From Marinibacterium profundimaris (GTDB lineage: Bacteria > Pseudomonadota > Alphaproteobacteria > Rhodobacterales > Rhodobacteraceae): a stretch of 64,000 bases of DNA. Below, piece after piece: positions 1 through 64,000 of the stretch (position 1 is the first letter of the stretch; the number at the start of each line of letters is the position of its first letter). The stretch lies in assembly GCF_002210095.1 (NCBI RefSeq), contig NZ_AQQR01000003.1, positions 372,001-436,000 of the forward strand, in the 5' to 3' direction. Under the pieces are notes generated by a model. The model saw only the letters and a program-made list of their open reading frames with translations, was not told the DNA's origin and searched no databases. The position numbers and the translations under genes were made by a program.

Positions 1-213
1 GCGATCCAGCGTCACATCGAACTGTATCAGGTCACCGGTATCGAGGATCCCGCCCTGATCGTCGATCGTTTCATGGCAGAAGGCGAGATCCCCGTGATCC
101 TCGCACCAGATCACCGCCTTCCTGTCTTTCTGGTCGCTCCAAAGTACTACACCAAGCATTCCGACGGCCCCATCTAAACCTACGATCAGTCTGCGCAGGT
201 TTCCGGATTCCAT
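1..213 (-). CDS. Conserved hypothetical protein, N-terminal part (cut by window edge)
   Basis: An open frame of 71 codons runs leftwards from the ATG at 213 and leaves the window without a stop. The protein starts MESGNLRRLIVGLDG and continues with GVVLWSDQKDRKAVIWCEDH, then a stretch rich in Asp and Ile ending FDVTLDR at the edge. The composition is clearly coding, with no low-complexity runs and a balanced charge, and the sequence resembles a short conserved protein I know from Rhodobacteraceae without an assigned function. No strong Shine-Dalgarno is visible before the ATG. The next gene, an XRE regulator, is divergent and about 170 bases away. Function unknown. Confidence 0.6.
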   Translation of the reverse strand, partial: MESGNLRRLIVGLDGAVGMLGVVLWSDQKDRKAVIWCEDHGDLAFCHETIDDQGGILDTGDLIQFDVTLDR

Positions 214-382
214 GAACCATCAACTCTGTCTAACATATTTGCAATTTGTGTCGCTTTTGGTAGCTTGATGATGCGCTATGGCGCCAGTGATGACGCCAAA
301 GCGCGTCGTCCATGGCGCCCGCTGGCACAATTCTGGTCCCGTACGGGACGTCCGCCCTCAGTCGCCACCGAGAAAAACCAAG

Positions 383-1180
383 ATGACCACCGAAAATCGG
401 ACGCCCTCGGAACTCAGGAACATGTTTGGCGCCAACCTGCGCCTGCTCTCCGAAACCTATCCGTCGATCGCGGAACTTTCCCGCCAACTGGGAATCAATC
501 GTACACAATTCAACCGTTACTTGTCCGGGGAAAGTTTCCCACGCCCCGACATACTGGCAAGGATCTGCACATTCTTCGATCTGGACGCGCGTATCCTGCT
601 CGAGCCGGTTTCGGCCCTGCGCCCGTCCGGCGATATCCTCACGGGCGAAGAGCTGTGCGAATTCGTGGGCGCCGGCGCGCTGGATGTCCCCGAGGACGAG
701 TTTCCCTCGGGCTTCTATCGCTTTACCCGCCGCTCCTTCGTCAATGAGGCGCAATTCGTGATCGGGCTCGTCTATGTCTACCGCCTCGACGGCGCGACCT
801 ATGTCCGCGGCTACGAGGCCAAGGACGCGCTGCGCCAGCAGGGCATTCCGATCGACCAGCCATCGCGCGAATTCCGCGGCTTTGTCACCCGGCAGGAAGA
901 CGGCATCGCCGCTGTGATGTCGCGGCGCAATGCGATGACCTGTTCCTTCAACTACCTGTCGCGCATCGCCTCGTTCGAGAACAACTTCTGGGTCGGATAC
1001 GTGACGCGCACGGTCCGGGAAAGCGTCACCGGACGGCGCGCGGTGCGCATGGTCTACGAGCATCTTCAAAGCAACCGGACGGCAATCATGTCGGCAGCGC
1101 GCAGCACGGGCTACGTAGAAAAGGAAGACGTGCTGCCCTTCCACCTGCGCCTGCTGCAACCCGACGCCGAATTCCGCTGA
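383..1180 (+). CDS. XRE/Cro-type helix-turn-helix transcriptional regulator
   Basis: A 265-residue protein. Residues about 10-75 form an XRE-like DNA-binding domain with the helix-turn-helix around SIAELSRQLGINRTQFNRYL (28-47). The remaining ~190 residues have no recognised ligand-binding signature but are well folded in composition, with aromatic and arginine-rich patches. I chose the ATG at 383 (MTTENRTPSE) because the upstream in-frame extension has random composition. It lies about 100 bases before a Rieske oxygenase gene on the same strand, so it could control that gene, but this is inference from position only. It probably acts as a cytoplasmic DNA-binding regulator; its target and inducer are unknown. 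Confidence 0.8.
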   Translation: MTTENRTPSELRNMFGANLRLLSETYPSIAELSRQLGINRTQFNRYLSGESFPRPDILARICTFFDLDARILLEPVSALRPSGDILTGEELCEFVGAGALDVPEDEFPSGFYRFTRRSFVNEAQFVIGLVYVYRLDGATYVRGYEAKDALRQQGIPIDQPSREFRGFVTRQEDGIAAVMSRRNAMTCSFNYLSRIASFENNFWVGYVTRTVRESVTGRRAVRMVYEHLQSNRTAIMSAARSTGYVEKEDVLPFHLRLLQPDAEFR

Positions 1181-1288
1181 GCCACGGGCGGGCCGCGATG
1201 TCCGCCAGCGACATTGCCTGTCGCGAACCAGCGCGCCGGGACGGGACCGTCCGGTCACCCTGAAGCAGCAGCCTCAGGAGTCCGGATC

Positions 1289-2470
1289 ATGACGCACGCC
1301 CGCCCCCCTGTCACCGACCGCTTCCCCGATCTCTCGGCCGTGCGCGCCCCGATCGCGCAGGCCAACGGGCTGCCCAACGCGCATTACACCGACCCCGCCG
1401 TGCATGACGAGGAACGCCGCGCCCTGCTGACGGACCAGTGGGCCGGGCTCGCCGTCGCCGCCGACGTGCCCGAGCCGGGCGATGCGATCCCGATCACCTA
1501 TCTCGACATCCCCCTCCTGCTGCTGCGCGACCGCGAGGGCCAGGTCCGCGTGTTCGAGAACATCTGCCGCCACCGCGGCATGATCCTGGTCTCGGCGCCC
1601 CGCCGGATCGAGGGCGCGATCCGCTGCCCCTACCATTCCTGGTGCTACGGCACCGACGGCCGCCTGGTCTCCACCCCGCATGTGGGCGGGCCGGGCCGCA
1701 ACACCCACGACGGGATCGACCGCACGACGCTGGGGCTGAACGAGGTCCGCAGCCATGTCTGGCGCGACGTCGTGTGGATCAACATCTCGGGCACCGCGGC
1801 CCCGTTCGAGGACGCCATGGCCGATGCCATCGCCCGCTGGGCCGATTTCGACCAGCCGCTTTACCACGGCGGCGCCGACAGCCGCTTCACCCTGACGGTG
1901 CAGGCGAACTGGAAGCTCGCGGTCGAGAATTACTGCGAAAGCTACCACCTGCCCTGGGTCCACCCCGGGCTGAACAGCTATTCGCGGCTGGAAGATCACT
2001 ACAATATCGAAGCGCCCGATCGGTTCTCGGGCCAGGGCACGCGGGTCTACCGCCAGATCCGGGGCGACGACGGTGCCACTTTCCCCGATTTCCCCGGGCT
2101 CGGCCCCGAATGGGACCAGGCGGCGGAATACATTGCCGCCTACCCCAACGTGCTGCTTGGCGTGCATCGCGACCATGCTTTCGCCATCGTGCTGGTGCCC
2201 GAGGCGCAGGACCGGACGCGCGAGGAGGTTCATCTCTACTATGCGGCACCGGAGACCGACGATGCCCTGCGCAAGAAGAACGCGGCGCAGTGGAAAGAGG
2301 TCTTCGAGGAAGACATCTTTGTCGTCGAGGGGATGCAGCGCGGCCGGCGCGCGCCGGGCTTCGACGGCGGGCGCTTCTCGCCGGCGATGGACGGGCCCAC
2401 GCATATGTTCCACGCCTGGGTGGCCGCGCAGATCGACGCCCGCCGCGCGCCGGCCCGCGCCGCGGAATGA
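1289..2470 (+). CDS. Rieske-type ring-hydroxylating oxygenase, alpha subunit
   Basis: A 393-residue oxygenase component. The Rieske [2Fe-2S] ligands are Cys93, His95, Cys113 and His116 (CRH...CPYHSW). The mononuclear iron site shows as ENYCESYHLPWVH, with His220 and His225 the likely ligands. An AGGAG 8 bases before the ATG at 1289 fixes the start. Single-component-like alpha subunits of this size act on quaternary amines (glycine betaine, carnitine, stachydrine) or aromatics. No reductase or ferredoxin gene lies next to it, so electrons must come from a partner elsewhere. A 76-residue gene follows after 7 bases and is probably cotranscribed. The substrate cannot be named from the sequence. 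Confidence 0.88.
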   Translation: MTHARPPVTDRFPDLSAVRAPIAQANGLPNAHYTDPAVHDEERRALLTDQWAGLAVAADVPEPGDAIPITYLDIPLLLLRDREGQVRVFENICRHRGMILVSAPRRIEGAIRCPYHSWCYGTDGRLVSTPHVGGPGRNTHDGIDRTTLGLNEVRSHVWRDVVWINISGTAAPFEDAMADAIARWADFDQPLYHGGADSRFTLTVQANWKLAVENYCESYHLPWVHPGLNSYSRLEDHYNIEAPDRFSGQGTRVYRQIRGDDGATFPDFPGLGPEWDQAAEYIAAYPNVLLGVHRDHAFAIVLVPEAQDRTREEVHLYYAAPETDDALRKKNAAQWKEVFEEDIFVVEGMQRGRRAPGFDGGRFSPAMDGPTHMFHAWVAAQIDARRAPARAAE

Positions 2471-2477
2471 CCGCGCG

Positions 2478-2708
2478 ATGACGACCCGGGGCGAGAGGCT
2501 GAACGACGCCCTGCTCGCCGCCCATGCGGCAGGCAACGGGGCCGCGCTTGTCGGCCTCTACCGCGAGGCCGCCTCGCAAGAGTCGGACGAGCATGCCCGG
2601 GCCTTCTTCCTGACCCAGGCCTATGTCTTCGCGCTCGACAGCGGCGCCCCCACCGCGCCCGAACTCCGCGACGCGCTGGTCGCCCTGGGCCGCGAAACCC
2701 CGCTCTAG
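2478..2708 (+). CDS. Small conserved hypothetical protein downstream of the oxygenase
   Basis: A 76-residue protein beginning [19 protein letters not shown] and rich in alanine and leucine, which suggests two or three amphipathic helices (a TPR-like helical pair is possible). The ATG lies 7 bases after the oxygenase stop, so the two are almost certainly one transcript. Its stop overlaps the stop of the convergent DUF2189 gene by 4 bases. It has no signal peptide, metal-binding motif or membrane segment. Function unknown; its position suggests a helper or a product linked to the oxygenase. Confidence 0.65.
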
Positions 2709-3508
2709 GCGGTGACCCCGCCCGGGGCCGCCTCGGCCTGGCGATCGGCCAGCTGGTCATAGAGGTGCCAGGACGCATGTCCCAGCAAGGGCAGCACCAC
2801 CAGAAGGCCCAGGAACCAGGGCAGCATCGCCACGAAGGTCAGCCCCGCCAGCAGGATCCCCCAGCTCAGCATCGGCAGCGGATGCGCCGCGACATAGCCG
2901 ATGCTCGACAGCATGGCCGTGATGAAATCGACCTCGCGGTCCAGCATCATCGGCAGCGACAGCACCGCCATGGTGAACAGCAGCACGGCAAATCCCGCCC
3001 CCACCAGCGTGCCGAAACCCAGCATCTTGAGCCCGGCCGGCGTCAGGAAGATCTCGAAGCTGGACGAGACGTTGGTCATCGGCGACAGCCCAAGGAACAG
3101 GGCAAAGATCATGTGGCCCAGGAAGAACCAGAACAGGAACACCACCACGATCAGCGCACAAAGCCAGGGCAGCTGCCGCCCCGCCTCGCCCCAGATCACG
3201 CCCAGCACCGGGGGCCAGGACAGGCGTTCTTCCGCCTCGATCCGCCGCGACACCTCATACAGTCCGACGGCGGCGAAGGGCCCGATCAGCGGAAAGCCGA
3301 TGGCCGCCAGGATCAGCCAGTAGCTCGTTCCCGTGGCCGAGGTGACCCAGGCCATGGCCCATCCGATCAGGATGTAGAGCACCGCGAAAACCAGCCCGAA
3401 GGCGGGTGCCGCCCGGAAATCGGCCCATCCGCGCCGCATCGCCTCGCGCAGGATCTCCGGCGTCACCTCCCTCAGCGGCGGCACACCTGCTCTCTTTTCC
3501 TCCCCCAT
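2705..3508 (-). CDS. DUF2189 family integral membrane protein
   Basis: A 267-residue polytopic membrane protein. After a charged N-terminus ([19 protein letters not shown]) it has about six hydrophobic segments, including [19 protein letters not shown] and [17 protein letters not shown]. It ends with a short cytoplasmic tail. The motif of a conserved N-terminal helix followed by [14 protein letters not shown] is typical of DUF2189, a family of unknown function found widely in alphaproteobacteria. It ends tail to tail with the small gene at 2478-2708 and is about 10 bases downstream of the amidase gene on the same strand, so the two may share a transcript. Confidence 0.8.
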
Positions 3509-3518
3509 CGTGTCCTCC

Positions 3519-4919
3519 TCACGTCAGAGCGGGTCTTTTCCCCGGCCAGTCCGTCAGCTCGTGCCAGGCCGCGCCCAGCGACAGGATATCCGCATCCGCG
3601 CCGCGCCGTCCAATGATCTGAAGCCCCGCCGGCAGCCCCTCGGCCCCGAACCCGGCCGGCAGCGCCAGAACCGGCAGGCCCAGCAGGCTCGCCGGCACCA
3701 CGACCTCCATCCAGCGGTGATAGGTGTCCATGCTCTGCCCGTTGATCTCGGTCTTGAACGGCGCCTCCACCGGGAAGGGCCAGACCTGGGCCGCCGGCAA
3801 CACCAGCGCGTCGTATTTCTCGAAAAGCGCGGCAGCCCGCAGGAACCAGTCCGAGCGGATGACCGAGGCGCGGTGCACCTCCATCGCCGACATCGCCAGC
3901 CCGCGCTCCAGTTCCCAGACCGCGCTGTCCTTCAGCTCGGCCTTCCGCTCGGCCAGCGGGGCGATCCCCGTCGCCACCGACCACGAGCGCAGCGTCGTCC
4001 AGCTCTCCCAGATCTTCTCCAACGGAAACGGCGGCGCCACGTCCTCGACCACCGCGCCGGCCGCCTGCATCTGTTCCAGTGCCTGGCGCGACAGCTCCAG
4101 GATCCCGTCCTCGAACGGCAGCGCGCCGCCCCAGTCGCCCAGCCAGCCGATCCGTTTGGCCCTAAGGCTGGCCCCGTCCAGCGCGCCCACCGGTGCGCTG
4201 TCGTACCCATGCGGCTGACGCGGATCGGGCCCCGACATCACATCCAGCAGCAGTGCCACATCCTGCGGATTGCGTGCCATCGGCCCCAGCGTCGACAGCT
4301 GGTGCAGGAAATTGTCCCCGATCGCCTCGGAGGGCACCCGGCCCCAGCTGGGCCGGAAGCCGTAGACATTGTTCCAGGCGGCCGGGTTGCGCAGGCTGCC
4401 CATCATGTCCGAGCCGTCTGCGATGGACAGCATCCCCGTGGCCAGCGCCACCGCCGCCCCGCCCGACGACCCGCCGCAGCTGCGGGTGATATCATAGGGG
4501 TTCTTCGTGGCCCCGTGCACCGGGTTGAACGTATGCGAGCCCAGCCCGAACTCCGGCGTATTGGTCTTGCCGATGACAATCGCCCCGGCGGCCCGCAGCC
4601 GCGCGACCATGATGTCGTCCTTCGGCGCCACCTGCCCCTTGAAGATCGGCGAGCCCTGTGACGTCTCGAACCCTTCGGCATTGGCCAGGTCCTTGATCGC
4701 GATCGGCAGCCCCGCCAGGGGGCCCTCCAGCCCAGCCGTGTCGGCCGCCCGCGCCGTTTCCATAAGGGCCTCGGGCGCGGCCATCGAGACGATGGCATTG
4801 ACCTTCGGATTGACCTCGGAGACCCGCGCCAGCGTCGCCTCCATCAGCGCCTGGGCAGTCAGCCGGCCCGCCTTCAGGTCACCAGCCAGGGCGGTCGCGG
4901 AACGGAATATAGGGGTCAT
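3519..4919 (-). CDS. Amidase signature family enzyme
   Basis: A 466-residue enzyme of the amidase signature family, hydrolysing C-N amide bonds with a Ser-cisSer-Lys triad. Lys76 (in IAIKDLA), Ser152 in the CGGSSGG loop and Ser175 in MMGSLRNPA match the catalytic residues. I placed the start at 4919, where AAAGG lies about 9 bases before the ATG; an earlier in-frame ATG at 4976 gives a poorly conserved extension. There is no signal peptide, so it is cytoplasmic. Family members act on many amides (acetamide, indoleacetamide, nylon oligomers, Glu-tRNA) and the substrate is not evident. It is not a GatA, since no GatB or GatC gene is near. Confidence 0.88.
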
Positions 4920-5071
4920 GTCTGGCACCTTTCGATCATTGCCCTTCAGGTCTAGCCGATCGGGTCGGCCTGGCAATGGTCAAGCGCGGCGCATCCCGGG
5001 CGCGGGAAGGATTTCTGCGCAGAGGGGCGCGCAGTGCTGCCGGTGGTGGCGCGGGATGGAGGGGACGGGAT

Positions 5072-5109
5072 GGAGTATTTTTACAAAGGTGAAGACAGGG
5101 GCGTGGTGC
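5072..5109 (+). repeat. Rhodobacteraceae intergenic repeat, copy A
   Basis: Reads GGAGTATTTTTACAAAGGTG followed by AAGACAGGGGCGTGGTGCG. It matches copy B at 5190-5230 and copy C at 16626-16665. Short elements of this kind (purine-rich start, TATTTTT, then AAG.TGAAG) are common between genes in this family of bacteria. Confidence 0.7.
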
Positions 5110-5189
5110 GCCGTTGCGACCGGTCTTCCAGGTCCGAAGGGAGCGGGCGCGCGGTTGCGGACGGTCCGCGGGACAGCAGGCGGCGTATT

Positions 5190-5230
5190 GGAGTATTTCA
5201 CCCAAGAAGAAGCAGGGGCGTGGCGCGAGA
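5190..5230 (+). repeat. Rhodobacteraceae intergenic repeat, copy B
   Basis: Reads GGAGTATTTCACCCAAGAAG then AAGCAGGGGCGTGGCGCGAG. It is about 118 bases after copy A in the same orientation. Confidence 0.65.
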
Positions 5231-5237
5231 TGCCGGT

Positions 5238-5257
5238 CCGTCGGGACAGCCCGACGG
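5238..5257. terminator. Perfect 8-bp hairpin in the prfB-amidase gap
   Basis: CCGTCGGG and CCCGACGG pair perfectly across an ACAG loop. There is no T-run on either strand, so it is a weak terminator candidate for prfB (minus strand) or simply part of the repeat region. Confidence 0.4.
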
Positions 5258-5359
5258 AGCGCGCGGCGCCCGGGTTCGGGCCGCGCGGTGGGCGGGCGGG
5301 TGGGAGCGCGGGTCGGGACCGGGGGCCGCGCGCGGGGGACCCTGTCGAGAGGCTGTCCG

Positions 5360-6481
5360 TCAGTCGGCGCGGGCGTCGGCGCGGCTTTTGCCGGCGACGT
5401 CCATCGCCAGGGTCGCGGCCATGAAGCCGTCGAGGTCGCCGTCCAGCACGCCCTTGGTGTCCGAGGTTTCGTGCTCGGTCCGCAGGTCCTTCACCATCTG
5501 GTAGGGCTGCAGCACGTAGGACCGGATCTGGTTGCCCCAGCCGGCCGAGCCCTTGTTCTCGTGCGCCTCGTTGATCGCCGCGTTGCGCCGGTCGAGCTCC
5601 AGCTGATACAGCCGCGATTTCAGTGCCTTCATGGCGATGTCGCGGTTCTGGTGCTGGGATTTCTCGGAGCTTGTCACCACGATACCGGTGGGATGGTGGG
5701 TGATCCGCACGGCCGAATCCGTGGTGTTCACATGCTGGCCGCCCGCGCCCGAGGACCGGAACGTGTCGATCCGGATGTCCGACGGGTTCACGTCGATCTC
5801 GATGTTGTCGTCGACCACCGGGTAGACCCAGACCGAGGCAAAGGAGGTCTCGCGCGTGCCCTTGCCGAAGGGCGAGATCCGCACCAGCCGGTGCACGCCG
5901 CTTTCGGATTTCAGCCAGCCATAGGCGTTGTGGCCCGAAATCTTGTAGGCGCAGGACTTGATCCCGGCCTCGGACCCGGCTTCCTCGGATTGCAGTTCCA
6001 CCTTGAAGCCGCGCTTTTCGGCCCAGCGGACATACATCCGCTGCAGCATCTGCGCCCAGTCGCAGGCCTCGGTGCCACCGGCGCCGGCGTTGATCTCGAG
6101 GAAGGTGTCGTTGGCATCGGCCTCGCCGTCCAGCAGCGCCTCCAGCTCCTTCTGGGCCGCCTTCTCGGCCAGCGCTTTCAGCGCGTCCTCGGCCTCCGAG
6201 ACGACCTCGTCGTCCTCTTCCATCTCGCCCAGTTCGATCAGTTCGACATTGTCCGACAGTTCCTGGCGGATGCCGTCATGCACGCCGATGCTGTCGACCA
6301 GCGACTGGCGGTCGCGCATCAGCTTCTGCGCCTTCTCGGGATCGTTCCACAGGTCCGGATCCTCGACCATGGCGTTGAATTCCTCGAGCCGGTGCGGCGC
6401 GGTCTCGTAATCCATCCGCTGGGCCAGAAGCTCCAGCGACTTTTCGATCTCGGCAACGACATTCTGGATTTCGGCGCGCAT
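5360..6481 (-). CDS. prfB: Peptide chain release factor 2 (RF2)
   Basis: A 373-residue class I release factor that reads UGA and UAA at the ribosomal A site and triggers peptidyl-tRNA hydrolysis. The anticodon-like SPF motif (203-205, in RISPFGKG) marks RF2 rather than RF1, and GGQ is at 247-249 (SGAGGQHVN). The gene is one uninterrupted frame, so the autoregulatory frameshift known from enterobacterial prfB is absent. The ATG at 6481 is preferred over a TTG one codon upstream. In related alphaproteobacteria prfB lies directly downstream of the PBP1A gene. Here about 2.5 kb separate them, filled by a sigma-factor module. Confidence 0.97.
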   Translation of the reverse strand: MRAEIQNVVAEIEKSLELLAQRMDYETAPHRLEEFNAMVEDPDLWNDPEKAQKLMRDRQSLVDSIGVHDGIRQELSDNVELIELGEMEEDDEVVSEAEDALKALAEKAAQKELEALLDGEADANDTFLEINAGAGGTEACDWAQMLQRMYVRWAEKRGFKVELQSEEAGSEAGIKSCAYKISGHNAYGWLKSESGVHRLVRISPFGKGTRETSFASVWVYPVVDDNIEIDVNPSDIRIDTFRSSGAGGQHVNTTDSAVRITHHPTGIVVTSSEKSQHQNRDIAMKALKSRLYQLELDRRNAAINEAHENKGSAGWGNQIRSYVLQPYQMVKDLRTEHETSDTKGVLDGDLDGFMAATLAMDVAGKSRADARAD

Positions 6482-7295
6482 CAACTAGGTCCTCATGCTC
6501 AGACCCGCGTGATAGACCATCGCCCGCACCCGGACAAGCCGGTGCCGCAGGGCGTCCTCGGCCCCCCCGGCGGCACGGGCAAAAGTTTTTTCAGCCGCGG
6601 GGAACTATCCGGGGATCGCCATCGTCATCCCGGGCAGAAGAGGGAACAGAAAGGCTGAAGACCGGTATGGATGCGACCGAAACCGCCTCTTGCCAAGACC
6701 TCCCGCTCAGGGGTCAGTCGGACCGGCCACGCCGGTGCGTCGTCCGCGTCATGCCCGCGGACCAGGCACCTGCCGGGCCGCTCCGGCCGGAGGCGGTGCG
6801 CCGCGGATGCGGGCCCGCCCTGCCCTGCGGCAGTCCAGTCGGCACGCGCCTGCTCAGCCTGACGGGACGGACGCGCGCCCGGATGATACGCGCGGGCCGG
6901 CCCCGACCAGGGCCGCGATGCGACGCGCCGGACCGGCGTGCCCGCGGCCTGATCTCGCCCGCGCCGGTCGCCGGTTCTTCCGGTGCGGGCACCCTGAAAC
7001 CGAATTGCACATGTGACGCGGGCAGGGCCGCCCGCAGCGCACCGGGAAACCCCAGACCGACCCGGTGACGCCATTCTCATCCCGATGTTCCGGTTGGCTC
7101 TTTGCCGGGACAACCAAGGGCTGCCCCTCGGTGGCCCGCCTGACCCCCACGCGCCTCTGCCTGCATCCCTGCACCGGCGTGTGGGGGTTTTTTGTTGCCT
7201 TTTGAATGGGGGGGCAAAGGCATCGCATCCGGCCGCAGGGTGCGTTGCGCCAGATCTCTGCGTTGGCCGTTTGAGCCCGCGCAGGGCCGGCGCGC
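6482..7295. other. 814-base gap without a supported gene; possible ncRNA on the plus strand
   Basis: Several long open frames cross this stretch but all have the Arg/Pro/Ala-biased composition of chance frames in GC-rich DNA. The one clear signal is a strong rho-independent terminator for plus-strand transcription at 7144-7193 with no plus-strand gene before it. Possible promoter-like sequence: GGAAC at about 6600 followed after about 17 bases by CGTCA, similar to the GGAAC-N16/17-CGTT pattern of alphaproteobacterial stress sigma factors. Confidence 0.45.
7144..7193 (+). terminator. Strong rho-independent terminator without an upstream gene
   Basis: CCCCCACGCGCC (7144-7155) pairs with GGCGTGTGGGGG (7176-7187), a 12-bp stem with one G-U pair, followed at once by six T residues. 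The T-run is only on the plus strand, so it ends a rightward transcript. The nearest real genes on both sides are on the minus strand. Confidence 0.75.
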
Positions 7296-7898
7296 CTACA
7301 TGTCGGGGTACAGGATCAGCCGCACAGGCTCGCCCTCGGGCCGGGCGGGGCGTCCCGGGCCCAGCAGGAGCACGGCGCCGCGCTGCAGTCCGGCCGCGAT
7401 CCAGTCGCCCTCGGTGCCCAGATAGCGCAGCGCGCCGGCCTCCTCGACCCAGACCAGCAGGTCGGGCGGGCCGGGATGCTCCAGCCGGATGCGGCCCTGG
7501 CGCTGGTGCCAGGCGACCTTGGCCGGGCCCCAGGCGGTCGGGATCTCGGCCCGGCTGATCCAGTATTGGTTCCAGGCCAGGATCGCCGCGGCCAAGATGA
7601 CCTTCGCCGCGACGATCGCGCCGATGATCCGGCCCCAGGGCAGGCCCCATGCCGTCACCGGATCGCGGACAGGTGCGAGTTTGCCGAAGAGCCGGTCGCG
7701 CACCCGGTCCAGCACATGGGCCGGCGCGCGCAGGTCCGCGGGCCCGCCGATGGTGGCGGCCAGGTCGTCCCCCCATTGCGCCACGCGGCGGGCGAAATCG
7801 GGGTCCTCCTTCACCCTCGCCTCGGCCCGTGCGGCCTCGGGTCCGTCCAGCAGGCCCAGGGCCAGCTCGGCCGACAGGATGTCGTCTGCAGCACTCAT
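7296..7898 (-). CDS. RskA-type membrane anti-sigma factor
   Basis: A 200-residue single-pass membrane protein. The N-terminal ~80 residues (ILSAELALGLLDGPEAARAE...FARRVAQWGDDL) form the cytoplasmic sigma-binding part typical of RskA-like anti-sigma factors. A membrane helix follows at about 88-106 (IIGAIVAAKVILAAAILAW), then a periplasmic RskA domain. The zinc-binding HxxxCxxC motif of ChrR/RsrA-type factors is absent, so release of the sigma factor probably needs proteolysis rather than redox sensing. Its ATG overlaps the sigma gene stop (ATGA at 7895-7898), so the two are translationally coupled. Confidence 0.85.
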   Translation of the reverse strand: MSAADDILSAELALGLLDGPEAARAEARVKEDPDFARRVAQWGDDLAATIGGPADLRAPAHVLDRVRDRLFGKLAPVRDPVTAWGLPWGRIIGAIVAAKVILAAAILAWNQYWISRAEIPTAWGPAKVAWHQRQGRIRLEHPGPPDLLVWVEEAGALRYLGTEGDWIAAGLQRGAVLLLGPGRPARPEGEPVRLILYPDM

Positions 7899-8485
7899 GG
7901 CCGCGGCTCCCCGTCATCCGGGCCGCGCGGCTCGGCATCGTCCTCGCCGCCGAGACAGGCGCGCAGCAGTCGCAGGCCCCGATGCAGCCGCGTGCGCACG
8001 GTGTTTTCCGGCACACCGGCGCGCTCGGCCATCTCGCGGTAGGAATAGCCCAGCTGGTAGACGCACAGGATCGCATCGGCCTGGTTCCGCGACAATTTCC
8101 TGAGGCAGGCCACGATCCTCTGCCGCAGCATGAAGCGGTGTTCGGTGCCCGACAGCCCGTCGACCAGGTCGTCGGGCACCGGGTGCGCCTCGCCCCTGCG
8201 GCGGCGGGCGCGCAGCATGTCGACGGCCTCGTTCCGTGCGATGGTCAGCAGCCAGGCCATGGCGCTGCGGTCCTCGCGGAACCGGGTCGCCCCGCGCCAG
8301 GCCTTCACATACACGTTCTGCAAGGCGTCCTCGGCGTCGCTGCGGTCGCGCAGGATGCGCATCAGCGCGCTGAACACCGGAGAGGACGTGCTCTTGTAAA
8401 GCTCGTCCAGCGCTGCGCGCTCGCCGCGGCCCATGGCAACGATCAGCTCGGTAACTTGTTCGTCTGACGGCTTGCTGTCATACAT
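7895..8485 (-). CDS. ECF-family RNA polymerase sigma factor
   Basis: A 196-residue sigma factor. Region 2 lies at about 25-95, with RDRSDAEDALQNVYVKAW for core binding and -10 recognition. Region 4 lies at about 118-172 (YSYREMAERAGVPENTVRTRLHRG), a helix-turn-helix for the -35 element. I used the ATG at 8485 because it removes a cysteine/histidine-rich upstream extension that overlaps the divergent gene. No clear Shine-Dalgarno precedes it, so it may be leaderless. It is coupled to its RskA-like anti-sigma factor. The pairing resembles the SigK/RskA type; its regulon is unknown, but the adjacent plus-strand gene at 8519 starts within about 35 bases and may be a target. Confidence 0.9.
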   Translation of the reverse strand: MYDSKPSDEQVTELIVAMGRGERAALDELYKSTSSPVFSALMRILRDRSDAEDALQNVYVKAWRGATRFREDRSAMAWLLTIARNEAVDMLRARRRRGEAHPVPDDLVDGLSGTEHRFMLRQRIVACLRKLSRNQADAILCVYQLGYSYREMAERAGVPENTVRTRLHRGLRLLRACLGGEDDAEPRGPDDGEPRP

Positions 8486-8518
8486 GAGCCAAAGGTCTGA
8501 ATAATGGATGCGGTTGCA

Positions 8519-8755
8519 ATGTCCGATAGCTTCGACGATCGCAAGCGGGTCGTGAAACGCGTCATGATCGCAACATTCGTCGGACTGCATGTGCCGCTGT
8601 CCTGTCTGTTTCTATACGGGCTTCTCACCGGCCTGTCCGGCCTGGGCCCGGTGCTGTGGCTGACCCTGGGCGCGACGCTGGTGGCAAGCGCCGGCACGCT
8701 CCTTTACATGCGCGCCCGGCTTTGGCCCAGGGAGGACAACGGGCTGCCGGCCTGA
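8519..8755 (+). CDS. Small two-helix membrane protein divergent from the sigma factor
   Basis: A protein of 78 residues (83 if the ATG at 8504 is used) with two predicted membrane helices, VMIATFVGLHVPLSCLFLYG and VLWLTLGATLVASAGTLLYM. The HVPL motif in the first helix occurs in the membrane parts of some chemoreceptor-like sensory proteins, so this may be a stand-alone or remnant membrane anchor; that is a guess. Its start is at most a few tens of bases from the divergent sigma start, so both promoters must overlap the opposite reading frame. Function unknown. Confidence 0.55.
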   Translation: MSDSFDDRKRVVKRVMIATFVGLHVPLSCLFLYGLLTGLSGLGPVLWLTLGATLVASAGTLLYMRARLWPREDNGLPA

Positions 8756-8913
8756 TCCCGCGCCGGGCATCCCCGGTTCACGAACCGCATCATAGCACGG
8801 GCCGCCGCCCCGGTCGCGGCCTTCGTCCTGCACGAGAGGCGCAGATCCCGCCCCTTGCGCCCGCACCCTGCCCGTCCAGGGGCCGGGCCAGAATGATCCG
8901 GCCCGAATGATGA

Positions 8914-8938
8914 GGGCGCCGGCCTGATGCCGGCGCCC
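8914..8938. terminator. Perfect 10-bp hairpin at the end of mrcA
   Basis: GGGCGCCGGC and GCCGGCGCCC pair perfectly across CTGAT. A second hairpin, GGGCCGG/CCGGCCC, lies at 8880-8904. They sit between the convergent small membrane gene and mrcA and probably stop both transcripts. Confidence 0.65.
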
Positions 8939-8984
8939 GCGATGGACGGTGCCCGATGGTCCGTGCCCGGTCCCGGGCCTTGCG

Positions 8985-11558
8985 TCAGTAAAGACCGCCC
9001 GAGCTCACCGTGCCGAAGTTCGCCTTCGGCCCCACGTAGGCCGTGCCGCCCGACGAGGTGGTGACGGTCCGCCCGGTCTCGCGGCTGACCTCCTCGACCA
9101 GGGGCAGGTTCGAGCCCATGGCAAAGCCGCCGTCGTAGGCCACGCCGAAGATCGGCATCTCGCCGTCGCGGAAATACTCGGCCACCACGTTGTCGCCCGT
9201 CGCGTCATCCGGCAGGCGCGCGCCGGTCAGGCGGTTGATCTTGATGAAATGCCCGCCCGGGGGCACCTCGAACGGGCCGCCGCCGTACTTGGCCACGGCC
9301 TTCTCCATGAAGCGCTGGAACACCGGCCCGCACATCGAGGACCCATAGGCCCCCCGCCCCAGCGGGCGCGGCTGGTCGTAGCCGATGTAGCAGCCCGCCG
9401 CGATGTTCGAGGTGAAGCCCACGAACCACACGTCGCGCGCGTCGTTGGTCGTGCCGGTCTTGCCGGCGGTCGGCACCGGCAGGTTGATCACGCCCGAGGC
9501 CGTGCCACGGTCCACCACGCCCTTCATCATCGAGGTCAGCTGGTAGGCGGTGATCGCGTTCATCACGCGCGAGCGGTTCGACACGATCCGCGGCCCGGTG
9601 CCCGGCTGCAGGTAGGGCGCCGTGCAATCCACGCAATCGCGCTGGTCATGGCGGTAGATCGTGCGGCCATACCGGTCCTGGATCCGGTCGACCAGCGTCG
9701 GTTCCACCCGCTCGCCGCCATTGGCGAACATCGAATAGGCGGTGACCATCTTGTAAAGCGTCGTCTCCTCCGACCCCAGCGCATTGGCCAGGTACCGGCC
9801 CATGTCGTCATAGACCCCGAAGCGTTCGGCGTAATCGGCCACGACCGACATGCCGACCTCCTGCGCGAGGCGGATCGTCATCAGGTTCCGCGACCGTTCG
9901 ATCCCCGTGCGCAGAGGCGTCGGCCCGTAGAACTGGTTCGACGAGTTCTTGGGCCGCCACAGGCCCTGCGGCGTGTTGATCTCGATCGGGGCGTCCACGA
10001 CGATGGTCGCCGGGGAATAGCCGCTGTCCAGCGCCGCGGCGTAGACGAAGGGCTTGAAGCTCGACCCCGGCTGGCGCATCGCCTGCGTCGCCCGGTTGAA
10101 GACCGAACTCTGGTACGAGAACCCGCCCTGCATCGCGATCACGCGGCCGGTGTTGACGTCCATCGCGACAAACCCGCCCTGCACGCGCGGCACCTGCCGC
10201 AGCGTCCAGCGGATGAAGGATCCGTCGGAATCGCTGGTCATGCGGCGCACATGCACCACGTCGCCGACCTCGACCAGGTCGCCGGCGCCCTGTGCCCGGG
10301 GGGCCAGAGAGCCATCGCCGCGCCGCTTGCGCGCCCATTGCGCATCCTTCGCCGGCACCCAGTGCCCGCCCTCGACCTCATCGACGCCCTCGATCCCGAT
10401 CCGCGCGTCGCCGCCCCGGATCTCGAGCACGACGGCCGGGTACCACGGGTTCTCAAGCACGATATCGCGCGCGATCCGCACGTCCGACAGCGCCGCGCGC
10501 CAGTCCTCTTCAGAGCCCAGCTGCTCGGCCGGGATGGTCTCTCCGGTGCCGTTCCAGATCCCCAGAGAACGGTCGTATTCCTCCAGCGAGATCCGCAGGG
10601 ATTCGGCCGCCTCGACCTGCATTTCCTCGTCGATCGTGGCGCGCACGGTGTAGCCGCCCGAAAAGAACTCCTCCTCGTCCCGCGATCCGATGTATTCATC
10701 GGACTGGCTCAGCTGGCGCCGGATCTCGTCGGTGAAATAGTCACGCGGCGGCAGCGCGGTGCGGAAGCTTTCGAAATCGCCGTTCTGGACCGAGCGCAGC
10801 GGCTGGTTCAGCTCGGCGATCAGCACCTCCTGCGTGATGTATCCGTTGTCGTGCATCTCGCGCAGCACGTAGTTGCGGCGCTGTGTCAGGCGCTCCTTGC
10901 GGCGCACCGGGTGATATTCCGACGGCGCCTGCGGCAGCGAGGCGAGGAAGGCCGCCTCGTGCGGGGCCAGTTCGCTCAGCGTCTTGTTGAAGAAGGTCTG
11001 CGCCGCGGCGGTCACCCCATAGGAGTTCTGACCGAGGTAGATCTCGTTCAGGTAGAGCTCCAGGATCTCTTCCTTGCTCAGCGCGTGTTCGACGCGTGCG
11101 GCAAGGATGATCTCCTTGATCTTGCGCTCGGCCTGGCGGTCGCCGGACAGCAGGAAGTTCTTCATCACCTGCTGCGTGATCGTCGAGGCGCCGCGCACGC
11201 TTTCGCCGCGGGTCTGGATGGCCTCGTAGACGGCCACGGCGATGCCGCGCATGTCGTAGCCCTGGTGGATGTAGAAATTCTTGTCCTCGGCCGAGATGAA
11301 GGCCTGCTTGATCAGGTCCGGGATCTCTTCGGCCGGGGTGAACAGCCGCCGTTCGCGGGCGAATTCGTCGATCAGCTGCCCCTCGCCGGAATAGATCCGG
11401 CTGATCGTCGGCGGCTGGTACTGCGCCAGCGATTCATAGCTCGGCAGGTCGCGGCCATACATGTAGAGAACGCCGCCCACGGTCAGCGCGGCCATGACGA
11501 TGCCGAGGGTGACGAAACTGAAGATCGCACCGAAAAACGAAAAGATGAACCGGATCAC
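8985..11558 (-). CDS. mrcA: Penicillin-binding protein 1A (transglycosylase/transpeptidase)
   Basis: An 857-residue bifunctional class A penicillin-binding protein that polymerises and crosslinks peptidoglycan. It has an N-terminal membrane anchor (residues 2-34). A GT51 transglycosylase domain follows, with the EDKNFYIHQGYD active-site motif, then an OB-like insert and a transpeptidase domain. The catalytic serine motif SSFK (in PGSSFKPF) is near residue 497, SRN is in ERSRNLMTIRL, and KTGTT is near 699. Length fits the alphaproteobacterial PBP1A group. The wall amidase gene lies upstream on the same strand, giving the usual amidase-mrcA order. Confidence 0.95.
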   Translation of the reverse strand: MIRFIFSFFGAIFSFVTLGIVMAALTVGGVLYMYGRDLPSYESLAQYQPPTISRIYSGEGQLIDEFARERRLFTPAEEIPDLIKQAFISAEDKNFYIHQGYDMRGIAVAVYEAIQTRGESVRGASTITQQVMKNFLLSGDRQAERKIKEIILAARVEHALSKEEILELYLNEIYLGQNSYGVTAAAQTFFNKTLSELAPHEAAFLASLPQAPSEYHPVRRKERLTQRRNYVLREMHDNGYITQEVLIAELNQPLRSVQNGDFESFRTALPPRDYFTDEIRRQLSQSDEYIGSRDEEEFFSGGYTVRATIDEEMQVEAAESLRISLEEYDRSLGIWNGTGETIPAEQLGSEEDWRAALSDVRIARDIVLENPWYPAVVLEIRGGDARIGIEGVDEVEGGHWVPAKDAQWARKRRGDGSLAPRAQGAGDLVEVGDVVHVRRMTSDSDGSFIRWTLRQVPRVQGGFVAMDVNTGRVIAMQGGFSYQSSVFNRATQAMRQPGSSFKPFVYAAALDSGYSPATIVVDAPIEINTPQGLWRPKNSSNQFYGPTPLRTGIERSRNLMTIRLAQEVGMSVVADYAERFGVYDDMGRYLANALGSEETTLYKMVTAYSMFANGGERVEPTLVDRIQDRYGRTIYRHDQRDCVDCTAPYLQPGTGPRIVSNRSRVMNAITAYQLTSMMKGVVDRGTASGVINLPVPTAGKTGTTNDARDVWFVGFTSNIAAGCYIGYDQPRPLGRGAYGSSMCGPVFQRFMEKAVAKYGGGPFEVPPGGHFIKINRLTGARLPDDATGDNVVAEYFRDGEMPIFGVAYDGGFAMGSNLPLVEEVSRETGRTVTTSSGGTAYVGPKANFGTVSSGGLY

Positions 11559-11931
11559 AAGCCTGCCTCGAAGGGTATTTGAAGTGTCGCAGTATAGGGT
11601 GTCGCCCGGGGCCGGTCAAAGCACGACGCTGCGAGACGCGCGCCTTCCTGCTTGCCGGTCCTCGGGCCTGCGCCGCGACGCGCAGGCCGCACCGGCGCAC
11701 CCGTGTCCAGACGGCATATATCCTTGCGCGTGGCCTGCCCGGATCCGCGTGACATGGCCCTCCTCCCGCACCGGATAAAGTTGATTTCATACTGCTCTGG
11801 CAAAATAAAAATTTCCTTAAATTCCAGATTGGGCATTGGCGTCCCGGGCATGGCGCCGGGCGACGGGGCTTATGTGCCCCGCACCGTCTCGGACCGCCCG
11901 CACCCGGTTCGACCTTCCGGTCCTGGCCGCG
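11559..11931. other. Amidase-mrcA intergenic stretch with an AT-rich patch
   Basis: No supported gene. An AT-rich patch at about 11785-11830 (AAAATAAAAATTTCCTTAAAT) stands out in GC-rich surroundings and is the best candidate for an mrcA promoter or upstream activating region on the minus strand. I see no terminator hairpin. Confidence 0.5.
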
Positions 11932-13167
11932 CTACTGCCGCACCAGGTTCTTCTGCGCGGCATCTGCCACCGCCCAGGCCTGCAACCCGGCGCGGATCGC
12001 CTCGGCCATGCTGGCGCGCCAGCGGGGGTTGCGCAGGTTGTCCAGGTCGCGCGGGCTCGACAGGAAGCCGATCTCGACCAGGACCGAGGGGATGTCCGCC
12101 GCCTTCAGAACCGAAAACCCGGCCAGCCGCAGGGGCCTGCGGTTCATCGGCCCGCCCTTCTGGGTCATCTCGGTGACCAGCTGCCGGGCCAGCGCGCGGG
12201 TGCGCGGCCGGGTCTCCTGGCGGGCGAGGTCGAGCAGGATGTCCGTCACCTCGTCATCGGCCTGGCTCAGGTCGACGCCCGACAGGATCTCGTCCCGCTC
12301 GTGGCGCTGCGCCAGCAGCTCCGACGCCTTGTCCGAGCTTTCGTCGCTCAGCACGTAGACCGTGGCGCCATGGGCATGCCCCTCGGCCAGGCTGTCGGCA
12401 TGCAGAGAGATGAAGACATCGGCCTGCGCCGCATGCGCGATCGCCACCCGCCGTTCAAGCGAGACAAAGACATCGTCCTCCCGCGTCAGGATCACCTCGA
12501 ATCCGCCGGCGCGCAGAAGGGTCTCGCGGATCTCGCGGGCGAAGGTCAGCATCAGGTCCTTCTCGACCATGCCGTCCTGCTCGGCGCCCGGGTCGATGCC
12601 GCCATGGCCCGGGTCCAGCACCACCAGCATCGGCGCATCGGGCCCCCGCTCGCGCGGCGGCGCGACGGGCGCGGGCGCCGGCAGGTCCCACAGCGGATCA
12701 TGCGGCGCCCCGGCCGTGGCGGCGAAAAGCTCGGGCGTCGTCGGCAGCAGCCGCACGTCCAGCATCGCCCGGCCCGAGCCCTCGTCCACGCTCAGCCCCG
12801 CCGTGCGCACCTCCATCGGGCCGTCCAGCGCCAGCACCAGCCGCGTCAGCCCCGGCCGATAGGTCCCGGCGCGCGCCGCCAGCACCCGCTCGGACCGCAC
12901 AAGCGCGTCCAGGTCCAGCCCGTCCCAGTCGATTTCCCTGAAATCCAGCACCACGCGATCCGGTTCGGTCAGCGTGAAGATCCTCCAGGGCACCCCCTGG
13001 CTCAGCGACAGCGCGATCTCCATCCGTCCCTTGGGCAGATCCGCGATCCGGCTTGCCCCGGCATCGACCCGCGCCAGCGCCGAGAAATCCTGCGCCATCG
13101 CGCCGGCGCCGGACCACACACCGCCAAAGATCCAAAGGGCCGCCAGCGCGGCCAGTATCCTGCTCAT
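11932..13167 (-). CDS. N-acetylmuramoyl-L-alanine amidase (AmiC-like, periplasmic)
   Basis: A 411-residue secreted zinc amidase that cleaves the stem peptide from N-acetylmuramic acid during cell separation. It has a signal peptide (1-26, ending GAGAMA) and an AMIN-type domain at about 30-140 for septal targeting. A proline-rich linker leads to an Amidase_3 domain at about 180-400. Zinc ligands are His188 (LDPGHGG), Glu202 and His256 (ISLHAD), and the catalytic Glu is in VEIGFLSS. It lies directly upstream of mrcA on the same strand, the usual alphaproteobacterial arrangement, although the RNase E gene often found next to it is absent here. Confidence 0.93.
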   Translation of the reverse strand: MSRILAALAALWIFGGVWSGAGAMAQDFSALARVDAGASRIADLPKGRMEIALSLSQGVPWRIFTLTEPDRVVLDFREIDWDGLDLDALVRSERVLAARAGTYRPGLTRLVLALDGPMEVRTAGLSVDEGSGRAMLDVRLLPTTPELFAATAGAPHDPLWDLPAPAPVAPPRERGPDAPMLVVLDPGHGGIDPGAEQDGMVEKDLMLTFAREIRETLLRAGGFEVILTREDDVFVSLERRVAIAHAAQADVFISLHADSLAEGHAHGATVYVLSDESSDKASELLAQRHERDEILSGVDLSQADDEVTDILLDLARQETRPRTRALARQLVTEMTQKGGPMNRRPLRLAGFSVLKAADIPSVLVEIGFLSSPRDLDNLRNPRWRASMAEAIRAGLQAWAVADAAQKNLVRQ

Positions 13168-13190
13168 GCCTGCCTGCTCCTGCCCTCTCC

Positions 13191-13257
13191 GCCGCCGCGA
13201 GGCCGTCTCCGGACGCGGGTGGGCGGGCGGGGCGTTCGGAGACGGCCTCGCGGCGCC
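13191..13257. terminator. Very long near-perfect inverted repeat
   Basis: Two 26-base arms (13191-13216 and 13232-13257) match at 24 of 26 positions; the shared core is CGCCGCGAGGCCGTCTCCG. The loop is a G-rich 15-mer. It fills most of the gap between the aminotransferase stop and the amidase start and probably ends or attenuates the leftward transcript. Confidence 0.7.
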
Positions 13258-13265
13258 TCCGGTTG

Positions 13266-14435
13266 TTATGCCAGGCGTCTCTTAGCGCAGGATCGCCGCT
13301 CCATGAAGTCCCCCAGTCGCCGCAGACCCTCTTCCATCTCCTCGGTCGCCCCCGCATAGGAGAACCGCAGCGTGGTCTTGCCGCGGATCGGATCGAAATC
13401 CAGCCCCGGCGTCACCGCCACCCCGGCCTCTTCCAGGATCTCGCGGGCGAAGACCCGGCTGTCATGGGTGTCATCCGAGACATCGGCGTAGATATAGAAG
13501 GCCCCGTCGGGCGGCGCGATCTTGGGGAAGCCCACCTTCGGCAGACCGTCCATCAGCAGCTTGCGGTTGGCGGTGTAGATCTCGACATTGCGCCGCAGCT
13601 CGTCATCGCAGCCCATCGAGGCCAGCGCCGCCAGCTGCGAGACATGCGGCGAGCAGATGAACAGGTTCTGCGCCAGCCGCTCGACCACGCGCACCTGGTC
13701 CTCGGGCACCACCATCCAGCCGACGCGCCAGCCGGTCATCGAGAAATACTTGGAAAACGAGTTGATCACATAGACCTCGTCCGAGATCTCCAGCGCCGAG
13801 ACCGCCTTCTGCTCGTATTCCAGCCCGTGGTAGATCTCGTCGCTGAGAAACGAGATCCCCTCGTCGTGGGCGGCGTGGATCAGCTTCGACAGGGCGGGCC
13901 TGTCCAGCATCGTGCCCGTCGGGTTCCCGGGCGACGCCACCATCAGCCCGTCGAGATTTTTCCCCGAAAAATCTTCTACCACCGGCTGGAACCGGTTCTC
14001 GGCCCGGGTCACCAGGTTCACCGGCTCCATCCCCAGCGCGGTCAGGATCTGCCGGTACGACGGGTAGCCCGGCGCGCCGATGCCCACCCGGCTGCCGCTG
14101 TCGAAGAGCGCGTTGAAGGCCAGGATGAAGCCCCCGGTGGACCCGTTGGTGACCACCACGCGCCCCGGGTCCAGGTCGATGCCGTACCAGCGCCTGTACA
14201 GATCCGCGATCCGCTCGCGCAGCTCCGGGATCCCCAGCGCCACGGTATAGCCCATCGGGTCATCCGACCCCAACGCCTCGCGCACCGCCCTGACCGCGCC
14301 GACCGGGGCCCCGCTCGAGGGCTGACCGACCTCCATGTGGACGATGTGGCGCCCCTCCTCTTCCATCTGGCGGGCGGCTTCCATCACATCCATCACGATG
14401 AAGGGATCGACATTGGACCGGCTTGAGTTTCGCAT
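13266..14435 (-). CDS. Class I/II pyridoxal-phosphate aminotransferase
   Basis: A 389-residue fold-type I aminotransferase. Visible features are the nucleotide-like substrate loop PGYPSYRQ, ASPGNPTGT and SDEIYHGLEY around the cofactor. The Schiff-base lysine is in NSFSKYFSMTGWRVGW. The arginine that binds the substrate carboxylate is in TLRFSYAG. The start at 14435 has GGGAG six bases upstream. The sequence resembles the aspartate/aromatic aminotransferase-like group, but the amino-acid substrate cannot be assigned. The divergent M48 protease gene begins only 22 bases away, so the two genes share their control region. Confidence 0.88.
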   Translation of the reverse strand: MRNSSRSNVDPFIVMDVMEAARQMEEEGRHIVHMEVGQPSSGAPVGAVRAVREALGSDDPMGYTVALGIPELRERIADLYRRWYGIDLDPGRVVVTNGSTGGFILAFNALFDSGSRVGIGAPGYPSYRQILTALGMEPVNLVTRAENRFQPVVEDFSGKNLDGLMVASPGNPTGTMLDRPALSKLIHAAHDEGISFLSDEIYHGLEYEQKAVSALEISDEVYVINSFSKYFSMTGWRVGWMVVPEDQVRVVERLAQNLFICSPHVSQLAALASMGCDDELRRNVEIYTANRKLLMDGLPKVGFPKIAPPDGAFYIYADVSDDTHDSRVFAREILEEAGVAVTPGLDFDPIRGKTTLRFSYAGATEEMEEGLRRLGDFMERRSCAKRRLA

Positions 14436-14457
14436 AAGGCTCTCCCATGGTGCGGCC

Positions 14458-15813
14458 ATGGGTTTTCACCGCGTTGTTCGGGCCGCGTCAATCCCGGCCG
14501 CCTGCCTTCTTTGGGTAATGACCGCCTGCCTGGCCACGCCTGCTGCAGCAATAGGCTTATTGCGCGATCCCGACATCGAAATGTCGCTAACGAGGTTGTC
14601 GGCCCCGATTCTCCAGGCCGCCGGGCTGAATCCGAAGCGCGTGCGGGTTCTGATCGTGGATGACGGCTCGCTCAACGCCTTCGTGATCGACAACCAGACG
14701 ATCTTTGTCCACTACGGGCTGATCAACCGCGCCGACACCCCCGAACAGCTGCAGGCGGTGATCGCCCACGAGGCCGCGCATATCTCCAACGGGCATATCG
14801 CGCGGCGCATGTCGAACCTCAAAAGCGCGCGCACCGTGTCGGGCCTGGGCCTGGCGCTGGCCGTGGCCGCCGCGGCCGCCGGCGCCGGCGGGGATGCCGC
14901 GGCGGGTCTGGCCTTCGGCACATCCTCCTCGGCGCTGCGTTCGTTTCTCGCCCATACACGGGCCGAGGAAGCCTCGGCCGACCAGTCCGCCGCGCGCTAC
15001 CTGCGTTCGGCCGGCGTGAACCCGCAGGGCCTCGTCGACCTGCACGAGATCTTTCGCGGCCAGGAGGTGCTGAGCCAGGGCCGGCAGGATCCCTACATGC
15101 GCTCGCACCCGCTGACCACGGACCGGATCCGCGCCGCCAAGGCCTATGTCGCAGCCAATGGCAACAACGCGCAGACCTCGGCCGAGGATGCCTATTTCTA
15201 CGCGCGCATGCGCGGCAAACTCACCGCCTTCACCCGCTCGCCCTCCTGGACGCTGCGGCGCGCGGGGTCCGAACCCTACCCGGACGTGAGGCTGATGCGC
15301 GAGGCGGTGGCCCATCACCGCAACTCCAACCTCCGGGCCGCGCTGAAGGCGATCGACGGCGCGCTCGCGATCCGGCCGGGCGATCCCTATTACCTGGATC
15401 TCAAGGGCCAGATCCTGCTGGAAAGCCGGCAGACCTCGGCCGCCGTGGCCGCCTATGCCCAGGCCGCGAAGGGCGCACCGTCAGAGCCGCTGATCCTGGG
15501 CGCCTATGGCAGGGCCCTGCTGGCCGATGGCCAGCCGCGCGCCGCGCTGACCCAGCTAGAAGCCGCCCGCACCCGCGATTTCCGCGACGCGCGCGTGTTG
15601 CGCGACCTGGGCCAGGCCTATGCCGAAACCGGCCAGAACGGCATGGCCTCGCTGGCCGTGGCCGAACGCTACGCGCTGCAGGGCCGGATGAAGGATGCCG
15701 GTTACCATGCCGAACGCGCCTCGGGGCTGCTGCCCCGCGGCTCCCCCCCATGGCAACGGGCGCAGGATGTCGCCGTCGCCGCCGAACAATACGAGAAACG
15801 GAGTAACCGATGA
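14458..15813 (+). CDS. Periplasmic M48 metalloprotease with TPR repeats (BepA/YfgC-like)
   Basis: A 451-residue secreted zinc protease. It has an N-terminal signal peptide (about 1-31) and a catalytic domain with HEAAH (His104, Glu105, His108) and a likely third ligand at Glu171. The C-terminal part (about 280-440) consists of TPR-like helical pairs. This is the BepA layout, a family that checks outer-membrane protein assembly. The upstream region is shared with the divergent aminotransferase. Its stop overlaps the DsbA-like gene by ATGA, so the pair is coupled; both products are periplasmic, which suggests a common role in envelope protein quality control. Confidence 0.88.
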   Translation: MGFHRVVRAASIPAACLLWVMTACLATPAAAIGLLRDPDIEMSLTRLSAPILQAAGLNPKRVRVLIVDDGSLNAFVIDNQTIFVHYGLINRADTPEQLQAVIAHEAAHISNGHIARRMSNLKSARTVSGLGLALAVAAAAAGAGGDAAAGLAFGTSSSALRSFLAHTRAEEASADQSAARYLRSAGVNPQGLVDLHEIFRGQEVLSQGRQDPYMRSHPLTTDRIRAAKAYVAANGNNAQTSAEDAYFYARMRGKLTAFTRSPSWTLRRAGSEPYPDVRLMREAVAHHRNSNLRAALKAIDGALAIRPGDPYYLDLKGQILLESRQTSAAVAAYAQAAKGAPSEPLILGAYGRALLADGQPRAALTQLEAARTRDFRDARVLRDLGQAYAETGQNGMASLAVAERYALQGRMKDAGYHAERASGLLPRGSPPWQRAQDVAVAAEQYEKRSNR

Positions 15814-16556
15814 TCCGCCACCTTGCGCCCCTGGGCCTTGCCGCGGCGCTGGCCGCCACGCCAGCCCTGGCCTTCGACATCACGTCCATGACCGAAGGCG
15901 AGAAAGCCGCCTTCGGTGACGCCGTCCGCGACTACCTGGTCGAGAATCCCGAGGTGATCGTCGAGGCGATCAACGTGCTGGAAACGCGGCAGGCCGAAGC
16001 CCAGGCCCAGGCCGATTTCGACCTTGTCGCGCAACATGCCGACGCGATCTTCGACGACGGTTTCTCGTGGGAGGGCGGCAACCCGGACGGGGATATCACG
16101 CTGGTCGAGTTCCTCGATTACCGCTGCGGGTATTGCCGCCGTGCCCATCCCGAGGTCGCCGAGCTGCTGGCCGAGGATGGCAACATCCGGGTGATCATCA
16201 AGGAATTCCCGATCCTGGGCGAGGCCTCGATGATCTCCTCGCGCTTCGCCATCGCCACCAAGCACGTGGCCGGCGACGACGCCTATGCCCAGGTGCACGA
16301 CATCCTGATGGAATTCTCGGGCGAGCCCACCGACGTGGCCCTGCGCCGCATCGCCGAGGGGCTGGGGCTGGAGGCCGACCCGATCCTCGAGGCGATGGAC
16401 AGCGAGGCGGTGACCGCAGAGATTGCCGAGACGCGCGCGCTGGCGCAGGCGCTGCAGATCAGCGGGACGCCGACCTTCGTGCTGGAAGACGAGCTCCTGC
16501 GCGGCTTCGTGCCGGCGGACCAGATGGCGGTGATGGTGGCCGACAAGCGGGGCTGA
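15810..16556 (+). CDS. DsbA-family thiol:disulfide oxidoreductase
   Basis: A 248-residue secreted thioredoxin-fold protein. It has a signal peptide (1-21), a helical N-terminal segment with DYLVENPEVIVEAINVLE as in ScsC/Com1-like proteins, the redox motif CGYC (Cys106, Cys109) and the cis-proline loop GTPTFV. The N-terminal helical segment is used for oligomerisation in some relatives and would favour isomerase activity over simple oxidation. It is translationally coupled to the M48 protease. A double hairpin and a repeat copy follow the stop. Confidence 0.9.
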   Translation: MIRHLAPLGLAAALAATPALAFDITSMTEGEKAAFGDAVRDYLVENPEVIVEAINVLETRQAEAQAQADFDLVAQHADAIFDDGFSWEGGNPDGDITLVEFLDYRCGYCRRAHPEVAELLAEDGNIRVIIKEFPILGEASMISSRFAIATKHVAGDDAYAQVHDILMEFSGEPTDVALRRIAEGLGLEADPILEAMDSEAVTAEIAETRALAQALQISGTPTFVLEDELLRGFVPADQMAVMVADKRG

Positions 16557-16587
16557 TCCCGGGCGGCGCGTCGGAGTCCTTGTTTTG

Positions 16588-16619
16588 GGGGGCGCTGCCC
16601 CCGTCCGCCGATGGCGGAC
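16588..16619. terminator. Tandem perfect hairpins after the DsbA-like gene
   Basis: GGGGGC/GCCCCC with a three-base loop (16588-16602) is followed directly by GTCCGCC/GGCGGAC with a GAT loop (16603-16619). No T-run follows, but repeat copy C with TATTTTT begins at 16626. The hairpins and repeat look like one composite element. Confidence 0.6.
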
Positions 16620-16625
16620 TCCCCC

Positions 16626-16665
16626 GGAGGTATTTTTCCCAAGGTGAAGACATGGGCGTGGCGCC
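16626..16665 (+). repeat. Rhodobacteraceae intergenic repeat, copy C
   Basis: Reads GGAGGTATTTTTCCCAAGGT then GAAGACATGGGCGTGGCGCC, matching copies A and B near 5.1 kb in the same orientation, each outside genes. Confidence 0.7.
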
Positions 16666-16737
16666 GGAAATGGCGGCGTGGCGTTTCTTGACAGAAGGTT
16701 AATTCGCCTCTGCAAGCCATTGATATCGTTGATGTGG

Positions 16738-16765
16738 CCCCCTGTCCCACGCGTGGGACAGGGGG
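16738..16765. terminator. 28-base perfect palindrome at the end of the hydroxylase operon
   Basis: The arm CCCCCTGTCCCACG (16738-16751) is followed without spacer by its exact reverse complement (16752-16765). It lies 12 bases beyond the stop of the minus-strand molybdenum subunit gene. It may be a terminator or a recombination/protein-binding site. Confidence 0.6.
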
Positions 16766-16777
16766 TATCTTTCGGGC

Positions 16778-19018
16778 TTAGCCCAGCAGGTCGGGGATGC
16801 CGATCGGGAAATGCCGGATCCGCTTGCCGGTGGCGTGCCAGATCGCGTTGCCGATGGCGCCCACGGTGCCGACGATGCCGATCTCGCCCACGCCCTTGAT
16901 GCCCAGCGGGTTCACGTGGGGGTCGTCCTCGTGGACGGTGATGACCTCAAGCCCCTGCACGTCGGCATTGACCGGCACGTGGTAGCCGGCCAGGTCCGCG
17001 TTCAGGATCCGCCCCGTCGCCGGGTCGTGGCTGGCCTTTTCATGCAGGGCAAAGCCCAGGCCCCAGATCATGCCGCCCATCAGCTGGCTCTCGACGAGCT
17101 TGGGGTTGATGATCCGCCCCGCCGCGAAGGCGCCGACCAGCCGGCTGACCCGGACCTGGCCCAGATCGGGATCAACCTTCACCTCGGCAAAGACCGCGCC
17201 ATGGGCGTTCATCGCGTAGGTTTCGCCGACCTCCTGCGGGCGGCCGCCCTGGCCCTGTCCGGTGATCTCGACCCCGCCGGCGCGCATCACGATCTCTTCG
17301 ATCGCATCGCTGCGCTGGTCGTCGCCCTCGATCCAGAGCCGGCCGTCATGGGCGACGAAGCGGGCATTGCCGGCGCCATGGAGCGGTGAGTCCGGATCGG
17401 CCGAGGCGATTTCGCCCAGTTGGCGGACCACGTCGATCCCGGCGGTGTGAAGGGCCGTGCCGGCCGTAGCCGTGTGACCCGACCCGCCCGCGACCCCGCC
17501 ATCGGGGAGCGAGGAATGACCGGCGTGGAACTCCACCTTCTCCAGCGGCAGGCCCAGGCTGTCGGCGGCGATCTGCGCCAGCGAGGTCCAGGCGCCCTGC
17601 CCCATGTCGGCGGCCGAGGTTTCGAACAGGGCCGTGCCGTCGGGACGCAGGGTGGCGCGGGCCTCGGCGAAGAACATCGGACAGGGGAAGAGCGCGGTGC
17701 CCATGCCCCAGCCGGTGAGCATGCCCTGTTCATCGCGCATCTGCCCCGGCGCCAGCGGCCTGCCGGCCCAGCCGAACCGCTCCGCCCCCTGGGCATAACA
17801 TTCGCGCAGCGCCTTGGAGGTATAGGGCTTGCCGGTGCCGGGCTCCGTTTCGGCATAGTTGATCAGGCGGAAGTCGAGCGGGTCCAGCCCCGCCGCCTCG
17901 GCCATCTCGTCCAGCGCGCATTCCAGCGCGGCCGAGCCCGAGGCCTCGCCCGGGGCGCGCATCGGCCCCGGCGTGCCGATGTCCAGCCGCACGCCGCGGT
18001 GGGTCGAGCGCAGGGCGCCGGCGGCATAGAGCCCCTGCGAGGCGTTGGCCGCGGGTTCCATGAAATCGTCGAAGGTCGAGGTGGCCGAGAGCCCGTCGTG
18101 GTCGATGACCGTGAGGGCGCCAGCCGCGTCGGTGCCCAGCCGCAGCCGCTGGCGCGTGGCGCCGCGATGACCGACGGGGCCGAACATCTGCTGGCGGGTC
18201 AGCATCAGCTTCACCGGCCGCCCCATGGCCCGCGCGGCGAGGATCGCCAGAACGTTCGGCCCGATCGGGATCGCCTTTGAGCCGAAGCCGCCGCCCAGGT
18301 AGGGGCTGCTGATGGTCACGTTCTCGGCCGGGATGCCGAAGAAGGCTGCGTAGGCCGCGCAGGAGATGTTGAGCGCCTGCGTCGGCACGTCGAGATGCAG
18401 CCGGTCGCCGTCCCATTGCGCGACGATGGCATGAGTTTCCATCGCGTTGTGATATTGCGCCGCGGTCTCGTAGGTGACGTCGATGGCGCGGGCGGCGGCG
18501 GCATGGCCGGCCTCCACGTCGCCATGGACGGTCGCAGCGGGGCGGCCGAAGCCCCCCGGCTCGACATCGAAGGGCGTGGCATCGTCGAGCGTGACGCGGG
18601 ACGGTTCCATGTCGTAGCGCGGGGCAAGCAGGCGGACACCTTCATGGGCGGCCTCCAGCGTTTCGGCCAGAACCAGCGCAATGGGCTGGCCCGCGTAGCG
18701 CACGGTGTCGTCCTGCAGCACCTCGACGCGGAAGGAGAACATGGTGGGCTTGTCGTCCGGGTCGCCTTCGAGCGCGGGCCGGTTGGCGGGCGTGAAGACA
18801 TGGGTGACGCCGGGATGGGCCCGCGCCGCCGCCACGTCCAGGTGGGTGACCCGGCCACGCGCGATGGCCGCCGGGGCATATACCGCGTGCAGCAGGTTAT
18901 CGGGCTGGTTGTCGGCGGCGAAGGGCGCCGCGCCCGTCACCTTGGCGATGCCGTCGCGGCGCGAGACAGGCTGACCGGCGTTGGATCCGAAGCGGATGGG
19001 TTGGGTGGTGTCAGGCAT
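16778..19018 (-). CDS. Xanthine dehydrogenase-family molybdenum-binding subunit (PaoC-type)
   Basis: A 746-residue large subunit of a molybdenum hydroxylase that holds the molybdopterin cytosine dinucleotide cofactor and the substrate pocket. Glycine-rich cofactor loops (LGGGFGSKAIP, ADMGQGAWTSLAQIAADSLG) and the catalytic Glu712 (GIKGVGEIG) are present. Length and the three-gene set match E. coli PaoABC aldehyde oxidoreductase (large subunit 732 residues) better than true xanthine dehydrogenase. ATGs at 19018 and 19024 are both possible; the first has better spacing from AGGAG. It overlaps the FAD-subunit stop by a few bases. Substrate probably an aromatic or aliphatic aldehyde, by family only. 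Confidence 0.9.
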   Translation of the reverse strand: MPDTTQPIRFGSNAGQPVSRRDGIAKVTGAAPFAADNQPDNLLHAVYAPAAIARGRVTHLDVAAARAHPGVTHVFTPANRPALEGDPDDKPTMFSFRVEVLQDDTVRYAGQPIALVLAETLEAAHEGVRLLAPRYDMEPSRVTLDDATPFDVEPGGFGRPAATVHGDVEAGHAAAARAIDVTYETAAQYHNAMETHAIVAQWDGDRLHLDVPTQALNISCAAYAAFFGIPAENVTISSPYLGGGFGSKAIPIGPNVLAILAARAMGRPVKLMLTRQQMFGPVGHRGATRQRLRLGTDAAGALTVIDHDGLSATSTFDDFMEPAANASQGLYAAGALRSTHRGVRLDIGTPGPMRAPGEASGSAALECALDEMAEAAGLDPLDFRLINYAETEPGTGKPYTSKALRECYAQGAERFGWAGRPLAPGQMRDEQGMLTGWGMGTALFPCPMFFAEARATLRPDGTALFETSAADMGQGAWTSLAQIAADSLGLPLEKVEFHAGHSSLPDGGVAGGSGHTATAGTALHTAGIDVVRQLGEIASADPDSPLHGAGNARFVAHDGRLWIEGDDQRSDAIEEIVMRAGGVEITGQGQGGRPQEVGETYAMNAHGAVFAEVKVDPDLGQVRVSRLVGAFAAGRIINPKLVESQLMGGMIWGLGFALHEKASHDPATGRILNADLAGYHVPVNADVQGLEVITVHEDDPHVNPLGIKGVGEIGIVGTVGAIGNAIWHATGKRIRHFPIGIPDLLG

Positions 19019-20030
19019 GGGCATGATCTCCTGCCGTGGTCCCGAAGGGAGAAGCGGGCAGCGCGGGGATCCGCGCGGGGGTTCCGGCCGCAGCCATGGC
19101 AAGCGCGCGGGCGGCGGTGCGGCGGGCAAGGTCGATCTTCCAGCCGTTGCCGCCGATCTCGACGGCGCCGGCCAGGGCCGCCCCGGCCGCGCGGGCGAAG
19201 AGCTCCGGGTCCGGGGCCTGGCCGGTGAGGATCTCCTCGGCTTCGGCCACGCGCCAGGGTTTGGGCGCGACCGCGCCAAGCGCCAGCCGCGCGGCGGTGA
19301 TGCGGCCACCGTCGATCTTCAGCGCCGCCGCGGCCGAGGCCATGGCGAAGGCGAAGGACGTGCGGTCGCGGACCTTGAGGTAGCGCGCATTGGCGGCGAA
19401 ACCGGCGGCCTCGGGCGGGAGACGCAGGGCAAGGATCAGCTCTCCGGGCCTCAGCGCGGTGCGCGCGCCCTGCCCCGGCAGCTGGTGCAGCCCGGCCAGA
19501 GGGATCTCGCGCGGGCCGTCGGGGCCCTGCAGCTCGACCACGGCATCGAGCGCCACGAGGGGCACGCAGAAATCCGACGGGTTCACCGCCGTGGCGGTGC
19601 CTTCGGCGCCAAGCACCGAGAGGCTGCCGGCGCTGGCCAGAGGGTCCGATGCGGGCTCCTGATGGGCGAAGAAGGCGTCGCGCGGGGATTGCAGGATGTT
19701 GCCCGCCACGGTCGCGGCATTGCGCAGCTGGCCGGAGGCGCCGGAGAGCAGCGCCTCGGCCACCATGGGGGCGCGGGCGGTGATCTCGGGGTGATCGGCC
19801 AGATCGGCGTTTGTGACCAGGGCGCCGATGCGCGTGGTCCCGTCGGGCAGCACCTCTACCGCGTTCAGTCCGGGCAGGCGGGTGATGTCTATCACCAGGT
19901 CGGGCTGCACGGCACCGGTCTTCATCAGGTCGACCAGGTTGGTGCCCCCGCCCAGCCAGGCCGCGCCATCGGTCCAGGCGGACAGGGCCTCGTCGATGGT
20001 GGCGGGTTGCAGGAAGTCGAACGGCTTCAT
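19011..20030 (-). CDS. FAD-binding subunit of the molybdenum hydroxylase (PaoB-type)
   Basis: A 339-residue flavoprotein subunit (CoxM/PaoB family). It begins MKPFDFLQPATIDEAL, has the FAD diphosphate loop AAWLGGGTNLVDLMK and the central GASGQLRNAATVAGNILQ motif, and ends with the CO-dehydrogenase flavoprotein C-terminal domain. It would pass electrons from the iron-sulfur subunit to the final acceptor. The start at 20030 overlaps the small-subunit stop by ATGA. The segment NILQSPRDAFFAHQ differs from PaoB, in which cysteines here hold an extra [4Fe-4S] cluster; I see no such cysteine set, so that cluster is probably absent. Confidence 0.88.
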   Translation of the reverse strand: MKPFDFLQPATIDEALSAWTDGAAWLGGGTNLVDLMKTGAVQPDLVIDITRLPGLNAVEVLPDGTTRIGALVTNADLADHPEITARAPMVAEALLSGASGQLRNAATVAGNILQSPRDAFFAHQEPASDPLASAGSLSVLGAEGTATAVNPSDFCVPLVALDAVVELQGPDGPREIPLAGLHQLPGQGARTALRPGELILALRLPPEAAGFAANARYLKVRDRTSFAFAMASAAAALKIDGGRITAARLALGAVAPKPWRVAEAEEILTGQAPDPELFARAAGAALAGAVEIGGNGWKIDLARRTAARALAMAAAGTPARIPALPASPFGTTAGDHAHA

Positions 20031-20524
20031 GCGGCGTCTCCCTTTTGCTCTTCGGCCATGCGGCGCGTGGCCTCCTGCACGGCGCGGGTGATCCCGTGAT
20101 AGGCGGCGCAGCGGCAGATGTTGCCGCTCATGCCCTCGCGGATGCGTTCGGGGTCGTCGCCTGCCCGGCCCTCGGCGATCAGGCCGACGGCGGACATGAT
20201 CTGCCCCGGCGTGCAATAGCCGCACTGGAAGCCGTCGGCCTTGATGAAGGCCTCCTGCACCGGGTGCAGCGCCTCGCCCTTGGCCAGGCCTTCGATTGTG
20301 GTGATCTCTGCCCCGTCCAGCGTCGCCGCCAGGGTGAGGCAGGAATTCACGCGCTTTCCGTTGACGAGCACCGTGCAGGCCCCGCATTGGCCGCGGTCGC
20401 AGCCCTTCTTGGTGCCGGGCATGGCAAGCCGCTCGCGCAGCAGGTCAAGCAGCGTCACGCGCATGTCGTCGAGCGCGACGGCCCGGGTTGCCCCGTTGAG
20501 GGTCAGGGTGATGGAGAGTGACAT
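20027..20524 (-). CDS. [2Fe-2S] subunit of the molybdenum hydroxylase (PaoA-type)
   Basis: A 165-residue subunit with two [2Fe-2S] clusters. The plant-ferredoxin-type ligands are Cys42, Cys47, Cys50 and Cys62 (GCDRGQCGAC); the helical-domain ligands are Cys101, Cys104, Cys137 and Cys139 (CGYC...CRC). The start at 20524 follows GGAGG by five bases. E. coli PaoA carries a Tat signal peptide, but this protein begins MSLSITLTLNG with none, so this enzyme is probably cytoplasmic. It is the first gene of the operon; the gap to the divergent TetR gene carries a clear palindromic operator. No XdhC-like maturation gene is in the window. Confidence 0.92.
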   Translation of the reverse strand: MSLSITLTLNGATRAVALDDMRVTLLDLLRERLAMPGTKKGCDRGQCGACTVLVNGKRVNSCLTLAATLDGAEITTIEGLAKGEALHPVQEAFIKADGFQCGYCTPGQIMSAVGLIAEGRAGDDPERIREGMSGNICRCAAYHGITRAVQEATRRMAEEQKGDAA

Positions 20525-20635
20525 GATGTCCTCCCTTGCTGGAATATGTGCTGGGTGTCGGGCTCTCGCGCCCGGTCGAAGGACTTCGTATGCTTCGGGA
20601 CGGTGCTTTTTCCGCGCCGCCCTGATACAGATATA

Positions 20636-20650
20636 CGGAGGGTGCCTCCG
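20636..20650. promoter_or_regulatory. Probable TetR operator between the hydroxylase operon and tetR
   Basis: CGGAGG-GTG-CCTCCG is a perfect 6-bp dyad, and the flanks ATA/TTT extend the symmetry partly. It lies 26 bases before the GTG of the TetR gene and in the divergent promoter region, the classic position for an autorepressor that also controls the neighbouring operon. Confidence 0.65.
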
Positions 20651-20675
20651 TTTTTCAAGAGAAAGGATCGATCCC

Positions 20676-21248
20676 GTGGCGCAACCTCGCCCGCGCAAGC
20701 CGCGCGCAGACGCCCAGAAGAACCGCGAGCGGCTGATCGAGGCCGCCAAGGAGGTGCTTGGCCCGGGCGGACCCGAGGCGAGCATGGAGGCGGTGGCCAA
20801 GCGCGCCGGCGTGGGAATTGGCACGCTTTACAGGCACTTCCCCAATCGGCAGGCGCTGTTCCACGCGGTGTTCAGCCGCGAGCTCGACCATCTTGTGGCC
20901 CTGTCCGAAGGGCTGGAGGGCAGCAACGATCCGGTGGAGGCGATCCGGGGCTGGCTGCATGGCAATGTCGCGATGGTGGAGACCAAGCGCGGGATGCTGG
21001 GGGCGCTGTCGATCGTGATCACGGAGGAATCGATGCAGGCCTATGGCGAGTTGAAGGGGCGGATCACCGCCTCCGTCGACCGGCTGCTGGTCCAGGCCGC
21101 CGAGGCCGGACAGATCCGCGAGGGCGTGACGGCCGAGGACCTGCTGCAGACGATGTACGCGCTGTGCTACGCGCGGGCGCCGGGGCCGGACTGGCGGGAA
21201 CACGTGCTGAAGATGCTGGATATCTTCGTGGACGGGTTGAAGGCCTGA
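20676..21248 (+). CDS. TetR/AcrR-family transcriptional regulator
   Basis: A 190-residue regulator with an N-terminal helix-turn-helix (AKRAGVGIGTLYRHFPNRQALFHAVF, about 40-66) and a C-terminal ligand-binding dimerisation domain. I used the GTG at 20676, with AAAGGA 8 bases upstream; longer in-frame extensions run into the divergent small-subunit gene. Divergent placement and the dyad in between suggest it represses the PaoABC-like operon, released by the substrate or a related aldehyde. This is inferred from context. Confidence 0.9.
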   Translation: MAQPRPRKPRADAQKNRERLIEAAKEVLGPGGPEASMEAVAKRAGVGIGTLYRHFPNRQALFHAVFSRELDHLVALSEGLEGSNDPVEAIRGWLHGNVAMVETKRGMLGALSIVITEESMQAYGELKGRITASVDRLLVQAAEAGQIREGVTAEDLLQTMYALCYARAPGPDWREHVLKMLDIFVDGLKA

Positions 21249-21312
21249 GACGGGCGCCCTGCTCCGGCCCCGATGCTGAGGCAGGCAGGAACGGCAAGAG
21301 CGACGTTTGCGG

Positions 21313-21651
21313 TCATTTTGACCCGTCGCCGCCCCCTGCCCGCCTGGCCCCGGCACGCACCGGCGCGGCATAGGTGTTGCCCGGCGCCTTGCGGCGCGCG
21401 CTGACGATGCGCCCGGCCTCGATCATCGTGATCTCGATCGCGCCGTAGAGGACGGCCATCCGCCGGCGATAGGTCGGGATGTCGAAATGCTCGTGCACCG
21501 TGCCGGCCTTCTGGATCCACTTGTGATCCATGCCGATGCGGTCCGCCATGGCCAGCAGCTCTTCGGTCGTGTCGGCAAGCATGTGGCACATCCGGTAGGG
21601 CCCGAAACGACCCATTTCGGTCAGGTGCATGTTGTCGACATAGACTGCCAT
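21313..21651 (-). CDS. DUF4031 domain protein
   Basis: A 112-residue protein. The N-terminal MAVYVDNMHLTEMGRFGPYRM, then ADTTEELLAMADRIGMDHKW and a central HFDIPTYRRRMAVLYGAIEI, are characteristic of DUF4031, a small widespread family of unknown function. The C-terminal ~25 residues are Arg/Ala/Gly-rich and probably disordered. The ATG at 21651 starts the conserved domain exactly. It is downstream of the histidine kinase gene on the same strand, with a 120-base gap. Confidence 0.82.
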   Translation of the reverse strand: MAVYVDNMHLTEMGRFGPYRMCHMLADTTEELLAMADRIGMDHKWIQKAGTVHEHFDIPTYRRRMAVLYGAIEITMIEAGRIVSARRKAPGNTYAAPVRAGARRAGGGDGSK

Positions 21652-21772
21652 CGTGCCGTGATCTTTCCCTTGCCGTCCGCCGGCCCTGCCCCGCATCCCG
21701 GGATCCGGCCGGTATTGAAGCGAAAAACGGACGGCTTGCCAAGGCCACGGCGTGAGCGGTCCGTGTCCGGCC

Positions 21773-23092
21773 CTAGCGGGCGATCACGATCTCGGCCAGC
21801 AGCCCGCCCATGCGTTCGCTTTCGTCCAGCCGCAGCTCTCCGCCATGGGCCCGGGCGACATCCATCGCGATGGCCAGGCCCAGCCCCACGCCGGTGCCCT
21901 TGTTCTGGTTGCGCGCCGGATCGAGTCGCGAGAACGCCTTGACCGCGTCCTCGCGCGCCTCGGGCGGGATGCCGGGGCCGTCATCCTCGACCACGATGCG
22001 GAGCGACCCGGGCAGCAGGCGCACGGTGACCTCGGCCCGTTCGCCGTAGCGCACGGCATTGCCGACCAGGTTCTCGACCGCGCGGCGGATGGCGACGGGG
22101 CGCAGCAGCATCTCTCCCTCGCCCTCGCCCGGGCAGAGCGTCACCGGGCTGCCGGCGCGCTGCGCATCCTCGACGATCCGGGCCACCAGCGCATGGGGGT
22201 CCAGCATTTCGGGCTCGCTTTCCTGCGCGCCCTTGGCGAAATCGAGGAAGGCGTCGATCAGCGCCTCCATCTCGCGCACGTCGGCCAGCAGGTGCTTGGC
22301 CTCGGGGTCGTCCATCATCGACAGGCCCAGCGTCAGCCGCGTGAGCGGCGTACGCAGGTCGTGGCTGACCCCCGAGAGCATCAGCGTGCGCTGTTCGATA
22401 TGGCGTTCGATCCGATGGCGCATGTCGACAAAGGCCCGGCCGGCGGCGCGCACCTCGATCGACCCGGCGGGCCGATAGGCGACCTGCTGGCCGCGTCCGA
22501 AGGCGGTCGCCGCCACGGCCAGCCGGGCGATGGGGCGCAGCTGGTTGCGCAGGTAGAGAAACGCCACCGCCGTCATCAGCGCCCCGAAGACGACCATGTT
22601 CACCAGCAGCTGGTGCGGCGCCGAGGCCGAGACCCTGCGCCGGTCGAAGACGATCTCGAGCGGACCGTTGGGCGTGGGATAATAGACGGTGACCGAGCGC
22701 GGCTGATCCAGAAGGATCGGCCCCACCCGGGGCAGCGCGCCGCGCAGGGTGCGGGTCATGACGAAGCCGGTGAAATCGTACCACAGGCGGGTATCCGCGG
22801 CGGGGATCGTCTCTGGCGCAACAAAGGCCAGGTCGAACTCCAGCACCTCGGCGGTCGGACTCATGCGCGCCATGGCCATCGCCGGGGTGTCCGCCGCCGA
22901 TGCCTGCCCGATGATCAGCCGCAGCTCGCGGATGACGGTGTCGGTCATCTGGGTCGTGACATCCTCGAAATGCCGTTGGATAAAGATCACCGAGACGACC
23001 AGCTGCAACAGCACGACCGGAAGGACGAGGATCAGCGCCGCCCGTCCGTAAAGCCCCCGGGGCATGTAATGTTTGAGGCGCAGCGCGGACAT
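21773..23092 (-). CDS. EnvZ-like membrane sensor histidine kinase
   Basis: A 439-residue sensor kinase. It has membrane helices at about 17-37 and 161-181 flanking a ~120-residue periplasmic sensor domain, then a HAMP linker. The H-box is SGVSHDLRTPLTRL (phosphorylated His244). The ATP-binding domain shows the N-box NLVGNAVRYG (341-350), DDGPGIP (370-376) and GTGVGLGLAI (399-408). No response regulator gene is adjacent on either side, although EnvZ-like kinases are usually coupled to one. It is divergent from the MBL hydrolase gene with a gap of about 60 bases. Confidence 0.92.
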   Translation of the reverse strand: MSALRLKHYMPRGLYGRAALILVLPVVLLQLVVSVIFIQRHFEDVTTQMTDTVIRELRLIIGQASAADTPAMAMARMSPTAEVLEFDLAFVAPETIPAADTRLWYDFTGFVMTRTLRGALPRVGPILLDQPRSVTVYYPTPNGPLEIVFDRRRVSASAPHQLLVNMVVFGALMTAVAFLYLRNQLRPIARLAVAATAFGRGQQVAYRPAGSIEVRAAGRAFVDMRHRIERHIEQRTLMLSGVSHDLRTPLTRLTLGLSMMDDPEAKHLLADVREMEALIDAFLDFAKGAQESEPEMLDPHALVARIVEDAQRAGSPVTLCPGEGEGEMLLRPVAIRRAVENLVGNAVRYGERAEVTVRLLPGSLRIVVEDDGPGIPPEAREDAVKAFSRLDPARNQNKGTGVGLGLAIAMDVARAHGGELRLDESERMGGLLAEIVIAR

Positions 23093-23153
23093 GGGACGAA
23101 CCTATCCGCCCGGGTTGACACAAGAAAGGCCCAACAAGGTGTCGAGCGAGAAG

Positions 23154-24071
23154 ATGGCCGTGAAATGGCCCGATGATTTCAACCCGCCGGTCGGCCGGGC
23201 CGAGACGGTCCAGCCCGGCCTGCGCCGGATCCTGGCCGCCAATCCCTCGCCCATGACCTACCGGGGCACCAACACCTACCTGCTGGGCGAGACCGGGCTG
23301 GCGGTGATCGACCCGGGCCCCGACGCGCCCGGCCACCTGGAGGCGATCCTGCGCGCCGTTGGCACCGGCCAGCGGGTCAGCCACATCGTGATCACCCATT
23401 CCCACAAGGACCATTCCACCCTTGCCCGTCCCCTGGCCGAAGCCACCGGCGCGCCGATCCTGGCCTATGGCAGCGCCACCGCCGGGCGCAGCGCGGTGAT
23501 GGAAGCGCTTGCGCTTTCGGGCCTTGGCGGCGGCGGCGAAGGGCTGGACGCCGGGTTCACCCCCGACGAGACCCTGGCCGAAGGCGACCGCATCGAAGGC
23601 GCCGGCTGGGAGCTGGAGGTGATCCACACGCCCGGCCACCTGGGCAACCACATCTCGCTGGCCCTGGGCGACGCCTGCCTGACGGGCGATCACGTCATGG
23701 GCTGGGCGAGCTCCATCGTCTCGCCCCCCGATGGCGACGTGGGCGACTTCATGGCGTCCTGCGAGAAACTGCGCGCCCGCGACTGGCGCATCTTCTACCC
23801 GGGCCACGGCGGGCCGGTGACGAAGCCTGTGGCACGCATCGACTGGCTGATGGATCACCGCCGCAAACGCGAGTCCGCGATCCTGGGCGCGCTGAGCTTT
23901 TCGGCCGCCACCCCGCAGGTGCTGGCCGCGCGCATCTACACCGAAACGCCACGCCGGATGCTGGGCATGGCCACCCGCAACGTCTTCGCGCATCTCGTTG
24001 ATCTGACGCAGAAAAACCTTGTCGCACCCGATGGACCTCTGAGCGAGGGATCGGTCTTTCGCCGCCGCTGA
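23154..24071 (+). CDS. MBL-fold metallo-hydrolase (LACTB2-like)
   Basis: A 305-residue metallo-beta-lactamase-fold hydrolase. The metal-binding motif THSHKDHS is followed by HTPGHLGNHIS, LTGDHVMG and a late YPGHGG, matching the seven expected ligands. A C-terminal winged-helix-like segment (about 230-290) groups it with LACTB2-like proteins, some of which are RNA endonucleases or thioester hydrolases. The ATG at 23154 is preferred; a GTG at 23139 is also in frame. Substrate unknown. Confidence 0.87.
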   Translation: MAVKWPDDFNPPVGRAETVQPGLRRILAANPSPMTYRGTNTYLLGETGLAVIDPGPDAPGHLEAILRAVGTGQRVSHIVITHSHKDHSTLARPLAEATGAPILAYGSATAGRSAVMEALALSGLGGGGEGLDAGFTPDETLAEGDRIEGAGWELEVIHTPGHLGNHISLALGDACLTGDHVMGWASSIVSPPDGDVGDFMASCEKLRARDWRIFYPGHGGPVTKPVARIDWLMDHRRKRESAILGALSFSAATPQVLAARIYTETPRRMLGMATRNVFAHLVDLTQKNLVAPDGPLSEGSVFRRR

Positions 24072-24152
24072 GGGCCGCGCAAACTTTTTCACGCCCAAGG
24101 GCAAAAATCCTCTGGACGCCCCAAGGAGCCATTGCTATATCGCCCAGACCGT

Positions 24153-24227
24153 TCCGGCGTAGCTCAGCGGTAGAGCAGTTGACTGTTAATCAATTGGTCG
24201 TAGGTTCGATCCCTACCGCCGGAGCCA
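24153..24227 (+). tRNA. tRNA-Asn (GTT)
   Basis: A complete 75-base cloverleaf: acceptor stem TCCGGCG/CGCCGGA, D-stem GCTC/GAGC, anticodon stem GTTGA/TCAAT with anticodon GTT at 24185-24187, T-stem GTAGG/CCTAC with loop TTCGATC. The 3' CCA is encoded. A rho-independent terminator follows directly. Confidence 0.97.
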
Positions 24228-24233
24228 TAAAAA

Positions 24234-24267
24234 GCCCTTCAAGGTGAATGCCTTGGAGGGCTTTTTT
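24234..24267 (+). terminator. Rho-independent terminator of tRNA-Asn
   Basis: GCCCTTCAAGG pairs with CCTTGGAGGGC (one G-U) across a six-base loop, followed by six T residues. A-residues before the stem mirror the T-run, so it could also work leftwards. Confidence 0.9.
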
Positions 24268-24600
24268 AATTTCGGGCCCATGACGACCTCCACGTCGGGG
24301 CAACAGTCGGGGTCACGCCCAGCGATCGAAGAACCTTCGTCGACACCGACCTGCAGCTGCGAAAGTCAGCGCCCTTCGATGCCCACGTGATCGGCCCGTT
24401 CAGACGACCACGCCCGCCCCTTCTTGACGCCCGGACTGGACGCCGTTCGGTTGACCTTCGGATAAGCTGCTCATGTCGGCCAATTGAAATCTGTGGGTCA
24501 GGTGCCCACGGGCGACCCTGAAGCTCTGGGCCCACCGGGCGGCGGAGGTCTCATTCCCCAACTCGTTGCAATGCCCACGCCTCACACGGGCACGACATGA

Positions 24601-24652
24601 AGTTTTCTGAAAACTCCGGGGACATGCGACGCTTACAGCGTGACATCCCCGG
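24601..24652. repeat. Two adjoining inverted repeats
   Basis: AGTTTTC-T-GAAAACT (24601-24615) is a perfect palindrome. It is followed at once by a longer hairpin with outer arms CCGGGGA/TCCCCGG (24616-24622, 24646-24652) and inner arms ACGCT/AGCGT. Meaning unknown: folded RNA, protein site or an old element end. Confidence 0.5.
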
Positions 24653-25230
24653 TTCGAAGGACGACATGCCGGCGCTCGACGCCAGGATCGGCGTGGTACT
24701 GCGTTGCGGATCGACTACGCCAGGGATCAGGATGCCTGAAGACCGCGGGCGAAAGAAACTTGGAGCCACTTTCCGTCGCCCTCACGCTCAACCGAAAGAA
24801 GAAACCGGGGCGGCAAGGCACCGAGAACACACGCCACAAGTCATCGCCTTGCCGAAGCAAGGCTCAATACACCGAAGCGCCCATCATGGGCCCACACCAG
24901 CCCTCAACCAGTCCAACCGCGGCCTTGCTATGGCCTGCCCCAGACAGCTCCGCCCACAGTGAGACGCGCCGCTCAAGAGACACCTTGAGAAGATTCGCTC
25001 GCCGTATTTCCCCGCGCTCCTCGTCCTTCGGATGCTCCACTGCCAAACCCCGCCCCAGCGGACGCAAGCGCGCCAAGGGTAACTGTGTTAAAAGTCGCAT
25101 CACCAAGCAGCACAAAGTGTTGCTGCAAGCAAATTGCCTTGCTATTAACCAACTTGACGGAGGGGAGGCCGTTGGGAGGTATATTCAAAATAATGGAAAC
25201 CTTCCTGCGCAAGCGGCGTTGACGCTTCGG

Positions 25231-25245
25231 TTAACTTAGTTTTTA
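25231..25245 (+). promoter_or_regulatory. CtrA-like site before the acidic protein gene
   Basis: TTAA-CTTAGTT-TTTA differs by one base from the alphaproteobacterial CtrA consensus TTAA-N7-TTAA. It lies directly before the Shine-Dalgarno of the gene at 25257. A single site with one mismatch is weak evidence. Confidence 0.3.
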
Positions 25246-25256
25246 GGGAGGGCCCA

Positions 25257-25700
25257 ATGGGCATCAGAAGCACGCTCAGCAACTTGCTGACTTTTGACAT
25301 CACGATCGACAACGGCCCGATTGCGGATGCAATCGGCATCGACTGGTCGATCAACCTCAGCTCGGACCTGGATTTCACCGGACCGAGCGGGTTCTCTTAC
25401 GGCCGCTCCTTCTCGTTCGAGTCGAGCTCGACCGCGCGTGACATCGCCATCGGCGACGCCTTTGCGTTCAACTTCGAAGGCCCGCAGTCCGAAGACGGCT
25501 TCTCCTACTCCCAGCAGTCGCAGTGGGTGAACATGTACGAAAGCTATCGCGGCACCTCGATCGAAAACTATGGCCAGAGCGCTTTCGGGGTCGACAATAC
25601 GCCGGGTCTCCAAGCGCAGTATGCCGAGTATTTCGACAGCACCGTGCTGGGCGCCGACTACCTGCCCCCGATCGAAGTCGGCGAATTCATCCTCGTCTGA
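25257..25700 (+). CDS. Unknown acidic, lysine-free and cysteine-free protein
   Basis: A 147-residue protein I do not recognise. It has about 20 acidic residues, only four arginines and no lysine or cysteine, so it is very acidic. Ser, Phe, Gly, Tyr and Asp dominate, with alternating patterns such as FSYGRSFSFESSS and DAFAFNFEG that suggest beta structure. There is no signal peptide or membrane segment. Translation signals are strong: GGGAGGG four bases before the ATG, and a clean rho-independent terminator follows, so it is a single-gene unit. Lack of lysine and high acidity are typical of secreted or surface proteins. It sits beside polysaccharide genes, but a link is only positional. Confidence 0.75.
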   Translation: MGIRSTLSNLLTFDITIDNGPIADAIGIDWSINLSSDLDFTGPSGFSYGRSFSFESSSTARDIAIGDAFAFNFEGPQSEDGFSYSQQSQWVNMYESYRGTSIENYGQSAFGVDNTPGLQAQYAEYFDSTVLGADYLPPIEVGEFILV

Positions 25701-25743
25701 TACCGTTCGGCACCACATGACCTCTGGGCCCCGGCCCGGGTTG

Positions 25744-25770
25744 GCCGGCCTCTACCGAGGCCGGCTTTTT
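25744..25770 (+). terminator. Rho-independent terminator of the acidic protein gene
   Basis: GCCGGCCTC and GAGGCCGGC pair perfectly (9 bp) across TACC and are followed by five T residues on the plus strand. Confidence 0.9.
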
Positions 25771-25798
25771 CATGTCAGCGCAGCAGCGATCCGGCGCG

Positions 25799-26812
25799 TC
25801 ACTTGCCGTAATAGTCGCGGAACCATGCCACGAACCGGGCGATACCGTCCTTGAAATCGGTCTGCGGCCTGTAGCCCACCAGGTTCTGCAGAAGCGTCGC
25901 ATCCGCCCAGGTGGCCGGCACGTCGCCCTTCTGCATCTCCATGTAGTTGCGGATCGCCGGCTTGCCGATCGCCTCCTCGATCGCGTCAACGAAATCCAGA
26001 AGCTTCACCTTGTCGGAATTGCCGATGTTCACGATCCGGTAGGCCGCGACAGGCGAAAGGCTGTCCCACTCCGGAATGTCCGCGGCGCTGGCAGGGCGCT
26101 CGGGGGGCGCATCGATCAGCAGGCGGATGCCGCGGACCAGATCCTCTACATGAGTGAAGTCACGGTACATTTCCCCGTGGTTGTAGATGTCGATCGGTCG
26201 GTCATCGAGGATCGCGTCGACGAACTTGAACAGCGCCAGGTCCGGCCGCCCCCAGTTGCCGTAGACGGTGAAGAAGCGGAACATCGTCGTCGGAATGCCC
26301 CACAGGTGGGCGTAGCAATGGCCCATCACCTCGTTCGCCTTCTTGGTGGCCGCGTAGATCGTCAGCTGTTCGTCGGCCTTGTCGGTCTCGGCGAAAGGCA
26401 TCTTCTCGTTCGCGCCGTAGACCGAGGAGGTCGAGGCCATCAGCAGATGCTGCACTTCGAGCCGGCGAGCGACCTCCATCACGTTGAAGGTGCCCACGAC
26501 ATTGCTGTCGATATAAGAGCGCGGATTCTCGAGGCTGTAGCGCACCCCGGCCTGCGCAGCGAGATGAACGATCACGTCCGGCTCGAAGGCGTCGGCGGTC
26601 CGGTCGAGAAGCGCCTGGTCTTCCAGCATCCCCTCGGTCGCGGCGAAATGCGGGTTCTGCAGCAACATGGCGTGACGGCGCCGCTTGAGCGCGACGTCGT
26701 AATAATCGGTCATGCCGTCATAGCCATGGACCTGGAACCCCTCGTTCAGCAGGAGCTGGGCAAGATGGTAACCGATGAAGCCGGCAGTGCCGGTGACAAG
26801 GACTTTCCGCAT
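25799..26812 (-). CDS. NAD-dependent sugar epimerase, UDP-glucuronate 4-epimerase-like
   Basis: A 337-residue extended short-chain dehydrogenase. The NAD-binding GTAGFIG is at residues 8-14 and the catalytic YAATK has Tyr153 and Lys157. [15 protein letters not shown] and [13 protein letters not shown] are typical of UDP-glucuronate 4-epimerases (UDP-GlcA to UDP-GalA). The nearby UDP-glucose dehydrogenase on the same strand would make the substrate, so together they give UDP-galacturonate for a surface polysaccharide. UDP-glucose 4-epimerase is a less likely alternative. The gene is monocistronic, with long non-coding DNA upstream. Confidence 0.88.
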
Positions 26813-27350
26813 GAATTCGACCCGATCTTCTGTCGACCCGTGGGCGGCCAGGAACGTGACGGCGCAGGGCTTTCGACCTTGTGCCGATGATTGCGGCCGC
26901 AGTCCAGTCGAGAGGTCTCCGGCTCCGCCCTGAGACCGCGCACCGGCCGTTCCTTGAGAGCGCCGGGCTGGGTATGAAGATCAGGCCGGGTGGCAAGAGG
27001 AAGCGGTTGGAGCGCTGCGCGGCCATTGGTCGTCAGGATACAGGGCTGGACAAGGCAAAGGGTTCGCCTCACTCAGCCAATTTGCGTCTCTGTTTCGCTT
27101 GCGACCAATGACCGGCGGAGAATTTGGCATTGAGCGCGTTCATAATAAAATCGAAAATCCGGACGCAAACCGGAAACAGAAGGGCGAATTCCAGACCATT
27201 GTATGAGAGAGCAGGAATGTCGCGTCCTTTGCGACTTTCCCGATCCCGGAATGCAGGGCTCTCTTGATACGGGGCTGGAAAACACCCCCCCGATACGTGC
27301 AATTCGAGCCTCAGGGCACTTCAGCCTCGGAAATCAAAGAACCAGGGCGC
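26813..27350. other. Gene-free stretch upstream of the epimerase
   Basis: About 540 bases without a supported gene; presumably the epimerase promoter lies here. The part 27100-27200 is AT-richer than the coding regions. I see no clear hairpin or known element. Confidence 0.5.
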
Positions 27351-27587
27351 TCAGAACACTGCGCGCAGAACCAGGTAAATCACCGTCAGCATGATGACAC
27401 AGGAGCCGATATAGAGCGCATTCTTGAGGATGAGCATGCCCCGGGACAGTTGTTTCCTGTCCTCCCGAACCGGGTCATGTTCGGCGGCCCCACGGTCGAT
27501 ACGGCTTAGGAAGCCCTGCGACCCGCTACCAAAACCTTCGCTTTTGCCGAAATGCGTGAACGCAGTTCTGTTCCAATTGCCCATCAC
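27351..27587 (-). CDS. Small tail-anchored membrane protein of unknown function
   Basis: A predicted 78-residue protein with a polar N-terminal half (about 1-50, rich in Gly, Ser, Arg and Asp) and one C-terminal membrane helix, LYIGSCVIMLTVIYLVLRAVF. GAGG lies nine bases before a GTG at 27587, with an ATG one codon later. The composition contrast between a soluble part and a clean hydrophobic tail is what makes me accept it in an otherwise gene-poor region. No family recognised; proximity to polysaccharide genes is the only context. Confidence 0.5.
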   Translation of the reverse strand: MMGNWNRTAFTHFGKSEGFGSGSQGFLSRIDRGAAEHDPVREDRKQLSRGMLILKNALYIGSCVIMLTVIYLVLRAVF

Positions 27588-28577
27588 TTAAAATTCCCTC
27601 GTCCTCGTCACTTTGCGCCCCCACGCTGCTCGCTCACCCTGCGTCCAAAGCGACATGGCACCGGACAGCCGGTCCTGACCGGGCCGATCCGTACTTATGC
27701 GCGCTTTCGTAAACCAACAGTTAATTTCCGCCGGTCAAGCTGATGTTAAAAAACCGCCCTAAAGTGACCTCGACGATGCAACCATCCCCGCCGCACCCCG
27801 AGTTGGGCAGCTCCGCTCCCCGTAGGTGAGCCAGAAATCTCACTTATGCATTGTGTTGGGAAGATGTCTACAGAGTTCACACCCCCCTACTCTTTTGGGC
27901 AATGCGGGCAATAATTAAGCACGCCCATTAAATGAGCACTGAGTAGTGAACCGAAAGACATTCCGGATGCACGACTGTCAAAGCGGTTCAAGACGCCAAT
28001 TGAGATCCGGGAAACAATTGATTGGCACCGGCTATCCACCTTGATTTCGATGCCGCTCAAGCCGCCGGTCAACGAAAGCTGAAGACCGAGAGAGCGCGGC
28101 GCCCAATCCCGGCGCAGGCCCGTCGCCGCACGATCAGGCGCATCCAACAATGGTCCGGGGCTCGCCACAGGGAAAATTCGCAAGCCAGCCGGGCAGATGC
28201 GGTCATTGGATTGGCCTATTTACCTTTCGGACAGCCGCCTCGGAAGGAACTGTATGATCACGCGGCGCACGCGCTCGGCAGGTCGCGGCAACGCCCGTCG
28301 TGTCCGGCCAAGACGCGCGTCACGCCGGCCCTCGACACCAGGGAACGGGTGTCAATGACCGGCCGAAGATGCGGTCATTGACACCAACTGGAGCCCGCCC
28401 TCACGACGCCGGGCGCATATAAAATAGACAGTCACCGATGAACCCGATCACGACACGGGATGAGGGACGAGTTGACGCAGACCGCTCACGGGCGACCGAT
28501 CTCGATGAACAATCCGCACGGACGGGCTCCCCGCGAATCAGTGAGATTCGATTTCCAGACCGTCCTGAGAAAAGGAA
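27588..28577. other. Gene-free stretch with inverted and direct repeats
   Basis: No gene is supported. It contains the 14-bp inverted repeat at 28348-28385 and a direct repeat of AGATGCGGTCATTG (28195-28208 and 28367-28380). A minus-strand frame at 27887-28183 ending in YCPHCPKE was considered and not accepted. Confidence 0.5.
28348..28385. repeat. 14-bp perfect inverted repeat
   Basis: GGTGTCAATGACCG (28348-28361) and its exact complement CGGTCATTGACACC (28372-28385) flank a 10-base spacer. Part of the right arm recurs as a direct repeat at 28195-28208. No T-run follows, so an operator or element remnant is as likely as a terminator. Confidence 0.6.
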
Positions 28578-28607
28578 ACGCCCCCGAACTCGAAAGTCCG
28601 GGGGCGT
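28578..28607 (-). terminator. Rho-independent terminator of ugd
   Basis: ACGCCCCCG and CGGGGGCGT form a 9-bp stem. On the minus strand it is followed by TTTCCTTTTC. It lies about 45 bases beyond the dehydrogenase stop. Confidence 0.8.
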
Positions 28608-28652
28608 CCAACGTCACTGTCGGGGCATCGGAAGTGCGTCAGATCGCGTAGC

Positions 28653-29966
28653 TCAGAACCCCTGCCGCCCGATCGTTTCATACACTTCGAACCCGGCGCG
28701 CTCGGCATCGGGGCCGCTGTAGATGTTCCGCAGGTCAGCCAGGCGCGGCGTCGCCATGGATCCGGCGATCCGCTTGAGATCGAGAGCGCGGAACTCGTTC
28801 CACTCCGTCAGGATCACCAGCGCATCGGCCCCCTCGACGGCGTCGTAGGGGTCTTCGCGCCAATCCACGCCGGGCAAAAGCTGCTCGCCCTCGCGCCGGC
28901 CCTGGGGGTCGACCACGCGCACCTTGGCGCCACCGCCGACCATTGCCGGCACGATGGTCAGCGCCGGCGCGTCGCGCATGTCATCGGTGTTGGGCTTGAA
29001 GGTCACGCCGAAGACGGCGATCGTCTTGCCGTTGAAGCTGCCGCCGCAAACGTCGATCAGCTTGTCCACCATACGGCGCTTGATCTCGTCGTTGACCTTG
29101 ATGACCGTCTCGACGATCTGGATCGGGGCGGCGAATTCCTGCCCCGTTCGCGCAAGCGCCATGGTGTCCTTCGGAAAGCACGATCCGCCATATCCCGGCC
29201 CGGCATGCAGGAACTTGTTGCCGATCCGCCCGTCGAGGCCGATGCCCTTCGACACTTCCTTCACGTCGGCGCCGACCTTTTCGCAGAGGCGCGCGATCTC
29301 GTTGATGAAGGTGATCTTGGTGGCAAGAAAGGCGTTGGCGGCGTACTTGATCATCTCGGCCGACTCGAGGTCGGTGGTGACGATCGGGAACTCGCGCAGG
29401 AAGAGCGGGCGGTAGATCTCGGACATGACGTCGGCGGCGCGCTCGGTCTCGACACCGACGACAACACGGTCGGGCCGCATGAAATCGTCGATCGCCGCGC
29501 CCTCGCGCAGGAACTCGGGGTTGGACGCCACATCGAAATCGGCATCCGGGTTGGCCGCCTTCATGGTCTCCAGCACCTTGCGGTTGGTCCCCACTGGCAC
29601 GGTCGACTTCGTCACGATCACGGCGTAGCCGGTCAGCGCCTTGGCGATCTCTTCGGCGGCGGCCATCACGTAGGTCAGGTCGGCATGGCCGTCCCCGCGC
29701 CGCGTCGGCGTGCCCACGGCAATAAAGACGGCATCCACGCCATCGACAGCTTTTGCCAGTTCGGTGGTGAAGGTCAGGCGCCCGGCCTCCACATTCTTCG
29801 CCATGAGCAGATCCAGCCCCGGCTCGTAGATCGGAACCTCGCCACGTTCCAGCATGGCAATCTTGTCCGGGTTGAGATCGACGCAGGTCACGTCATGTCC
29901 GAAATCCGAGAAACAAACACCAGAGACAAGGCCGACATAGCCCGTCCCGATCATTGCAATACGCAT
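28653..29966 (-). CDS. ugd: UDP-glucose 6-dehydrogenase
   Basis: A 437-residue UDP-glucose/GDP-mannose dehydrogenase that oxidises UDP-glucose to UDP-glucuronate with two NAD. It starts MRIAMIGTGYVGL with the Rossmann GTGYVG loop. TKSTVPVGT and NPEFLREG follow, and the catalytic cysteine is Cys263 in GYGGSCFPKD. The C-terminal UDP-binding domain contains GVTFKPNTDDMRDAP. This last motif and the overall length fit UDP-glucose rather than GDP-mannose dehydrogenases. The start at 29966 gives the full Rossmann fold; longer frames add random sequence. It feeds the epimerase at 25.8 kb. Confidence 0.94.
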   Translation of the reverse strand: MRIAMIGTGYVGLVSGVCFSDFGHDVTCVDLNPDKIAMLERGEVPIYEPGLDLLMAKNVEAGRLTFTTELAKAVDGVDAVFIAVGTPTRRGDGHADLTYVMAAAEEIAKALTGYAVIVTKSTVPVGTNRKVLETMKAANPDADFDVASNPEFLREGAAIDDFMRPDRVVVGVETERAADVMSEIYRPLFLREFPIVTTDLESAEMIKYAANAFLATKITFINEIARLCEKVGADVKEVSKGIGLDGRIGNKFLHAGPGYGGSCFPKDTMALARTGQEFAAPIQIVETVIKVNDEIKRRMVDKLIDVCGGSFNGKTIAVFGVTFKPNTDDMRDAPALTIVPAMVGGGAKVRVVDPQGRREGEQLLPGVDWREDPYDAVEGADALVILTEWNEFRALDLKRIAGSMATPRLADLRNIYSGPDAERAGFEVYETIGRQGF

Positions 29967-31297
29967 GTGCACCCTGCCTTGCCTTCGAGGAGTGATCCGC
30001 CCCGCCGCCACGGCGGAACGAATGGATTTGACGTGCCGGACCGGGAGATGACCCACAACGGGACAACGGCATTTGCCCCCAGGTCGCACCGGATCAGAGG
30101 TGCGGCTCAGGGCCCGGCGAACCAGCTTCGCGTTCAGGTCCGACCTGCCCTGACAACACGCCAAAGGCAAGTCCGAGGTTGATCGCTCGCCCTCCCAAGT
30201 GCTTGTTCCGGCATAGTGTTGCCCGGAACACTGGCGACAAGAAGCATGCGAGGTCTCTTGGACGGATCCGTTCCGTTCACCGAGTGGTTGTGTGAATTCA
30301 GTGCGCGCTGCTCTCCAGTTCCGGCCAGGAGCCCCAGGATTGTTCGATTCGAGGCGGCCCACGTTGGTCTCGAAGCACCAGCGGCACATCGGGAAGATGC
30401 GCCAGCGCCCTGTTTTCGCCCATCCCAGGCCGGCAGCCAGTTCTTACGAGATGCAGCACGAATCTCCTCCAGTGCGATCAGACCGGGCCAGCCGATGGGC
30501 GCCGGCAGGTTTTCGCCGGCCAAGCGGCGTTCACAGCGCCGACGCGAGACATAGGCAAATTTCACCCGCCACTCCGGTTCTGCATTGCAGCACGATCCAC
30601 GAAGAAATGATGACGCACCGCAGAATTCTTTAGCCAGGTCTGACAGGCTGCGGGCGCCACTCGCCGAATTTCAGGCACGAAAGAAGCTGCGTGCAAAGAC
30701 CGTCCCGCGCGCAGCGCCACCCAAGCCACACCCTTGCCACAAAGGGGTTCCGGGCATTGAGCGGCCCTTCCCCATTGCAACAAGATTGTAAATACCAAGG
30801 GTGTTCCGCTGAAATCGCCGTTAAATTGAGGTTTCTCTGTGGCACCCCAAAACTGCACTCCGACAGATGCGCAAAACAAATCGCACAAAGTTCCCCCAGA
30901 ATTATGGTTAATTGCTGGAAATGCACCCAAGTCTCAAAAAACCAACCGCCTGCAGGCCCTGCCCTTCTCTTCGATCGCTCATGAAGTGAGCATTTGCGCA
31001 ACTTGCAATGGCAACTTGATACTGTAACAGGAACAAAAACTTACATGCCCCCCCTTTCCTGCTTCTGATCGCTCAGGTACCAAGCAATCGAACTCGCAGT
31101 ATGCCCGGAAAGATCTCCTCTGGACCCATGGCAGGACTTTTGTTGCACCGCAGCATTGATTTCGACCGGAGACCGTGTCAGGTTTTTTCAAACGCATACT
31201 TCCGTGGAAGTTGATGAATGGCGCCGGAACGGCAGATTTCCGTTGTAGCATAAATGAATGGAAGGCCTCGTATCCAAGATGGGGCGATGGGTAACTT
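29967..31297. other. Long non-coding stretch between divergent ugd and sugar transferase
   Basis: About 1.3 kb with no gene I can support. The right half (30760-31060) is clearly AT-richer, with tracts such as GTTAAATTGAGG and AAACAAAAAC-like runs. It must contain the promoters of ugd (leftward) and the sugar transferase (rightward). Such long AT-rich control regions are usual for exopolysaccharide genes bound by silencer-type regulators, but I cannot identify a site. Confidence 0.5.
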
Positions 31298-32128
31298 ATG
31301 GCTGCTGATACGACAACGACCGTAATATCGCGAAACGCAGACACGAAGGGACGAGCGGTCAAGCGTACGTCCAGGACCGCGCGGAGCGCAGGATCGGGAG
31401 CAGGTCATACCATGGGCAATGCCAACACCGAGTTTGCTGCAACAGCCAAAGCGCTTGCGATGCTGCGACGCCAGGTTCAGCGGGCGGCCCCGCTGCGCAA
31501 GCAGCAGAACTTCGCCCCCAGCAAGGCATCGAGTGCAGCCAAACGGGCCTTCGACCTCTTTGGCAGCGTTACCGGGATCGTCCTGCTGGCACCGCTTCTG
31601 ATCGGGGCCGCCATCGCCGTAAAGCTGTCCAGCCCGGGTCCGGTGCTGTTCTGTCAGAAGCGCTATGGCAAGGGCGGAGACCTCATCACGGTCTACAAGT
31701 TCCGCACGATGAAGATCGCCACGGGCGATGTGACCGGTGTGAAGCAGACCGTCCGGAACGATCCGCGCATCACGCGCGTCGGCTCCGTCCTGCGCAAGAC
31801 CAGCATCGACGAGCTGCCTCAGCTCTTCAATGTCCTCTTCGGCACCATGTCGATCGTGGGGCCCCGTCCGCATGTGCCCGACATGATTGCCTGCGGCATG
31901 CGCTACGAGGATTTCGACGAGCGCTACATGGACCGCTGCGCCGTGGCGCCCGGCATAACCGGGCTGGCCCAGGTGAACGGCTATCGCGGAGAGACCAATA
32001 CCGAACATGCGGCACGTCGGCGGCTGGAATACGATCTGGAATATATCCGCAATCGCTCGATCTGGATGGACATGAACATCGTGCTCAAGACCGTGAAGAA
32101 CGAGTTCCTGAAGGGCAGCGGGTACTGA
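31298..32128 (+). CDS. Undecaprenyl-phosphate sugar phosphotransferase (ExoY/WcaJ-like)
   Basis: A 276-residue priming glycosyltransferase of the bacterial sugar transferase family. It moves a sugar-1-phosphate from a UDP-sugar to undecaprenyl phosphate in the inner membrane, the first step of exopolysaccharide or O-antigen repeat synthesis. It has a ~75-residue disordered basic N-terminus and one hydrophobic segment (SVTGIVLLAPLLIGAAIAVK, about 90-108). The catalytic domain has VYKFRTMK, LRKTSIDELPQLFNVL, SIVGPRPHVP and PGITGLAQVNGYRG. A shorter start at 31412 is possible. It has no other polysaccharide genes directly downstream, so the assembly genes must be elsewhere. Confidence 0.9.
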   Translation: MAADTTTTVISRNADTKGRAVKRTSRTARSAGSGAGHTMGNANTEFAATAKALAMLRRQVQRAAPLRKQQNFAPSKASSAAKRAFDLFGSVTGIVLLAPLLIGAAIAVKLSSPGPVLFCQKRYGKGGDLITVYKFRTMKIATGDVTGVKQTVRNDPRITRVGSVLRKTSIDELPQLFNVLFGTMSIVGPRPHVPDMIACGMRYEDFDERYMDRCAVAPGITGLAQVNGYRGETNTEHAARRRLEYDLEYIRNRSIWMDMNIVLKTVKNEFLKGSGY

Positions 32129-32550
32129 GCCTCCTTCGTTTCGCGCACATCAGAACATGACGGTTTGATCGGGTCGGCACCACGCCGGCCCGCTTGCTTT
32201 GAAACGGGGGCATGGCCGAGAAATGCTCATTTTTCCGGCATTTGCCAATCTTCGCTCACAACGGCACGTACCGGCGCCCGGACGCCAATGCTGCAATGCA
32301 GCAAGGGCCGCGTAACGCCAAGCGCGCAAGGTGGATCGGGCCGGAAATCGCCCACGAAACCGGCGCATCCCTTTGCACCCGCAGCATAACTTGTGCTTGC
32401 CCCCGCCTCTCCGACCCGTTCTCATACCGCCGGAACCACCGGCTTGACCCATCGTCAAAGCGCATTACATGCGGCTTCCCGAAAGCCGCCGTGCCGGCGC
32501 CAACTGGTTGAAAAACAAAGTCAAACCGAGAACCCAGGGAGATCCATAAC
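32129..32550. other. Control region upstream of the sugar ABC operon
   Basis: About 420 bases without a gene. It carries the palindrome TGCTGCAATGCAGCA at 32289-32303 and a good ribosome binding site (GGGAG) before the binding-protein gene. No regulator gene for the operon is adjacent. Confidence 0.5.
32289..32303. promoter_or_regulatory. Perfect 15-base palindrome, possible operator
   Basis: TGCTGCA-A-TGCAGCA is symmetric around one base and lies 247 bases before the binding-protein start. Sugar ABC operons are often controlled by LacI-type repressors that bind such odd-length dyads, but the distance is large and no repressor gene is nearby. Confidence 0.4.
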
Positions 32551-33906
32551 ATGCATATCCGCCTTTCCAAAGCAGCTGGTCTGCTGACCACGGGCGCCAC
32601 CGCGCTGGCTCTGACGGCGTCGGCAGGCCTTGCGGACATCCGCTTCTGGACGACCGAGGAACAGCCCGATCGCCTGGCCAAGCAACAGGAGATGGCCGAG
32701 GCTTTCGAAGAGGCCAGCGGCATCGCGGTGGAAGTGATTCCCGTCTCCGAGACGGATCTGGGCACGCGCACAACCGCGGCCTACGCGGCCGGCGACCTGC
32801 CCGACGTGATCTATCACACGCTGCAATATGCCCTTCCGTGGTACGAAGCCGGGATCCTGGACGGCGACGCCGCAACCGAGGTGATCGAGGAGCTGGGCGA
32901 AGACACCTATGCCCCGGGCGCGCTGGCCATGGCCGCGACCGAGGATGGCTGGGCCTCGGTCCCGGTGGACGGCTGGACGCAGATGATCGTCTACCGCAAG
33001 GATCTTTTCGAAGAGGCCGGGCTGGAACCGCCGACCACCTATGAAAACGTGCTGACTGCCATCGAGGCGCTGCACAACCCGCCCGAGATGTTCGGCTTTG
33101 TCGCCGCCACCAAGGTGGATGAGAACTTCATGTCCCAGGTGCTGGAGCATGTCTTCCTCGCCAACGGCGCGACCCCGGTCGGCCCCGACGGGTTCACCGG
33201 CTTCGATGAGGCCGCGACAACCGAGGTTCTGGAATTCTACAAGGCCATCGCCGAGGCCTCGCCCCCGGGCGAACTTTACTGGGACCAGTCGCGCACGCTC
33301 TACTTCGCGGGCCAGGCGGCGATGATCATCTGGTCGCCCTTCATCCTCGACGAACTCGCCGGCCTCCGCGACAGCGCCCCGCCGACCATCAACGATGACC
33401 CGACCTCGTCCGAACTCGCCTCGAAGACCGGGATCGTCACCAATTTCGCCGGCCCCTCGAACCCCGACGGCGCCGCATGGGGCGACATCCGCTACTTCGG
33501 CATCACGGCGGACGCGGATACCGACGAGGCGATGGAATTCATCAAGTATTCCATGGGCGACGGCTATACCGCGACGCTGTCGATCGCGCCCGAGGGCAAG
33601 TTCCCGGTGCGCAACGGTACGGCCGACAATCCGACCGAATTCATCGACGCATGGGCGACCCTGCCGATGGGCGTCGACCGCAAGGCGCCGATGGGGGATC
33701 TTTATGCTGCCGAGATGATCGACGAGATCGTCGGCGGCCTGGACGTGGCACAGCGCTGGGGGGTCGAGGACGGCCAGCTGGCGCTTGCGTCGAAGATCAT
33801 CAACTCGGGCGCGATCAACCGGGTCGTGCGCCAGTATATCGACGGAGAAATCGACGCCGCCACCGCGGTGGCGACCATGAACGACGAGCTGTCTTCCATC
33901 CAATAA
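32551..33906 (+). CDS. Sugar ABC transporter, periplasmic binding protein
   Basis: A 451-residue extracellular solute-binding protein (family 1, carbohydrate type). It has a signal peptide (1-28, ending TASAGLA). The mature part starts DIRFWTTEEQPDRL, with the usual two-lobe pattern and many aromatic residues for stacking on sugar rings. The start at 32551 has GGGAG nine bases upstream. It is the first gene of a five-gene operon with two permeases, an MGH1-like hydrolase and an ATPase. The hydrolase suggests that the ligand is glucosylglycerate, mannosylglycerate or a similar small glycoside. Confidence 0.92.
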   Translation: MHIRLSKAAGLLTTGATALALTASAGLADIRFWTTEEQPDRLAKQQEMAEAFEEASGIAVEVIPVSETDLGTRTTAAYAAGDLPDVIYHTLQYALPWYEAGILDGDAATEVIEELGEDTYAPGALAMAATEDGWASVPVDGWTQMIVYRKDLFEEAGLEPPTTYENVLTAIEALHNPPEMFGFVAATKVDENFMSQVLEHVFLANGATPVGPDGFTGFDEAATTEVLEFYKAIAEASPPGELYWDQSRTLYFAGQAAMIIWSPFILDELAGLRDSAPPTINDDPTSSELASKTGIVTNFAGPSNPDGAAWGDIRYFGITADADTDEAMEFIKYSMGDGYTATLSIAPEGKFPVRNGTADNPTEFIDAWATLPMGVDRKAPMGDLYAAEMIDEIVGGLDVAQRWGVEDGQLALASKIINSGAINRVVRQYIDGEIDAATAVATMNDELSSIQ

Positions 33907-33912
33907 GGGATC

Positions 33913-33937
33913 GGCCCGCGCCACCATGGCGCGGGCC
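33913..33937 (+). promoter_or_regulatory. Intercistronic hairpin between binding protein and first permease
   Basis: GGCCCGCGCC and GGCGCGGGCC form a perfect 10-bp stem with an ACCAT loop. It lies between the binding-protein stop and the permease start. Such stems often protect the upstream messenger and lower downstream expression, giving excess binding protein over permease. Confidence 0.7.
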
Positions 33938-33939
33938 AT

Positions 33940-35190
33940 ATGACTATGACGGAACTCACACCACCCCGGGGCCACGGCCCCCTAGCCCGGCGCGAAGCGC
34001 GGCTGGCCTGGGGCCTGCTGCTGCCCACGATCCTCAGCGTGTCGCTTGTGGTGGTGCTGCCGCTGCTTTCGATCTTCTGGATCTCGTTCAAACCCATCGG
34101 CCTGGCTGACCTGCGCCCGACCGCGCCCGTGGTCCGCGAGGATCTGCGAGACGCGGGCGAGCCGACCCAATATGTGCGTTACCGGCTGCAGAACCGCAGC
34201 CAGGACACGCCGATCACCGATGTCGTCCTGACAGACGTTTTGCCAGAGGGGCTCACCCCAGGCACCCTGCCCCAGGAATGCACCCTCGATGGCGCCGCCC
34301 TGCGCTGCGAGGTCGACCTGCTGGAGCCGTCGTCGCGCCTGACGCTGGAATTGCCCGTCACGTTTGACACAGGGTTCGACGCCGAGGCGTTGGAAGACGC
34401 CATCGAGGACGAGACCGAGGCGCTGGCCACAGGCCGCGCCGACAACATCCTGACCAATACCGAGTTCACGCTGGAGAACTTCGCCCGCATCTTTGATGAC
34501 GACGAGTTCCTGACCGTACTCTGGGCCACTGTCTTCTATACCGTCGTCGGCACGGTGGGTGCACTGGTCGTGGGCCTTTTTGCCGCGCTCCTGCTCAACA
34601 AGTCGTTCAAGGGTCAGGGTGTCCTGCGCGGGCTCTACCTGTTCCCCTATGTCGCGCCGGTGATCGCGGTGGCCTTCACCTGGGTCATCCTGCTCGATCC
34701 GTTTTCGGGCTCGGCCAATGCGCTGCTGATCCAGATGGGCCTGGTGGATGCGCCGATCAACTTCTTCGGGGATCGTCCGCTGGCGCTGATCATGGTGACC
34801 GTGTTCGAGATCTGGCGCTACTTCCCGCTGTCCTTCCTTTTCATCCTTGCCCGGATGCAAAGCATCGACACCGACATGTACGAGGCCGCCGACATGGACG
34901 GTGCGACGCCCTTCCAGCAATTCTGGTATCTTTCCGTCCCGCAGCTGCTGGGGATCCTGTCTGTCCTGTTCCTGCTGCGCTTCATCTGGACCTTCAACAA
35001 GTTCGACGACATCTTCCTGCTGACCGGCGGCAATGCCGGGACGCGGACGCTGACGGTGAATGTCTATGAACAGGCCTTCGCCGTGTCGAATATCGGCGCA
35101 GGCGCCGCCGTGGCCGTGGTGGTCTTCTGCGTGCTGCTGGTGTTCTCGGTCTTCTTCCTGAAATACGTGAGCCAGGAGGAAGGGCTATGA
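33940..35190 (+). CDS. Sugar ABC permease with an inserted DUF11-like periplasmic domain
   Basis: A 416-residue MalF-like permease. The first helix (about 24-47) is followed by a ~140-residue periplasmic loop, then five more helices. The EAA loop that docks the ATPase is YEAADMDGATPFQQFWYLSVPQ. The loop at about 75-145 reads like a DUF11/immunoglobulin-like repeat: YRLQNRSQDTPITDVVLTDV, LPEGLTPGTL, then CTLDGAALRCEVDLLEP with Cys114 and Cys123 spaced for a disulfide. Usual sugar permeases of this class have about 290-320 residues, so the insert is a real difference. It ends with an ATGA overlap to the second permease. Confidence 0.9.
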   Translation: MTMTELTPPRGHGPLARREARLAWGLLLPTILSVSLVVVLPLLSIFWISFKPIGLADLRPTAPVVREDLRDAGEPTQYVRYRLQNRSQDTPITDVVLTDVLPEGLTPGTLPQECTLDGAALRCEVDLLEPSSRLTLELPVTFDTGFDAEALEDAIEDETEALATGRADNILTNTEFTLENFARIFDDDEFLTVLWATVFYTVVGTVGALVVGLFAALLLNKSFKGQGVLRGLYLFPYVAPVIAVAFTWVILLDPFSGSANALLIQMGLVDAPINFFGDRPLALIMVTVFEIWRYFPLSFLFILARMQSIDTDMYEAADMDGATPFQQFWYLSVPQLLGILSVLFLLRFIWTFNKFDDIFLLTGGNAGTRTLTVNVYEQAFAVSNIGAGAAVAVVVFCVLLVFSVFFLKYVSQEEGL

Positions 35191-36398
35191 GTTTCCTGCG
35201 TCATGGCTATGTCACCGGCCCGATCATCGGTGCGCTCTGGATGCTGGTCGCGGGGTTCACCGTGGCCGTGGTCATGTCCTTCTCGACCGGAGAGGCCTTT
35301 CGCCCCGTGGGCTGGGCCTGCCTGGTCTGGGGTGCGCTGACCTGGCTGTCGACCATTCCAGCGGCCGGCCGCGTCGGGCCAATCCTCGCCGGGCTCGTCC
35401 TGCTGGCGGCGACACTGCTGGGTCTGGGCCCCATCGTGATCGGCCCTGAGGTCGGGACCATCGGTGCGGTGATCGGCGGCATCGTCCTGGCGGTCAGCGC
35501 CGTCTGGCCGCTGCGCATCATGCTAAAAGGCCTGCCCCTGGGCACCACCACGCGCCATGCCTTCGAGGACGCGGTCATCCGGTTCCTGACCGGCGCGGGC
35601 TATGTGATCTTCACCGCGCTGGTGGCGATCCCGTTCTACGTGATGGTGATGACCAGCCTGAAGAACCAGCAGCAACTGGTTCAGAATCCACTGGATTTTT
35701 CCATCGACCTCAGCCGTGGCCTGGATCTGTTTTCCAGCTACATCGAGCTTTTCGGCCAGTTCAACTTCGGCAGCTACCTCTGGACGTCCTTCTACGTCTC
35801 GGTTCTGACCGTCTTCATAACGCTGCTCTTCTCGGTCCCCGGCGCCTATGCCGTCGCACGCCTGCGCTTCACCGGGCGGACGCTGTTCTCGCGCTCGATC
35901 CTGCTGATCTACATGGTGCCGATGATCGTGCTGGCGCTTCCGATCTACATCGCCTTCTCGATGACCGGCCTGCGCAACACGATCACCGGCATCGTCATGA
36001 TCTACCCGGTCACCACCATCCCCGTGGCGCTTTACATGCTGCAGGGTTATTTCCGAGGCCTGCCGGCCGAGGTCGAGGAAGCCGGACTGATGGATGGCCT
36101 GACCCGCCTGCGCGTGATCTGGAAGATCACCCTGCCGCTCTCGCTGCCCGCGCTGGCGTCGGTCTCGCTTTATGTCTTCATGATCGCCTGGAACGAATTC
36201 CTGCTGGCCTTCATGCTGCTGGACGATCCGTCGAAGTTCACCCTGACACGCGGCGTGGCGATGCTGAACTCCTCCGAGATCCCGCGCCAGCACCTGATGG
36301 CGGGCGCCGTGATCGCCACGGTGCCGATCATGGCGCTGTTCCTCGGGCTTGAACGCTTCATGACCAAGGGCCTGACAGCCGGCGCGGTCAAGGGCTGA
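35187..36398 (+). CDS. Sugar ABC permease with an extra N-terminal membrane domain
   Basis: A 403-residue MalG-like permease. The C-terminal ~280 residues are the normal six-helix permease, with EAA loop VEEAGLMDGLTRLRVIWKITLPL. The N-terminal ~115 residues add about four hydrophobic segments (for example IIGALWMLVAGFTVAVVMSF and VGPILAGLVLLAATLLGLGP) that ordinary members lack. It overlaps the first permease by ATGA. Both permeases of this pair are thus enlarged, one by a periplasmic domain and one by membrane helices, which may interact. Confidence 0.9.
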   Translation: MSFLRHGYVTGPIIGALWMLVAGFTVAVVMSFSTGEAFRPVGWACLVWGALTWLSTIPAAGRVGPILAGLVLLAATLLGLGPIVIGPEVGTIGAVIGGIVLAVSAVWPLRIMLKGLPLGTTTRHAFEDAVIRFLTGAGYVIFTALVAIPFYVMVMTSLKNQQQLVQNPLDFSIDLSRGLDLFSSYIELFGQFNFGSYLWTSFYVSVLTVFITLLFSVPGAYAVARLRFTGRTLFSRSILLIYMVPMIVLALPIYIAFSMTGLRNTITGIVMIYPVTTIPVALYMLQGYFRGLPAEVEEAGLMDGLTRLRVIWKITLPLSLPALASVSLYVFMIAWNEFLLAFMLLDDPSKFTLTRGVAMLNSSEIPRQHLMAGAVIATVPIMALFLGLERFMTKGLTAGAVKG

Positions 36399-36469
36399 TA
36401 AATGACGCAAATACAATTACTTGAACGACACACCTCACCCGCCACTCCAGCCGCGGAGCACAGACCCAC

Positions 36470-37716
36470 ATGACCGAGGCCCGCGATACCGAGGCCCGCG
36501 CGATCCTCGCGCAGAACGACCGGGGCGGCTATACCGTGCCGACCCATGGCCTTTATCCCTACCAGTGGAACTGGGACAGCGTCTTTGCCGCGATCGGCTT
36601 TGCCGAGCACGACATGGACCGCGCCTGGACCGAGATCGAGACGCTGTTCTCGGGCCAGTGGGAGAACGGCATGGTGCCGCACATCATCTTCCATCAGGTC
36701 GATCCCAGCTACTTCCCCGGCCCCGACATCTGGCGCGGCACCGGGCCTATCCCGTCCTCGGGCATCTCGCAGCCGCCCATCGCCGCGACCTTCGTGCGCT
36801 GGCTGCTCGATCTCGATCCGACATACGAGCCACGTGCCCGAACGCTCTTCCCGGCGCTCATGGCCTCGCACCGCTGGTTCATGACCTGGCGCAACGAGGA
36901 CGGCGCCATCGTCGTCACCCACCCATGGGAGACCGGGCGCGACAATTGCCCCGACTGGGACGACACCTTTGCCGCCATCGAACCCGAGGGCGTCGATGAA
37001 TATTACCGCCGCGACACGACCCACGTGGTCGAGGACGAGCGCCCCCGCCGCTGGGATTACGACCGCTACCTCTACCTGGTGAAATTGGGCGCCGACAGCG
37101 GCTGGTCCGAACCTTATCTGCGCGAGGTCACGCCCTTCCGCGTGGCGGATCCCACGATGACGTTCACCCTCCTGCGCGCCACCCGCGACCTGCGGGCCCT
37201 GGCCATCCGGCTGGGCGAGCCCACCGCCGAGCTGGACCAGTGGATCGGCGACATGGAGCGCGGCGCGCAAAGGCTCTGGAACGAAGAGGCGCAGACCTAC
37301 GATTGCGTCGACATCCGCTCGGGCAAGCATACCGGGGTCGTGTCCAACGCCTCCTTCCTGTGCTGGTTCGCCGGGATCAACGACGACCGCATGCTGGCGC
37401 AGTTCGACCGGATCGCAGAGGCCACGACTTATTTCGTCCCCTCCACCGATCCCGCGCACCCCGCCTATGAGCCCAAGCGCTACTGGCGCGGCCCGGTCTG
37501 GGCGATGCTGAACGTGCTGATCGCCGCCGGACTGGCCGAGGCCGGCCATTCCGAGCGTGCCCGCAACCTGACCGAGGCCACGGGCCGCATGATCGCCGAG
37601 AACGGCTTTGCCGAATATTTCGACCCGCGCGACGGTGCCCCCGCCGGCGGGCGCAACTTCACCTGGACGGCGGCCGTGTGGCTCGCCTGGGCATCCCCGA
37701 CGACAGGAGGCACGCC

Positions 37717-37735
<19 letters not shown>
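36470..37735 (+). CDS. MGH1-like glycoside hydrolase (glucosyl-/mannosylglycerate hydrolase type, GH63)
   Basis: A 421-residue (alpha/alpha)6-barrel hydrolase without signal peptide. Motifs PYQWNWDS (30-37), WENGMVPHIIF (64-74), HPWETGRDNCPDWD (151-164) and NGFAEYFDP (378-386) match the glucosylglycerate/mannosylglycerate hydrolase group. Asp158 is the likely general acid and Glu382 the likely general base, by comparison with that group as I remember it. It would split the imported glycoside in the cytoplasm to glucose or mannose plus glycerate. It lies inside the ABC operon and overlaps the ATPase start by 19 bases, so uptake and hydrolysis are linked. Trehalase-like activity is less likely. 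Confidence 0.85.
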
Positions 37736-38772
<1,037 letters not shown>

Positions 38773-38848
38773 GGCGCGGCCCAACGCACACGCGTCCATC
38801 CGGGCGCGTGTCCGCGCGACGCCGGTTACGGGCCCTGCTCGCCGCGTG

Positions 38849-41557
38849 TCATGCCCGGCGGATCTGCCGGGCAAGGTGTTCCGCCTGCACGAACCACCGG
38901 TCCAGCAGCAGCGCCACGGCGAAGGCCGCCGCCAGCGCCAGCGCCGCCGTCGCCGGCTGGCCGATCCACGCATGCGCCCCGATCAGGTTCAGCAGCACGT
39001 AGACCACGACCATATGCGTCAGGTAGACAAAGAGGCTGACGCTGGCCAGCCTGCGCAGGCCCTGCCCCATCCACAGCGGCACCGGGATCTCCCACCGCGA
39101 CCAGGCAAAGACCAGCGCCACCGCCAGAAACAGCGCCGACGAGCTGTAGGCCGCCACCAGAGAGAAGACCCCCAGCGCCAGCGCACAAAGCGCCAGCGCC
39201 GCCGCCCGCTGGATCCGGCCGTCCGCCACCGCCAGCACCCAGCCCGACAGGAAGATTGGCAGGCACTCGAAGAACCCCTGCTCTTGTATGTGCAACGCCG
39301 GAAAGACCGAGAGCACCCGCGTCTCGCCATACATCTCCACCAGCATCACGGGGGACGCCATGAAAAGCATAGCCGACAGCAGGATCGACCCGCAAAACAG
39401 CACGACCGAGGTCCGCCACGGCGCCGCGCGCATCCGTCGCCGCAGCGGCGGCAGGCAAGCCATCACGGCCAGCGCCAGCACCAGTTGCACGTAAAGCGCC
39501 ACGAACCAGTAGACGCCCATGATCGTCGTCTCGGTCAGCGGGTCGTAGTTCCGCGTCAGCGTGAAATACGAGATCGAGATCGGTCGCCGCAGCAGCTCGA
39601 ACGAGATGATGACGGCATAGTAGAGCGGCACGATCGGGAACAGCATCTTGCCCAGGATCCGCCAGGGGCGGCCATGAATTACGCTTTTCATCTGGAATTG
39701 CGCGGCGGTCATGCCCATCAGCAGGACCAGGATCCAGGTGCCGCCCTCCAGCGGATAATCCGTGGCGTGCTGCACGACGACCAGCGATATCGCGCAGACC
39801 CGCAGCACCACATCCGCGCCGACCCGCGTCCGCGCGGCACGGCCCGGCGGCGCGGCGCCTGCAGCCAGCGCCTCCAGCGCGCGGATCGGCTGCTTCTCCC
39901 AGCCTTTGGGCACCGCGCCGATCAGGCTTTCCAGCCGCATCTGCACGCGCAGGTAGCTTAGGGAATCCCCGCCGAGCGCGTTATAGGTGTCATCGGGCGA
40001 GACCCGCCGCGACCGCGTCGCCTCGCGGATGATCTCGCGGATGCCCTGGCCCTCGCCCTGGTCCGTTCGCTGTGCCTGCTCAAGGGCCGCGCGGGCCTTG
40101 TCCTGAAGCGCGCGGCGGTCGGTCTTGCCATTGGGCAGATACGGTATCCGGTCCAGCGGCGCGGTCAGCACCTCGGAAGGCGGCAGATGGCAGGCGTCGG
40201 CCAGAAGCCCTGCGATCTCGGGCCCCGGGTCGTCCCCCTCCTGCGGCATGACGTAGAGGACCACCAGCCGGTCCTCGACAGCCTCGGCCATGGCGGGATG
40301 GCCGGCCTGCTCCAGCAGCGCCTCGACCTGGTCGAGGTTCAGGCGCAGCCCAAAAAGCTTCACGAAGCGTTTGCTGCGCCCCACGATGCGAAAGAAACCA
40401 TCCTCCGTCCGCTCCGCGATGTCCCCGGTCCGCAGCACGTCGATCTCGCGCCCCTTCGCCAGGTCGGCCCGCGTCCCGGCGTAGCCCAGCATGACATTCG
40501 GACCTTCATAGACCAGCTCTCCGGCCACGCCCGTGCCGTCGACCGGCGCGCCGGCCTCGTCCGACAGCCAGATGCGCCCGCCGGGAATGGGCCTTCCGAT
40601 CGTGTCGGCGGCCGCGGGCAGCGCCTCGGGCGGAACGTAGGACATGCGGGGCGCGGCCTCGGTCTGGCCATACATGATGTAGAACCCCCAGCCCTGCCGC
40701 CGCCCCTGCGCGGCCAGCGCGCGCACCCGGTGTGGCGCCAGCTTGCCGCCCGCCTGGGTCACATAGCGCAATCCCGGCAGGTCGGGCATCGCCCGGTCCC
40801 GCGTCGCGATGGTTTCGCATTGATGCGGCACGAGGGCGAGGCTGGTGACCCCGGCGGCCCGCGCGCCCTCCCAGAACTCGGGCTCGGTCACCGAGCGCGA
40901 TGTCAGCCAAAGCGTGGCGCCGGCCTGGAGATAGGAATTCAGGACCGACAGGCCGTAGGAATAGAACAGCGGCAGGGTCGTCGCGGCCACGTCCCCGGGC
41001 CGGATGTCGAGATACGCGGCAATGGCGGCCGCGTTGGAGGCGATGTTCCCGGCTGAGAGCCGCACCAGCTTCGGGTCTCCGGTGCTGCCGGAGGTCGAGA
41101 GCAGCAGGGCCAGGTCGGGATGCGGCGGCGGTGCCTCCCCTGCGGGCGCCGTCGGTGGGGCGATCTCCAGGGTCCCGTCCCCACTGCGGCGGATATGGAT
41201 CTCGGGCTGCCAGGTGCGCAGGATCGCGCTCTGCTCCGTCAGCGTGCCGGGCTCGGCCAGCAACACCGGGCAGCCCGCGCGAAGACAGCCGAGATAGGCG
41301 GCAATGGCCTCGGGCGTGATGTCGATCTCCAGCGCGGCGATGGCACCCCCACCCCCGCCCGCGGCGCGGATCCTGTCGCACCAGCCGCAGGCCAGGGCTT
41401 CCAGCTCTCGATAGGTCAGCCCGGCGCCACCTTCCAGCATCAGGGCGGTCCGATCCGGACTGTCATGTGCCAAATGCCAGAACACCCCGAGGTTTCCTCT
41501 TTCCGCTGCCTCGACCCCGGCGCGGACGCACCCGGAAATCCCATGGCAGTAGAGCAT
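38849..41557 (-). CDS. Fusion of AMP-ligase (adenylation), carrier domain and membrane acyltransferase-3
   Basis: A protein of up to 902 residues with three parts. Residues about 25-485 are an adenylation domain: STSGSTGDPK, YIMYGQTEA, LRTGDIAERTEDGFFRIVGR and YLPNGKTDR with the catalytic Lys478. Residues about 495-570 are a phosphopantetheine carrier with ALGGDSLSYL, Ser532 being the attachment site. Residues about 580-895 form some ten membrane helices of the acyltransferase-3 type. This is a whole activate-carry-transfer chain in one polypeptide, comparable to the separate DltA, DltC and DltB, although the membrane part here is a different family. The start is uncertain: a GTG at 41485 with AGAGG upstream fits the domain start better. 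The acyl or aminoacyl group and acceptor are unknown. Confidence 0.88.
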   Translation of the reverse strand: MLYCHGISGCVRAGVEAAERGNLGVFWHLAHDSPDRTALMLEGGAGLTYRELEALACGWCDRIRAAGGGGGAIAALEIDITPEAIAAYLGCLRAGCPVLLAEPGTLTEQSAILRTWQPEIHIRRSGDGTLEIAPPTAPAGEAPPPHPDLALLLSTSGSTGDPKLVRLSAGNIASNAAAIAAYLDIRPGDVAATTLPLFYSYGLSVLNSYLQAGATLWLTSRSVTEPEFWEGARAAGVTSLALVPHQCETIATRDRAMPDLPGLRYVTQAGGKLAPHRVRALAAQGRRQGWGFYIMYGQTEAAPRMSYVPPEALPAAADTIGRPIPGGRIWLSDEAGAPVDGTGVAGELVYEGPNVMLGYAGTRADLAKGREIDVLRTGDIAERTEDGFFRIVGRSKRFVKLFGLRLNLDQVEALLEQAGHPAMAEAVEDRLVVLYVMPQEGDDPGPEIAGLLADACHLPPSEVLTAPLDRIPYLPNGKTDRRALQDKARAALEQAQRTDQGEGQGIREIIREATRSRRVSPDDTYNALGGDSLSYLRVQMRLESLIGAVPKGWEKQPIRALEALAAGAAPPGRAARTRVGADVVLRVCAISLVVVQHATDYPLEGGTWILVLLMGMTAAQFQMKSVIHGRPWRILGKMLFPIVPLYYAVIISFELLRRPISISYFTLTRNYDPLTETTIMGVYWFVALYVQLVLALAVMACLPPLRRRMRAAPWRTSVVLFCGSILLSAMLFMASPVMLVEMYGETRVLSVFPALHIQEQGFFECLPIFLSGWVLAVADGRIQRAAALALCALALGVFSLVAAYSSSALFLAVALVFAWSRWEIPVPLWMGQGLRRLASVSLFVYLTHMVVVYVLLNLIGAHAWIGQPATAALALAAAFAVALLLDRWFVQAEHLARQIRRA

Positions 41558-41853
41558 AGGCCGCTGTCACGGTGTTGAGAACCGCGGCCGCCCCTTCCAC
41601 CGCTAATGCCGGTGCGAAGTGGACCTTCGATGCAACAGGGGCTTGAGCAGTGCGGAACACCTTTATCCGGCATGTCATGGGACATATGCGGGCGGGGCGC
41701 CCGACAGGTTCAGCTGCCGCGCCTCTTTGACAGGTCTCGGCCCGAAGGCACATGCCGGTCGTGTCTGCACAACGTGAAACGGCGCCCCTGATCCCCGGCG
41801 CGCCGCTTTGTATCTTGTCGAATGACCCCGCTTTCAGCAGCTGGGCAACGCCC

Positions 41854-43794
41854 TCAGAAGGTCAGCGTCGCGCGGACTGACACCGAGCGCCCCGGCTCGT
41901 AGAGCGGGATAAGACCATCGCTGACGAATTCTTGGCCATAGGTGCCACGGTCGGCATAGAGCTCGTCGAAAAGGTTGTTGACCTGCAGTCGCAGGCGCAG
42001 GTTCTCGAACCGCGGCGGAACGTATTCGACAAAGGCGTTGACCACCTGGTAGCCCGGGAGCGTGTCGGCCGGCGCACCGTCATAGAAACCGTCCTCGTCA
42101 AAGGCGATCTGCGCATCGGCGCCAAGAACCAGCCCGTAATCCGGCAGCGCCTGCAGCACTTCCAAAGTCACTTGCTGCCCGATCGGCGTGGTCAGGTACC
42201 GCCCGACATAGCTGTCCGCCGGGGCGCCGTTCACGTCGCTCTGGATATCCGCGAAACCGATCCGTACCCGGCCCGTCTGCCAGGCATACCCGGCCTTCAG
42301 CTCATACCCATCCGAGTTCACGTCCGAAGTCAGAGCCGGCCCGCCCGAGTAGCTGGGCGTGCGGGCGTTGTCGATGTCGGTCTTGAAGACCTTGCCGCTC
42401 AGGCTCCAGGCGCCCCAGTTGTAGGCGGCGGCGATGAAGTAGTTCTCGGATGTGACCGGCTCGATCCCGTCGGCGGGATAGGTCCAGTCCGGGTTCATGA
42501 TGAAGTTCTCGGCCAGGGTGATGCCGCCCCAGATGTGGCTGGCCCCGGCGCTGAGCGTGATCGCGTCGGTCACGTCATACTCGACGGCGGCGTTGGCCGA
42601 GAGGCCGGAGTTGTCAAAGCTGCTGCCGTCGGTGCCGGTGAAGCTTTGCAGGTCGCCGCGCGCACCGGCCGAGATCCGCATCCGGTCGGTGGGTGTCAGC
42701 CGCGCCTGGGCGAAGAGGCCCACGTTCTCGGCGCTTTCGCCGGGGCGGAAGACGGCGGCGGGGTCGGCACGGTCGAGGTAGTCGATATAGGCGTCGTCGG
42801 AATAGAAATCGACGCCCGCCGTCACCGTGCCGATGGGCAGCGAGAAGCGGTTCTGGATGACGCCGTTGAAGCTGTCGGTCTTGCCCTGGCTGGCATCGTA
42901 ATCCGTCGGCACCTCCAGGTTGGTGACGCTGTAGGCGACCAGCACCTTGGGGTCCCACATGTCGGTGGGCGCGTCGGTGGTGTAGCTGAAGACGATGTTC
43001 TCGCGGTTCAGGTCGTAGACCCGGGTGCGCAGGCTGCCATCGGCCGAGCCCATGTCGGCGCGGAACGGGCGCATGTCGTCGTCGGTGACATTCTCGTAGG
43101 TCAGCTCGAACCGGCCGCCGTTCTCGGCCGAATAGGCGACCTTGGCCAGCCCGCTGATCACGTTGGTGCCGGATCCGAGAATGTCGTTGCCGTCACCGTC
43201 GGTCTGGCTGTCGCCGGTGGCGTACTTGCCGTAGGCCAGCGCCTCGAACGGACCCTGGCGGGTCATCAGCGCCAGCGAGTTGACGAAGACGTCGCCGTTG
43301 GTCTGGTACTCGGTCGAAAAGATGCCGCCGTAGCTGAGGCCCGGTGCCAGCAGGTCATCGACATCCTTGGTCTCGAAGGCGATGGAGCCGGCGAGTGCGC
43401 CCGGCCCCCCATCGGCCGGGGCCACGCCGGGGTCGATCCGCACCTGCTTGAGCATGACCGGGTCGATGTATGTCGTGGCGTTGTGGTGGAAGATCTTGTT
43501 GTTCTGGCGCGAGCCGTCGATCGTGACGGCGAGGTTGTTCTCCTCGATCCCGTTCACGTAGATCTTCTGGGAAATGGGCAGCGAGCTGCCGACCTGCACG
43601 GTGGGCTCGTTCTTGAAGACATCCTGGAGGTTGTCGGGCTCGATCGTGTCAAGATCGTCGCTGTCGACCCCCACCTCGTTCACGCCGCTGTAATCAAGCA
43701 CGATGGTGCCCAGGAAGTCAGGGTCGGCGGTTTGTGACAGGGCCGGGGTTCCGGCCAGAAGAACGATGGATGACAGGCGGATATGAGCGCGCAC
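41854..43794 (-). CDS. TonB-dependent outer-membrane receptor
   Basis: A 646-residue outer-membrane beta-barrel receptor. From the GTG at 43794 (AAGGA six bases upstream) it has a signal peptide ending TPALS, then a TonB-box-like stretch IVLDYSG. The plug domain includes NLQDVFKNEPTVQVGS, IYVNGIEENNLAVTIDGSRQ and PGALAGSIAFETKD. The barrel ends with aromatic RATLTF. The plug resembles the haem/haemoglobin-type group, which is a weak assignment. It follows the peptide ABC operon on the same strand after about 290 bases, so it might be the outer-membrane entry for the same substrate. A palindrome lies upstream (43884-43901). Confidence 0.87.
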   Translation of the reverse strand: MRAHIRLSSIVLLAGTPALSQTADPDFLGTIVLDYSGVNEVGVDSDDLDTIEPDNLQDVFKNEPTVQVGSSLPISQKIYVNGIEENNLAVTIDGSRQNNKIFHHNATTYIDPVMLKQVRIDPGVAPADGGPGALAGSIAFETKDVDDLLAPGLSYGGIFSTEYQTNGDVFVNSLALMTRQGPFEALAYGKYATGDSQTDGDGNDILGSGTNVISGLAKVAYSAENGGRFELTYENVTDDDMRPFRADMGSADGSLRTRVYDLNRENIVFSYTTDAPTDMWDPKVLVAYSVTNLEVPTDYDASQGKTDSFNGVIQNRFSLPIGTVTAGVDFYSDDAYIDYLDRADPAAVFRPGESAENVGLFAQARLTPTDRMRISAGARGDLQSFTGTDGSSFDNSGLSANAAVEYDVTDAITLSAGASHIWGGITLAENFIMNPDWTYPADGIEPVTSENYFIAAAYNWGAWSLSGKVFKTDIDNARTPSYSGGPALTSDVNSDGYELKAGYAWQTGRVRIGFADIQSDVNGAPADSYVGRYLTTPIGQQVTLEVLQALPDYGLVLGADAQIAFDEDGFYDGAPADTLPGYQVVNAFVEYVPPRFENLRLRLQVNNLFDELYADRGTYGQEFVSDGLIPLYEPGRSVSVRATLTF

Positions 43795-43883
43795 GGGTAT
43801 TCCTTCCCCCCTCAGGGTGGCAGACAAGTCTCTGTTTCTCTTGAAAGCTGGCTGAGGTTGCCCTGGCGCGCTGGACGGGGCCT

Positions 43884-43901
43884 GTTCACGGCCCGGTGAA
43901 C
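43884..43901. promoter_or_regulatory. Palindrome upstream of the TonB receptor, possible operator
   Basis: GTTCAC-GGCCCG-GTGAAC has perfect 6-bp arms, about 90 bases before the receptor start. It could be a regulator site or a weak terminator of the ABC operon. It does not look like a Fur or Irr box. Confidence 0.4.
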
Positions 43902-44085
43902 GTCAAACCAAGAAATGCCCCGGTGAGTCCAGCGGATTCTCGGGCAAAGGGGGCGGAATTGTCGATTTTTTCCCGGCGGGGCGGCTTGCCCGGCCCTTTG
44001 CTGGCCGGTCTCGCGGGCAATGGCGCGCCACTGCGGCGAGACTGGCCTGCAAGGGCCGGGCGAGCAGACCGCCGGGCCAGGGATC

Positions 44086-44841
44086 TCAGCGGATCGACCG
44101 GATCGAGCTTTCCAGAAGGTGCCTCGTATAGGGCTGCGTCACGTCCAGCCGGCGCATCGCGTCGATGCCCAGCACCTCGACGAACTCGCCGTCCTTCATC
44201 ACCGCCGCGCGCCCGCACAGGTGCCCCACCACGCCCAGGTCATGCGAGACCATCACGTAGGTCAGACCCAGCTCCGACCGCAGATCGGCCAGCAGGTTCA
44301 GGATCTCGGCCTGGACCGACACGTCCAGCGCCGAAGTCGGCTCATCCAGCAGCAGGATCTCCGGCTCCGGTGCCAGAGCCCTTGCGATCGCCACGCGCTG
44401 CCGCTGCCCGCCCGAGAGCTGGTGTGGATAGCGGAAGCGGAACCCGGCCCCCAGGCCCACGTCGTTCAGCAGCCTGGTGATGCGCCGGTTAATATCGGTG
44501 ATGCCCTGCAGTTCCATCGCCTCGGACAGCACCCGGTCCACCGTCTGGCGCGGATGTAGCGAGGCATAGGGGTCCTGAAACACCATCTGCACCTTCTTGT
44601 GGAACGCCCGGCTGCGTTTCTCGTCCTGCAGGCTTTCGCCCGCGACCGTAATCTCCCCGGTCCAGCCCGGCACCAGCCCCGCGATCACCCGCAGGATCGT
44701 CGACTTGCCCGAGCCGCTTTCGCCGACAAGGCCAAAGCTTTCGCCCTGCGCCACCTCGAAGCTCACGTCATTGACCGCGCGGGTCAGCTCGGCACCGCTG
44801 CCGAAATAGACATCTACGCCTCTTGCCTCGATCGCGTTCAT
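44086..44841 (-). CDS. Peptide/opine-type ABC transporter ATPase (DppF-like)
   Basis: A 251-residue ATPase. Walker A is GESGSGKST, signature LSGGQRQRVAIAR, Walker B LLLDEPTSALD, and the C-terminus TQPYTRHLLESSI is typical of the oligopeptide/nickel ATPase family. It is slightly short because the usual C-terminal extension with cysteines is reduced, so an iron-sulfur cluster as found in some DppD/DppF proteins is absent. It overlaps the preceding ATPase gene by ATGA and is last in the operon. Confidence 0.92.
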   Translation of the reverse strand: MNAIEARGVDVYFGSGAELTRAVNDVSFEVAQGESFGLVGESGSGKSTILRVIAGLVPGWTGEITVAGESLQDEKRSRAFHKKVQMVFQDPYASLHPRQTVDRVLSEAMELQGITDINRRITRLLNDVGLGAGFRFRYPHQLSGGQRQRVAIARALAPEPEILLLDEPTSALDVSVQAEILNLLADLRSELGLTYVMVSHDLGVVGHLCGRAAVMKDGEFVEVLGIDAMRRLDVTQPYTRHLLESSIRSIR

Positions 44842-45695
44842 TGGCGTGCACTCACCGACGGGGCCTCGCGCCAGGCCGGGTCGCGCTTCAGCACATCCAG
44901 CCGCGCGCGCGGGTGTTCCAGGTCAGGGACCGCGTTCAGCAGGCCCAGCGTGTACGGGTGTTTCGCGCGGCCCAGCTCCGAGGCCTTGCAGGTCTCGACG
45001 ATGCGGCCGGCATACATCACGGCGATGCGGTCGCAGAACTTGGCGACAAGGTTCAGGTCATGGCTGATGAAAATCAGCCCCATGCCGCGCTCTTTCACCA
45101 GCTTGTCCATGATATCCAGCACCTGCAGCTGGACCGACACATCCAGCGCCGAGGTCGGCTCGTCCGCGATCAGGATCTCGGGCTTCGGCAGCAGCATCAT
45201 GGCGATCATGATGCGCTGGCCCATGCCGCCCGAGACCTCGTGCGGATAAAGGGTCAGCACGCGTTCGGGATTGCGGATCGCCACCTCGTCCAGCATCTCC
45301 AGCGCGCGTTCCCCGGCGCGGGATTTCGACACCTTCTCGTGGGTGCGCAGGGCCTCGATCATCTGCTGACCGACCGTCATCACCGGGTTCAGCGAGAATT
45401 TCGGATCCTGCATGATCATCGACATCTGCCGGCCGCGGACCTGCCGCATGCGTTTTTCCGATGCGTTGAGCAGGTCCTGCCCGTGCATCTCCATCCGGTC
45501 GGCGGTGATCTGTCCCGGCGGCCGGATCAGGCGCAACAGCGCCCGGCCGGTCATGGATTTGCCGGACCCGGATTCCCCCACGATGCCCAGGCGTTCCTTG
45601 CCCAGCGTGAAGGAGATGCCGCGCACCGCCTCGAAGGTGCCCGAGCGGGTCGGAAAGGTGACGCGCAGGTTTTCCACGTCGATCAGATGGGTCAT
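44838..45695 (-). CDS. Peptide/opine-type ABC transporter ATPase (DppD-like)
   Basis: A 285-residue ATPase with Walker A GESGSGKSM, signature VSGGMGQR, Walker B LIADEPTSALD and the C-terminal HPYTLGLLNAVPDLEHP segment of the OppD/DppD family. ATGA overlaps at both ends (45692-45695 with the permease, 44838-44841 with the second ATPase) show tight coupling. Together with DppF it forms the heterodimer that drives import. Confidence 0.93.
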   Translation of the reverse strand: MTHLIDVENLRVTFPTRSGTFEAVRGISFTLGKERLGIVGESGSGKSMTGRALLRLIRPPGQITADRMEMHGQDLLNASEKRMRQVRGRQMSMIMQDPKFSLNPVMTVGQQMIEALRTHEKVSKSRAGERALEMLDEVAIRNPERVLTLYPHEVSGGMGQRIMIAMMLLPKPEILIADEPTSALDVSVQLQVLDIMDKLVKERGMGLIFISHDLNLVAKFCDRIAVMYAGRIVETCKASELGRAKHPYTLGLLNAVPDLEHPRARLDVLKRDPAWREAPSVSARQ

Positions 45696-46606
45696 GCCCC
45701 GCCCTCCTTCGGATCCAGCACATCGCGCAGACCATCGCCCAGCAGGTTGAACGCCAGCGAGATGGCAAAGATCGCCAGCCCCGGGATCGTCGCGACCCAC
45801 CAGTAATCCAGGATGTACTTGCGCCCTTCCGAGATCATCGCGCCCCATTCCGGGCTGGGCGGCTGCGCGCCAAGGCCGAGAAAGCCCAGACCGGCGGCGG
45901 TCAGGATGATCCCCGCCATGTCCAGCGTCACCCGGATCATCAGCGACGAGATGCACAGCGGCCAGATATGCCGCGTGATGATGCGGATCGGCCCGGCGCC
46001 CTGCAGCCGGATCGCGTGGATGAAATCGGCGGAGCGGATGGTCAGCGTCTCGGCCCGGGCGATCCGCGCATAGGGCGGCCACGCGGTCAGTGAGATCGCC
46101 AGCACCGCGTTCTCGATCCCCGCCCCCAAGGCGGCCACGAAGGCCAGCGCGAGGATCAGCCGCGGGAAGGCGAGGAAAATGTCGGTGAGGCGCATCAGCA
46201 CCTCGTCGGTCCAGCCGCCCATGTAGCCCGCGATCGTCCCGATCACGAGGCCGAGCAGCGGCGCCACCATGGCCACCAGCAGCACGATGTAGATCGAGAT
46301 CCGCGCGCCGTAGAGCAGCCGCGAGTAGATGTCCCGCCCGAGACTGTCGGTGCCCAGCAGATGCCCGTCCACCCCCGGCGCCAGCAGCCGCTGGCCCAGG
46401 TCCTGGGCAAAGGGATCGTCGGTCGCCAGAAGCGGCGCGAAGATCGCGGCAAGGATGATCAGCACCAGGATGATCAGCCCGGCCATGGCCAGCGTGTTCG
46501 ACCGGAAGGTCAGCCAGCTTTGGTACCACGCGCCCCACCGCGCCTGCCGGCGGGATTGCGGCTCCTCGGCCAGCAGCCACTCTTTCAAAGATGTCTCGGC
46601 GCTCAT
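45692..46606 (-). CDS. Peptide-type ABC permease (DppC-like)
   Basis: A 304-residue inner-membrane permease. A cytoplasmic N-terminus with WLLAEEPQSRRQARWGAWYQ is followed by six helices and the transporter signature around ARAETLTIRSADFIHAIRLQGAGP. The OppC-type N-terminal domain is present. ATGA overlaps on both sides place it in the dipeptide operon. Confidence 0.93.
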   Translation of the reverse strand: MSAETSLKEWLLAEEPQSRRQARWGAWYQSWLTFRSNTLAMAGLIILVLIILAAIFAPLLATDDPFAQDLGQRLLAPGVDGHLLGTDSLGRDIYSRLLYGARISIYIVLLVAMVAPLLGLVIGTIAGYMGGWTDEVLMRLTDIFLAFPRLILALAFVAALGAGIENAVLAISLTAWPPYARIARAETLTIRSADFIHAIRLQGAGPIRIITRHIWPLCISSLMIRVTLDMAGIILTAAGLGFLGLGAQPPSPEWGAMISEGRKYILDYWWVATIPGLAIFAISLAFNLLGDGLRDVLDPKEGGA

Positions 46607-47661
46607 TTCGACCTCGGATCCAGGAAGCGGTAGAGCAGGTCCGAGAAGATGTTCAGACCGACGAAGATCGCCCCGATCACGATGGTGCCCCCCAGCACGG
46701 AGTTCATGTCATTGGCCAGCAGCGACGTGGTGATGTAGCTGCCGATGCCGGGCCAGGCGAAGATGATCTCGGTCAGGACGGACCCCTCCAGCAGGTTGGC
46801 ATAGGCCAGCGCGATCACGGTGATCAGCTGCACGCGGATGTTGCGGAAGGCGTGGTGCCAGACCACCTTCCATTCCGACAGGCCCTTGACGCGGGCGGTG
46901 GTCACATATTCCGAACTCAGCTGCTCCAGCATGAAGCTTCGCGTCATACGGCTGATGTAGGCCATTGAATAATAGGCAAGAATGGACGCAGGCAGGATGA
47001 TATGGCTGAACGCGTCCTTGAAGACGGTGATGTTGCCGCGCAGCAGGCTGTCGACCAGCAACAGGCCGGTGATCGGCTCCACCAGGCCCTGGTAGAAGAT
47101 GCCCAGCCGCCCGGGTCCGGCCACCCATCCGAGGATACCGTAAAAGACCAGAAGCCCGACAAGGCCCAGCCAGAAGACCGGGATCGAATAGCCGATCAGG
47201 CCGACAAGACGGGCCAGCTGGTCGATCCAGGTGCCCTTGCGCACCGCGGCGACCACGCCCAGCGGCACGCCCAGGACCACGCCGATCAGCGTGCCCAGCG
47301 TGGCCAGTTCCAGCGTTGCGGGGAAGACGCGGCGGATGTCCTCGGCCACGCTTTGTCCCGTCCGGATCGAGGTGCCGAAATCGCCATGCAGCACGTCGCG
47401 CACGTAGATGCCGAACTGAACGATCAGCGGCTTGTCGAGGCCAAGCGCGATGAATGTCTCGTCGTATTGCTGTTGGGTGGCCCGCTCGCCGATGACGGCG
47501 AGAACCGGGTCGATCGGCATCACCCGTCCGATCATGAATGTCACGAACAGCAGGCCCAGAAGCGTGATCGCCACGGTGGCGAGCAGCCGGATGGACTTGC
47601 CCAGGAATGTGGTGTGGAGGGGCGCGGGGCGCCCCCCCTTGGGATCAGCGAGGGATGTCAC
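46603..47661 (-). CDS. Peptide-type ABC permease (DppB-like)
   Basis: A 352-residue permease with six helices, the first at about 20-45 (LLATVAITLLGLLFVTFMIGR), a periplasmic loop with ALGLDKPLIVQFGIYV, and the docking motif YVTTARVKGLSEWKVVWHHA. The GTG at 47661 lies four bases after the binding-protein stop; ATG alternatives further in would delete part of the first helix. It overlaps the DppC gene by ATGA. Confidence 0.92.
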   Translation of the reverse strand: MTSLADPKGGRPAPLHTTFLGKSIRLLATVAITLLGLLFVTFMIGRVMPIDPVLAVIGERATQQQYDETFIALGLDKPLIVQFGIYVRDVLHGDFGTSIRTGQSVAEDIRRVFPATLELATLGTLIGVVLGVPLGVVAAVRKGTWIDQLARLVGLIGYSIPVFWLGLVGLLVFYGILGWVAGPGRLGIFYQGLVEPITGLLLVDSLLRGNITVFKDAFSHIILPASILAYYSMAYISRMTRSFMLEQLSSEYVTTARVKGLSEWKVVWHHAFRNIRVQLITVIALAYANLLEGSVLTEIIFAWPGIGSYITTSLLANDMNSVLGGTIVIGAIFVGLNIFSDLLYRFLDPRSK

Positions 47662-47665
47662 GCGC

Positions 47666-49267
47666 TTACTTCGTGATGACCCAGTAGGAGACCGCCGTGG
47701 TGGCGCCACCCGCGACGAAGTTCTCGACGCTTTCGCCCATGCCGTTCTGTTCGATCTGCTGGAACATCACGCCGAAGGGGCTGACCTGCTGGTGCTCTTT
47801 CTGCAGCGCCAGGTACATGTCGCGGCGCGCACCGGTATCGTTCTCGACGACCGCTTCCAGCGTCTGCTCGGACATTTCCGGGATGCCCCAGGCGTTCCGC
47901 CAGGCCAGCAGACCGGTGGCGCCCGCCTCGTCCGAATTGTCGGGGTTGTAGGCGAAGGTGCCGGCGTTGGTGTTCGGGTCCGGGTAATCCGGGCCCCATG
48001 CGCCGAGGTAGATGTCATGCTCGCGCGCACGATACCGGTCGAGCGTCTGCGCGCCGGTGCCGACGATCAGCTCCACGTCGCAGCCCAGCTGGCCCCAGGT
48101 GTTCTGCAGGCTTTGCGCGATGTCTAGACGCTCCTGCGCCTCGCGGACCGAGATCTTGATCGGGCCGCAATCGGCAAAGCCCGATTCCGCCAGCGCCGCC
48201 TTGGCCTTGTCCATGTCGTAGGTAAAGGGCTTGTCCTCCAGCGCGCCGAGGAAGGTCAGCGGCAGGAAGGCCTGGTGCACGGTGTACTGGCCGTTGAGGA
48301 AGCTGTCGGCCATGCCTTGGTAGTCGGTGGCCCATTTCAGCGCCTCGACCACCTTGGGATCGGCCAGCATCTCGTTCTTCTGGTTGGCCGAGAAATACAT
48401 CAGACGGCCGCGCAGCTCGTCGACGATCTTCACGCCGTCGGTGTCGACCAGACCGGCCACGTCCTCGGGCGAGAGGTTGCGCGCCACGTCGATGTCGCCG
48501 CGTTCCAGCATCAGGCGCTGGGTCGCGCTTTCCTGGATGTGCTGGACGATCACCCGTTCCATCGCCGGCGCGTCGCCGCCGTAGTTGGGGTTCAGGTCCA
48601 TCAGCACGCTTTCGTTCGGCTTCCAGTCCGCCACCTTGTAGGGGCCGGAACCCGCGGTGTTGGTGCGCAGCCATTCGTTGCCCATGTCACCGTCGACCTC
48701 GTTGGCCATGACGGTTTCACTGTCGACGATGCCACCGATGGTGGCGGTCAGGCAGTTCAGAACGAAGGACTGGGCATAGGGCTTGTCCAGCTTGAGCACG
48801 AGCGTATTGTCATCGGTGGCGACGATCGTCTCTTCGACATTGTCGGCAGTGAAGCCGAACTGCGTCAGGATGAAGGACGGCGTCTTGTTCAGCAGCACCG
48901 CGCGGCGCAGCGAGAATTCCGCGTCCTTCGCCGTCACCGGGTTGCCCGAGGCGAAGACATGGCCGTCGGCCATGGTAAAGGTGATCTCGGTCCCGTCTTC
49001 CGAGATTTCCCAGCTTTCGGCGAGCTGCGGGCCGAAACCGGCATCCAGGTCGAGCGGATCGAAATTCACCAGCTTTTCATAGACGTTGCGCGACACGTCG
49101 GCGCCGGCGAATTCAAAGCTTTCGGCCGGGTCGAAGGTCTTGATGTCGTCGATCCGGTTGGCGATCACCAGCATGTTCGGCGGCGTCTCGGCCATGACCG
49201 GCGCGGCGATCCCGCCGGCCAGCATCGCGACCACGGCGGCCGCTACAAAGCGATTGCGTTGTTTCAT
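47666..49267 (-). CDS. Peptide-type ABC transporter periplasmic binding protein (family 5)
   Basis: A 533-residue solute-binding protein. It has a signal peptide (1-26, ending PVMA). The mature protein begins ETPPNMLVIANRIDDIKTFDPA and continues with the family-5 pattern GSGPYKVADWKPNESVLMDLNPNYGGDAPAM and the late GAWGPDYPDPNTNAGTF. Family members bind di- and oligopeptides, nickel chelates, opines or small glycosides. The first gene of the operon, an M19 dipeptidase, supports a dipeptide or dipeptide-like ligand. GGGAG nine bases before the ATG supports the start. Confidence 0.93.
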   Translation of the reverse strand: MKQRNRFVAAAVVAMLAGGIAAPVMAETPPNMLVIANRIDDIKTFDPAESFEFAGADVSRNVYEKLVNFDPLDLDAGFGPQLAESWEISEDGTEITFTMADGHVFASGNPVTAKDAEFSLRRAVLLNKTPSFILTQFGFTADNVEETIVATDDNTLVLKLDKPYAQSFVLNCLTATIGGIVDSETVMANEVDGDMGNEWLRTNTAGSGPYKVADWKPNESVLMDLNPNYGGDAPAMERVIVQHIQESATQRLMLERGDIDVARNLSPEDVAGLVDTDGVKIVDELRGRLMYFSANQKNEMLADPKVVEALKWATDYQGMADSFLNGQYTVHQAFLPLTFLGALEDKPFTYDMDKAKAALAESGFADCGPIKISVREAQERLDIAQSLQNTWGQLGCDVELIVGTGAQTLDRYRAREHDIYLGAWGPDYPDPNTNAGTFAYNPDNSDEAGATGLLAWRNAWGIPEMSEQTLEAVVENDTGARRDMYLALQKEHQQVSPFGVMFQQIEQNGMGESVENFVAGGATTAVSYWVITK

Positions 49268-49308
49268 CTGTCGGAACTCCCTGTTGGTTCTCTTTTTCAT
49301 GACTTTTG

Positions 49309-50361
49309 TCATTCTCCCCACGTCCGTTTCAGGACGCGCAACCAGTTACCATGCGTGACCTTCGCCAGCAGCGTGTCGTCCACGCCATGGGCCTGAAGGG
49401 CCGCCACAAGATTGGGCAGACCGGCGCAATCCCGGATCGGGCGCGGCACCAGAGAGCCGTCGAAATCCGATCCCAGACCGATCCGGTCCTCGCCCAGTCT
49501 TTCGACCAAGTGGTCAAAATGCCGGAGCAATATGTCAAGCTCGAAATCGTCATCCTTGCGTCCGTCGGGCCGGAGGAAGGCGCTTGCCAGGTTGATACCG
49601 ACCATCCCGTCGCTTTCGCGGATCATGTCCAGCTGGCGGTCGGTCAGGTTGCGCGCGTGATTGCAGACGGCCCAGGCGTTGGAATGGGTGGCCACCAGCG
49701 GCGCATCGGTGATCGCGGCCACGTCGTCGACACCCGCGGCGTTCAGATGCGACAGGTCGATCATGATCCTGAGCCGGTTGCACTCACGCACCAGCGCGCG
49801 CCCCAGATCGGTCAGCCCCGGCCCGATGTCGGGATCCGCCGGATAGCGGAACGGCACGCCATGGCCGAAAATCGTGTCCCGGCTCCAGACCGGGCCAAGC
49901 GATCGCAGGCCCCGCGCGTGCAATTCGTGCAGCACGGCAAAGTCCGGGTCGATCGCCTCGGCGCCCTCGGCATGCAGGACGGCGGCCAGCGGCTCGCCCG
50001 GCAGGGCCGCGGCGACCTCGGCCGCGGTGCGGCACAGCGTGATGGCCCCGGCCTGCTCCATCGCCTCCAGCGCGTCAAAGCCGCGCCGCGTCCAGTCCAG
50101 CGCAAAGCCCTGGTCCAGCGGCTCGGGCTTGGGCACGTCATAGGCGGCCAGTTTCATCTGCGCGTCACGGTCCGACCCGCCATCAGGGTTGGGCGTGAAG
50201 ACGGCGAAGAAACCGCCCCCCAGCCCGCCGCTTTGCGCCCTGGGCCGGTCGATATGGCCGTCGGGCAAGCCGTCGGCCAGTTGCCCGGGCGTCACCTGTC
50301 CGCGCATCACCCGCAGCACCGTGTCGTTATGTCCGTCGAAGAAAATCTGCTTGTCGATCAT
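49309..50361 (-). CDS. Membrane-dipeptidase family (M19) metallopeptidase
   Basis: A 350-residue zinc dipeptidase of the renal dipeptidase family, active on L-D and L-L dipeptides and some beta-lactams. The zinc ligands begin with DGHND (His11, Asp13), then the bridging Glu in HAEGAEAI, and histidines in IDLSHLN and VATHSN. There is no signal peptide, so it works in the cytoplasm on imported substrate. It lies 41 bases upstream of the binding-protein gene and is probably the first gene of that operon. Confidence 0.92.
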   Translation of the reverse strand: MIDKQIFFDGHNDTVLRVMRGQVTPGQLADGLPDGHIDRPRAQSGGLGGGFFAVFTPNPDGGSDRDAQMKLAAYDVPKPEPLDQGFALDWTRRGFDALEAMEQAGAITLCRTAAEVAAALPGEPLAAVLHAEGAEAIDPDFAVLHELHARGLRSLGPVWSRDTIFGHGVPFRYPADPDIGPGLTDLGRALVRECNRLRIMIDLSHLNAAGVDDVAAITDAPLVATHSNAWAVCNHARNLTDRQLDMIRESDGMVGINLASAFLRPDGRKDDDFELDILLRHFDHLVERLGEDRIGLGSDFDGSLVPRPIRDCAGLPNLVAALQAHGVDDTLLAKVTHGNWLRVLKRTWGE

Positions 50362-50569
50362 TCGTATTCCCGTTGCGGTTCGGCGCGGCCCGGACCGTTT
50401 CAACACTCGTCCGATACGCGTAGCATCGGTGACTGCCAACAGTTGACCCGGCGTCGCCCCGCCGCTTTCTTCTGCGCGCCCCTGCGGCCTGCGCCCTTTG
50501 CCTCGGATCCGGGCAGCGCCCGCCATGGCCGCCCCGCCCGATCCCCGCCCGTCCCCCGAAGGCCGGGCC

Positions 50570-52312
50570 TTACCCGATGTTGCGCGCCGCTTCGGTTGCT
50601 GCGGCGTCGACAACCCCGTCTGCTGACACGACGACGCCGAACAGCGCCCGCGCCTGCTCCGGCGTATACCGGCCAAGCCGCACGTCCTCGGCCACCAGAG
50701 CCGCCTCGCGGGTCATCGGATCGCCATAGCCGCCTCCGCCCGGCGTCGCCACGCGCACCCGGTCGCCCGCGGCCAGCGGGATGTCCTGCGCCTTCGACAG
50801 ATGCTCGGGCACGGTCTCGACCCCGCCCTGCGTCACCACGACCCGGTTCACCTGCCCATCCGCGCCGCCCAGCACGCCCTGCGGCCCGAAGCGCCCGTGA
50901 TCCATGACAAAGCTCGCCCGTGCCGTGCCCTTGCGCAGCTCGACCTCGTAGTCCAGACCGAAGCCGCCACGCTGCCGTCCCGCCCCGCCGGAGCCCTCGT
51001 GCAAGGCATAGCGGTGGTAGAGGACGGGGAACTGCTGCTCCATGATCTCGACCGGCGGCGCCTTCGAGATGCCGATGGTGGAGCACCCGTTCGAGATCCC
51101 GTCGCCCCCGGCCCAGCCGCCGTAACCGCCGCCGGAAATCTGGTACATCACGAAACTCCGCCCCTCCTCCGGCACCGATCCGCCCAGCGCGAAGTTGCCC
51201 GAAGAGCCTGCCGGAGCCGCCGTGACCCGATCCGGCAGCGCCTCGGCCAGCGCGACGAAAACCGCCTCGGCGATGCGCTGGCTTACCTCGGCCGCGCAGC
51301 CCGACACGGGCCGCGGATATTGCGCATCGAGGAAGGTGCCCTCGGGCCGGATCACCTCCAGCGGCTCGAACGCACCGGCCGAGATCGGGACATCGGGAAA
51401 GATATGCCGCGTGGCGAGGTAGACCGACGACATGGTCGTCGCCAGAACCGAGTTCATCGGCCCCGCGCAGGGCGGCGACGATCCGGCGAAGTCGAAGATC
51501 AGCCTGTCGCCCAATGCCTGAATGCTCAGCCGGATTTCCAGCGGTTCGTTCACCACCCCGTCGCTGTCGACATACGCCACCGAGGTATAGGTCCCCGGGG
51601 GTATCTCGCGGATCGAGGCGCGCATCTGCTCGGCGGCGCGCACCCGAAGCTCGGCGATCGCCTCCCGCACCGTGTCGTCGCCGTAGCGGTCCAGCAGCCG
51701 GGTCAGACGCGACTGTCCCACATAAAGAGCCGCCGCCTGCGCCTTCACGTCCCCGATCCGCTGGTCGGACACGCGGATGTTGGAACAGATGATGCCGTAG
51801 ATCTCGGGATCCAGCACGCCTTCCTTGAACAGCCGCACGGGCGGCAGGCGCAGCCCCTCCTGTTCCACCGCCGTCGCCGAGGCGGAAAACCCGCCCGGCA
51901 CCGCGCCCCCGGTATCGGGCCAGTGGCCGGTGTTCGACAGCCAGCAGAAGATCCGGCCATCGCGGTAGAACGGCATGGCAAAGCGCACGTCCATCAGGTG
52001 CGTCCCGCCCAGGTAGGGGTCGTTGACGATGTAGATGTCGCCGGGTTTCGGTGCCACCGCGCGGCCATCCGCGATCCATTCGATCAGCGTCCGCGTGGAA
52101 TACTGCATCGTGCCGACAAAGACCGGCAGGCCTTGCGACCCCTGCGCGATCAGCGACCCGTCCTCGGCCGAATAGATCCCGTCGGAGCGGTCATTCGCCT
52201 CGGCGATCACCGGCGAGAAGGCGGCGCGGGAAAAGCTCAGGTCCATCTCGTCGCAGACCTGCTGCAGGCCCGACTGGATGACCGACAGCGTGATCGGATC
52301 AAGCGTGCTCAT
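50570..52312 (-). CDS. Hydantoinase B / oxoprolinase family subunit
   Basis: A 580-residue HyuB-type subunit. Typical motifs are VIAEANDRSDGIYSAEDGSL, NDPYLGGTHLMDV, SAGAFEPLEVIRPEG and the C-terminal ATPGGGGYGDP. With the HyuA subunit it makes an ATP-dependent enzyme that opens cyclic amides (5-oxoproline, N-methylhydantoin) or, in the related acetone/acetophenone carboxylases, carboxylates ketones. It overlaps HyuA by ATGA. About 208 bases separate it from the dipeptidase, so transcriptional linkage to the peptide operon is possible but uncertain. Substrate not evident. Confidence 0.9.
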   Translation of the reverse strand: MSTLDPITLSVIQSGLQQVCDEMDLSFSRAAFSPVIAEANDRSDGIYSAEDGSLIAQGSQGLPVFVGTMQYSTRTLIEWIADGRAVAPKPGDIYIVNDPYLGGTHLMDVRFAMPFYRDGRIFCWLSNTGHWPDTGGAVPGGFSASATAVEQEGLRLPPVRLFKEGVLDPEIYGIICSNIRVSDQRIGDVKAQAAALYVGQSRLTRLLDRYGDDTVREAIAELRVRAAEQMRASIREIPPGTYTSVAYVDSDGVVNEPLEIRLSIQALGDRLIFDFAGSSPPCAGPMNSVLATTMSSVYLATRHIFPDVPISAGAFEPLEVIRPEGTFLDAQYPRPVSGCAAEVSQRIAEAVFVALAEALPDRVTAAPAGSSGNFALGGSVPEEGRSFVMYQISGGGYGGWAGGDGISNGCSTIGISKAPPVEIMEQQFPVLYHRYALHEGSGGAGRQRGGFGLDYEVELRKGTARASFVMDHGRFGPQGVLGGADGQVNRVVVTQGGVETVPEHLSKAQDIPLAAGDRVRVATPGGGGYGDPMTREAALVAEDVRLGRYTPEQARALFGVVVSADGVVDAAATEAARNIG

Positions 52313-54372
52313 GCCGTGGCTCCCAGGGTGATGAGGATGTTGCCGTCCTTGTCCTGCCCGGCCCGGGCGCCGGGTTCCAGAACGATGGTCGTGTCCATCT
52401 GTTCGATGATCGCGGGACCGGTCAGCGTGGCGTTCATGGGCAGGTGATCGCGCCAGTAGACGGGTGTGTCGTGCCAGCCGTCGAACCAGACGCGGCGGTG
52501 CCCGGTCAGGGCCGCGTCCAGCGTTTCCCTGCGCGCGGCGGCGTCGATCAGCAGGCCAAGGTCGATCTCGGGCCGCCGCCCGATGACCGAGCAGTTGACG
52601 TTGACCAGCGCCGGCCGGATCTCGGGCAGATCCACCTGGAAGCGCCGGTAATAGGCCGCCGCGAACAGGGCGCGCAGGTCCTCGATCGAGGGCGTCTCGC
52701 TCTCCAGGGGCACGCGCAGCAGGTGGGTCTGTCCGATGAACTGCATGTCGACGCTGGGCAGGATGCGAATGTCGCTGACCTCCACCGCCTCGGCGGCGAT
52801 GGCGGCGCACCCGGCGGCGATCTGATCGGCCAGCAGGGCATGGACCGTCTCGATCTCCACCGCATCCAGCGGCCGGTTCACCGTGTTCACGAAATCATGG
52901 CGCAGGTCGGCCACCACGCATCCCAGCGCATTGGTGATGCCGGGCCGCGCGGGCACCAGCACATGCGGCACGCCCAGCTCGCGCGCGATGGCGCTGGCAT
53001 GAAGCGGCCCGGCGCCCCCGAAGGCAAAGAGCGCGAAATCCCGTGGATCCTCGCCCAGCGAAACCGACACCATGCGCACCGCATCCGCCATCTTCGCCGT
53101 GGCGATCCGCAGCACCGCCTCGGCCGCCGCTTCCGCATCCAGCCCCAGCGGCGCGCCCAGCTCTTTGGCAAAGATCCCCCGGATCTCCTCCAGCGTGACC
53201 GGCGCCTCGGCGGTGGTGAATTTCGCCGGATCCATCCGGCCCAGCAGCAAGTTGGCATCCGAAATCGTGGGCTGCGTCCCGCCGCGCCCGTAGCAGATCG
53301 GCCCGGGGGTCGACCCGGCGCTGTCCGGCCCGACCTGCAACAGCCCCGCCGCGTTGACCTTCGCGATGGAGCCGCCGCCGGCCCCCACTGTGCGCACATC
53401 GACCATCGGCACATGGATCGGCATGGCATATTCGATCTCGATCTCGTGGCTGACCGCCGGTTCCGCGCCCCGGATCATTGCCACATCGGTGCTGGTGCCG
53501 CCCATGTCATAGGTCAGCAGGTCCAAAATTCCTGCCCGCCGCCCCGTATAGGCCGCCGCCATCACGCCCGAGGCCGGGCCCGACATCACCGTCTTGGCCG
53601 CCTCGCGCGCCACGATCCGGGCCGAGACCATGCCGCCGTTGCCGTTCATAACCAGCAGATCGTGCGCATAGCCCCTCTGCGCCAGCTTGTCGGCCAGCCG
53701 TTCGACATAACGGCGCAGCAGCGGCTGGACCGAGGCATTGACCGCCGCCGTCACGCCGCGCTCGTATTCGCGGCTTTCCGACAAAAGCGCATGGCCCATG
53801 GTGATGTTCCCGTTGGGCCAGATCTCGGCCGCGATCTCGGCGGCGCGCAATTCGTGCGCGGGGTTGGCATAGGCATGCAGGAAATGGATCACCAGCGCCT
53901 CGCAGCCGGTGTCGACCAGCGCCTGCACCGCCGCGCGCAGGGCCTCCTCGTCCAGCGCCACCAGCTCGGCGCCCGAGGCATCCATCCGCTCGCGCACCTC
54001 CATGCGCAGATCGCGCGGGATCAGCGGGCGGAAGTCGCCCTTCATCCCGTAGGCATTGGGCCGCGTGCGCCGGCCCAGCTCCAGCACGTCGCGGAAGCCC
54101 ATCGTGGTGATCAGCCCGGTCTTGCACAGCCGCCGTTCCAGCACCGCGTTGGTCGTGGTGGTCGTGCCATGCACGATCAGATCCAGCGCCGCGACATCCG
54201 CCCCGGCCGCGTCCAGCGCGCCCACCACCCCGACCGACTGATCCTCAAGCGTGGTCGGCACCTTGGCCAGCCGCACCGTCGACGCGCGGCTTTCGAACAG
54301 GACCAGGTCGGTGAAGGTCCCGCCGACGTCAATGCCGGCCACGATACCGGAGCTTGCGGACTTGCTGGTCAT
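52309..54372 (-). CDS. Hydantoinase A / oxoprolinase family ATPase subunit
   Basis: A 687-residue HyuA-type subunit. The ATPase signature IDVGGTFTDLVLF is at the N-terminus, with VHGTTTTTNAVLERR, GPASGVMAAAY, YDMGGTSTDVAMI and FAFGGAGPLHA further in. It phosphorylates the carbonyl of the cyclic substrate in relatives. GAGGG six bases before the ATG at 54372 supports the start. It is divergent from the 6-hydroxynicotinate-reductase-like operon, sharing a ~390-base control region, which makes a role in the same pathway plausible, for example opening the lactam ring of a reduced nicotinate. Confidence 0.92.
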   Translation of the reverse strand: MTSKSASSGIVAGIDVGGTFTDLVLFESRASTVRLAKVPTTLEDQSVGVVGALDAAGADVAALDLIVHGTTTTTNAVLERRLCKTGLITTMGFRDVLELGRRTRPNAYGMKGDFRPLIPRDLRMEVRERMDASGAELVALDEEALRAAVQALVDTGCEALVIHFLHAYANPAHELRAAEIAAEIWPNGNITMGHALLSESREYERGVTAAVNASVQPLLRRYVERLADKLAQRGYAHDLLVMNGNGGMVSARIVAREAAKTVMSGPASGVMAAAYTGRRAGILDLLTYDMGGTSTDVAMIRGAEPAVSHEIEIEYAMPIHVPMVDVRTVGAGGGSIAKVNAAGLLQVGPDSAGSTPGPICYGRGGTQPTISDANLLLGRMDPAKFTTAEAPVTLEEIRGIFAKELGAPLGLDAEAAAEAVLRIATAKMADAVRMVSVSLGEDPRDFALFAFGGAGPLHASAIARELGVPHVLVPARPGITNALGCVVADLRHDFVNTVNRPLDAVEIETVHALLADQIAAGCAAIAAEAVEVSDIRILPSVDMQFIGQTHLLRVPLESETPSIEDLRALFAAAYYRRFQVDLPEIRPALVNVNCSVIGRRPEIDLGLLIDAAARRETLDAALTGHRRVWFDGWHDTPVYWRDHLPMNATLTGPAIIEQMDTTIVLEPGARAGQDKDGNILITLGATA

Positions 54373-54761
54373 GGATCCCTCTTGTCTGGTTCCCGCGCCG
54401 ATGCGCCCCGGCGGCCTGCTGGCAGCAAGGCCCCGGAACCGGCGTCTGTCAATGCCCCGCTGACCGGGAAAGGGTCACGTCACCATGTTAGTGTGCATAT
54501 GATGTGCAAAACCCAAAGGCCGCCCGAGCTGCCCGGAAAAACGGCGCGCTTCGGTCAATGCGGATGGGCCCCCGCGAGGCAGGGATCGCGTCCCGGCCTG
54601 CCGCCGAAAAACGCCCGCCTGCGCCGAAACGGCCAATTTCTCGTGATCCGGGCCGTTTCGGGGGCCAAAACCGGCAATGTTCATTGACTCGCCCCCTCGG
54701 ACATGATCGCTTGCAAGCATACAATTTCCCCCGGCATCGCGATCTTCGAAAGGGCAGATCC
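54373..54761. promoter_or_regulatory. Divergent control region between hyuAB and the reductase operon
   Basis: No gene is supported here. It contains TGTGCA direct repeats 11 bases apart (54492-54497, 54503-54508) near the hyuA side and TTGCAAGCATACAA (54711-54724) near the reductase side. The latter includes the complement of TTGTATGC, also found before the NicA-like gene. Confidence 0.5.
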
Positions 54762-56339
54762 ATGAGCGAGTCCGACAAGGCGTCCACCCAGGCCGGCACG
54801 CACTCGCCCTCCAAAACGGACGCCGACACGCCGCGCCCGGCGCCGGAGAAGATCCGCTGCGACGCCTGCCCCGTCATGTGCTACATCGCCGAGGGCCGCT
54901 CGGGCGCCTGCGACCGCTATGCCAATGACGCAGGCCAGCTGATCCGGCTCGACCCCCTGACGATCCTGGAAAACCGCGCGGCAGCCCGGCAGCCCGAAGA
55001 CGACACGCCCCGGCTGGTGCCCTTCCTCGAGACCGAATGGGACGGCGCCATCGTCGGCGGCAACCGCCAGTTCGTCACCGCCATCGGCGCGGGCACCACC
55101 TACCCCGATTACAAGCCCGCCCCCTTCATCGTCGCCTCCGATTACGAGGGCGTCGACATGGTCACCGTGGTGACCGAGGGGATCTTTTCCTATTGCGGCG
55201 CCAAGGTGAAGATCGACACCGACCGCCACCTTGGCCCCGAACGCGCCCCCGTGCGCGCGGACGGAGAGATCGTGGGCCATGTCACCACCTCGGAATACGG
55301 CAGCCAGATGCTCTCGCTCGGCGGGGTCGAACACCTGACCGGCGGATCGAAGAAGGAAGGCCGCGTGACCTGCGCCACCCTCCTTGCGCTCTGCAACAGT
55401 CAAAGCGTGGATCTTGTCATCGACGGCGGCGCCGAGGTGACCGTGGGCGCGGGCAAGGCGCCGGTGGTCAACGGCCAGGTCGAGGAACGGATGCGCGTCG
55501 GCTGCGGCTCGGCCACGGTGGGGATCTTCGCCGCGCAATGGCAGGGGTTGGTGGACGAGGTCGTCGTCGTCGACGATCACATCACCGGCGTGATGAGCGA
55601 ACACCAGGCCGGCAAGGTCATCGGCTGGCAGCCCACCGGGATCAGGATCCTCGGCCGCCGCTCCACCCCCGGCCGCTATTTCCAGGTGGCCGAGCCCGGC
55701 ACCGGCTGGGGCGGCACGAACATGACCGACCCGCTGACGATCCTCGGGCCCTGGAACCCCAAACACGCGCGGCCCGGCCTGTCGCTGCTGATGGTCTCGA
55801 CCACCGGCGAGCACGCCGCCTATTACGAGCTGGACGAGGATCTGCGCCCCGTGCAGCTGGAGATCCCCGAGAGGCTCCTGCCCTCGACCCGCCGGATCGA
55901 AGAGAATTGCGAACCCGCGCTCTGCTCCGTCCTGTTCATGGGCGGCGCGGGCGGCAGCCTGCGCGCCGGGGTCACGCAGAACCCCGTGGGGCTGACCCGC
56001 TCGGTTCAAAAGGCGCTGACACGGGTGACCGTCGGCGGCGCGCCGGCGTATATATGGCCCGGCGGCGGCATCACCCTGATGGCCGACGTCACGCAGATGC
56101 CCGAGAACGCCTTTGGCTACGTCCCCACACCGGCGCTTGTCGCGCCGATCGAATTCACCCTTCGCCGCAGCGATTATGCGGCCCTGGGCGGTCACATGGA
56201 TTACGTCGTGCCCCTGTCCGACGCCCTGTCGGGTGTCCCCGGACGGCAAAGCGACCATGTCCTTGCCGGCCGCCGCGATGTCGGGCGCAGGGGCGATACC
56301 CCCTGGCCCGTCCAACCCCTGACCGGACAACAGAAATGA
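54762..56339 (+). CDS. 6-hydroxynicotinate reductase-like iron-sulfur protein
   Basis: A 525-residue protein of the family annotated as 6-hydroxynicotinate reductase, known from anaerobic nicotinate fermentation (6-hydroxynicotinate to 1,4,5,6-tetrahydro-6-oxonicotinate). A cysteine cluster near the N-terminus, RCDACPVMC...C (Cys33, Cys36, Cys40, Cys50), probably binds an iron-sulfur cluster. The following ~450 residues are rich in Gly and Val with GSATVGIFAAQ and GGSKKEGRVTCATLLALC. The start at 54762 follows AAGGG. It overlaps the UPF0280 gene by ATGA. The family assignment is from memory of the conserved gene group; biochemical proof for aerobic relatives is limited. Confidence 0.75.
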   Translation: MSESDKASTQAGTHSPSKTDADTPRPAPEKIRCDACPVMCYIAEGRSGACDRYANDAGQLIRLDPLTILENRAAARQPEDDTPRLVPFLETEWDGAIVGGNRQFVTAIGAGTTYPDYKPAPFIVASDYEGVDMVTVVTEGIFSYCGAKVKIDTDRHLGPERAPVRADGEIVGHVTTSEYGSQMLSLGGVEHLTGGSKKEGRVTCATLLALCNSQSVDLVIDGGAEVTVGAGKAPVVNGQVEERMRVGCGSATVGIFAAQWQGLVDEVVVVDDHITGVMSEHQAGKVIGWQPTGIRILGRRSTPGRYFQVAEPGTGWGGTNMTDPLTILGPWNPKHARPGLSLLMVSTTGEHAAYYELDEDLRPVQLEIPERLLPSTRRIEENCEPALCSVLFMGGAGGSLRAGVTQNPVGLTRSVQKALTRVTVGGAPAYIWPGGGITLMADVTQMPENAFGYVPTPALVAPIEFTLRRSDYAALGGHMDYVVPLSDALSGVPGRQSDHVLAGRRDVGRRGDTPWPVQPLTGQQK

Positions 56340-57193
56340 GCGATTTCACCGAAACCCAGACCACCAGCGTCAGCACCGATGGGCGGCGCATGCGCCTGGC
56401 CCACGGTCCCATCGACATGATCCTCACCGCCGAGGGCCCGGCCCCGGCCCGCCAGGCCGCCTTCGACCGGGCGCGGCTGGCCTTCCTGCCCGTGCTGGAT
56501 GAGCTCGCGCAGGAACTTCCCCGCCTGCGCGCCCCCACCGGCCCCGCGCCGACGGGCAGCGTCGCCGGGCGCATGACCCGCGCCGCCGCGCTTTTTGCGC
56601 CGCGCTTCGTCACGCCGATGGCTGCCGTCGCGGGCAGCATCGCCGACCACATCCGCGAGGCGGTGCTGGTCCAGGGTCACGGGCTGACGCAGCTGATCGC
56701 GAACAACGGCGGCGACATCTCGCTCTGGCTCGCCAGGGGCGCGGTGACGGCGGCGATCTGCGACGATCCCATCTCGGGCCGTTCGGGGGGCAAAATCTCG
56801 ATCTCGGCGCGCTCGGGCATCGGCGGCGTGGCCACCTCGGGCTGGCGCGGGCGCTCCTTCTCGATGGGCATCGCCGACGCGGTGACCGTGTTGGCCGACC
56901 GGGCCGCCACCGCGGATGTCGCAGCCACGCTGATCGCCAATGCCGTCGACCTGCCCGACCACCCCGGCATCCTGCGCCAGCCCGCGAACGAATTGTCGCC
57001 CGACAGCGACCTGGGCGCGCGCCTTGTCACCACCGATGTCGCGCCCCTGTCCGTCACCGACCGGGCACAGGCGATCGAGCGTGGCTATGCCCTGGCCCAG
57101 GAGTACATCGCACACGGTCTGATCCGTGCCGCATACCTGTCGCTGGAAGAGACCCGCGCCGTCGCCGTCGAGAAGGAAATCCTGCATGCCTGA
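56336..57193 (+). CDS. UPF0280 family protein (ApbE-like fold)
   Basis: A 285-residue protein of UPF0280, a family distantly related to ApbE flavin transferases. Conserved features are PMAAVAGSIADHIREAV, LTQLIANNGGDISLWL and GIGGVATSGWRGRSFSMGIADAVTV. In ApbE-like folds these glycine-rich and acidic residues bind nucleotide and metal, but no activity is established for this family. ATGA overlap with the reductase and an 8-base overlap with the first DUF1185 gene show an obligate operon, so it probably matures or supports one of these proteins. Confidence 0.8.
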   Translation: MSDFTETQTTSVSTDGRRMRLAHGPIDMILTAEGPAPARQAAFDRARLAFLPVLDELAQELPRLRAPTGPAPTGSVAGRMTRAAALFAPRFVTPMAAVAGSIADHIREAVLVQGHGLTQLIANNGGDISLWLARGAVTAAICDDPISGRSGGKISISARSGIGGVATSGWRGRSFSMGIADAVTVLADRAATADVAATLIANAVDLPDHPGILRQPANELSPDSDLGARLVTTDVAPLSVTDRAQAIERGYALAQEYIAHGLIRAAYLSLEETRAVAVEKEILHA

Positions 57194-57770
57194 GCCCGAG
57201 ATCCGCAAGACCGCCCTCCAGCTGGAAACGATCTGGCACGAGGGCGGCCCGGTGGCCGAGACGCCGCTGAAGAAAGGCGCCGCCATCGCCGTGATCCGCA
57301 ACCCCTTCGCGGGCAGCTACCATGCCGAGATCGCCGGTTTCATGGATGATCTCAAGCCGCTCGGCCTGCGCATGGCGCAAGAGCTGATCGATGCGCTCGG
57401 CGGGGATCCCGCCGCCATCCAGGGCTACGGCAAGGGCGCCATCGTCGGCACCGCCGGAGAGCTGGAACACGGCGCGCTCTGGCACGTGCCGGGCGGCTAT
57501 TCCATGCGCGAGCTGATCCCCGAGAGCATGGCCATCGTGCCCTCGACCAAGAAGATCGGCGGGCCGGGCACCCGGCTGGACGTGCCGATCACCCATGCCA
57601 ACGCCTCCTACGTGCGCTCGCATTTCGACGCGATGGAGGTCGGGCTGAGCGACGGGCCGAAGGCCGCCGAGATCGCGCTGGTTCTGGTCATGACCACCGG
57701 ACCGCGGGTGCATGCCCGTGTCGGCGGGCTGGCCCATGACGACGTGAAGGGCGAGGACGGTCTGCGCTGA
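57186..57770 (+). CDS. DUF1185 (amino-acid synthesis family) protein, copy 1
   Basis: A 194-residue protein of the DUF1185 / amino-acid synthesis family (PF06684). It has IAVIRNPFAGSYH, AIQGYGKGAIVGTAGELEHGA, PSTKKIGGPGTRLDVPI and HVRVGGLAHDD-like C-terminal sequence. Structures in this family show a compact alpha/beta fold, but the reaction is not settled. The start codon lies inside the UPF0280 end. Its paralogue of identical length follows immediately, so the two probably form a heteromer. Confidence 0.8.
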   Translation: MPEPEIRKTALQLETIWHEGGPVAETPLKKGAAIAVIRNPFAGSYHAEIAGFMDDLKPLGLRMAQELIDALGGDPAAIQGYGKGAIVGTAGELEHGALWHVPGGYSMRELIPESMAIVPSTKKIGGPGTRLDVPITHANASYVRSHFDAMEVGLSDGPKAAEIALVLVMTTGPRVHARVGGLAHDDVKGEDGLR

Positions 57771-58354
57771 TGCCCACGCGGATCCGCAAGATCGTCACCC
57801 TGGCCGAGACCACCGAGCGCGAGATGGGCCACGCGATCACGCCGCCCGCGCGCAAGGCCGTCGCGGCGGCGGTGATCGCCAACCCCTGCGCCGGTCGCTA
57901 TGTGCAGGATCTCTCCGAGCTGATCGAGACCGGCGCCAGGCTGGGCGACCTGCTGGCGCGCGAGGCGATGGCGCTGCTGCGGGTCGGGCCGGAGGCGATC
58001 CAGGGCTACGGCAAGGCCGCGCTGGTCGGCGAGAGCGGCGAGCTGGAACATGCGGCCGCCCTGCTCCACCCGTCCCTCGGCGCGCCTCTGCGCGCGGCCA
58101 TCGGCGGCGGTGCGGCGCTGGTGCCGTCGTCCAAGGCGATGGGCGGGCCTGGCGACGTGATCGACGTGCCGCTGGGCCACAAGGATGCCGCCTATGTCCG
58201 CAGCCATTTCGACGGGATGCGCCTGCGGGTGTCCGACGCGCCGCGCCCCGACGAGATCGTCGTCGCCGTAGCCCTGACCACGGGCGGTCGCCCCCTGCCC
58301 CGCGTCGGCGGGCTGACCCACGACACGGCCGAGGGCAAGGACGGGCTCAGGTAA
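57770..58354 (+). CDS. DUF1185 (amino-acid synthesis family) protein, copy 2
   Basis: A 194-residue paralogue of the preceding protein, with matching blocks AVIANPCAGRYV, AIQGYGKAALVGESGELEHAA, PSSKAMGGPGDVIDVPLGHKDAAYVRSH and a shared VGGLTHD ending. Its ATG overlaps the previous stop by one base (TGATG). It differs from copy 1 mainly in the N-terminal 25 residues and in the middle loop (LLHPSLGAPLRAAIGGG). It is the last gene of the operon; the next gene, a MarR regulator, is convergent. Confidence 0.8.
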   Translation: MPTRIRKIVTLAETTEREMGHAITPPARKAVAAAVIANPCAGRYVQDLSELIETGARLGDLLAREAMALLRVGPEAIQGYGKAALVGESGELEHAAALLHPSLGAPLRAAIGGGAALVPSSKAMGGPGDVIDVPLGHKDAAYVRSHFDGMRLRVSDAPRPDEIVVAVALTTGGRPLPRVGGLTHDTAEGKDGLR

Positions 58355-58495
58355 CGGCCCTTCCATCGGCGCCGCAGCATGCGGCCGCGTCCCTCGCCGC
58401 CTTCACTACCGGCCGTGGACACGGGATCGCGCCACCGCGTAAGCTGAACAAAACGCGGTATCGGGATTGCAACCGGCCGGCCTGCCGAAACCCGG

Positions 58496-58927
58496 TCAGG
58501 ACATCTTGCGCAGAAGTGCCACCATCATCGCCCGCTCATGCGGCTCCAGCGGATCCAGCGTCTCGGCGGTCACGCCCTGCATGATCGGCAGCATCTCGTC
58601 CAGCAGGGCGCGCCCCGCCTCGGTCGAGGACAGAAGATAGCGGCGCTTGTCATCCGGATCCGCCCGGCTTTCGATCAGCCCGCGTTCCTTCAGCCGCGAC
58701 ACCACGCCCTTGATCGTCGGCGCGTCCATCATGACCATCCGCCCCAGCGCGTTCTGCGACACCGGGCCTTCCTCTTCGACCAGACGGAACAGGGTGGAGA
58801 ACTGCACCGCGGTCAGTTTTCCCTGCATCCGTTCCGAACAGATCGCCATGTGCCGCTGGTAGGCCCGGCGCAGCAGGAAGCCGACCTGCTCGTCGAGACG
58901 ATAGCTGTCAGAGGGAGAGGGAGACAT
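58496..58927 (-). CDS. MarR-family regulator (NicR-like position)
   Basis: A 143-residue winged-helix regulator. It starts MSPSPSDSYRLDEQVGFLLRRAYQRH; the DNA-binding part includes VSQNALGRMVMMDAPTIKGVVSRLKERGLI and the wing RADPDDKRRYLLSS. CGGAG five bases before the ATG supports the start. In Pseudomonas a MarR protein, NicR, represses nicAB and binds 6-hydroxynicotinate. The neighbours here suggest the same type of control, but only by context. The partial regulator at the right edge is a close relative over the shared N-terminal segment. Confidence 0.9.
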   Translation of the reverse strand: MSPSPSDSYRLDEQVGFLLRRAYQRHMAICSERMQGKLTAVQFSTLFRLVEEEGPVSQNALGRMVMMDAPTIKGVVSRLKERGLIESRADPDDKRRYLLSSTEAGRALLDEMLPIMQGVTAETLDPLEPHERAMMVALLRKMS

Positions 58928-58978
58928 GGCAACTCCGGCTGGGATCGTTTCCGTCGAAGCATGAAGATCGAGGCCCGG

Positions 58979-59239
58979 TCAACCGGGCATGTGGGTCAAA
59001 GCCCTGACGCACCGGCCTTTCGCCTGTTCTCCGGGCGTCCGCCAGGGGCACGGCCCCGGCAGGGTCGTTTGCAGGGCCACGACCTGGGTCCGAGGCGCGG
59101 CAAGCCATGCGCGCGCGGGACAGCCTTGTGGCCCCGGACGGGGCAGTCGCCACGGACAGGACAGACGCCGCCACGCCATCCTGCCAACGCGCCGGGCCAC
59201 CGCACCGAAGACGAACAAGATCAAGACCACGGCGCGCAC
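58979..59239 (-). CDS. Candidate small membrane protein upstream of marR
   Basis: A possible 86-residue product from a GTG at 59239, with AGGA seven bases upstream. The N-terminal VRAVVLILFVFGAVARR is a short hydrophobic helix, but the rest is Arg/Pro/Ala-rich and looks like chance sequence. It lies between the 42-codon frame and marR on the same strand. I give it little weight. Confidence 0.18.
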   Translation of the reverse strand: MRAVVLILFVFGAVARRVGRMAWRRLSCPWRLPRPGPQGCPARAWLAAPRTQVVALQTTLPGPCPWRTPGEQAKGRCVRALTHMPG

Positions 59240-59248
59240 GCCCAATTC

Positions 59249-59377
59249 CTAAGCGGGCGTCCGATGTTCCAGCACGCCGTCGTGCCCGCCGTGACGGACC
59301 TCGACGCGGAAAGCCGCAGGGTCGCGGGCCCCGGACCCACCGTAAGACTCTGGAATAAAGTCCAAAATCAAGGCCAT
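59249..59377 (-). CDS. Candidate 42-residue protein with a strong ribosome binding site
   Basis: An ATG at 59377 preceded by GCGGAGGACTTCTCTC, with GGAGG about nine bases upstream, opens a 42-codon frame starting MALILDFIPESYGGSG and ending GVLEHRTPA. The composition is protein-like and differs from nearby chance frames. It could be a small protein, a leader peptide for the marR transcript or the start of a decayed gene. No family recognised. Confidence 0.35.
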   Translation of the reverse strand: MALILDFIPESYGGSGARDPAAFRVEVRHGGHDGVLEHRTPA

Positions 59378-59448
59378 GAGAGAAGTCCTCCGCCAAACCC
59401 CGTCCGCACGCGTGCAGGACCAAATCTCTCATCCATCCCAGTTTTCAT

Positions 59449-59464
59449 TTGTATGCACCCATAC
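59449..59464. promoter_or_regulatory. TTGTATGC dyad, possible MarR operator
   Basis: TTGTATG-CACC-CATAC contains perfect 5-bp arms (GTATG/CATAC). The half TTGTATGC also occurs, reversed, at 54716-54723 before the reductase operon. The two sites are both within a few hundred bases upstream of genes proposed for one pathway. Confidence 0.45.
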
Positions 59465-59599
59465 TTTGCGCTCCCATCATCCTGTCCTTGCCACAGGGCC
59501 GATCCGCGGCACATGCTGCACCCGGCAGGCAGGGGGACCGGCAACAGGGAGCAATCGGGATGCGGTGCAGCATGCGGCGGACAGTGAACGGGGCCCTTG

Positions 59600-60088
59600 A
59601 TGCCTGAGGCCCCCGCACCGCTGTCCCTTACCGTCAACGACGCCGCCGTCACGCTCGATCTGCCTCAGGGCACGACGCTGCTGGAAGCGCTGCGCGCCGA
59701 CCTTGGCCTGCACGGTCCGAAATACGGCTGCGGCTATGGCCAGTGCGGTGCCTGCTCGGTCCTCGTCGACGGTCAGGTGGCCCGCGCCTGCGTGATGCCC
59801 GCCAGCGCCGCCAGCGGACGCGCGGTGACAACGCTCGAAGGGCTGGGCCGGGCCGACAGCCCGCACCCCGTCCAGCGGGCCTTCATCGAGGCGGAGGCCG
59901 CGCAATGCGGCTATTGCCTCAACGGCATGATCCTGCAGACCGTCGCCCTGCTGCAGGCGGTGCCAGACCCGGACGAGGCCACGATCCGCCGCGCCCTGCG
60001 TCACAACCTCTGCCGCTGCGGCACCCATATCGAGATCCTGAAGGCCGTGCGCCTCGCCGCCCGCTACATGGCGGAGCAGACATCGTGA
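59600..60088 (+). CDS. [2Fe-2S] subunit of a NicA-type molybdenum hydroxylase
   Basis: A 162-residue subunit with two [2Fe-2S] clusters. Ligands are Cys44, Cys49, Cys52 and Cys64 (GCGYGQCGAC) and Cys103, Cys106, Cys138 and Cys140 (CGYCLNG...CRC). It pairs with the large subunit through a GTGA overlap. There is no FAD-subunit gene, as in nicotinate dehydrogenase NicAB and isoquinoline oxidoreductase IorAB, where electrons leave through cytochromes. P. putida NicA is of similar length. The ATG at 59600 is preferred to a TTG one codon earlier. Confidence 0.9.
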   Translation: MPEAPAPLSLTVNDAAVTLDLPQGTTLLEALRADLGLHGPKYGCGYGQCGACSVLVDGQVARACVMPASAASGRAVTTLEGLGRADSPHPVQRAFIEAEAAQCGYCLNGMILQTVALLQAVPDPDEATIRRALRHNLCRCGTHIEILKAVRLAARYMAEQTS

Positions 60089-63000
60089 CCCGCCCCGCCA
60101 TCACCATCTGGCGCCACGGACAGGCCGGCACGCCCGAGCCCCTGCTGGACATCGCCGCCGACGGCCGGGTCACCGGATACACCGGCCATGTCGACCTGGG
60201 CACCGGCCTGCGCACCGCCATGGCCCAGATCGTCGCCGAAGAGCTCGACATCGCCCCCGGACAGGTCTCCATGGTCATGGGCGACACGGCGAGCACGCCG
60301 GATCAGGGGCCGACCATCGCCTCGGAATCCATCCAGATCGCCGCCGTGCCCCTGCGCCAGGCCGCAGCCCAGGCCCGCGCGGTGATCGCGGGGCTGGCCT
60401 CTGCCCGCCTGAACGCCGGGATCGACGACCTCGATCTCCGCGACGGCATGATCGGCACCGACGCGGCCCGCCTTCCCATTGCCGATCTGCTCACGGGCCC
60501 GCCCGTCAGCCTCCAACTCGACCCGGACACAGCCGTCAAACCCGCCTCCGACTACCATCTCGTCGGCCGGCACCTGCCCCGGGTGGACCTGGCCGGCAAG
60601 GCCACCGGCGCCTGGACCTACGTGCATGACGTGGCGGTTCCGGGGATGCTCCATGGCCACGTGATCCGGCCACCTTACGCCGGGCGCGACAGCGGCCCCT
60701 TCATCGGCCGGTCCCTGATCGAGGTCGACGAGGACGCCGTTTCCGGCATGGCGGGGTTCGTGGCGCTGGTCCGCAAGGGCGATTTCCTGGGCGTCGTGGC
60801 CGAGCGAGAAGGCCAGGCCCGCGCCATCGCCGAGGCCCTGCCCGTCCGCTGGGCCACGCCGCCCGACCTGCCGGACCTGTCGGACATCCCCGGCACCCTG
60901 CGCGACCTGCCGTCCGAGAAACGCATGCTGGCAGATCGCGGCGACGTGGACGGGGCGCTGGAGCGCGCCGCCACGACACTCACCCGCAGCTATGCCTGGC
61001 CCTGGAACCTGCACGGGTCCATCGGCCCCTCCTGCGCGGTGGCCGACTGGCGTGAGGGGCGAGTGACGATCTGGTCCGGCACCCAGAACCCGCACATGCT
61101 GCGCGCCGATATCGCCCGGCTGATGGACCTGCCCGAAACCGCCGTCGACATCGTCCGCCACGAGGCCGCCGGCTGCTTCGGCCGCAATTGCGCCGATGAC
61201 GTCTGCGGCGACGCGGCGCTGCTGTCGCGCGCCACAGGCCGCCCCGTCCGCGTGCAGCTGACGCGCGAGCAGGAGCATCTGTGGGAACCCAAGGGCGCCG
61301 CGCAGCTGATGGACGTGACCGGCGGGCTGGATGCGAACGGCAATTTCGACGTCTACGATTTCGAAACCCGCTATCCGTCGAACCGCGGTCCCAACCTCGC
61401 GCTGCTGCTGACCGGCGCCATCGATCCCGCGCCGCAGCCCTGCGACATGGGCGACCGCACCGCGATCCCGCCCTACCGCATCCCCAACCTGCGCGCCGCC
61501 GTGCATGACATGGCGCCCATCGTCCGCGCCAGCTGGTTCCGGGGCGTCTCGGCCATGCCGAACACCTTCGCGCATGAATGCTTCATCGACGAGCTTGCCG
61601 CCGAGGCCGGCGAGGACCCCGTCGCCTACCGCCTGCGCCACGTCGACGATCCCCGCACCGCCGACCTGATCCGGCGCACCGCCGAGGACGGCGGCTGGCA
61701 GCCCGGACGCGCCCCGCGCCTGACCCGGCAGGGCCAGATCGCCACCGGCCAGGGCTTTGCCCATGCCACCTATGTCCACGGCGCCTTTCCCGGGGTCGCC
61801 GCCGCCCAGGCCGCCTGGATGGCCGAGGTCACCGTCAACCGCGACACCGGAGAGGTCATCCTCGACCGCATCACCGTTGCCCAGGATCACGGGCTGGCGA
61901 TCAACCCCGAAGGGGTGCGCCACCAGATCCACGGCAATGTCGTCCAGTCGATCAGCCGCGCCATGGGCGAAGACACCCGCTTTGACCGCACCGGCGCCCG
62001 CGACGCGGAATGGGGCAGCTATCCGATTGCCCGGTTCGAGGATCTGCCCGAGATCCGCGCGATCCTCATGGAGCGCCCGGAGGAGCCGCCTTTGGGTGTC
62101 GGCGAAAGCGCCTCTGTCCCCTCGGCCGCCGCCATCGCCAACGCGATCTTCGACGCCACCGGCGTGCGGATGCGAGAGCTGCCTTTCACCCCCGAACGGG
62201 TCAAGGCCGCGCTGGACGGCCAGCCGCTGCCCCGTGGCCTGCCCGCGCCCGCCGACACGGCACCGCCGCGCTGGCGCCGACTGGCCACCGGGGTCGGCGC
62301 GGCGCTTGCCGGCGGGCTGATGGCCAGCGCCGTGGGCCTTGCCATCCGGGCCGAAATCCCGCGCGTGCCCCGCCCCGACAACATCTGGTCCGCCGAGACG
62401 GTGGAGCGCGGCCGCCAGCTTTTCGCCGCCGGAGCTTGCGCCGTCTGCCATACCGCCGAGGGGGGCGTTCCGCTGGTCGGCGGCCGCCCGATGGAAACCC
62501 CCTTCGGCACGGTCTACAGCACCAACCTCACGCCCGATCCCGACACCGGCCTCGGCGCCTGGTCCTACCCGGCCTTCGCCCGTGCCATGCGCGAAGGCGT
62601 GTCGCGCGACGGCAGCCACCTCTACCCGGCCTTTCCCTATACCGCCTTCGCGAAGATGACCGACAGCGACCTGCAGGCGCTTTATGCCTACATCCAGTCG
62701 CTGGACCCGGTGCAGGCCGACACCCCGCCGGCCAGCATGATCGCCCCCGTCAACCTGCGCCCTTCCATGGCGGCCTGGAACGCGCTTTACCACGATGCCA
62801 CGCCCTTCACCCCGGACCGCGCGCAATCCGAGCTCTGGAACCGGGGCGCCTACCTTGTCGAGGGCGTCGGCCATTGCGCCGCCTGCCACAGCCCGCGCAA
62901 CGCGCTTGGCGCCGAACGCGGCGGGGCCGCGCATCTGTCGGGCGGCATGGTCGACGGCTGGCTGGCCCCGGCGCTGAACGGCACCGGCCCCGCGCCGCTG

Positions 63001-63555
63001 GACTGGACCGAGGCCGATTTCCTCGCCTATCTCCGCGACGGCGTCTCGCCCCGTCATGGCGCCGCCGGCGGCCCGATGGCCCCGGTGGTGGCCGAGCTTG
63101 CCGCGCTCCCCGAGACCGACCTGCGGGCGATGGCGCATTACCTCGCCTCGCTGAACGACACAGGCAAGGACAGATCCGACGCCGCAGCGCCTCTCGACGC
63201 CCTCGCGCTCGACCAGCCGCTGGAGATGGCCACCGGCCCTGCCGCGCGCCTCTTCCGGGCAAGCTGCGGAGCCTGCCACATCACCGGGCCGGTGCCTTCG
63301 GCCACCGCCGCACGGGTGCCGCTGGCCCTGTCGAGCGCCGTGCATGCCGACCGCCCCGACAGCGTCATTCGCGCGGTGATCGACGGGCTTCCCGCCGTGG
63401 GCCGCCCCGACCCGCGCGCCATGCCCGGCTTCGGATCCGCGCTGACCGACGACCATATCGCCGCCCTTGCCCGCTTCCTGCGCCAGACGCTCGCCCCCGA
63501 CAAACCGGCCTGGGACGGCATCACCGAGGCCATCGGCCGCGCCCGCCAGCCCTGA
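60085..63555 (+). CDS. NicB-type molybdenum hydroxylase large subunit with membrane helix and three cytochrome c domains
   Basis: A 1156-residue fusion, close in size to P. putida NicB. Residues 1 to about 715 are the molybdopterin-binding hydroxylase, with VDLGTGLRTAMAQIVAEEL, AAGCFGRNCADD, SWFRGVSAMPN and the catalytic Glu in PLGVGESASVP. A hydrophobic helix at about 733-753 (GVGAALAGGLMASAVGLAI) leads to three c-type haem sites, CAVCH (from Cys785), CAACH (from Cys931) and CGACH (from Cys1061). The layout implies hydroxylation in the cytoplasm and haems in the periplasm, passing electrons to the respiratory chain. The GTG start at 60085 overlaps the small subunit. Nicotinate is the likeliest substrate from context; other N-heterocycles or aldehydes remain possible. 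Confidence 0.9.
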   Translation: MTRPAITIWRHGQAGTPEPLLDIAADGRVTGYTGHVDLGTGLRTAMAQIVAEELDIAPGQVSMVMGDTASTPDQGPTIASESIQIAAVPLRQAAAQARAVIAGLASARLNAGIDDLDLRDGMIGTDAARLPIADLLTGPPVSLQLDPDTAVKPASDYHLVGRHLPRVDLAGKATGAWTYVHDVAVPGMLHGHVIRPPYAGRDSGPFIGRSLIEVDEDAVSGMAGFVALVRKGDFLGVVAEREGQARAIAEALPVRWATPPDLPDLSDIPGTLRDLPSEKRMLADRGDVDGALERAATTLTRSYAWPWNLHGSIGPSCAVADWREGRVTIWSGTQNPHMLRADIARLMDLPETAVDIVRHEAAGCFGRNCADDVCGDAALLSRATGRPVRVQLTREQEHLWEPKGAAQLMDVTGGLDANGNFDVYDFETRYPSNRGPNLALLLTGAIDPAPQPCDMGDRTAIPPYRIPNLRAAVHDMAPIVRASWFRGVSAMPNTFAHECFIDELAAEAGEDPVAYRLRHVDDPRTADLIRRTAEDGGWQPGRAPRLTRQGQIATGQGFAHATYVHGAFPGVAAAQAAWMAEVTVNRDTGEVILDRITVAQDHGLAINPEGVRHQIHGNVVQSISRAMGEDTRFDRTGARDAEWGSYPIARFEDLPEIRAILMERPEEPPLGVGESASVPSAAAIANAIFDATGVRMRELPFTPERVKAALDGQPLPRGLPAPADTAPPRWRRLATGVGAALAGGLMASAVGLAIRAEIPRVPRPDNIWSAETVERGRQLFAAGACAVCHTAEGGVPLVGGRPMETPFGTVYSTNLTPDPDTGLGAWSYPAFARAMREGVSRDGSHLYPAFPYTAFAKMTDSDLQALYAYIQSLDPVQADTPPASMIAPVNLRPSMAAWNALYHDATPFTPDRAQSELWNRGAYLVEGVGHCAACHSPRNALGAERGGAAHLSGGMVDGWLAPALNGTGPAPLDWTEADFLAYLRDGVSPRHGAAGGPMAPVVAELAALPETDLRAMAHYLASLNDTGKDRSDAAAPLDALALDQPLEMATGPAARLFRASCGACHITGPVPSATAARVPLALSSAVHADRPDSVIRAVIDGLPAVGRPDPRAMPGFGSALTDDHIAALARFLRQTLAPDKPAWDGITEAIGRARQP

Positions 63556-63722
63556 GCGCCCCCGCCCCGGGAACACTGACTTCCCGAAAGGCTTTCCGGA
63601 AGCCAGCGAAACACCGGATTCCGCGCATCCTGTTAGCGCCCGAAAAGTAAATAAAACTCCGAAAACGGAAAGATTAGCCATTCTCGGAAATACCGGTGGA
63701 AAATAGATTGAAATCAGGAATG

Positions 63723-63755
63723 AATTGATCGCAATTTCAGTTGCACAAATCAATT
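63723..63755. promoter_or_regulatory. AT-rich dyad before the second MarR gene
   Basis: AATTGAT (63723-63729) and ATCAATT (63749-63755) are complementary arms; CGCAA and TTGCA inside extend the symmetry partly. It lies about 65 bases before the GTG of the regulator in a clearly AT-rich stretch, which suggests an operator or promoter. Confidence 0.45.
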
Positions 63756-63820
63756 TCGCGGTCTACGTCCCCCTGCGCAGCTCAGCCAGCACGACACTGG
63801 CCGCACGAAAGGGAGACAGC

Positions 63821-64000
63821 GTGGGCGAAAAATCCGGAGCAGAATCAGACGCAAAGGCAACCGCTGACGACCTGCGCGGATTTTCCCTTGAAGATCAGGT
63901 CGGCTTCTTGCTGCGCAAGGCCCACCAGCGCAGTTCCCTGTTCTTTTCCGATCTGGTGCCCTCAGATCTGACACCGACGCAGTTCTCGATCCTGTTCCGT
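63821..64000 (+). CDS. MarR-family regulator, N-terminal part (cut by window edge)
   Basis: An open frame of 60 codons begins at a GTG with GGGAG five bases upstream and runs off the window. After a ~20-residue polar start it reads LEDQVGFLLRKAHQRSSLFF and later LTPTQFSILFR. These align with LDEQVGFLLRRAYQRHMAIC and LTAVQFSTLFR of the MarR protein at 58.5-58.9 kb, so it is a paralogue. Two related MarR genes thus flank the NicAB-type pair. Confidence 0.82.
   Translation, partial: MGEKSGAESDAKATADDLRGFSLEDQVGFLLRKAHQRSSLFFSDLVPSDLTPTQFSILFR

Follow-up and report, generated by a model that had tools for sequence, protein, structure and literature searches.

In Pseudomonas putida, the nicotinate hydroxylase NicAB goes with the regulator NicR and is followed by the NicC route. 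For Azorhizobium caulinodans and Bradyrhizobiaceae (SG-6C), an aerobic reductive route with a gene cluster modelled on Eubacterium barkeri is in print (PMC3511419), and a Bradyrhizobiaceae strain carrying such a cluster is described there as growing on nicotinate. The locus analysed here resembles that cluster, as far as the report presents it, in the genes for the first three steps, in HNR (the 6-hydroxynicotinate reductase homologue) and in two proteins of unknown function, but it has HyuA/HyuB for the enamidase and two DUF1185 genes. NicAB, HNR, UPF0280, DUF1185 and enamidase occur together in 12 of 16 Bradyrhizobium loci (within the stretch fetched), which suggests that the two proteins of the published cluster are UPF0280 and DUF1185.

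The window, a 64,000-nucleotide stretch of Marinibacterium profundimaris DNA, holds a cluster that, judged from its predicted proteins, very probably serves the breakdown of nicotinate (vitamin B3) by ring reduction in an aerobic, marine-type bacterium. Its features are the following:

About 44086-49321: dipeptide-type ABC transporter and binding protein, near HyuA/HyuB
About 49309-50526: M19 dipeptidase, after the HyuA/HyuB pair
50570-52312, minus strand: HyuB, metal-binding hydrolytic subunit (PF02538, 528.1 bits)
52309-54372, minus strand: HyuA, ATP-binding subunit, ATP-dependent lactamase/hydantoinase type (PF01968, 290.6 bits)
54762-56339, plus strand: HNR, 6-hydroxynicotinate reductase homologue, 525 aa (name from annotated plasmid relatives)
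56336-57193, plus strand: UPF0280/COG2122 protein, 285 aa (NF003322)
57186-57770, plus strand: DUF1185 (AA_synth) protein 1 (PF06684)
57770-58354, plus strand: DUF1185 (AA_synth) protein 2, SPO0826/2QTP type (PF06684)
58496-58927, minus strand: first MarR-family regulator (PF12802/PF01047)
59600-60088, plus strand: NicA-like 2Fe-2S subunit (PF01799 and PF00111)
60085-63555, plus strand: NicB-like molybdenum subunit with three haem-c motifs (PF20256, PF02738, cytochrome c domains)
About 63725-64000, plus strand: second MarR-family regulator, ending 285 bases past the window (L003:725-1285; PF01047, 53.5 bits)

The first-pass annotation of this DNA was right that HNR, UPF0280 and the two DUF1185 genes form an operon joined by overlaps (in gene order 4 bases, ATGA; 8 bases; and 1 base, TGATG), and that a NicAB-type molybdenum hydroxylase, its two genes overlapping in GTGA, and two MarR genes follow; domains and coordinates agree. 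The pathway that it proposed overlooked the ring-opening step and the HyuA/HyuB pair (50570-54372), whose genes share a 4-base ATGA overlap and lie just upstream of HNR in divergent orientation. Its combination of respiratory hydroxylation with ring reduction is supported by gene context as regards nicotinate, NicAB-type hydroxylation and reduction by HNR, but that aerobic reductive route was already in print (PMC3511419).

From gene content, order, conservation and co-occurrence, we infer a cluster for nicotinate catabolism by ring reduction in which the usual ring opener has been swapped for HyuAB and UPF0280 is the partner of HNR, a reading that we hold to be fairly probable. NicAB would hydroxylate nicotinate to 6-hydroxynicotinate and deliver the electrons to the respiratory chain via three haems c, and the MarR proteins would regulate. 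By reducing the ring, HNR would form the lactam 1,4,5,6-tetrahydro-6-oxonicotinate (THON), with electrons that in relatives probably come from NADPH via ferredoxin-NADP reductase (no homologue of the relatives' enzyme was found in the window). HyuA/HyuB would open the THON lactam at the cost of ATP, yielding an enamine and then 2-formylglutarate and ammonia; in other HNR genomes, the same opening would be done without ATP by enamidase.

HNR carries an N-terminal CxxCxxxC...C motif, and Cys33, 36, 40, 50, 145, 248 and 383 are invariant among 16 aligned homologues. Searches of Pfam and NCBIfam (at 0.001) and of the PDB (at 10) returned no match for it; its relatives on plasmids are 61-85% identical, and most annotated ones are named 6-hydroxynicotinate reductase. 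A weak Pfam match to GCV_T_C in 12 of the 16 members (best E=0.0005; 17.4 bits for the window HNR against a cut-off of 25.9) was set aside, as was an AlphaFold model (mean pLDDT 56.4; no PDB match, best E=1.0). The relatives of HNR, ∼60-87% identical (one decayed copy, 54%), lie mostly near molybdenum hydroxylases and often near a nicotinamidase (2WT9, E=4.2e-76) or an enamidase (PDB 2VUN, E=9.7e-111). Their neighbourhoods form two partly overlapping sets, L051-L090 and L091-L170, the latter comprising the best 80 of at least 370 HNR relatives (L106 and L071 are apparently one contig; one genome contributes two copies, L069 and L070), with gene types assigned by best tblastn match. UPF0280 follows HNR at a distance of no more than 400 bases in 38/40 and 75/78 neighbourhoods, respectively, which is far beyond chance. 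Among alphaproteobacteria of marine and soil habitats, such clusters for ring-reducing vitamin B3 breakdown are common, and they occur also on plasmids, among them pLA6_008, where the order is nicA, nicB, HyuB, HyuA, hnr, UPF0280, two DUF1185, nicR (nicA, nicB, hnr and nicR are names of the record; HyuB, HyuA, UPF0280 and DUF1185 were assigned by tblastn).

In the window, as expected of the reductive (THON) pathway, the 6-hydroxynicotinate reductase homologue is clustered with a molybdenum hydroxylase. The NicA-like protein contains two 2Fe-2S domains, and the NicB-like protein contains MoCoBD domains and CxxCH at residues 785, 931 and 1061, which is the NicAB-type architecture of a small 2Fe-2S subunit and a molybdenum subunit with C-terminal haem-c motifs. 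The likeness to the P. putida enzyme, judged by description, extends over both subunits, the three haem-c motifs and a nearby MarR regulator; the difference is that ring reduction would come next here and the NicC route there. Compared with HNR-linked copies, the NicA-like protein is 77-78% identical to those of two same-genus genomes (G001, G002), and the molybdenum part of the NicB-like protein is 57-60% identical to Bradyrhizobium NicB (28% to the neighbouring paralogue). Among loci with both flanks of at least 7.5 kb (full-flank loci; 34 and 62 in the two sets), a molybdenum hydroxylase was near HNR in 33 and 60. The FAD-containing type (26/34 and 46/62) was commoner than the NicAB-like one (6/34 and 14/62), with both types in one more locus and neither in one and two loci, so that the pairing with NicAB, which the first-pass annotation had expected, is not the rule. 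A reductase without NicAB, which the first-pass annotation had named as a refuting result, is thus common and does not refute the pathway.

An enamidase gene, the other mark of the reductive (THON) pathway, gave no match at E≤1e-30 in the window genome, where HyuAB is present. In the PDB, HyuA matches N-methylhydantoinase (7HK5) at E=1.5e-119 and caprolactamase (6YRA) at E=1.2e-108, HyuB matches chain B of the latter (E=1.9e-81), and HyuB His104, Asp107 and His129 (numbered without the start Met) align with CapB His99, Asp102 and His124. The pair thus has the two subunits, the DxGGTxT, DMGGT and GxxPGP motifs and the CapB metal-ligand pattern of an ATP-dependent lactamase. Of 23 HyuA copies scanned, counting that of the window and duplicates, 22 keep the three ATP motifs; the His-x2-Asp-x21-His metal motif is kept in all 20 HyuB copies scanned. 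Against the caprolactamase models, HyuA scored 495.7 bits (NF050156) and HyuB 312.4 bits (NF050157), about one half and one third of the cut-offs of 1000, so that other substrates, hydantoins or other lactams, also fit the family. With CapAB and OplAB (PMC8453981, PMC11033972), as they are described in the reports consulted, the pair shares full-length subunits, ATP motifs and metal ligands; it differs in falling below those cut-offs, in its genomic partner HNR and in lacking the Cys-Cys pair of the CapB pocket. OplAB is reported to hydrolyse δ-valerolactam with ATP, so members of this family open six-membered lactams (PMC11033972).

The distribution of the two ring openers was followed in 42 HNR-positive genomes and in 32 hand-picked genomes without an HNR match, 25 of them from the family of the window (up to four candidates were scored per genome in the HNR search). 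Enamidase orthologues (64-100% identity) were present in 22/42 and HyuA orthologues (at least 61%; next best paralogue, 47%) also in 22/42, the latter counted among the matches listed by E-value, where a short orthologue fragment could be missed. One of these HyuA copies is decayed (53%), and its genome (G016), in which HNR is decayed as well, was kept in the counts and left out of the HNR tree. All 42 genomes had one or the other, only two had both (G182, G252), and neither orthologue occurred in any of the 32 HNR-negative genomes. On the HNR tree, this exclusivity corresponds to about three switches, so each of the 42 genomes cannot be taken as an independent test. In 15/22 genomes, HyuA and HNR share a contig and are no more than 12 kb apart, and in six HyuA is farther away or on another contig; in the remaining one (G032), it lies beside UPF0280 on a contig without HNR. 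Neither ring opener was seen within the stretch in 14/34 and 25/62 full-flank loci (L110 and L151, with enamidase matches below 60%, were counted as without enamidase). Judged from these patterns, HyuA/HyuB, of the ATP-dependent lactamase family, seems to take the place of enamidase, which is known to open the ring, and ATP-dependent opening of the tetrahydro-oxonicotinate ring is a candidate new function for a large, poorly assigned enzyme family. Enamidase needs no ATP, and the ATP cost of a replacement is a point against this reading.

The nicotinate pathway could also stand if HyuA/HyuB has a different target, be it a hydantoin, oxoproline or a lactam from elsewhere in metabolism, and if THON is opened by an enzyme not yet recognised, perhaps the DUF1185 pair. 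HyuA being about as close to N-methylhydantoinase as to caprolactamase is in keeping with this, as are the M19 dipeptidase and the dipeptide-type transporter adjoining HyuA/HyuB in the window and the nearly constant presence of DUF1185 near HNR. However, DUF1185 occurs with either ring opener and hence does not explain why enamidase is absent beside HyuAB, and on pLA6_008 the 25.5 kb viewed on either side of and including HyuAB contain no annotated dipeptide transporter; we therefore regard this alternative as unlikely. (The branched-chain-type ABC binding proteins of relatives have no homologue in the window or in the 19 kb beyond.) It seems more improbable still that the cluster acts on a derivative of nicotinate or some other pyridine, such as trigonelline or homarine, and not on nicotinate itself. 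A Rieske-type oxygenase, of a kind able to N-demethylate, does occur in some HNR clusters (2/34 and 9/62 full-flank loci), including those of Sagittula and Pseudosulfitobacter, and genes recognised by eye as sarcosine-oxidase-like follow downstream, past the end of the window (in L003). Yet the window showed no homologue of the relatives' Rieske gene, their nicotinamidase, enamidase and nic-type genes indicate nicotinate as the core entry, and a Rieske demethylase would still supply nicotinate to the same core. Among the titles listed in literature searches on homarine and trigonelline, none described such a cluster.

For UPF0280 and DUF1185, the first-pass annotation had called the roles undescribed, which is not wholly so: COG2122/UPF0280 is reported to be required, together with DUF39, for homocysteine synthesis in Desulfovibrio (PMC5764234), and a DUF1185 homologue, TgnF, has been linked to trigonelline degradation (PMC7913881). 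The window protein belongs to the PRK04334 group (NF003322, 303.8 bits against a cut-off of 290) and matches PDB 2O34 (E=5.9e-9). UPF0280 was found in 41/42 HNR-positive and 0/32 HNR-negative genomes of the panel. In a second phylum (Acidobacteria, a name resting on one member, L165), 199 genomes were searched with up to 12 and 8 candidates scored per genome, and UPF0280 occurred in exactly eight: all eight with HNR or DUF39 and none of the 191 others. Six of the seven HNR-profile matches there were not counted, since they are confined to the N-terminal Cys motif (profile positions 2-55) and belong to other proteins. As in the DUF39-COG2122 system of Desulfovibrio and methanogens, as reported (PMC5764234), a UPF0280/COG2122 gene goes with one partner protein, but the partner here is HNR, not DUF39.

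This co-occurrence suggests that UPF0280 is tied to HNR. It would serve HNR as a dedicated partner, in all likelihood for maturation or for cofactor or sulfur loading, as COG2122 is for DUF39. That the two are merely co-inherited operon neighbours without functional dependence is distinctly unlikely. In favour of it, they are adjacent, overlap and travel jointly on plasmids, and extra sulfide, cysteine or homocysteine is reported to rescue Methanosarcina mutants in the orthologue (PMC5764234). Against it, of the three loci that have no copy nearby (L128, L145 and L149), the two that were followed up, L128 and L145, have UPF0280 elsewhere in the genome, and in another phylum the family goes with DUF39 as its partner and is needed genetically in Desulfovibrio (PMC5764234). 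UPF0280 is thus linked, across two phyla, to two enzymes that are otherwise unlike.

The common partner and a V-T-x-G-x-F-x-x-C look-alike seen by eye had raised the idea that HNR is a relative of DUF39 (HcyBio). Profile comparison did not support it: with hhalign, similarity was not above background (probability 0.1, E=0.56), and the trimmed cores scored 15.2, compared with a mean of 17.3 and a maximum of 24.9 for 40 column-shuffled controls, which belong to that setting (one other setting gave 23.1); both profiles are narrow and may miss a distant homology. We offer only tentatively the wider notion that UPF0280 is a dedicated maturation factor for a class of redox enzymes with catalytic cysteines (DUF39 in homocysteine synthesis, HNR in the reduction of the pyridine ring), and that a core of HNR, UPF0280 and DUF1185 is freely combined with two different hydroxylases and with either of two ring openers of unrelated type, of which one would be a new ATP-dependent enamide lactamase. 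If true, the action of UPF0280 on DUF39 or HNR would explain that on the other.

Both DUF1185 proteins score far above the Pfam cut-off of 27 (PF06684; 224.9 and 233.6 bits), the predicted model of the first matches 3BYQ and 2QTP, and 2QTP (SPO0826) is a close homologue of the second (E=3.7e-82). Family and fold are thus common to them, to 3BYQ and 2QTP (PMC2954203) and to TgnF and HcdD (PMC7913881), for which the cited reports, in the parts consulted, give no catalytic step. A role as cyclic amidase (Toblerone fold) was considered and is not supported, the Foldseek match to that fold being weak (rank 49, E=0.28). TgnF is cited as stimulating an Acinetobacter baylyi enzyme of trigonelline degradation, an effect that the authors of the HcdD study did not see for their protein (PMC7913881). 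The DUF1185 pair would be an accessory of the pathway.

The stretch (C23:372001-436000, C23 being a contig of a 6.15-Mb draft genome) carries the following genes, with overlaps as read from the sequence:

50570-52312: HyuB, paired with HyuA through an ATGA overlap
52309-54372: HyuA, directly upstream of HNR and divergent from it
54762-56339, plus strand: HNR (6-hydroxynicotinate reductase homologue), overlapping UPF0280 by 4 bases
56336-57193, plus strand: UPF0280, overlapping the first DUF1185 gene by 8 bases
57186-57770, plus strand: first DUF1185 copy, overlapping the second by 1 base
57770-58354, plus strand: second DUF1185 copy, last of the four overlapping genes
58496-58927, strand opposite to HNR: MarR gene
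59600 (start) to 60088 (end): NicA-like gene, downstream of the first MarR gene
60085-63555: NicB-like gene, three CxxCH motifs
3′ of the NicB-like gene, running across the window end: second MarR gene

The coupling by overlaps and the NicAB-type hydroxylase with two MarR genes, both claimed in the first-pass annotation, were confirmed; the HyuA-HyuB pair just upstream of HNR, however, had gone unmentioned there. HNR homologues were present in 22/61 genomes (relatives and the window's own) and in 22/299 genomes of the phylum, again including the window's own, one of the latter being a 75-residue match (E=4e-4) that was left out afterwards. The neighborhoods of 40 HNR loci from genome scans and of 80 named loci (the best 80 of 370 relatives; the sets partly overlap) were compared for recurring partner genes. 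UPF0280 lay at most 400 bases downstream of HNR in 38/40 and 75/78 loci (those of the 80 having 1 kb downstream), and DUF1185 lay 3′ of HNR, on the same strand and within 3.5 kb, in 36/40 and 67/74 loci (those of the 80 having 3 kb downstream). Among loci flanked by 7.5 kb or more on each side (34/40 and 62/80; “full-flank”), molybdenum hydroxylase was found in 33/34 and 60/62, nicotinamidase in 9/34 and 17/62, and ferredoxin-NADP reductase in 5/34 and 24/62. UPF0280, DUF1185, and a molybdenum hydroxylase therefore count as recurrent neighbors of HNR. A 398-aa amidohydrolase near HNR resembled the solved enamidase 2VUN (E=9.7e-111), and a 199-aa protein resembled nicotinamidase 2WT9 (E=4.2e-76). 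The cluster is a real, conserved operon of a known kind, very probably for nicotinate.

That an aerobe should use the reductive nicotinate route is supported, but is not new: PMC3511419 reports a Bradyrhizobiaceae strain growing on nicotinate and 6-hydroxynicotinate, whose cluster encodes an HNR sharing 42% identity with the Eubacterium barkeri enzyme. The Bradyrhizobium loci analyzed here (e.g., L131) contain UPF0280 and DUF1185, which we take to be the two proteins of unknown function described for that cluster. Ferredoxin-NADP reductase genes beside HNR (L197:13066-13893 and L196:12917-13690) suggest how aerobes supply HNR with low-potential electrons.

The candidate ring opener differed between genomes. 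The panel compared comprised 42 HNR-positive and 32 HNR-negative genomes. Orthologues of enamidase, the known ring opener of the route, occurred in 22/42 HNR-positive genomes (64-100% identity, one a contig-end fragment), with a single 42% match (G296) elsewhere in the panel. HyuA orthologues also occurred in 22/42 (at least 61% identity, plus a decayed copy in genome G016 at 53%); among the matches listed (by E-value), the next best reached at most 47%, and those in HNR-negative genomes at most 41%. All 42 HNR-positive genomes had one or the other, and only two had both (Fisher p=4.5e-10, kinship ignored). Within the window's own family, enamidase was present in 10 genomes, HyuA in 11, and both in none. 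Full-flank loci contained HyuA in 11, enamidase in 9, and neither in 14 cases (n=34), or 10, 27, and 25 (n=62), never both. On an HNR tree (41 rows, quick method), the two states require three changes among the 39 single-state genomes; the swap thus probably happened more than once, yet the independent evidence amounts to a handful of events. HyuA was at most 12 kb from HNR in 15/22 genomes and further off in six; in the remaining one, it was beside UPF0280 on a separate contig.

Enamidase yields 2-formylglutarate, and lactam opening of 1,4,5,6-tetrahydro-6-oxonicotinate (THON) would give a hydrolysable enamine. Because THON is a six-membered lactam and the HyuA/HyuB family opens such lactams with ATP (PMC11033972), we propose that HyuA/HyuB would open THON ATP-dependently to the enamine, which would hydrolyze to 2-formylglutarate, the same product as that of enamidase. 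Both the ATP motifs and the metal-ligand pattern reported for caprolactamase (PMC8453981) are conserved, the former in HyuA and the latter in HyuB. HyuA/HyuB has probably replaced the ring-opening enzyme of the nicotinate operon. In the open-licence PMC literature, neither enamidase together with hydantoinase, nor hydantoinase together with 6-hydroxynicotinate, a molybdenum enzyme, and a reductase, was found.

UPF0280 was present in 41/42 HNR-positive and 0/32 HNR-negative genomes; in the sole exception, a genome of 82% completeness, a contig end truncates HNR. Two of the HNR loci lacking a nearby UPF0280 had the gene elsewhere in the genome. No DUF39 (PF01837) was found in 398 genomes from the phylum of the window. 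Among 199 genomes of a second phylum (that of locus L165, Acidobacteria by its record title), DUF39 was present in seven and full-length HNR in one, and UPF0280 in exactly those 8/199 (weakest match E=5.6e-5), within ∼0.5 kb of DUF39 in 7/7 and on the same strand in 6/7. In Desulfovibrio, the fitness pattern of COG2122 (the UPF0280 family) is nearly that of DUF39 (r=0.98), and its ApbE homology seemingly stops short of the flavin site (PMC5764234). Given this pattern and the co-occurrence in two phyla, we read UPF0280 as a helper of both HNR and DUF39, between which no homology was detectable. The two-phylum rule is, beside the probable ring-opener replacement, a notable outcome. The first-pass annotation called the role of UPF0280 in this locus undescribed; given the tie to DUF39, the protein is not wholly undescribed.

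The same was said of DUF1185, although TgnF of A. baylyi is cited as a DUF1185 homologue stimulating an aldehyde oxidation, an effect not observed for HcdD (PMC7913881). In a search with a DUF1185 structure model (mean pLDDT 85.9), only the two known DUF1185 structures matched at E<0.001. SPO0826 of Silicibacter pomeroyi (2QTP), to which the second copy is closely homologous, has a branched-chain-type ABC transporter among its gene neighbors (PMC2954203), a transporter type that also occurs near HNR in relatives. The role of DUF1185 is likely accessory.

HNR occurred on 26/72,556 plasmid records (61-85% identity). Plasmid pLA6_008 (Paracoccaceae strain La 6) is annotated with nicA, nicB, two acetophenone-carboxylase-like genes (HyuB and HyuA), hnr, three hypotheticals (by tblastn, UPF0280 and the DUF1185 pair), and nicR. 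A betaproteobacterial plasmid carries an amidohydrolase 70% identical to enamidase, ferredoxin-NADP reductase, HNR, UPF0280, two DUF1185 genes, an ABC transporter, and a NicAB pair.

Genome G001 seemingly contains the cluster twice, on two contigs (L069 and L070), the gene order being identical wherever the two can be compared. In G016 (L068), stop codons in HNR, UPF0280, and HyuA mark a decaying copy. A Rieske-type oxygenase gene in or near some HNR clusters (2/34 and 9/62 full-flank loci; e.g., L197:17583-18653, L198:17577-18647, L052, L091, L092, and others) is possibly an N-demethylase in a pathway from trigonelline to nicotinate. HyuB is followed (44086-50526) by a dipeptide-type ABC transporter, the corresponding binding protein, and an M19 dipeptidase; the Sagittula stellata cluster (L197) is likewise bordered by genes for a peptide ABC transporter and for an M20 peptidase. 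As a guess, such transporters might import nicotinate in N-acyl or peptide form. Molybdenum hydroxylases are numerous in the region: a further set lies upstream (∼16800-20400), and in L003, which continues beyond the window, two more (a FAD-2Fe-2S-Mo set and a 2Fe-2S-Mo pair) directly follow the second MarR gene (L003:1526-8589; +0.5 to +7.6 kb from the window end). Beyond these, at L003 ∼9150-18900, are sarcosine-oxidase- and dimethylglycine-dehydrogenase-like genes and an AraC-type regulator, named by eye from translations.
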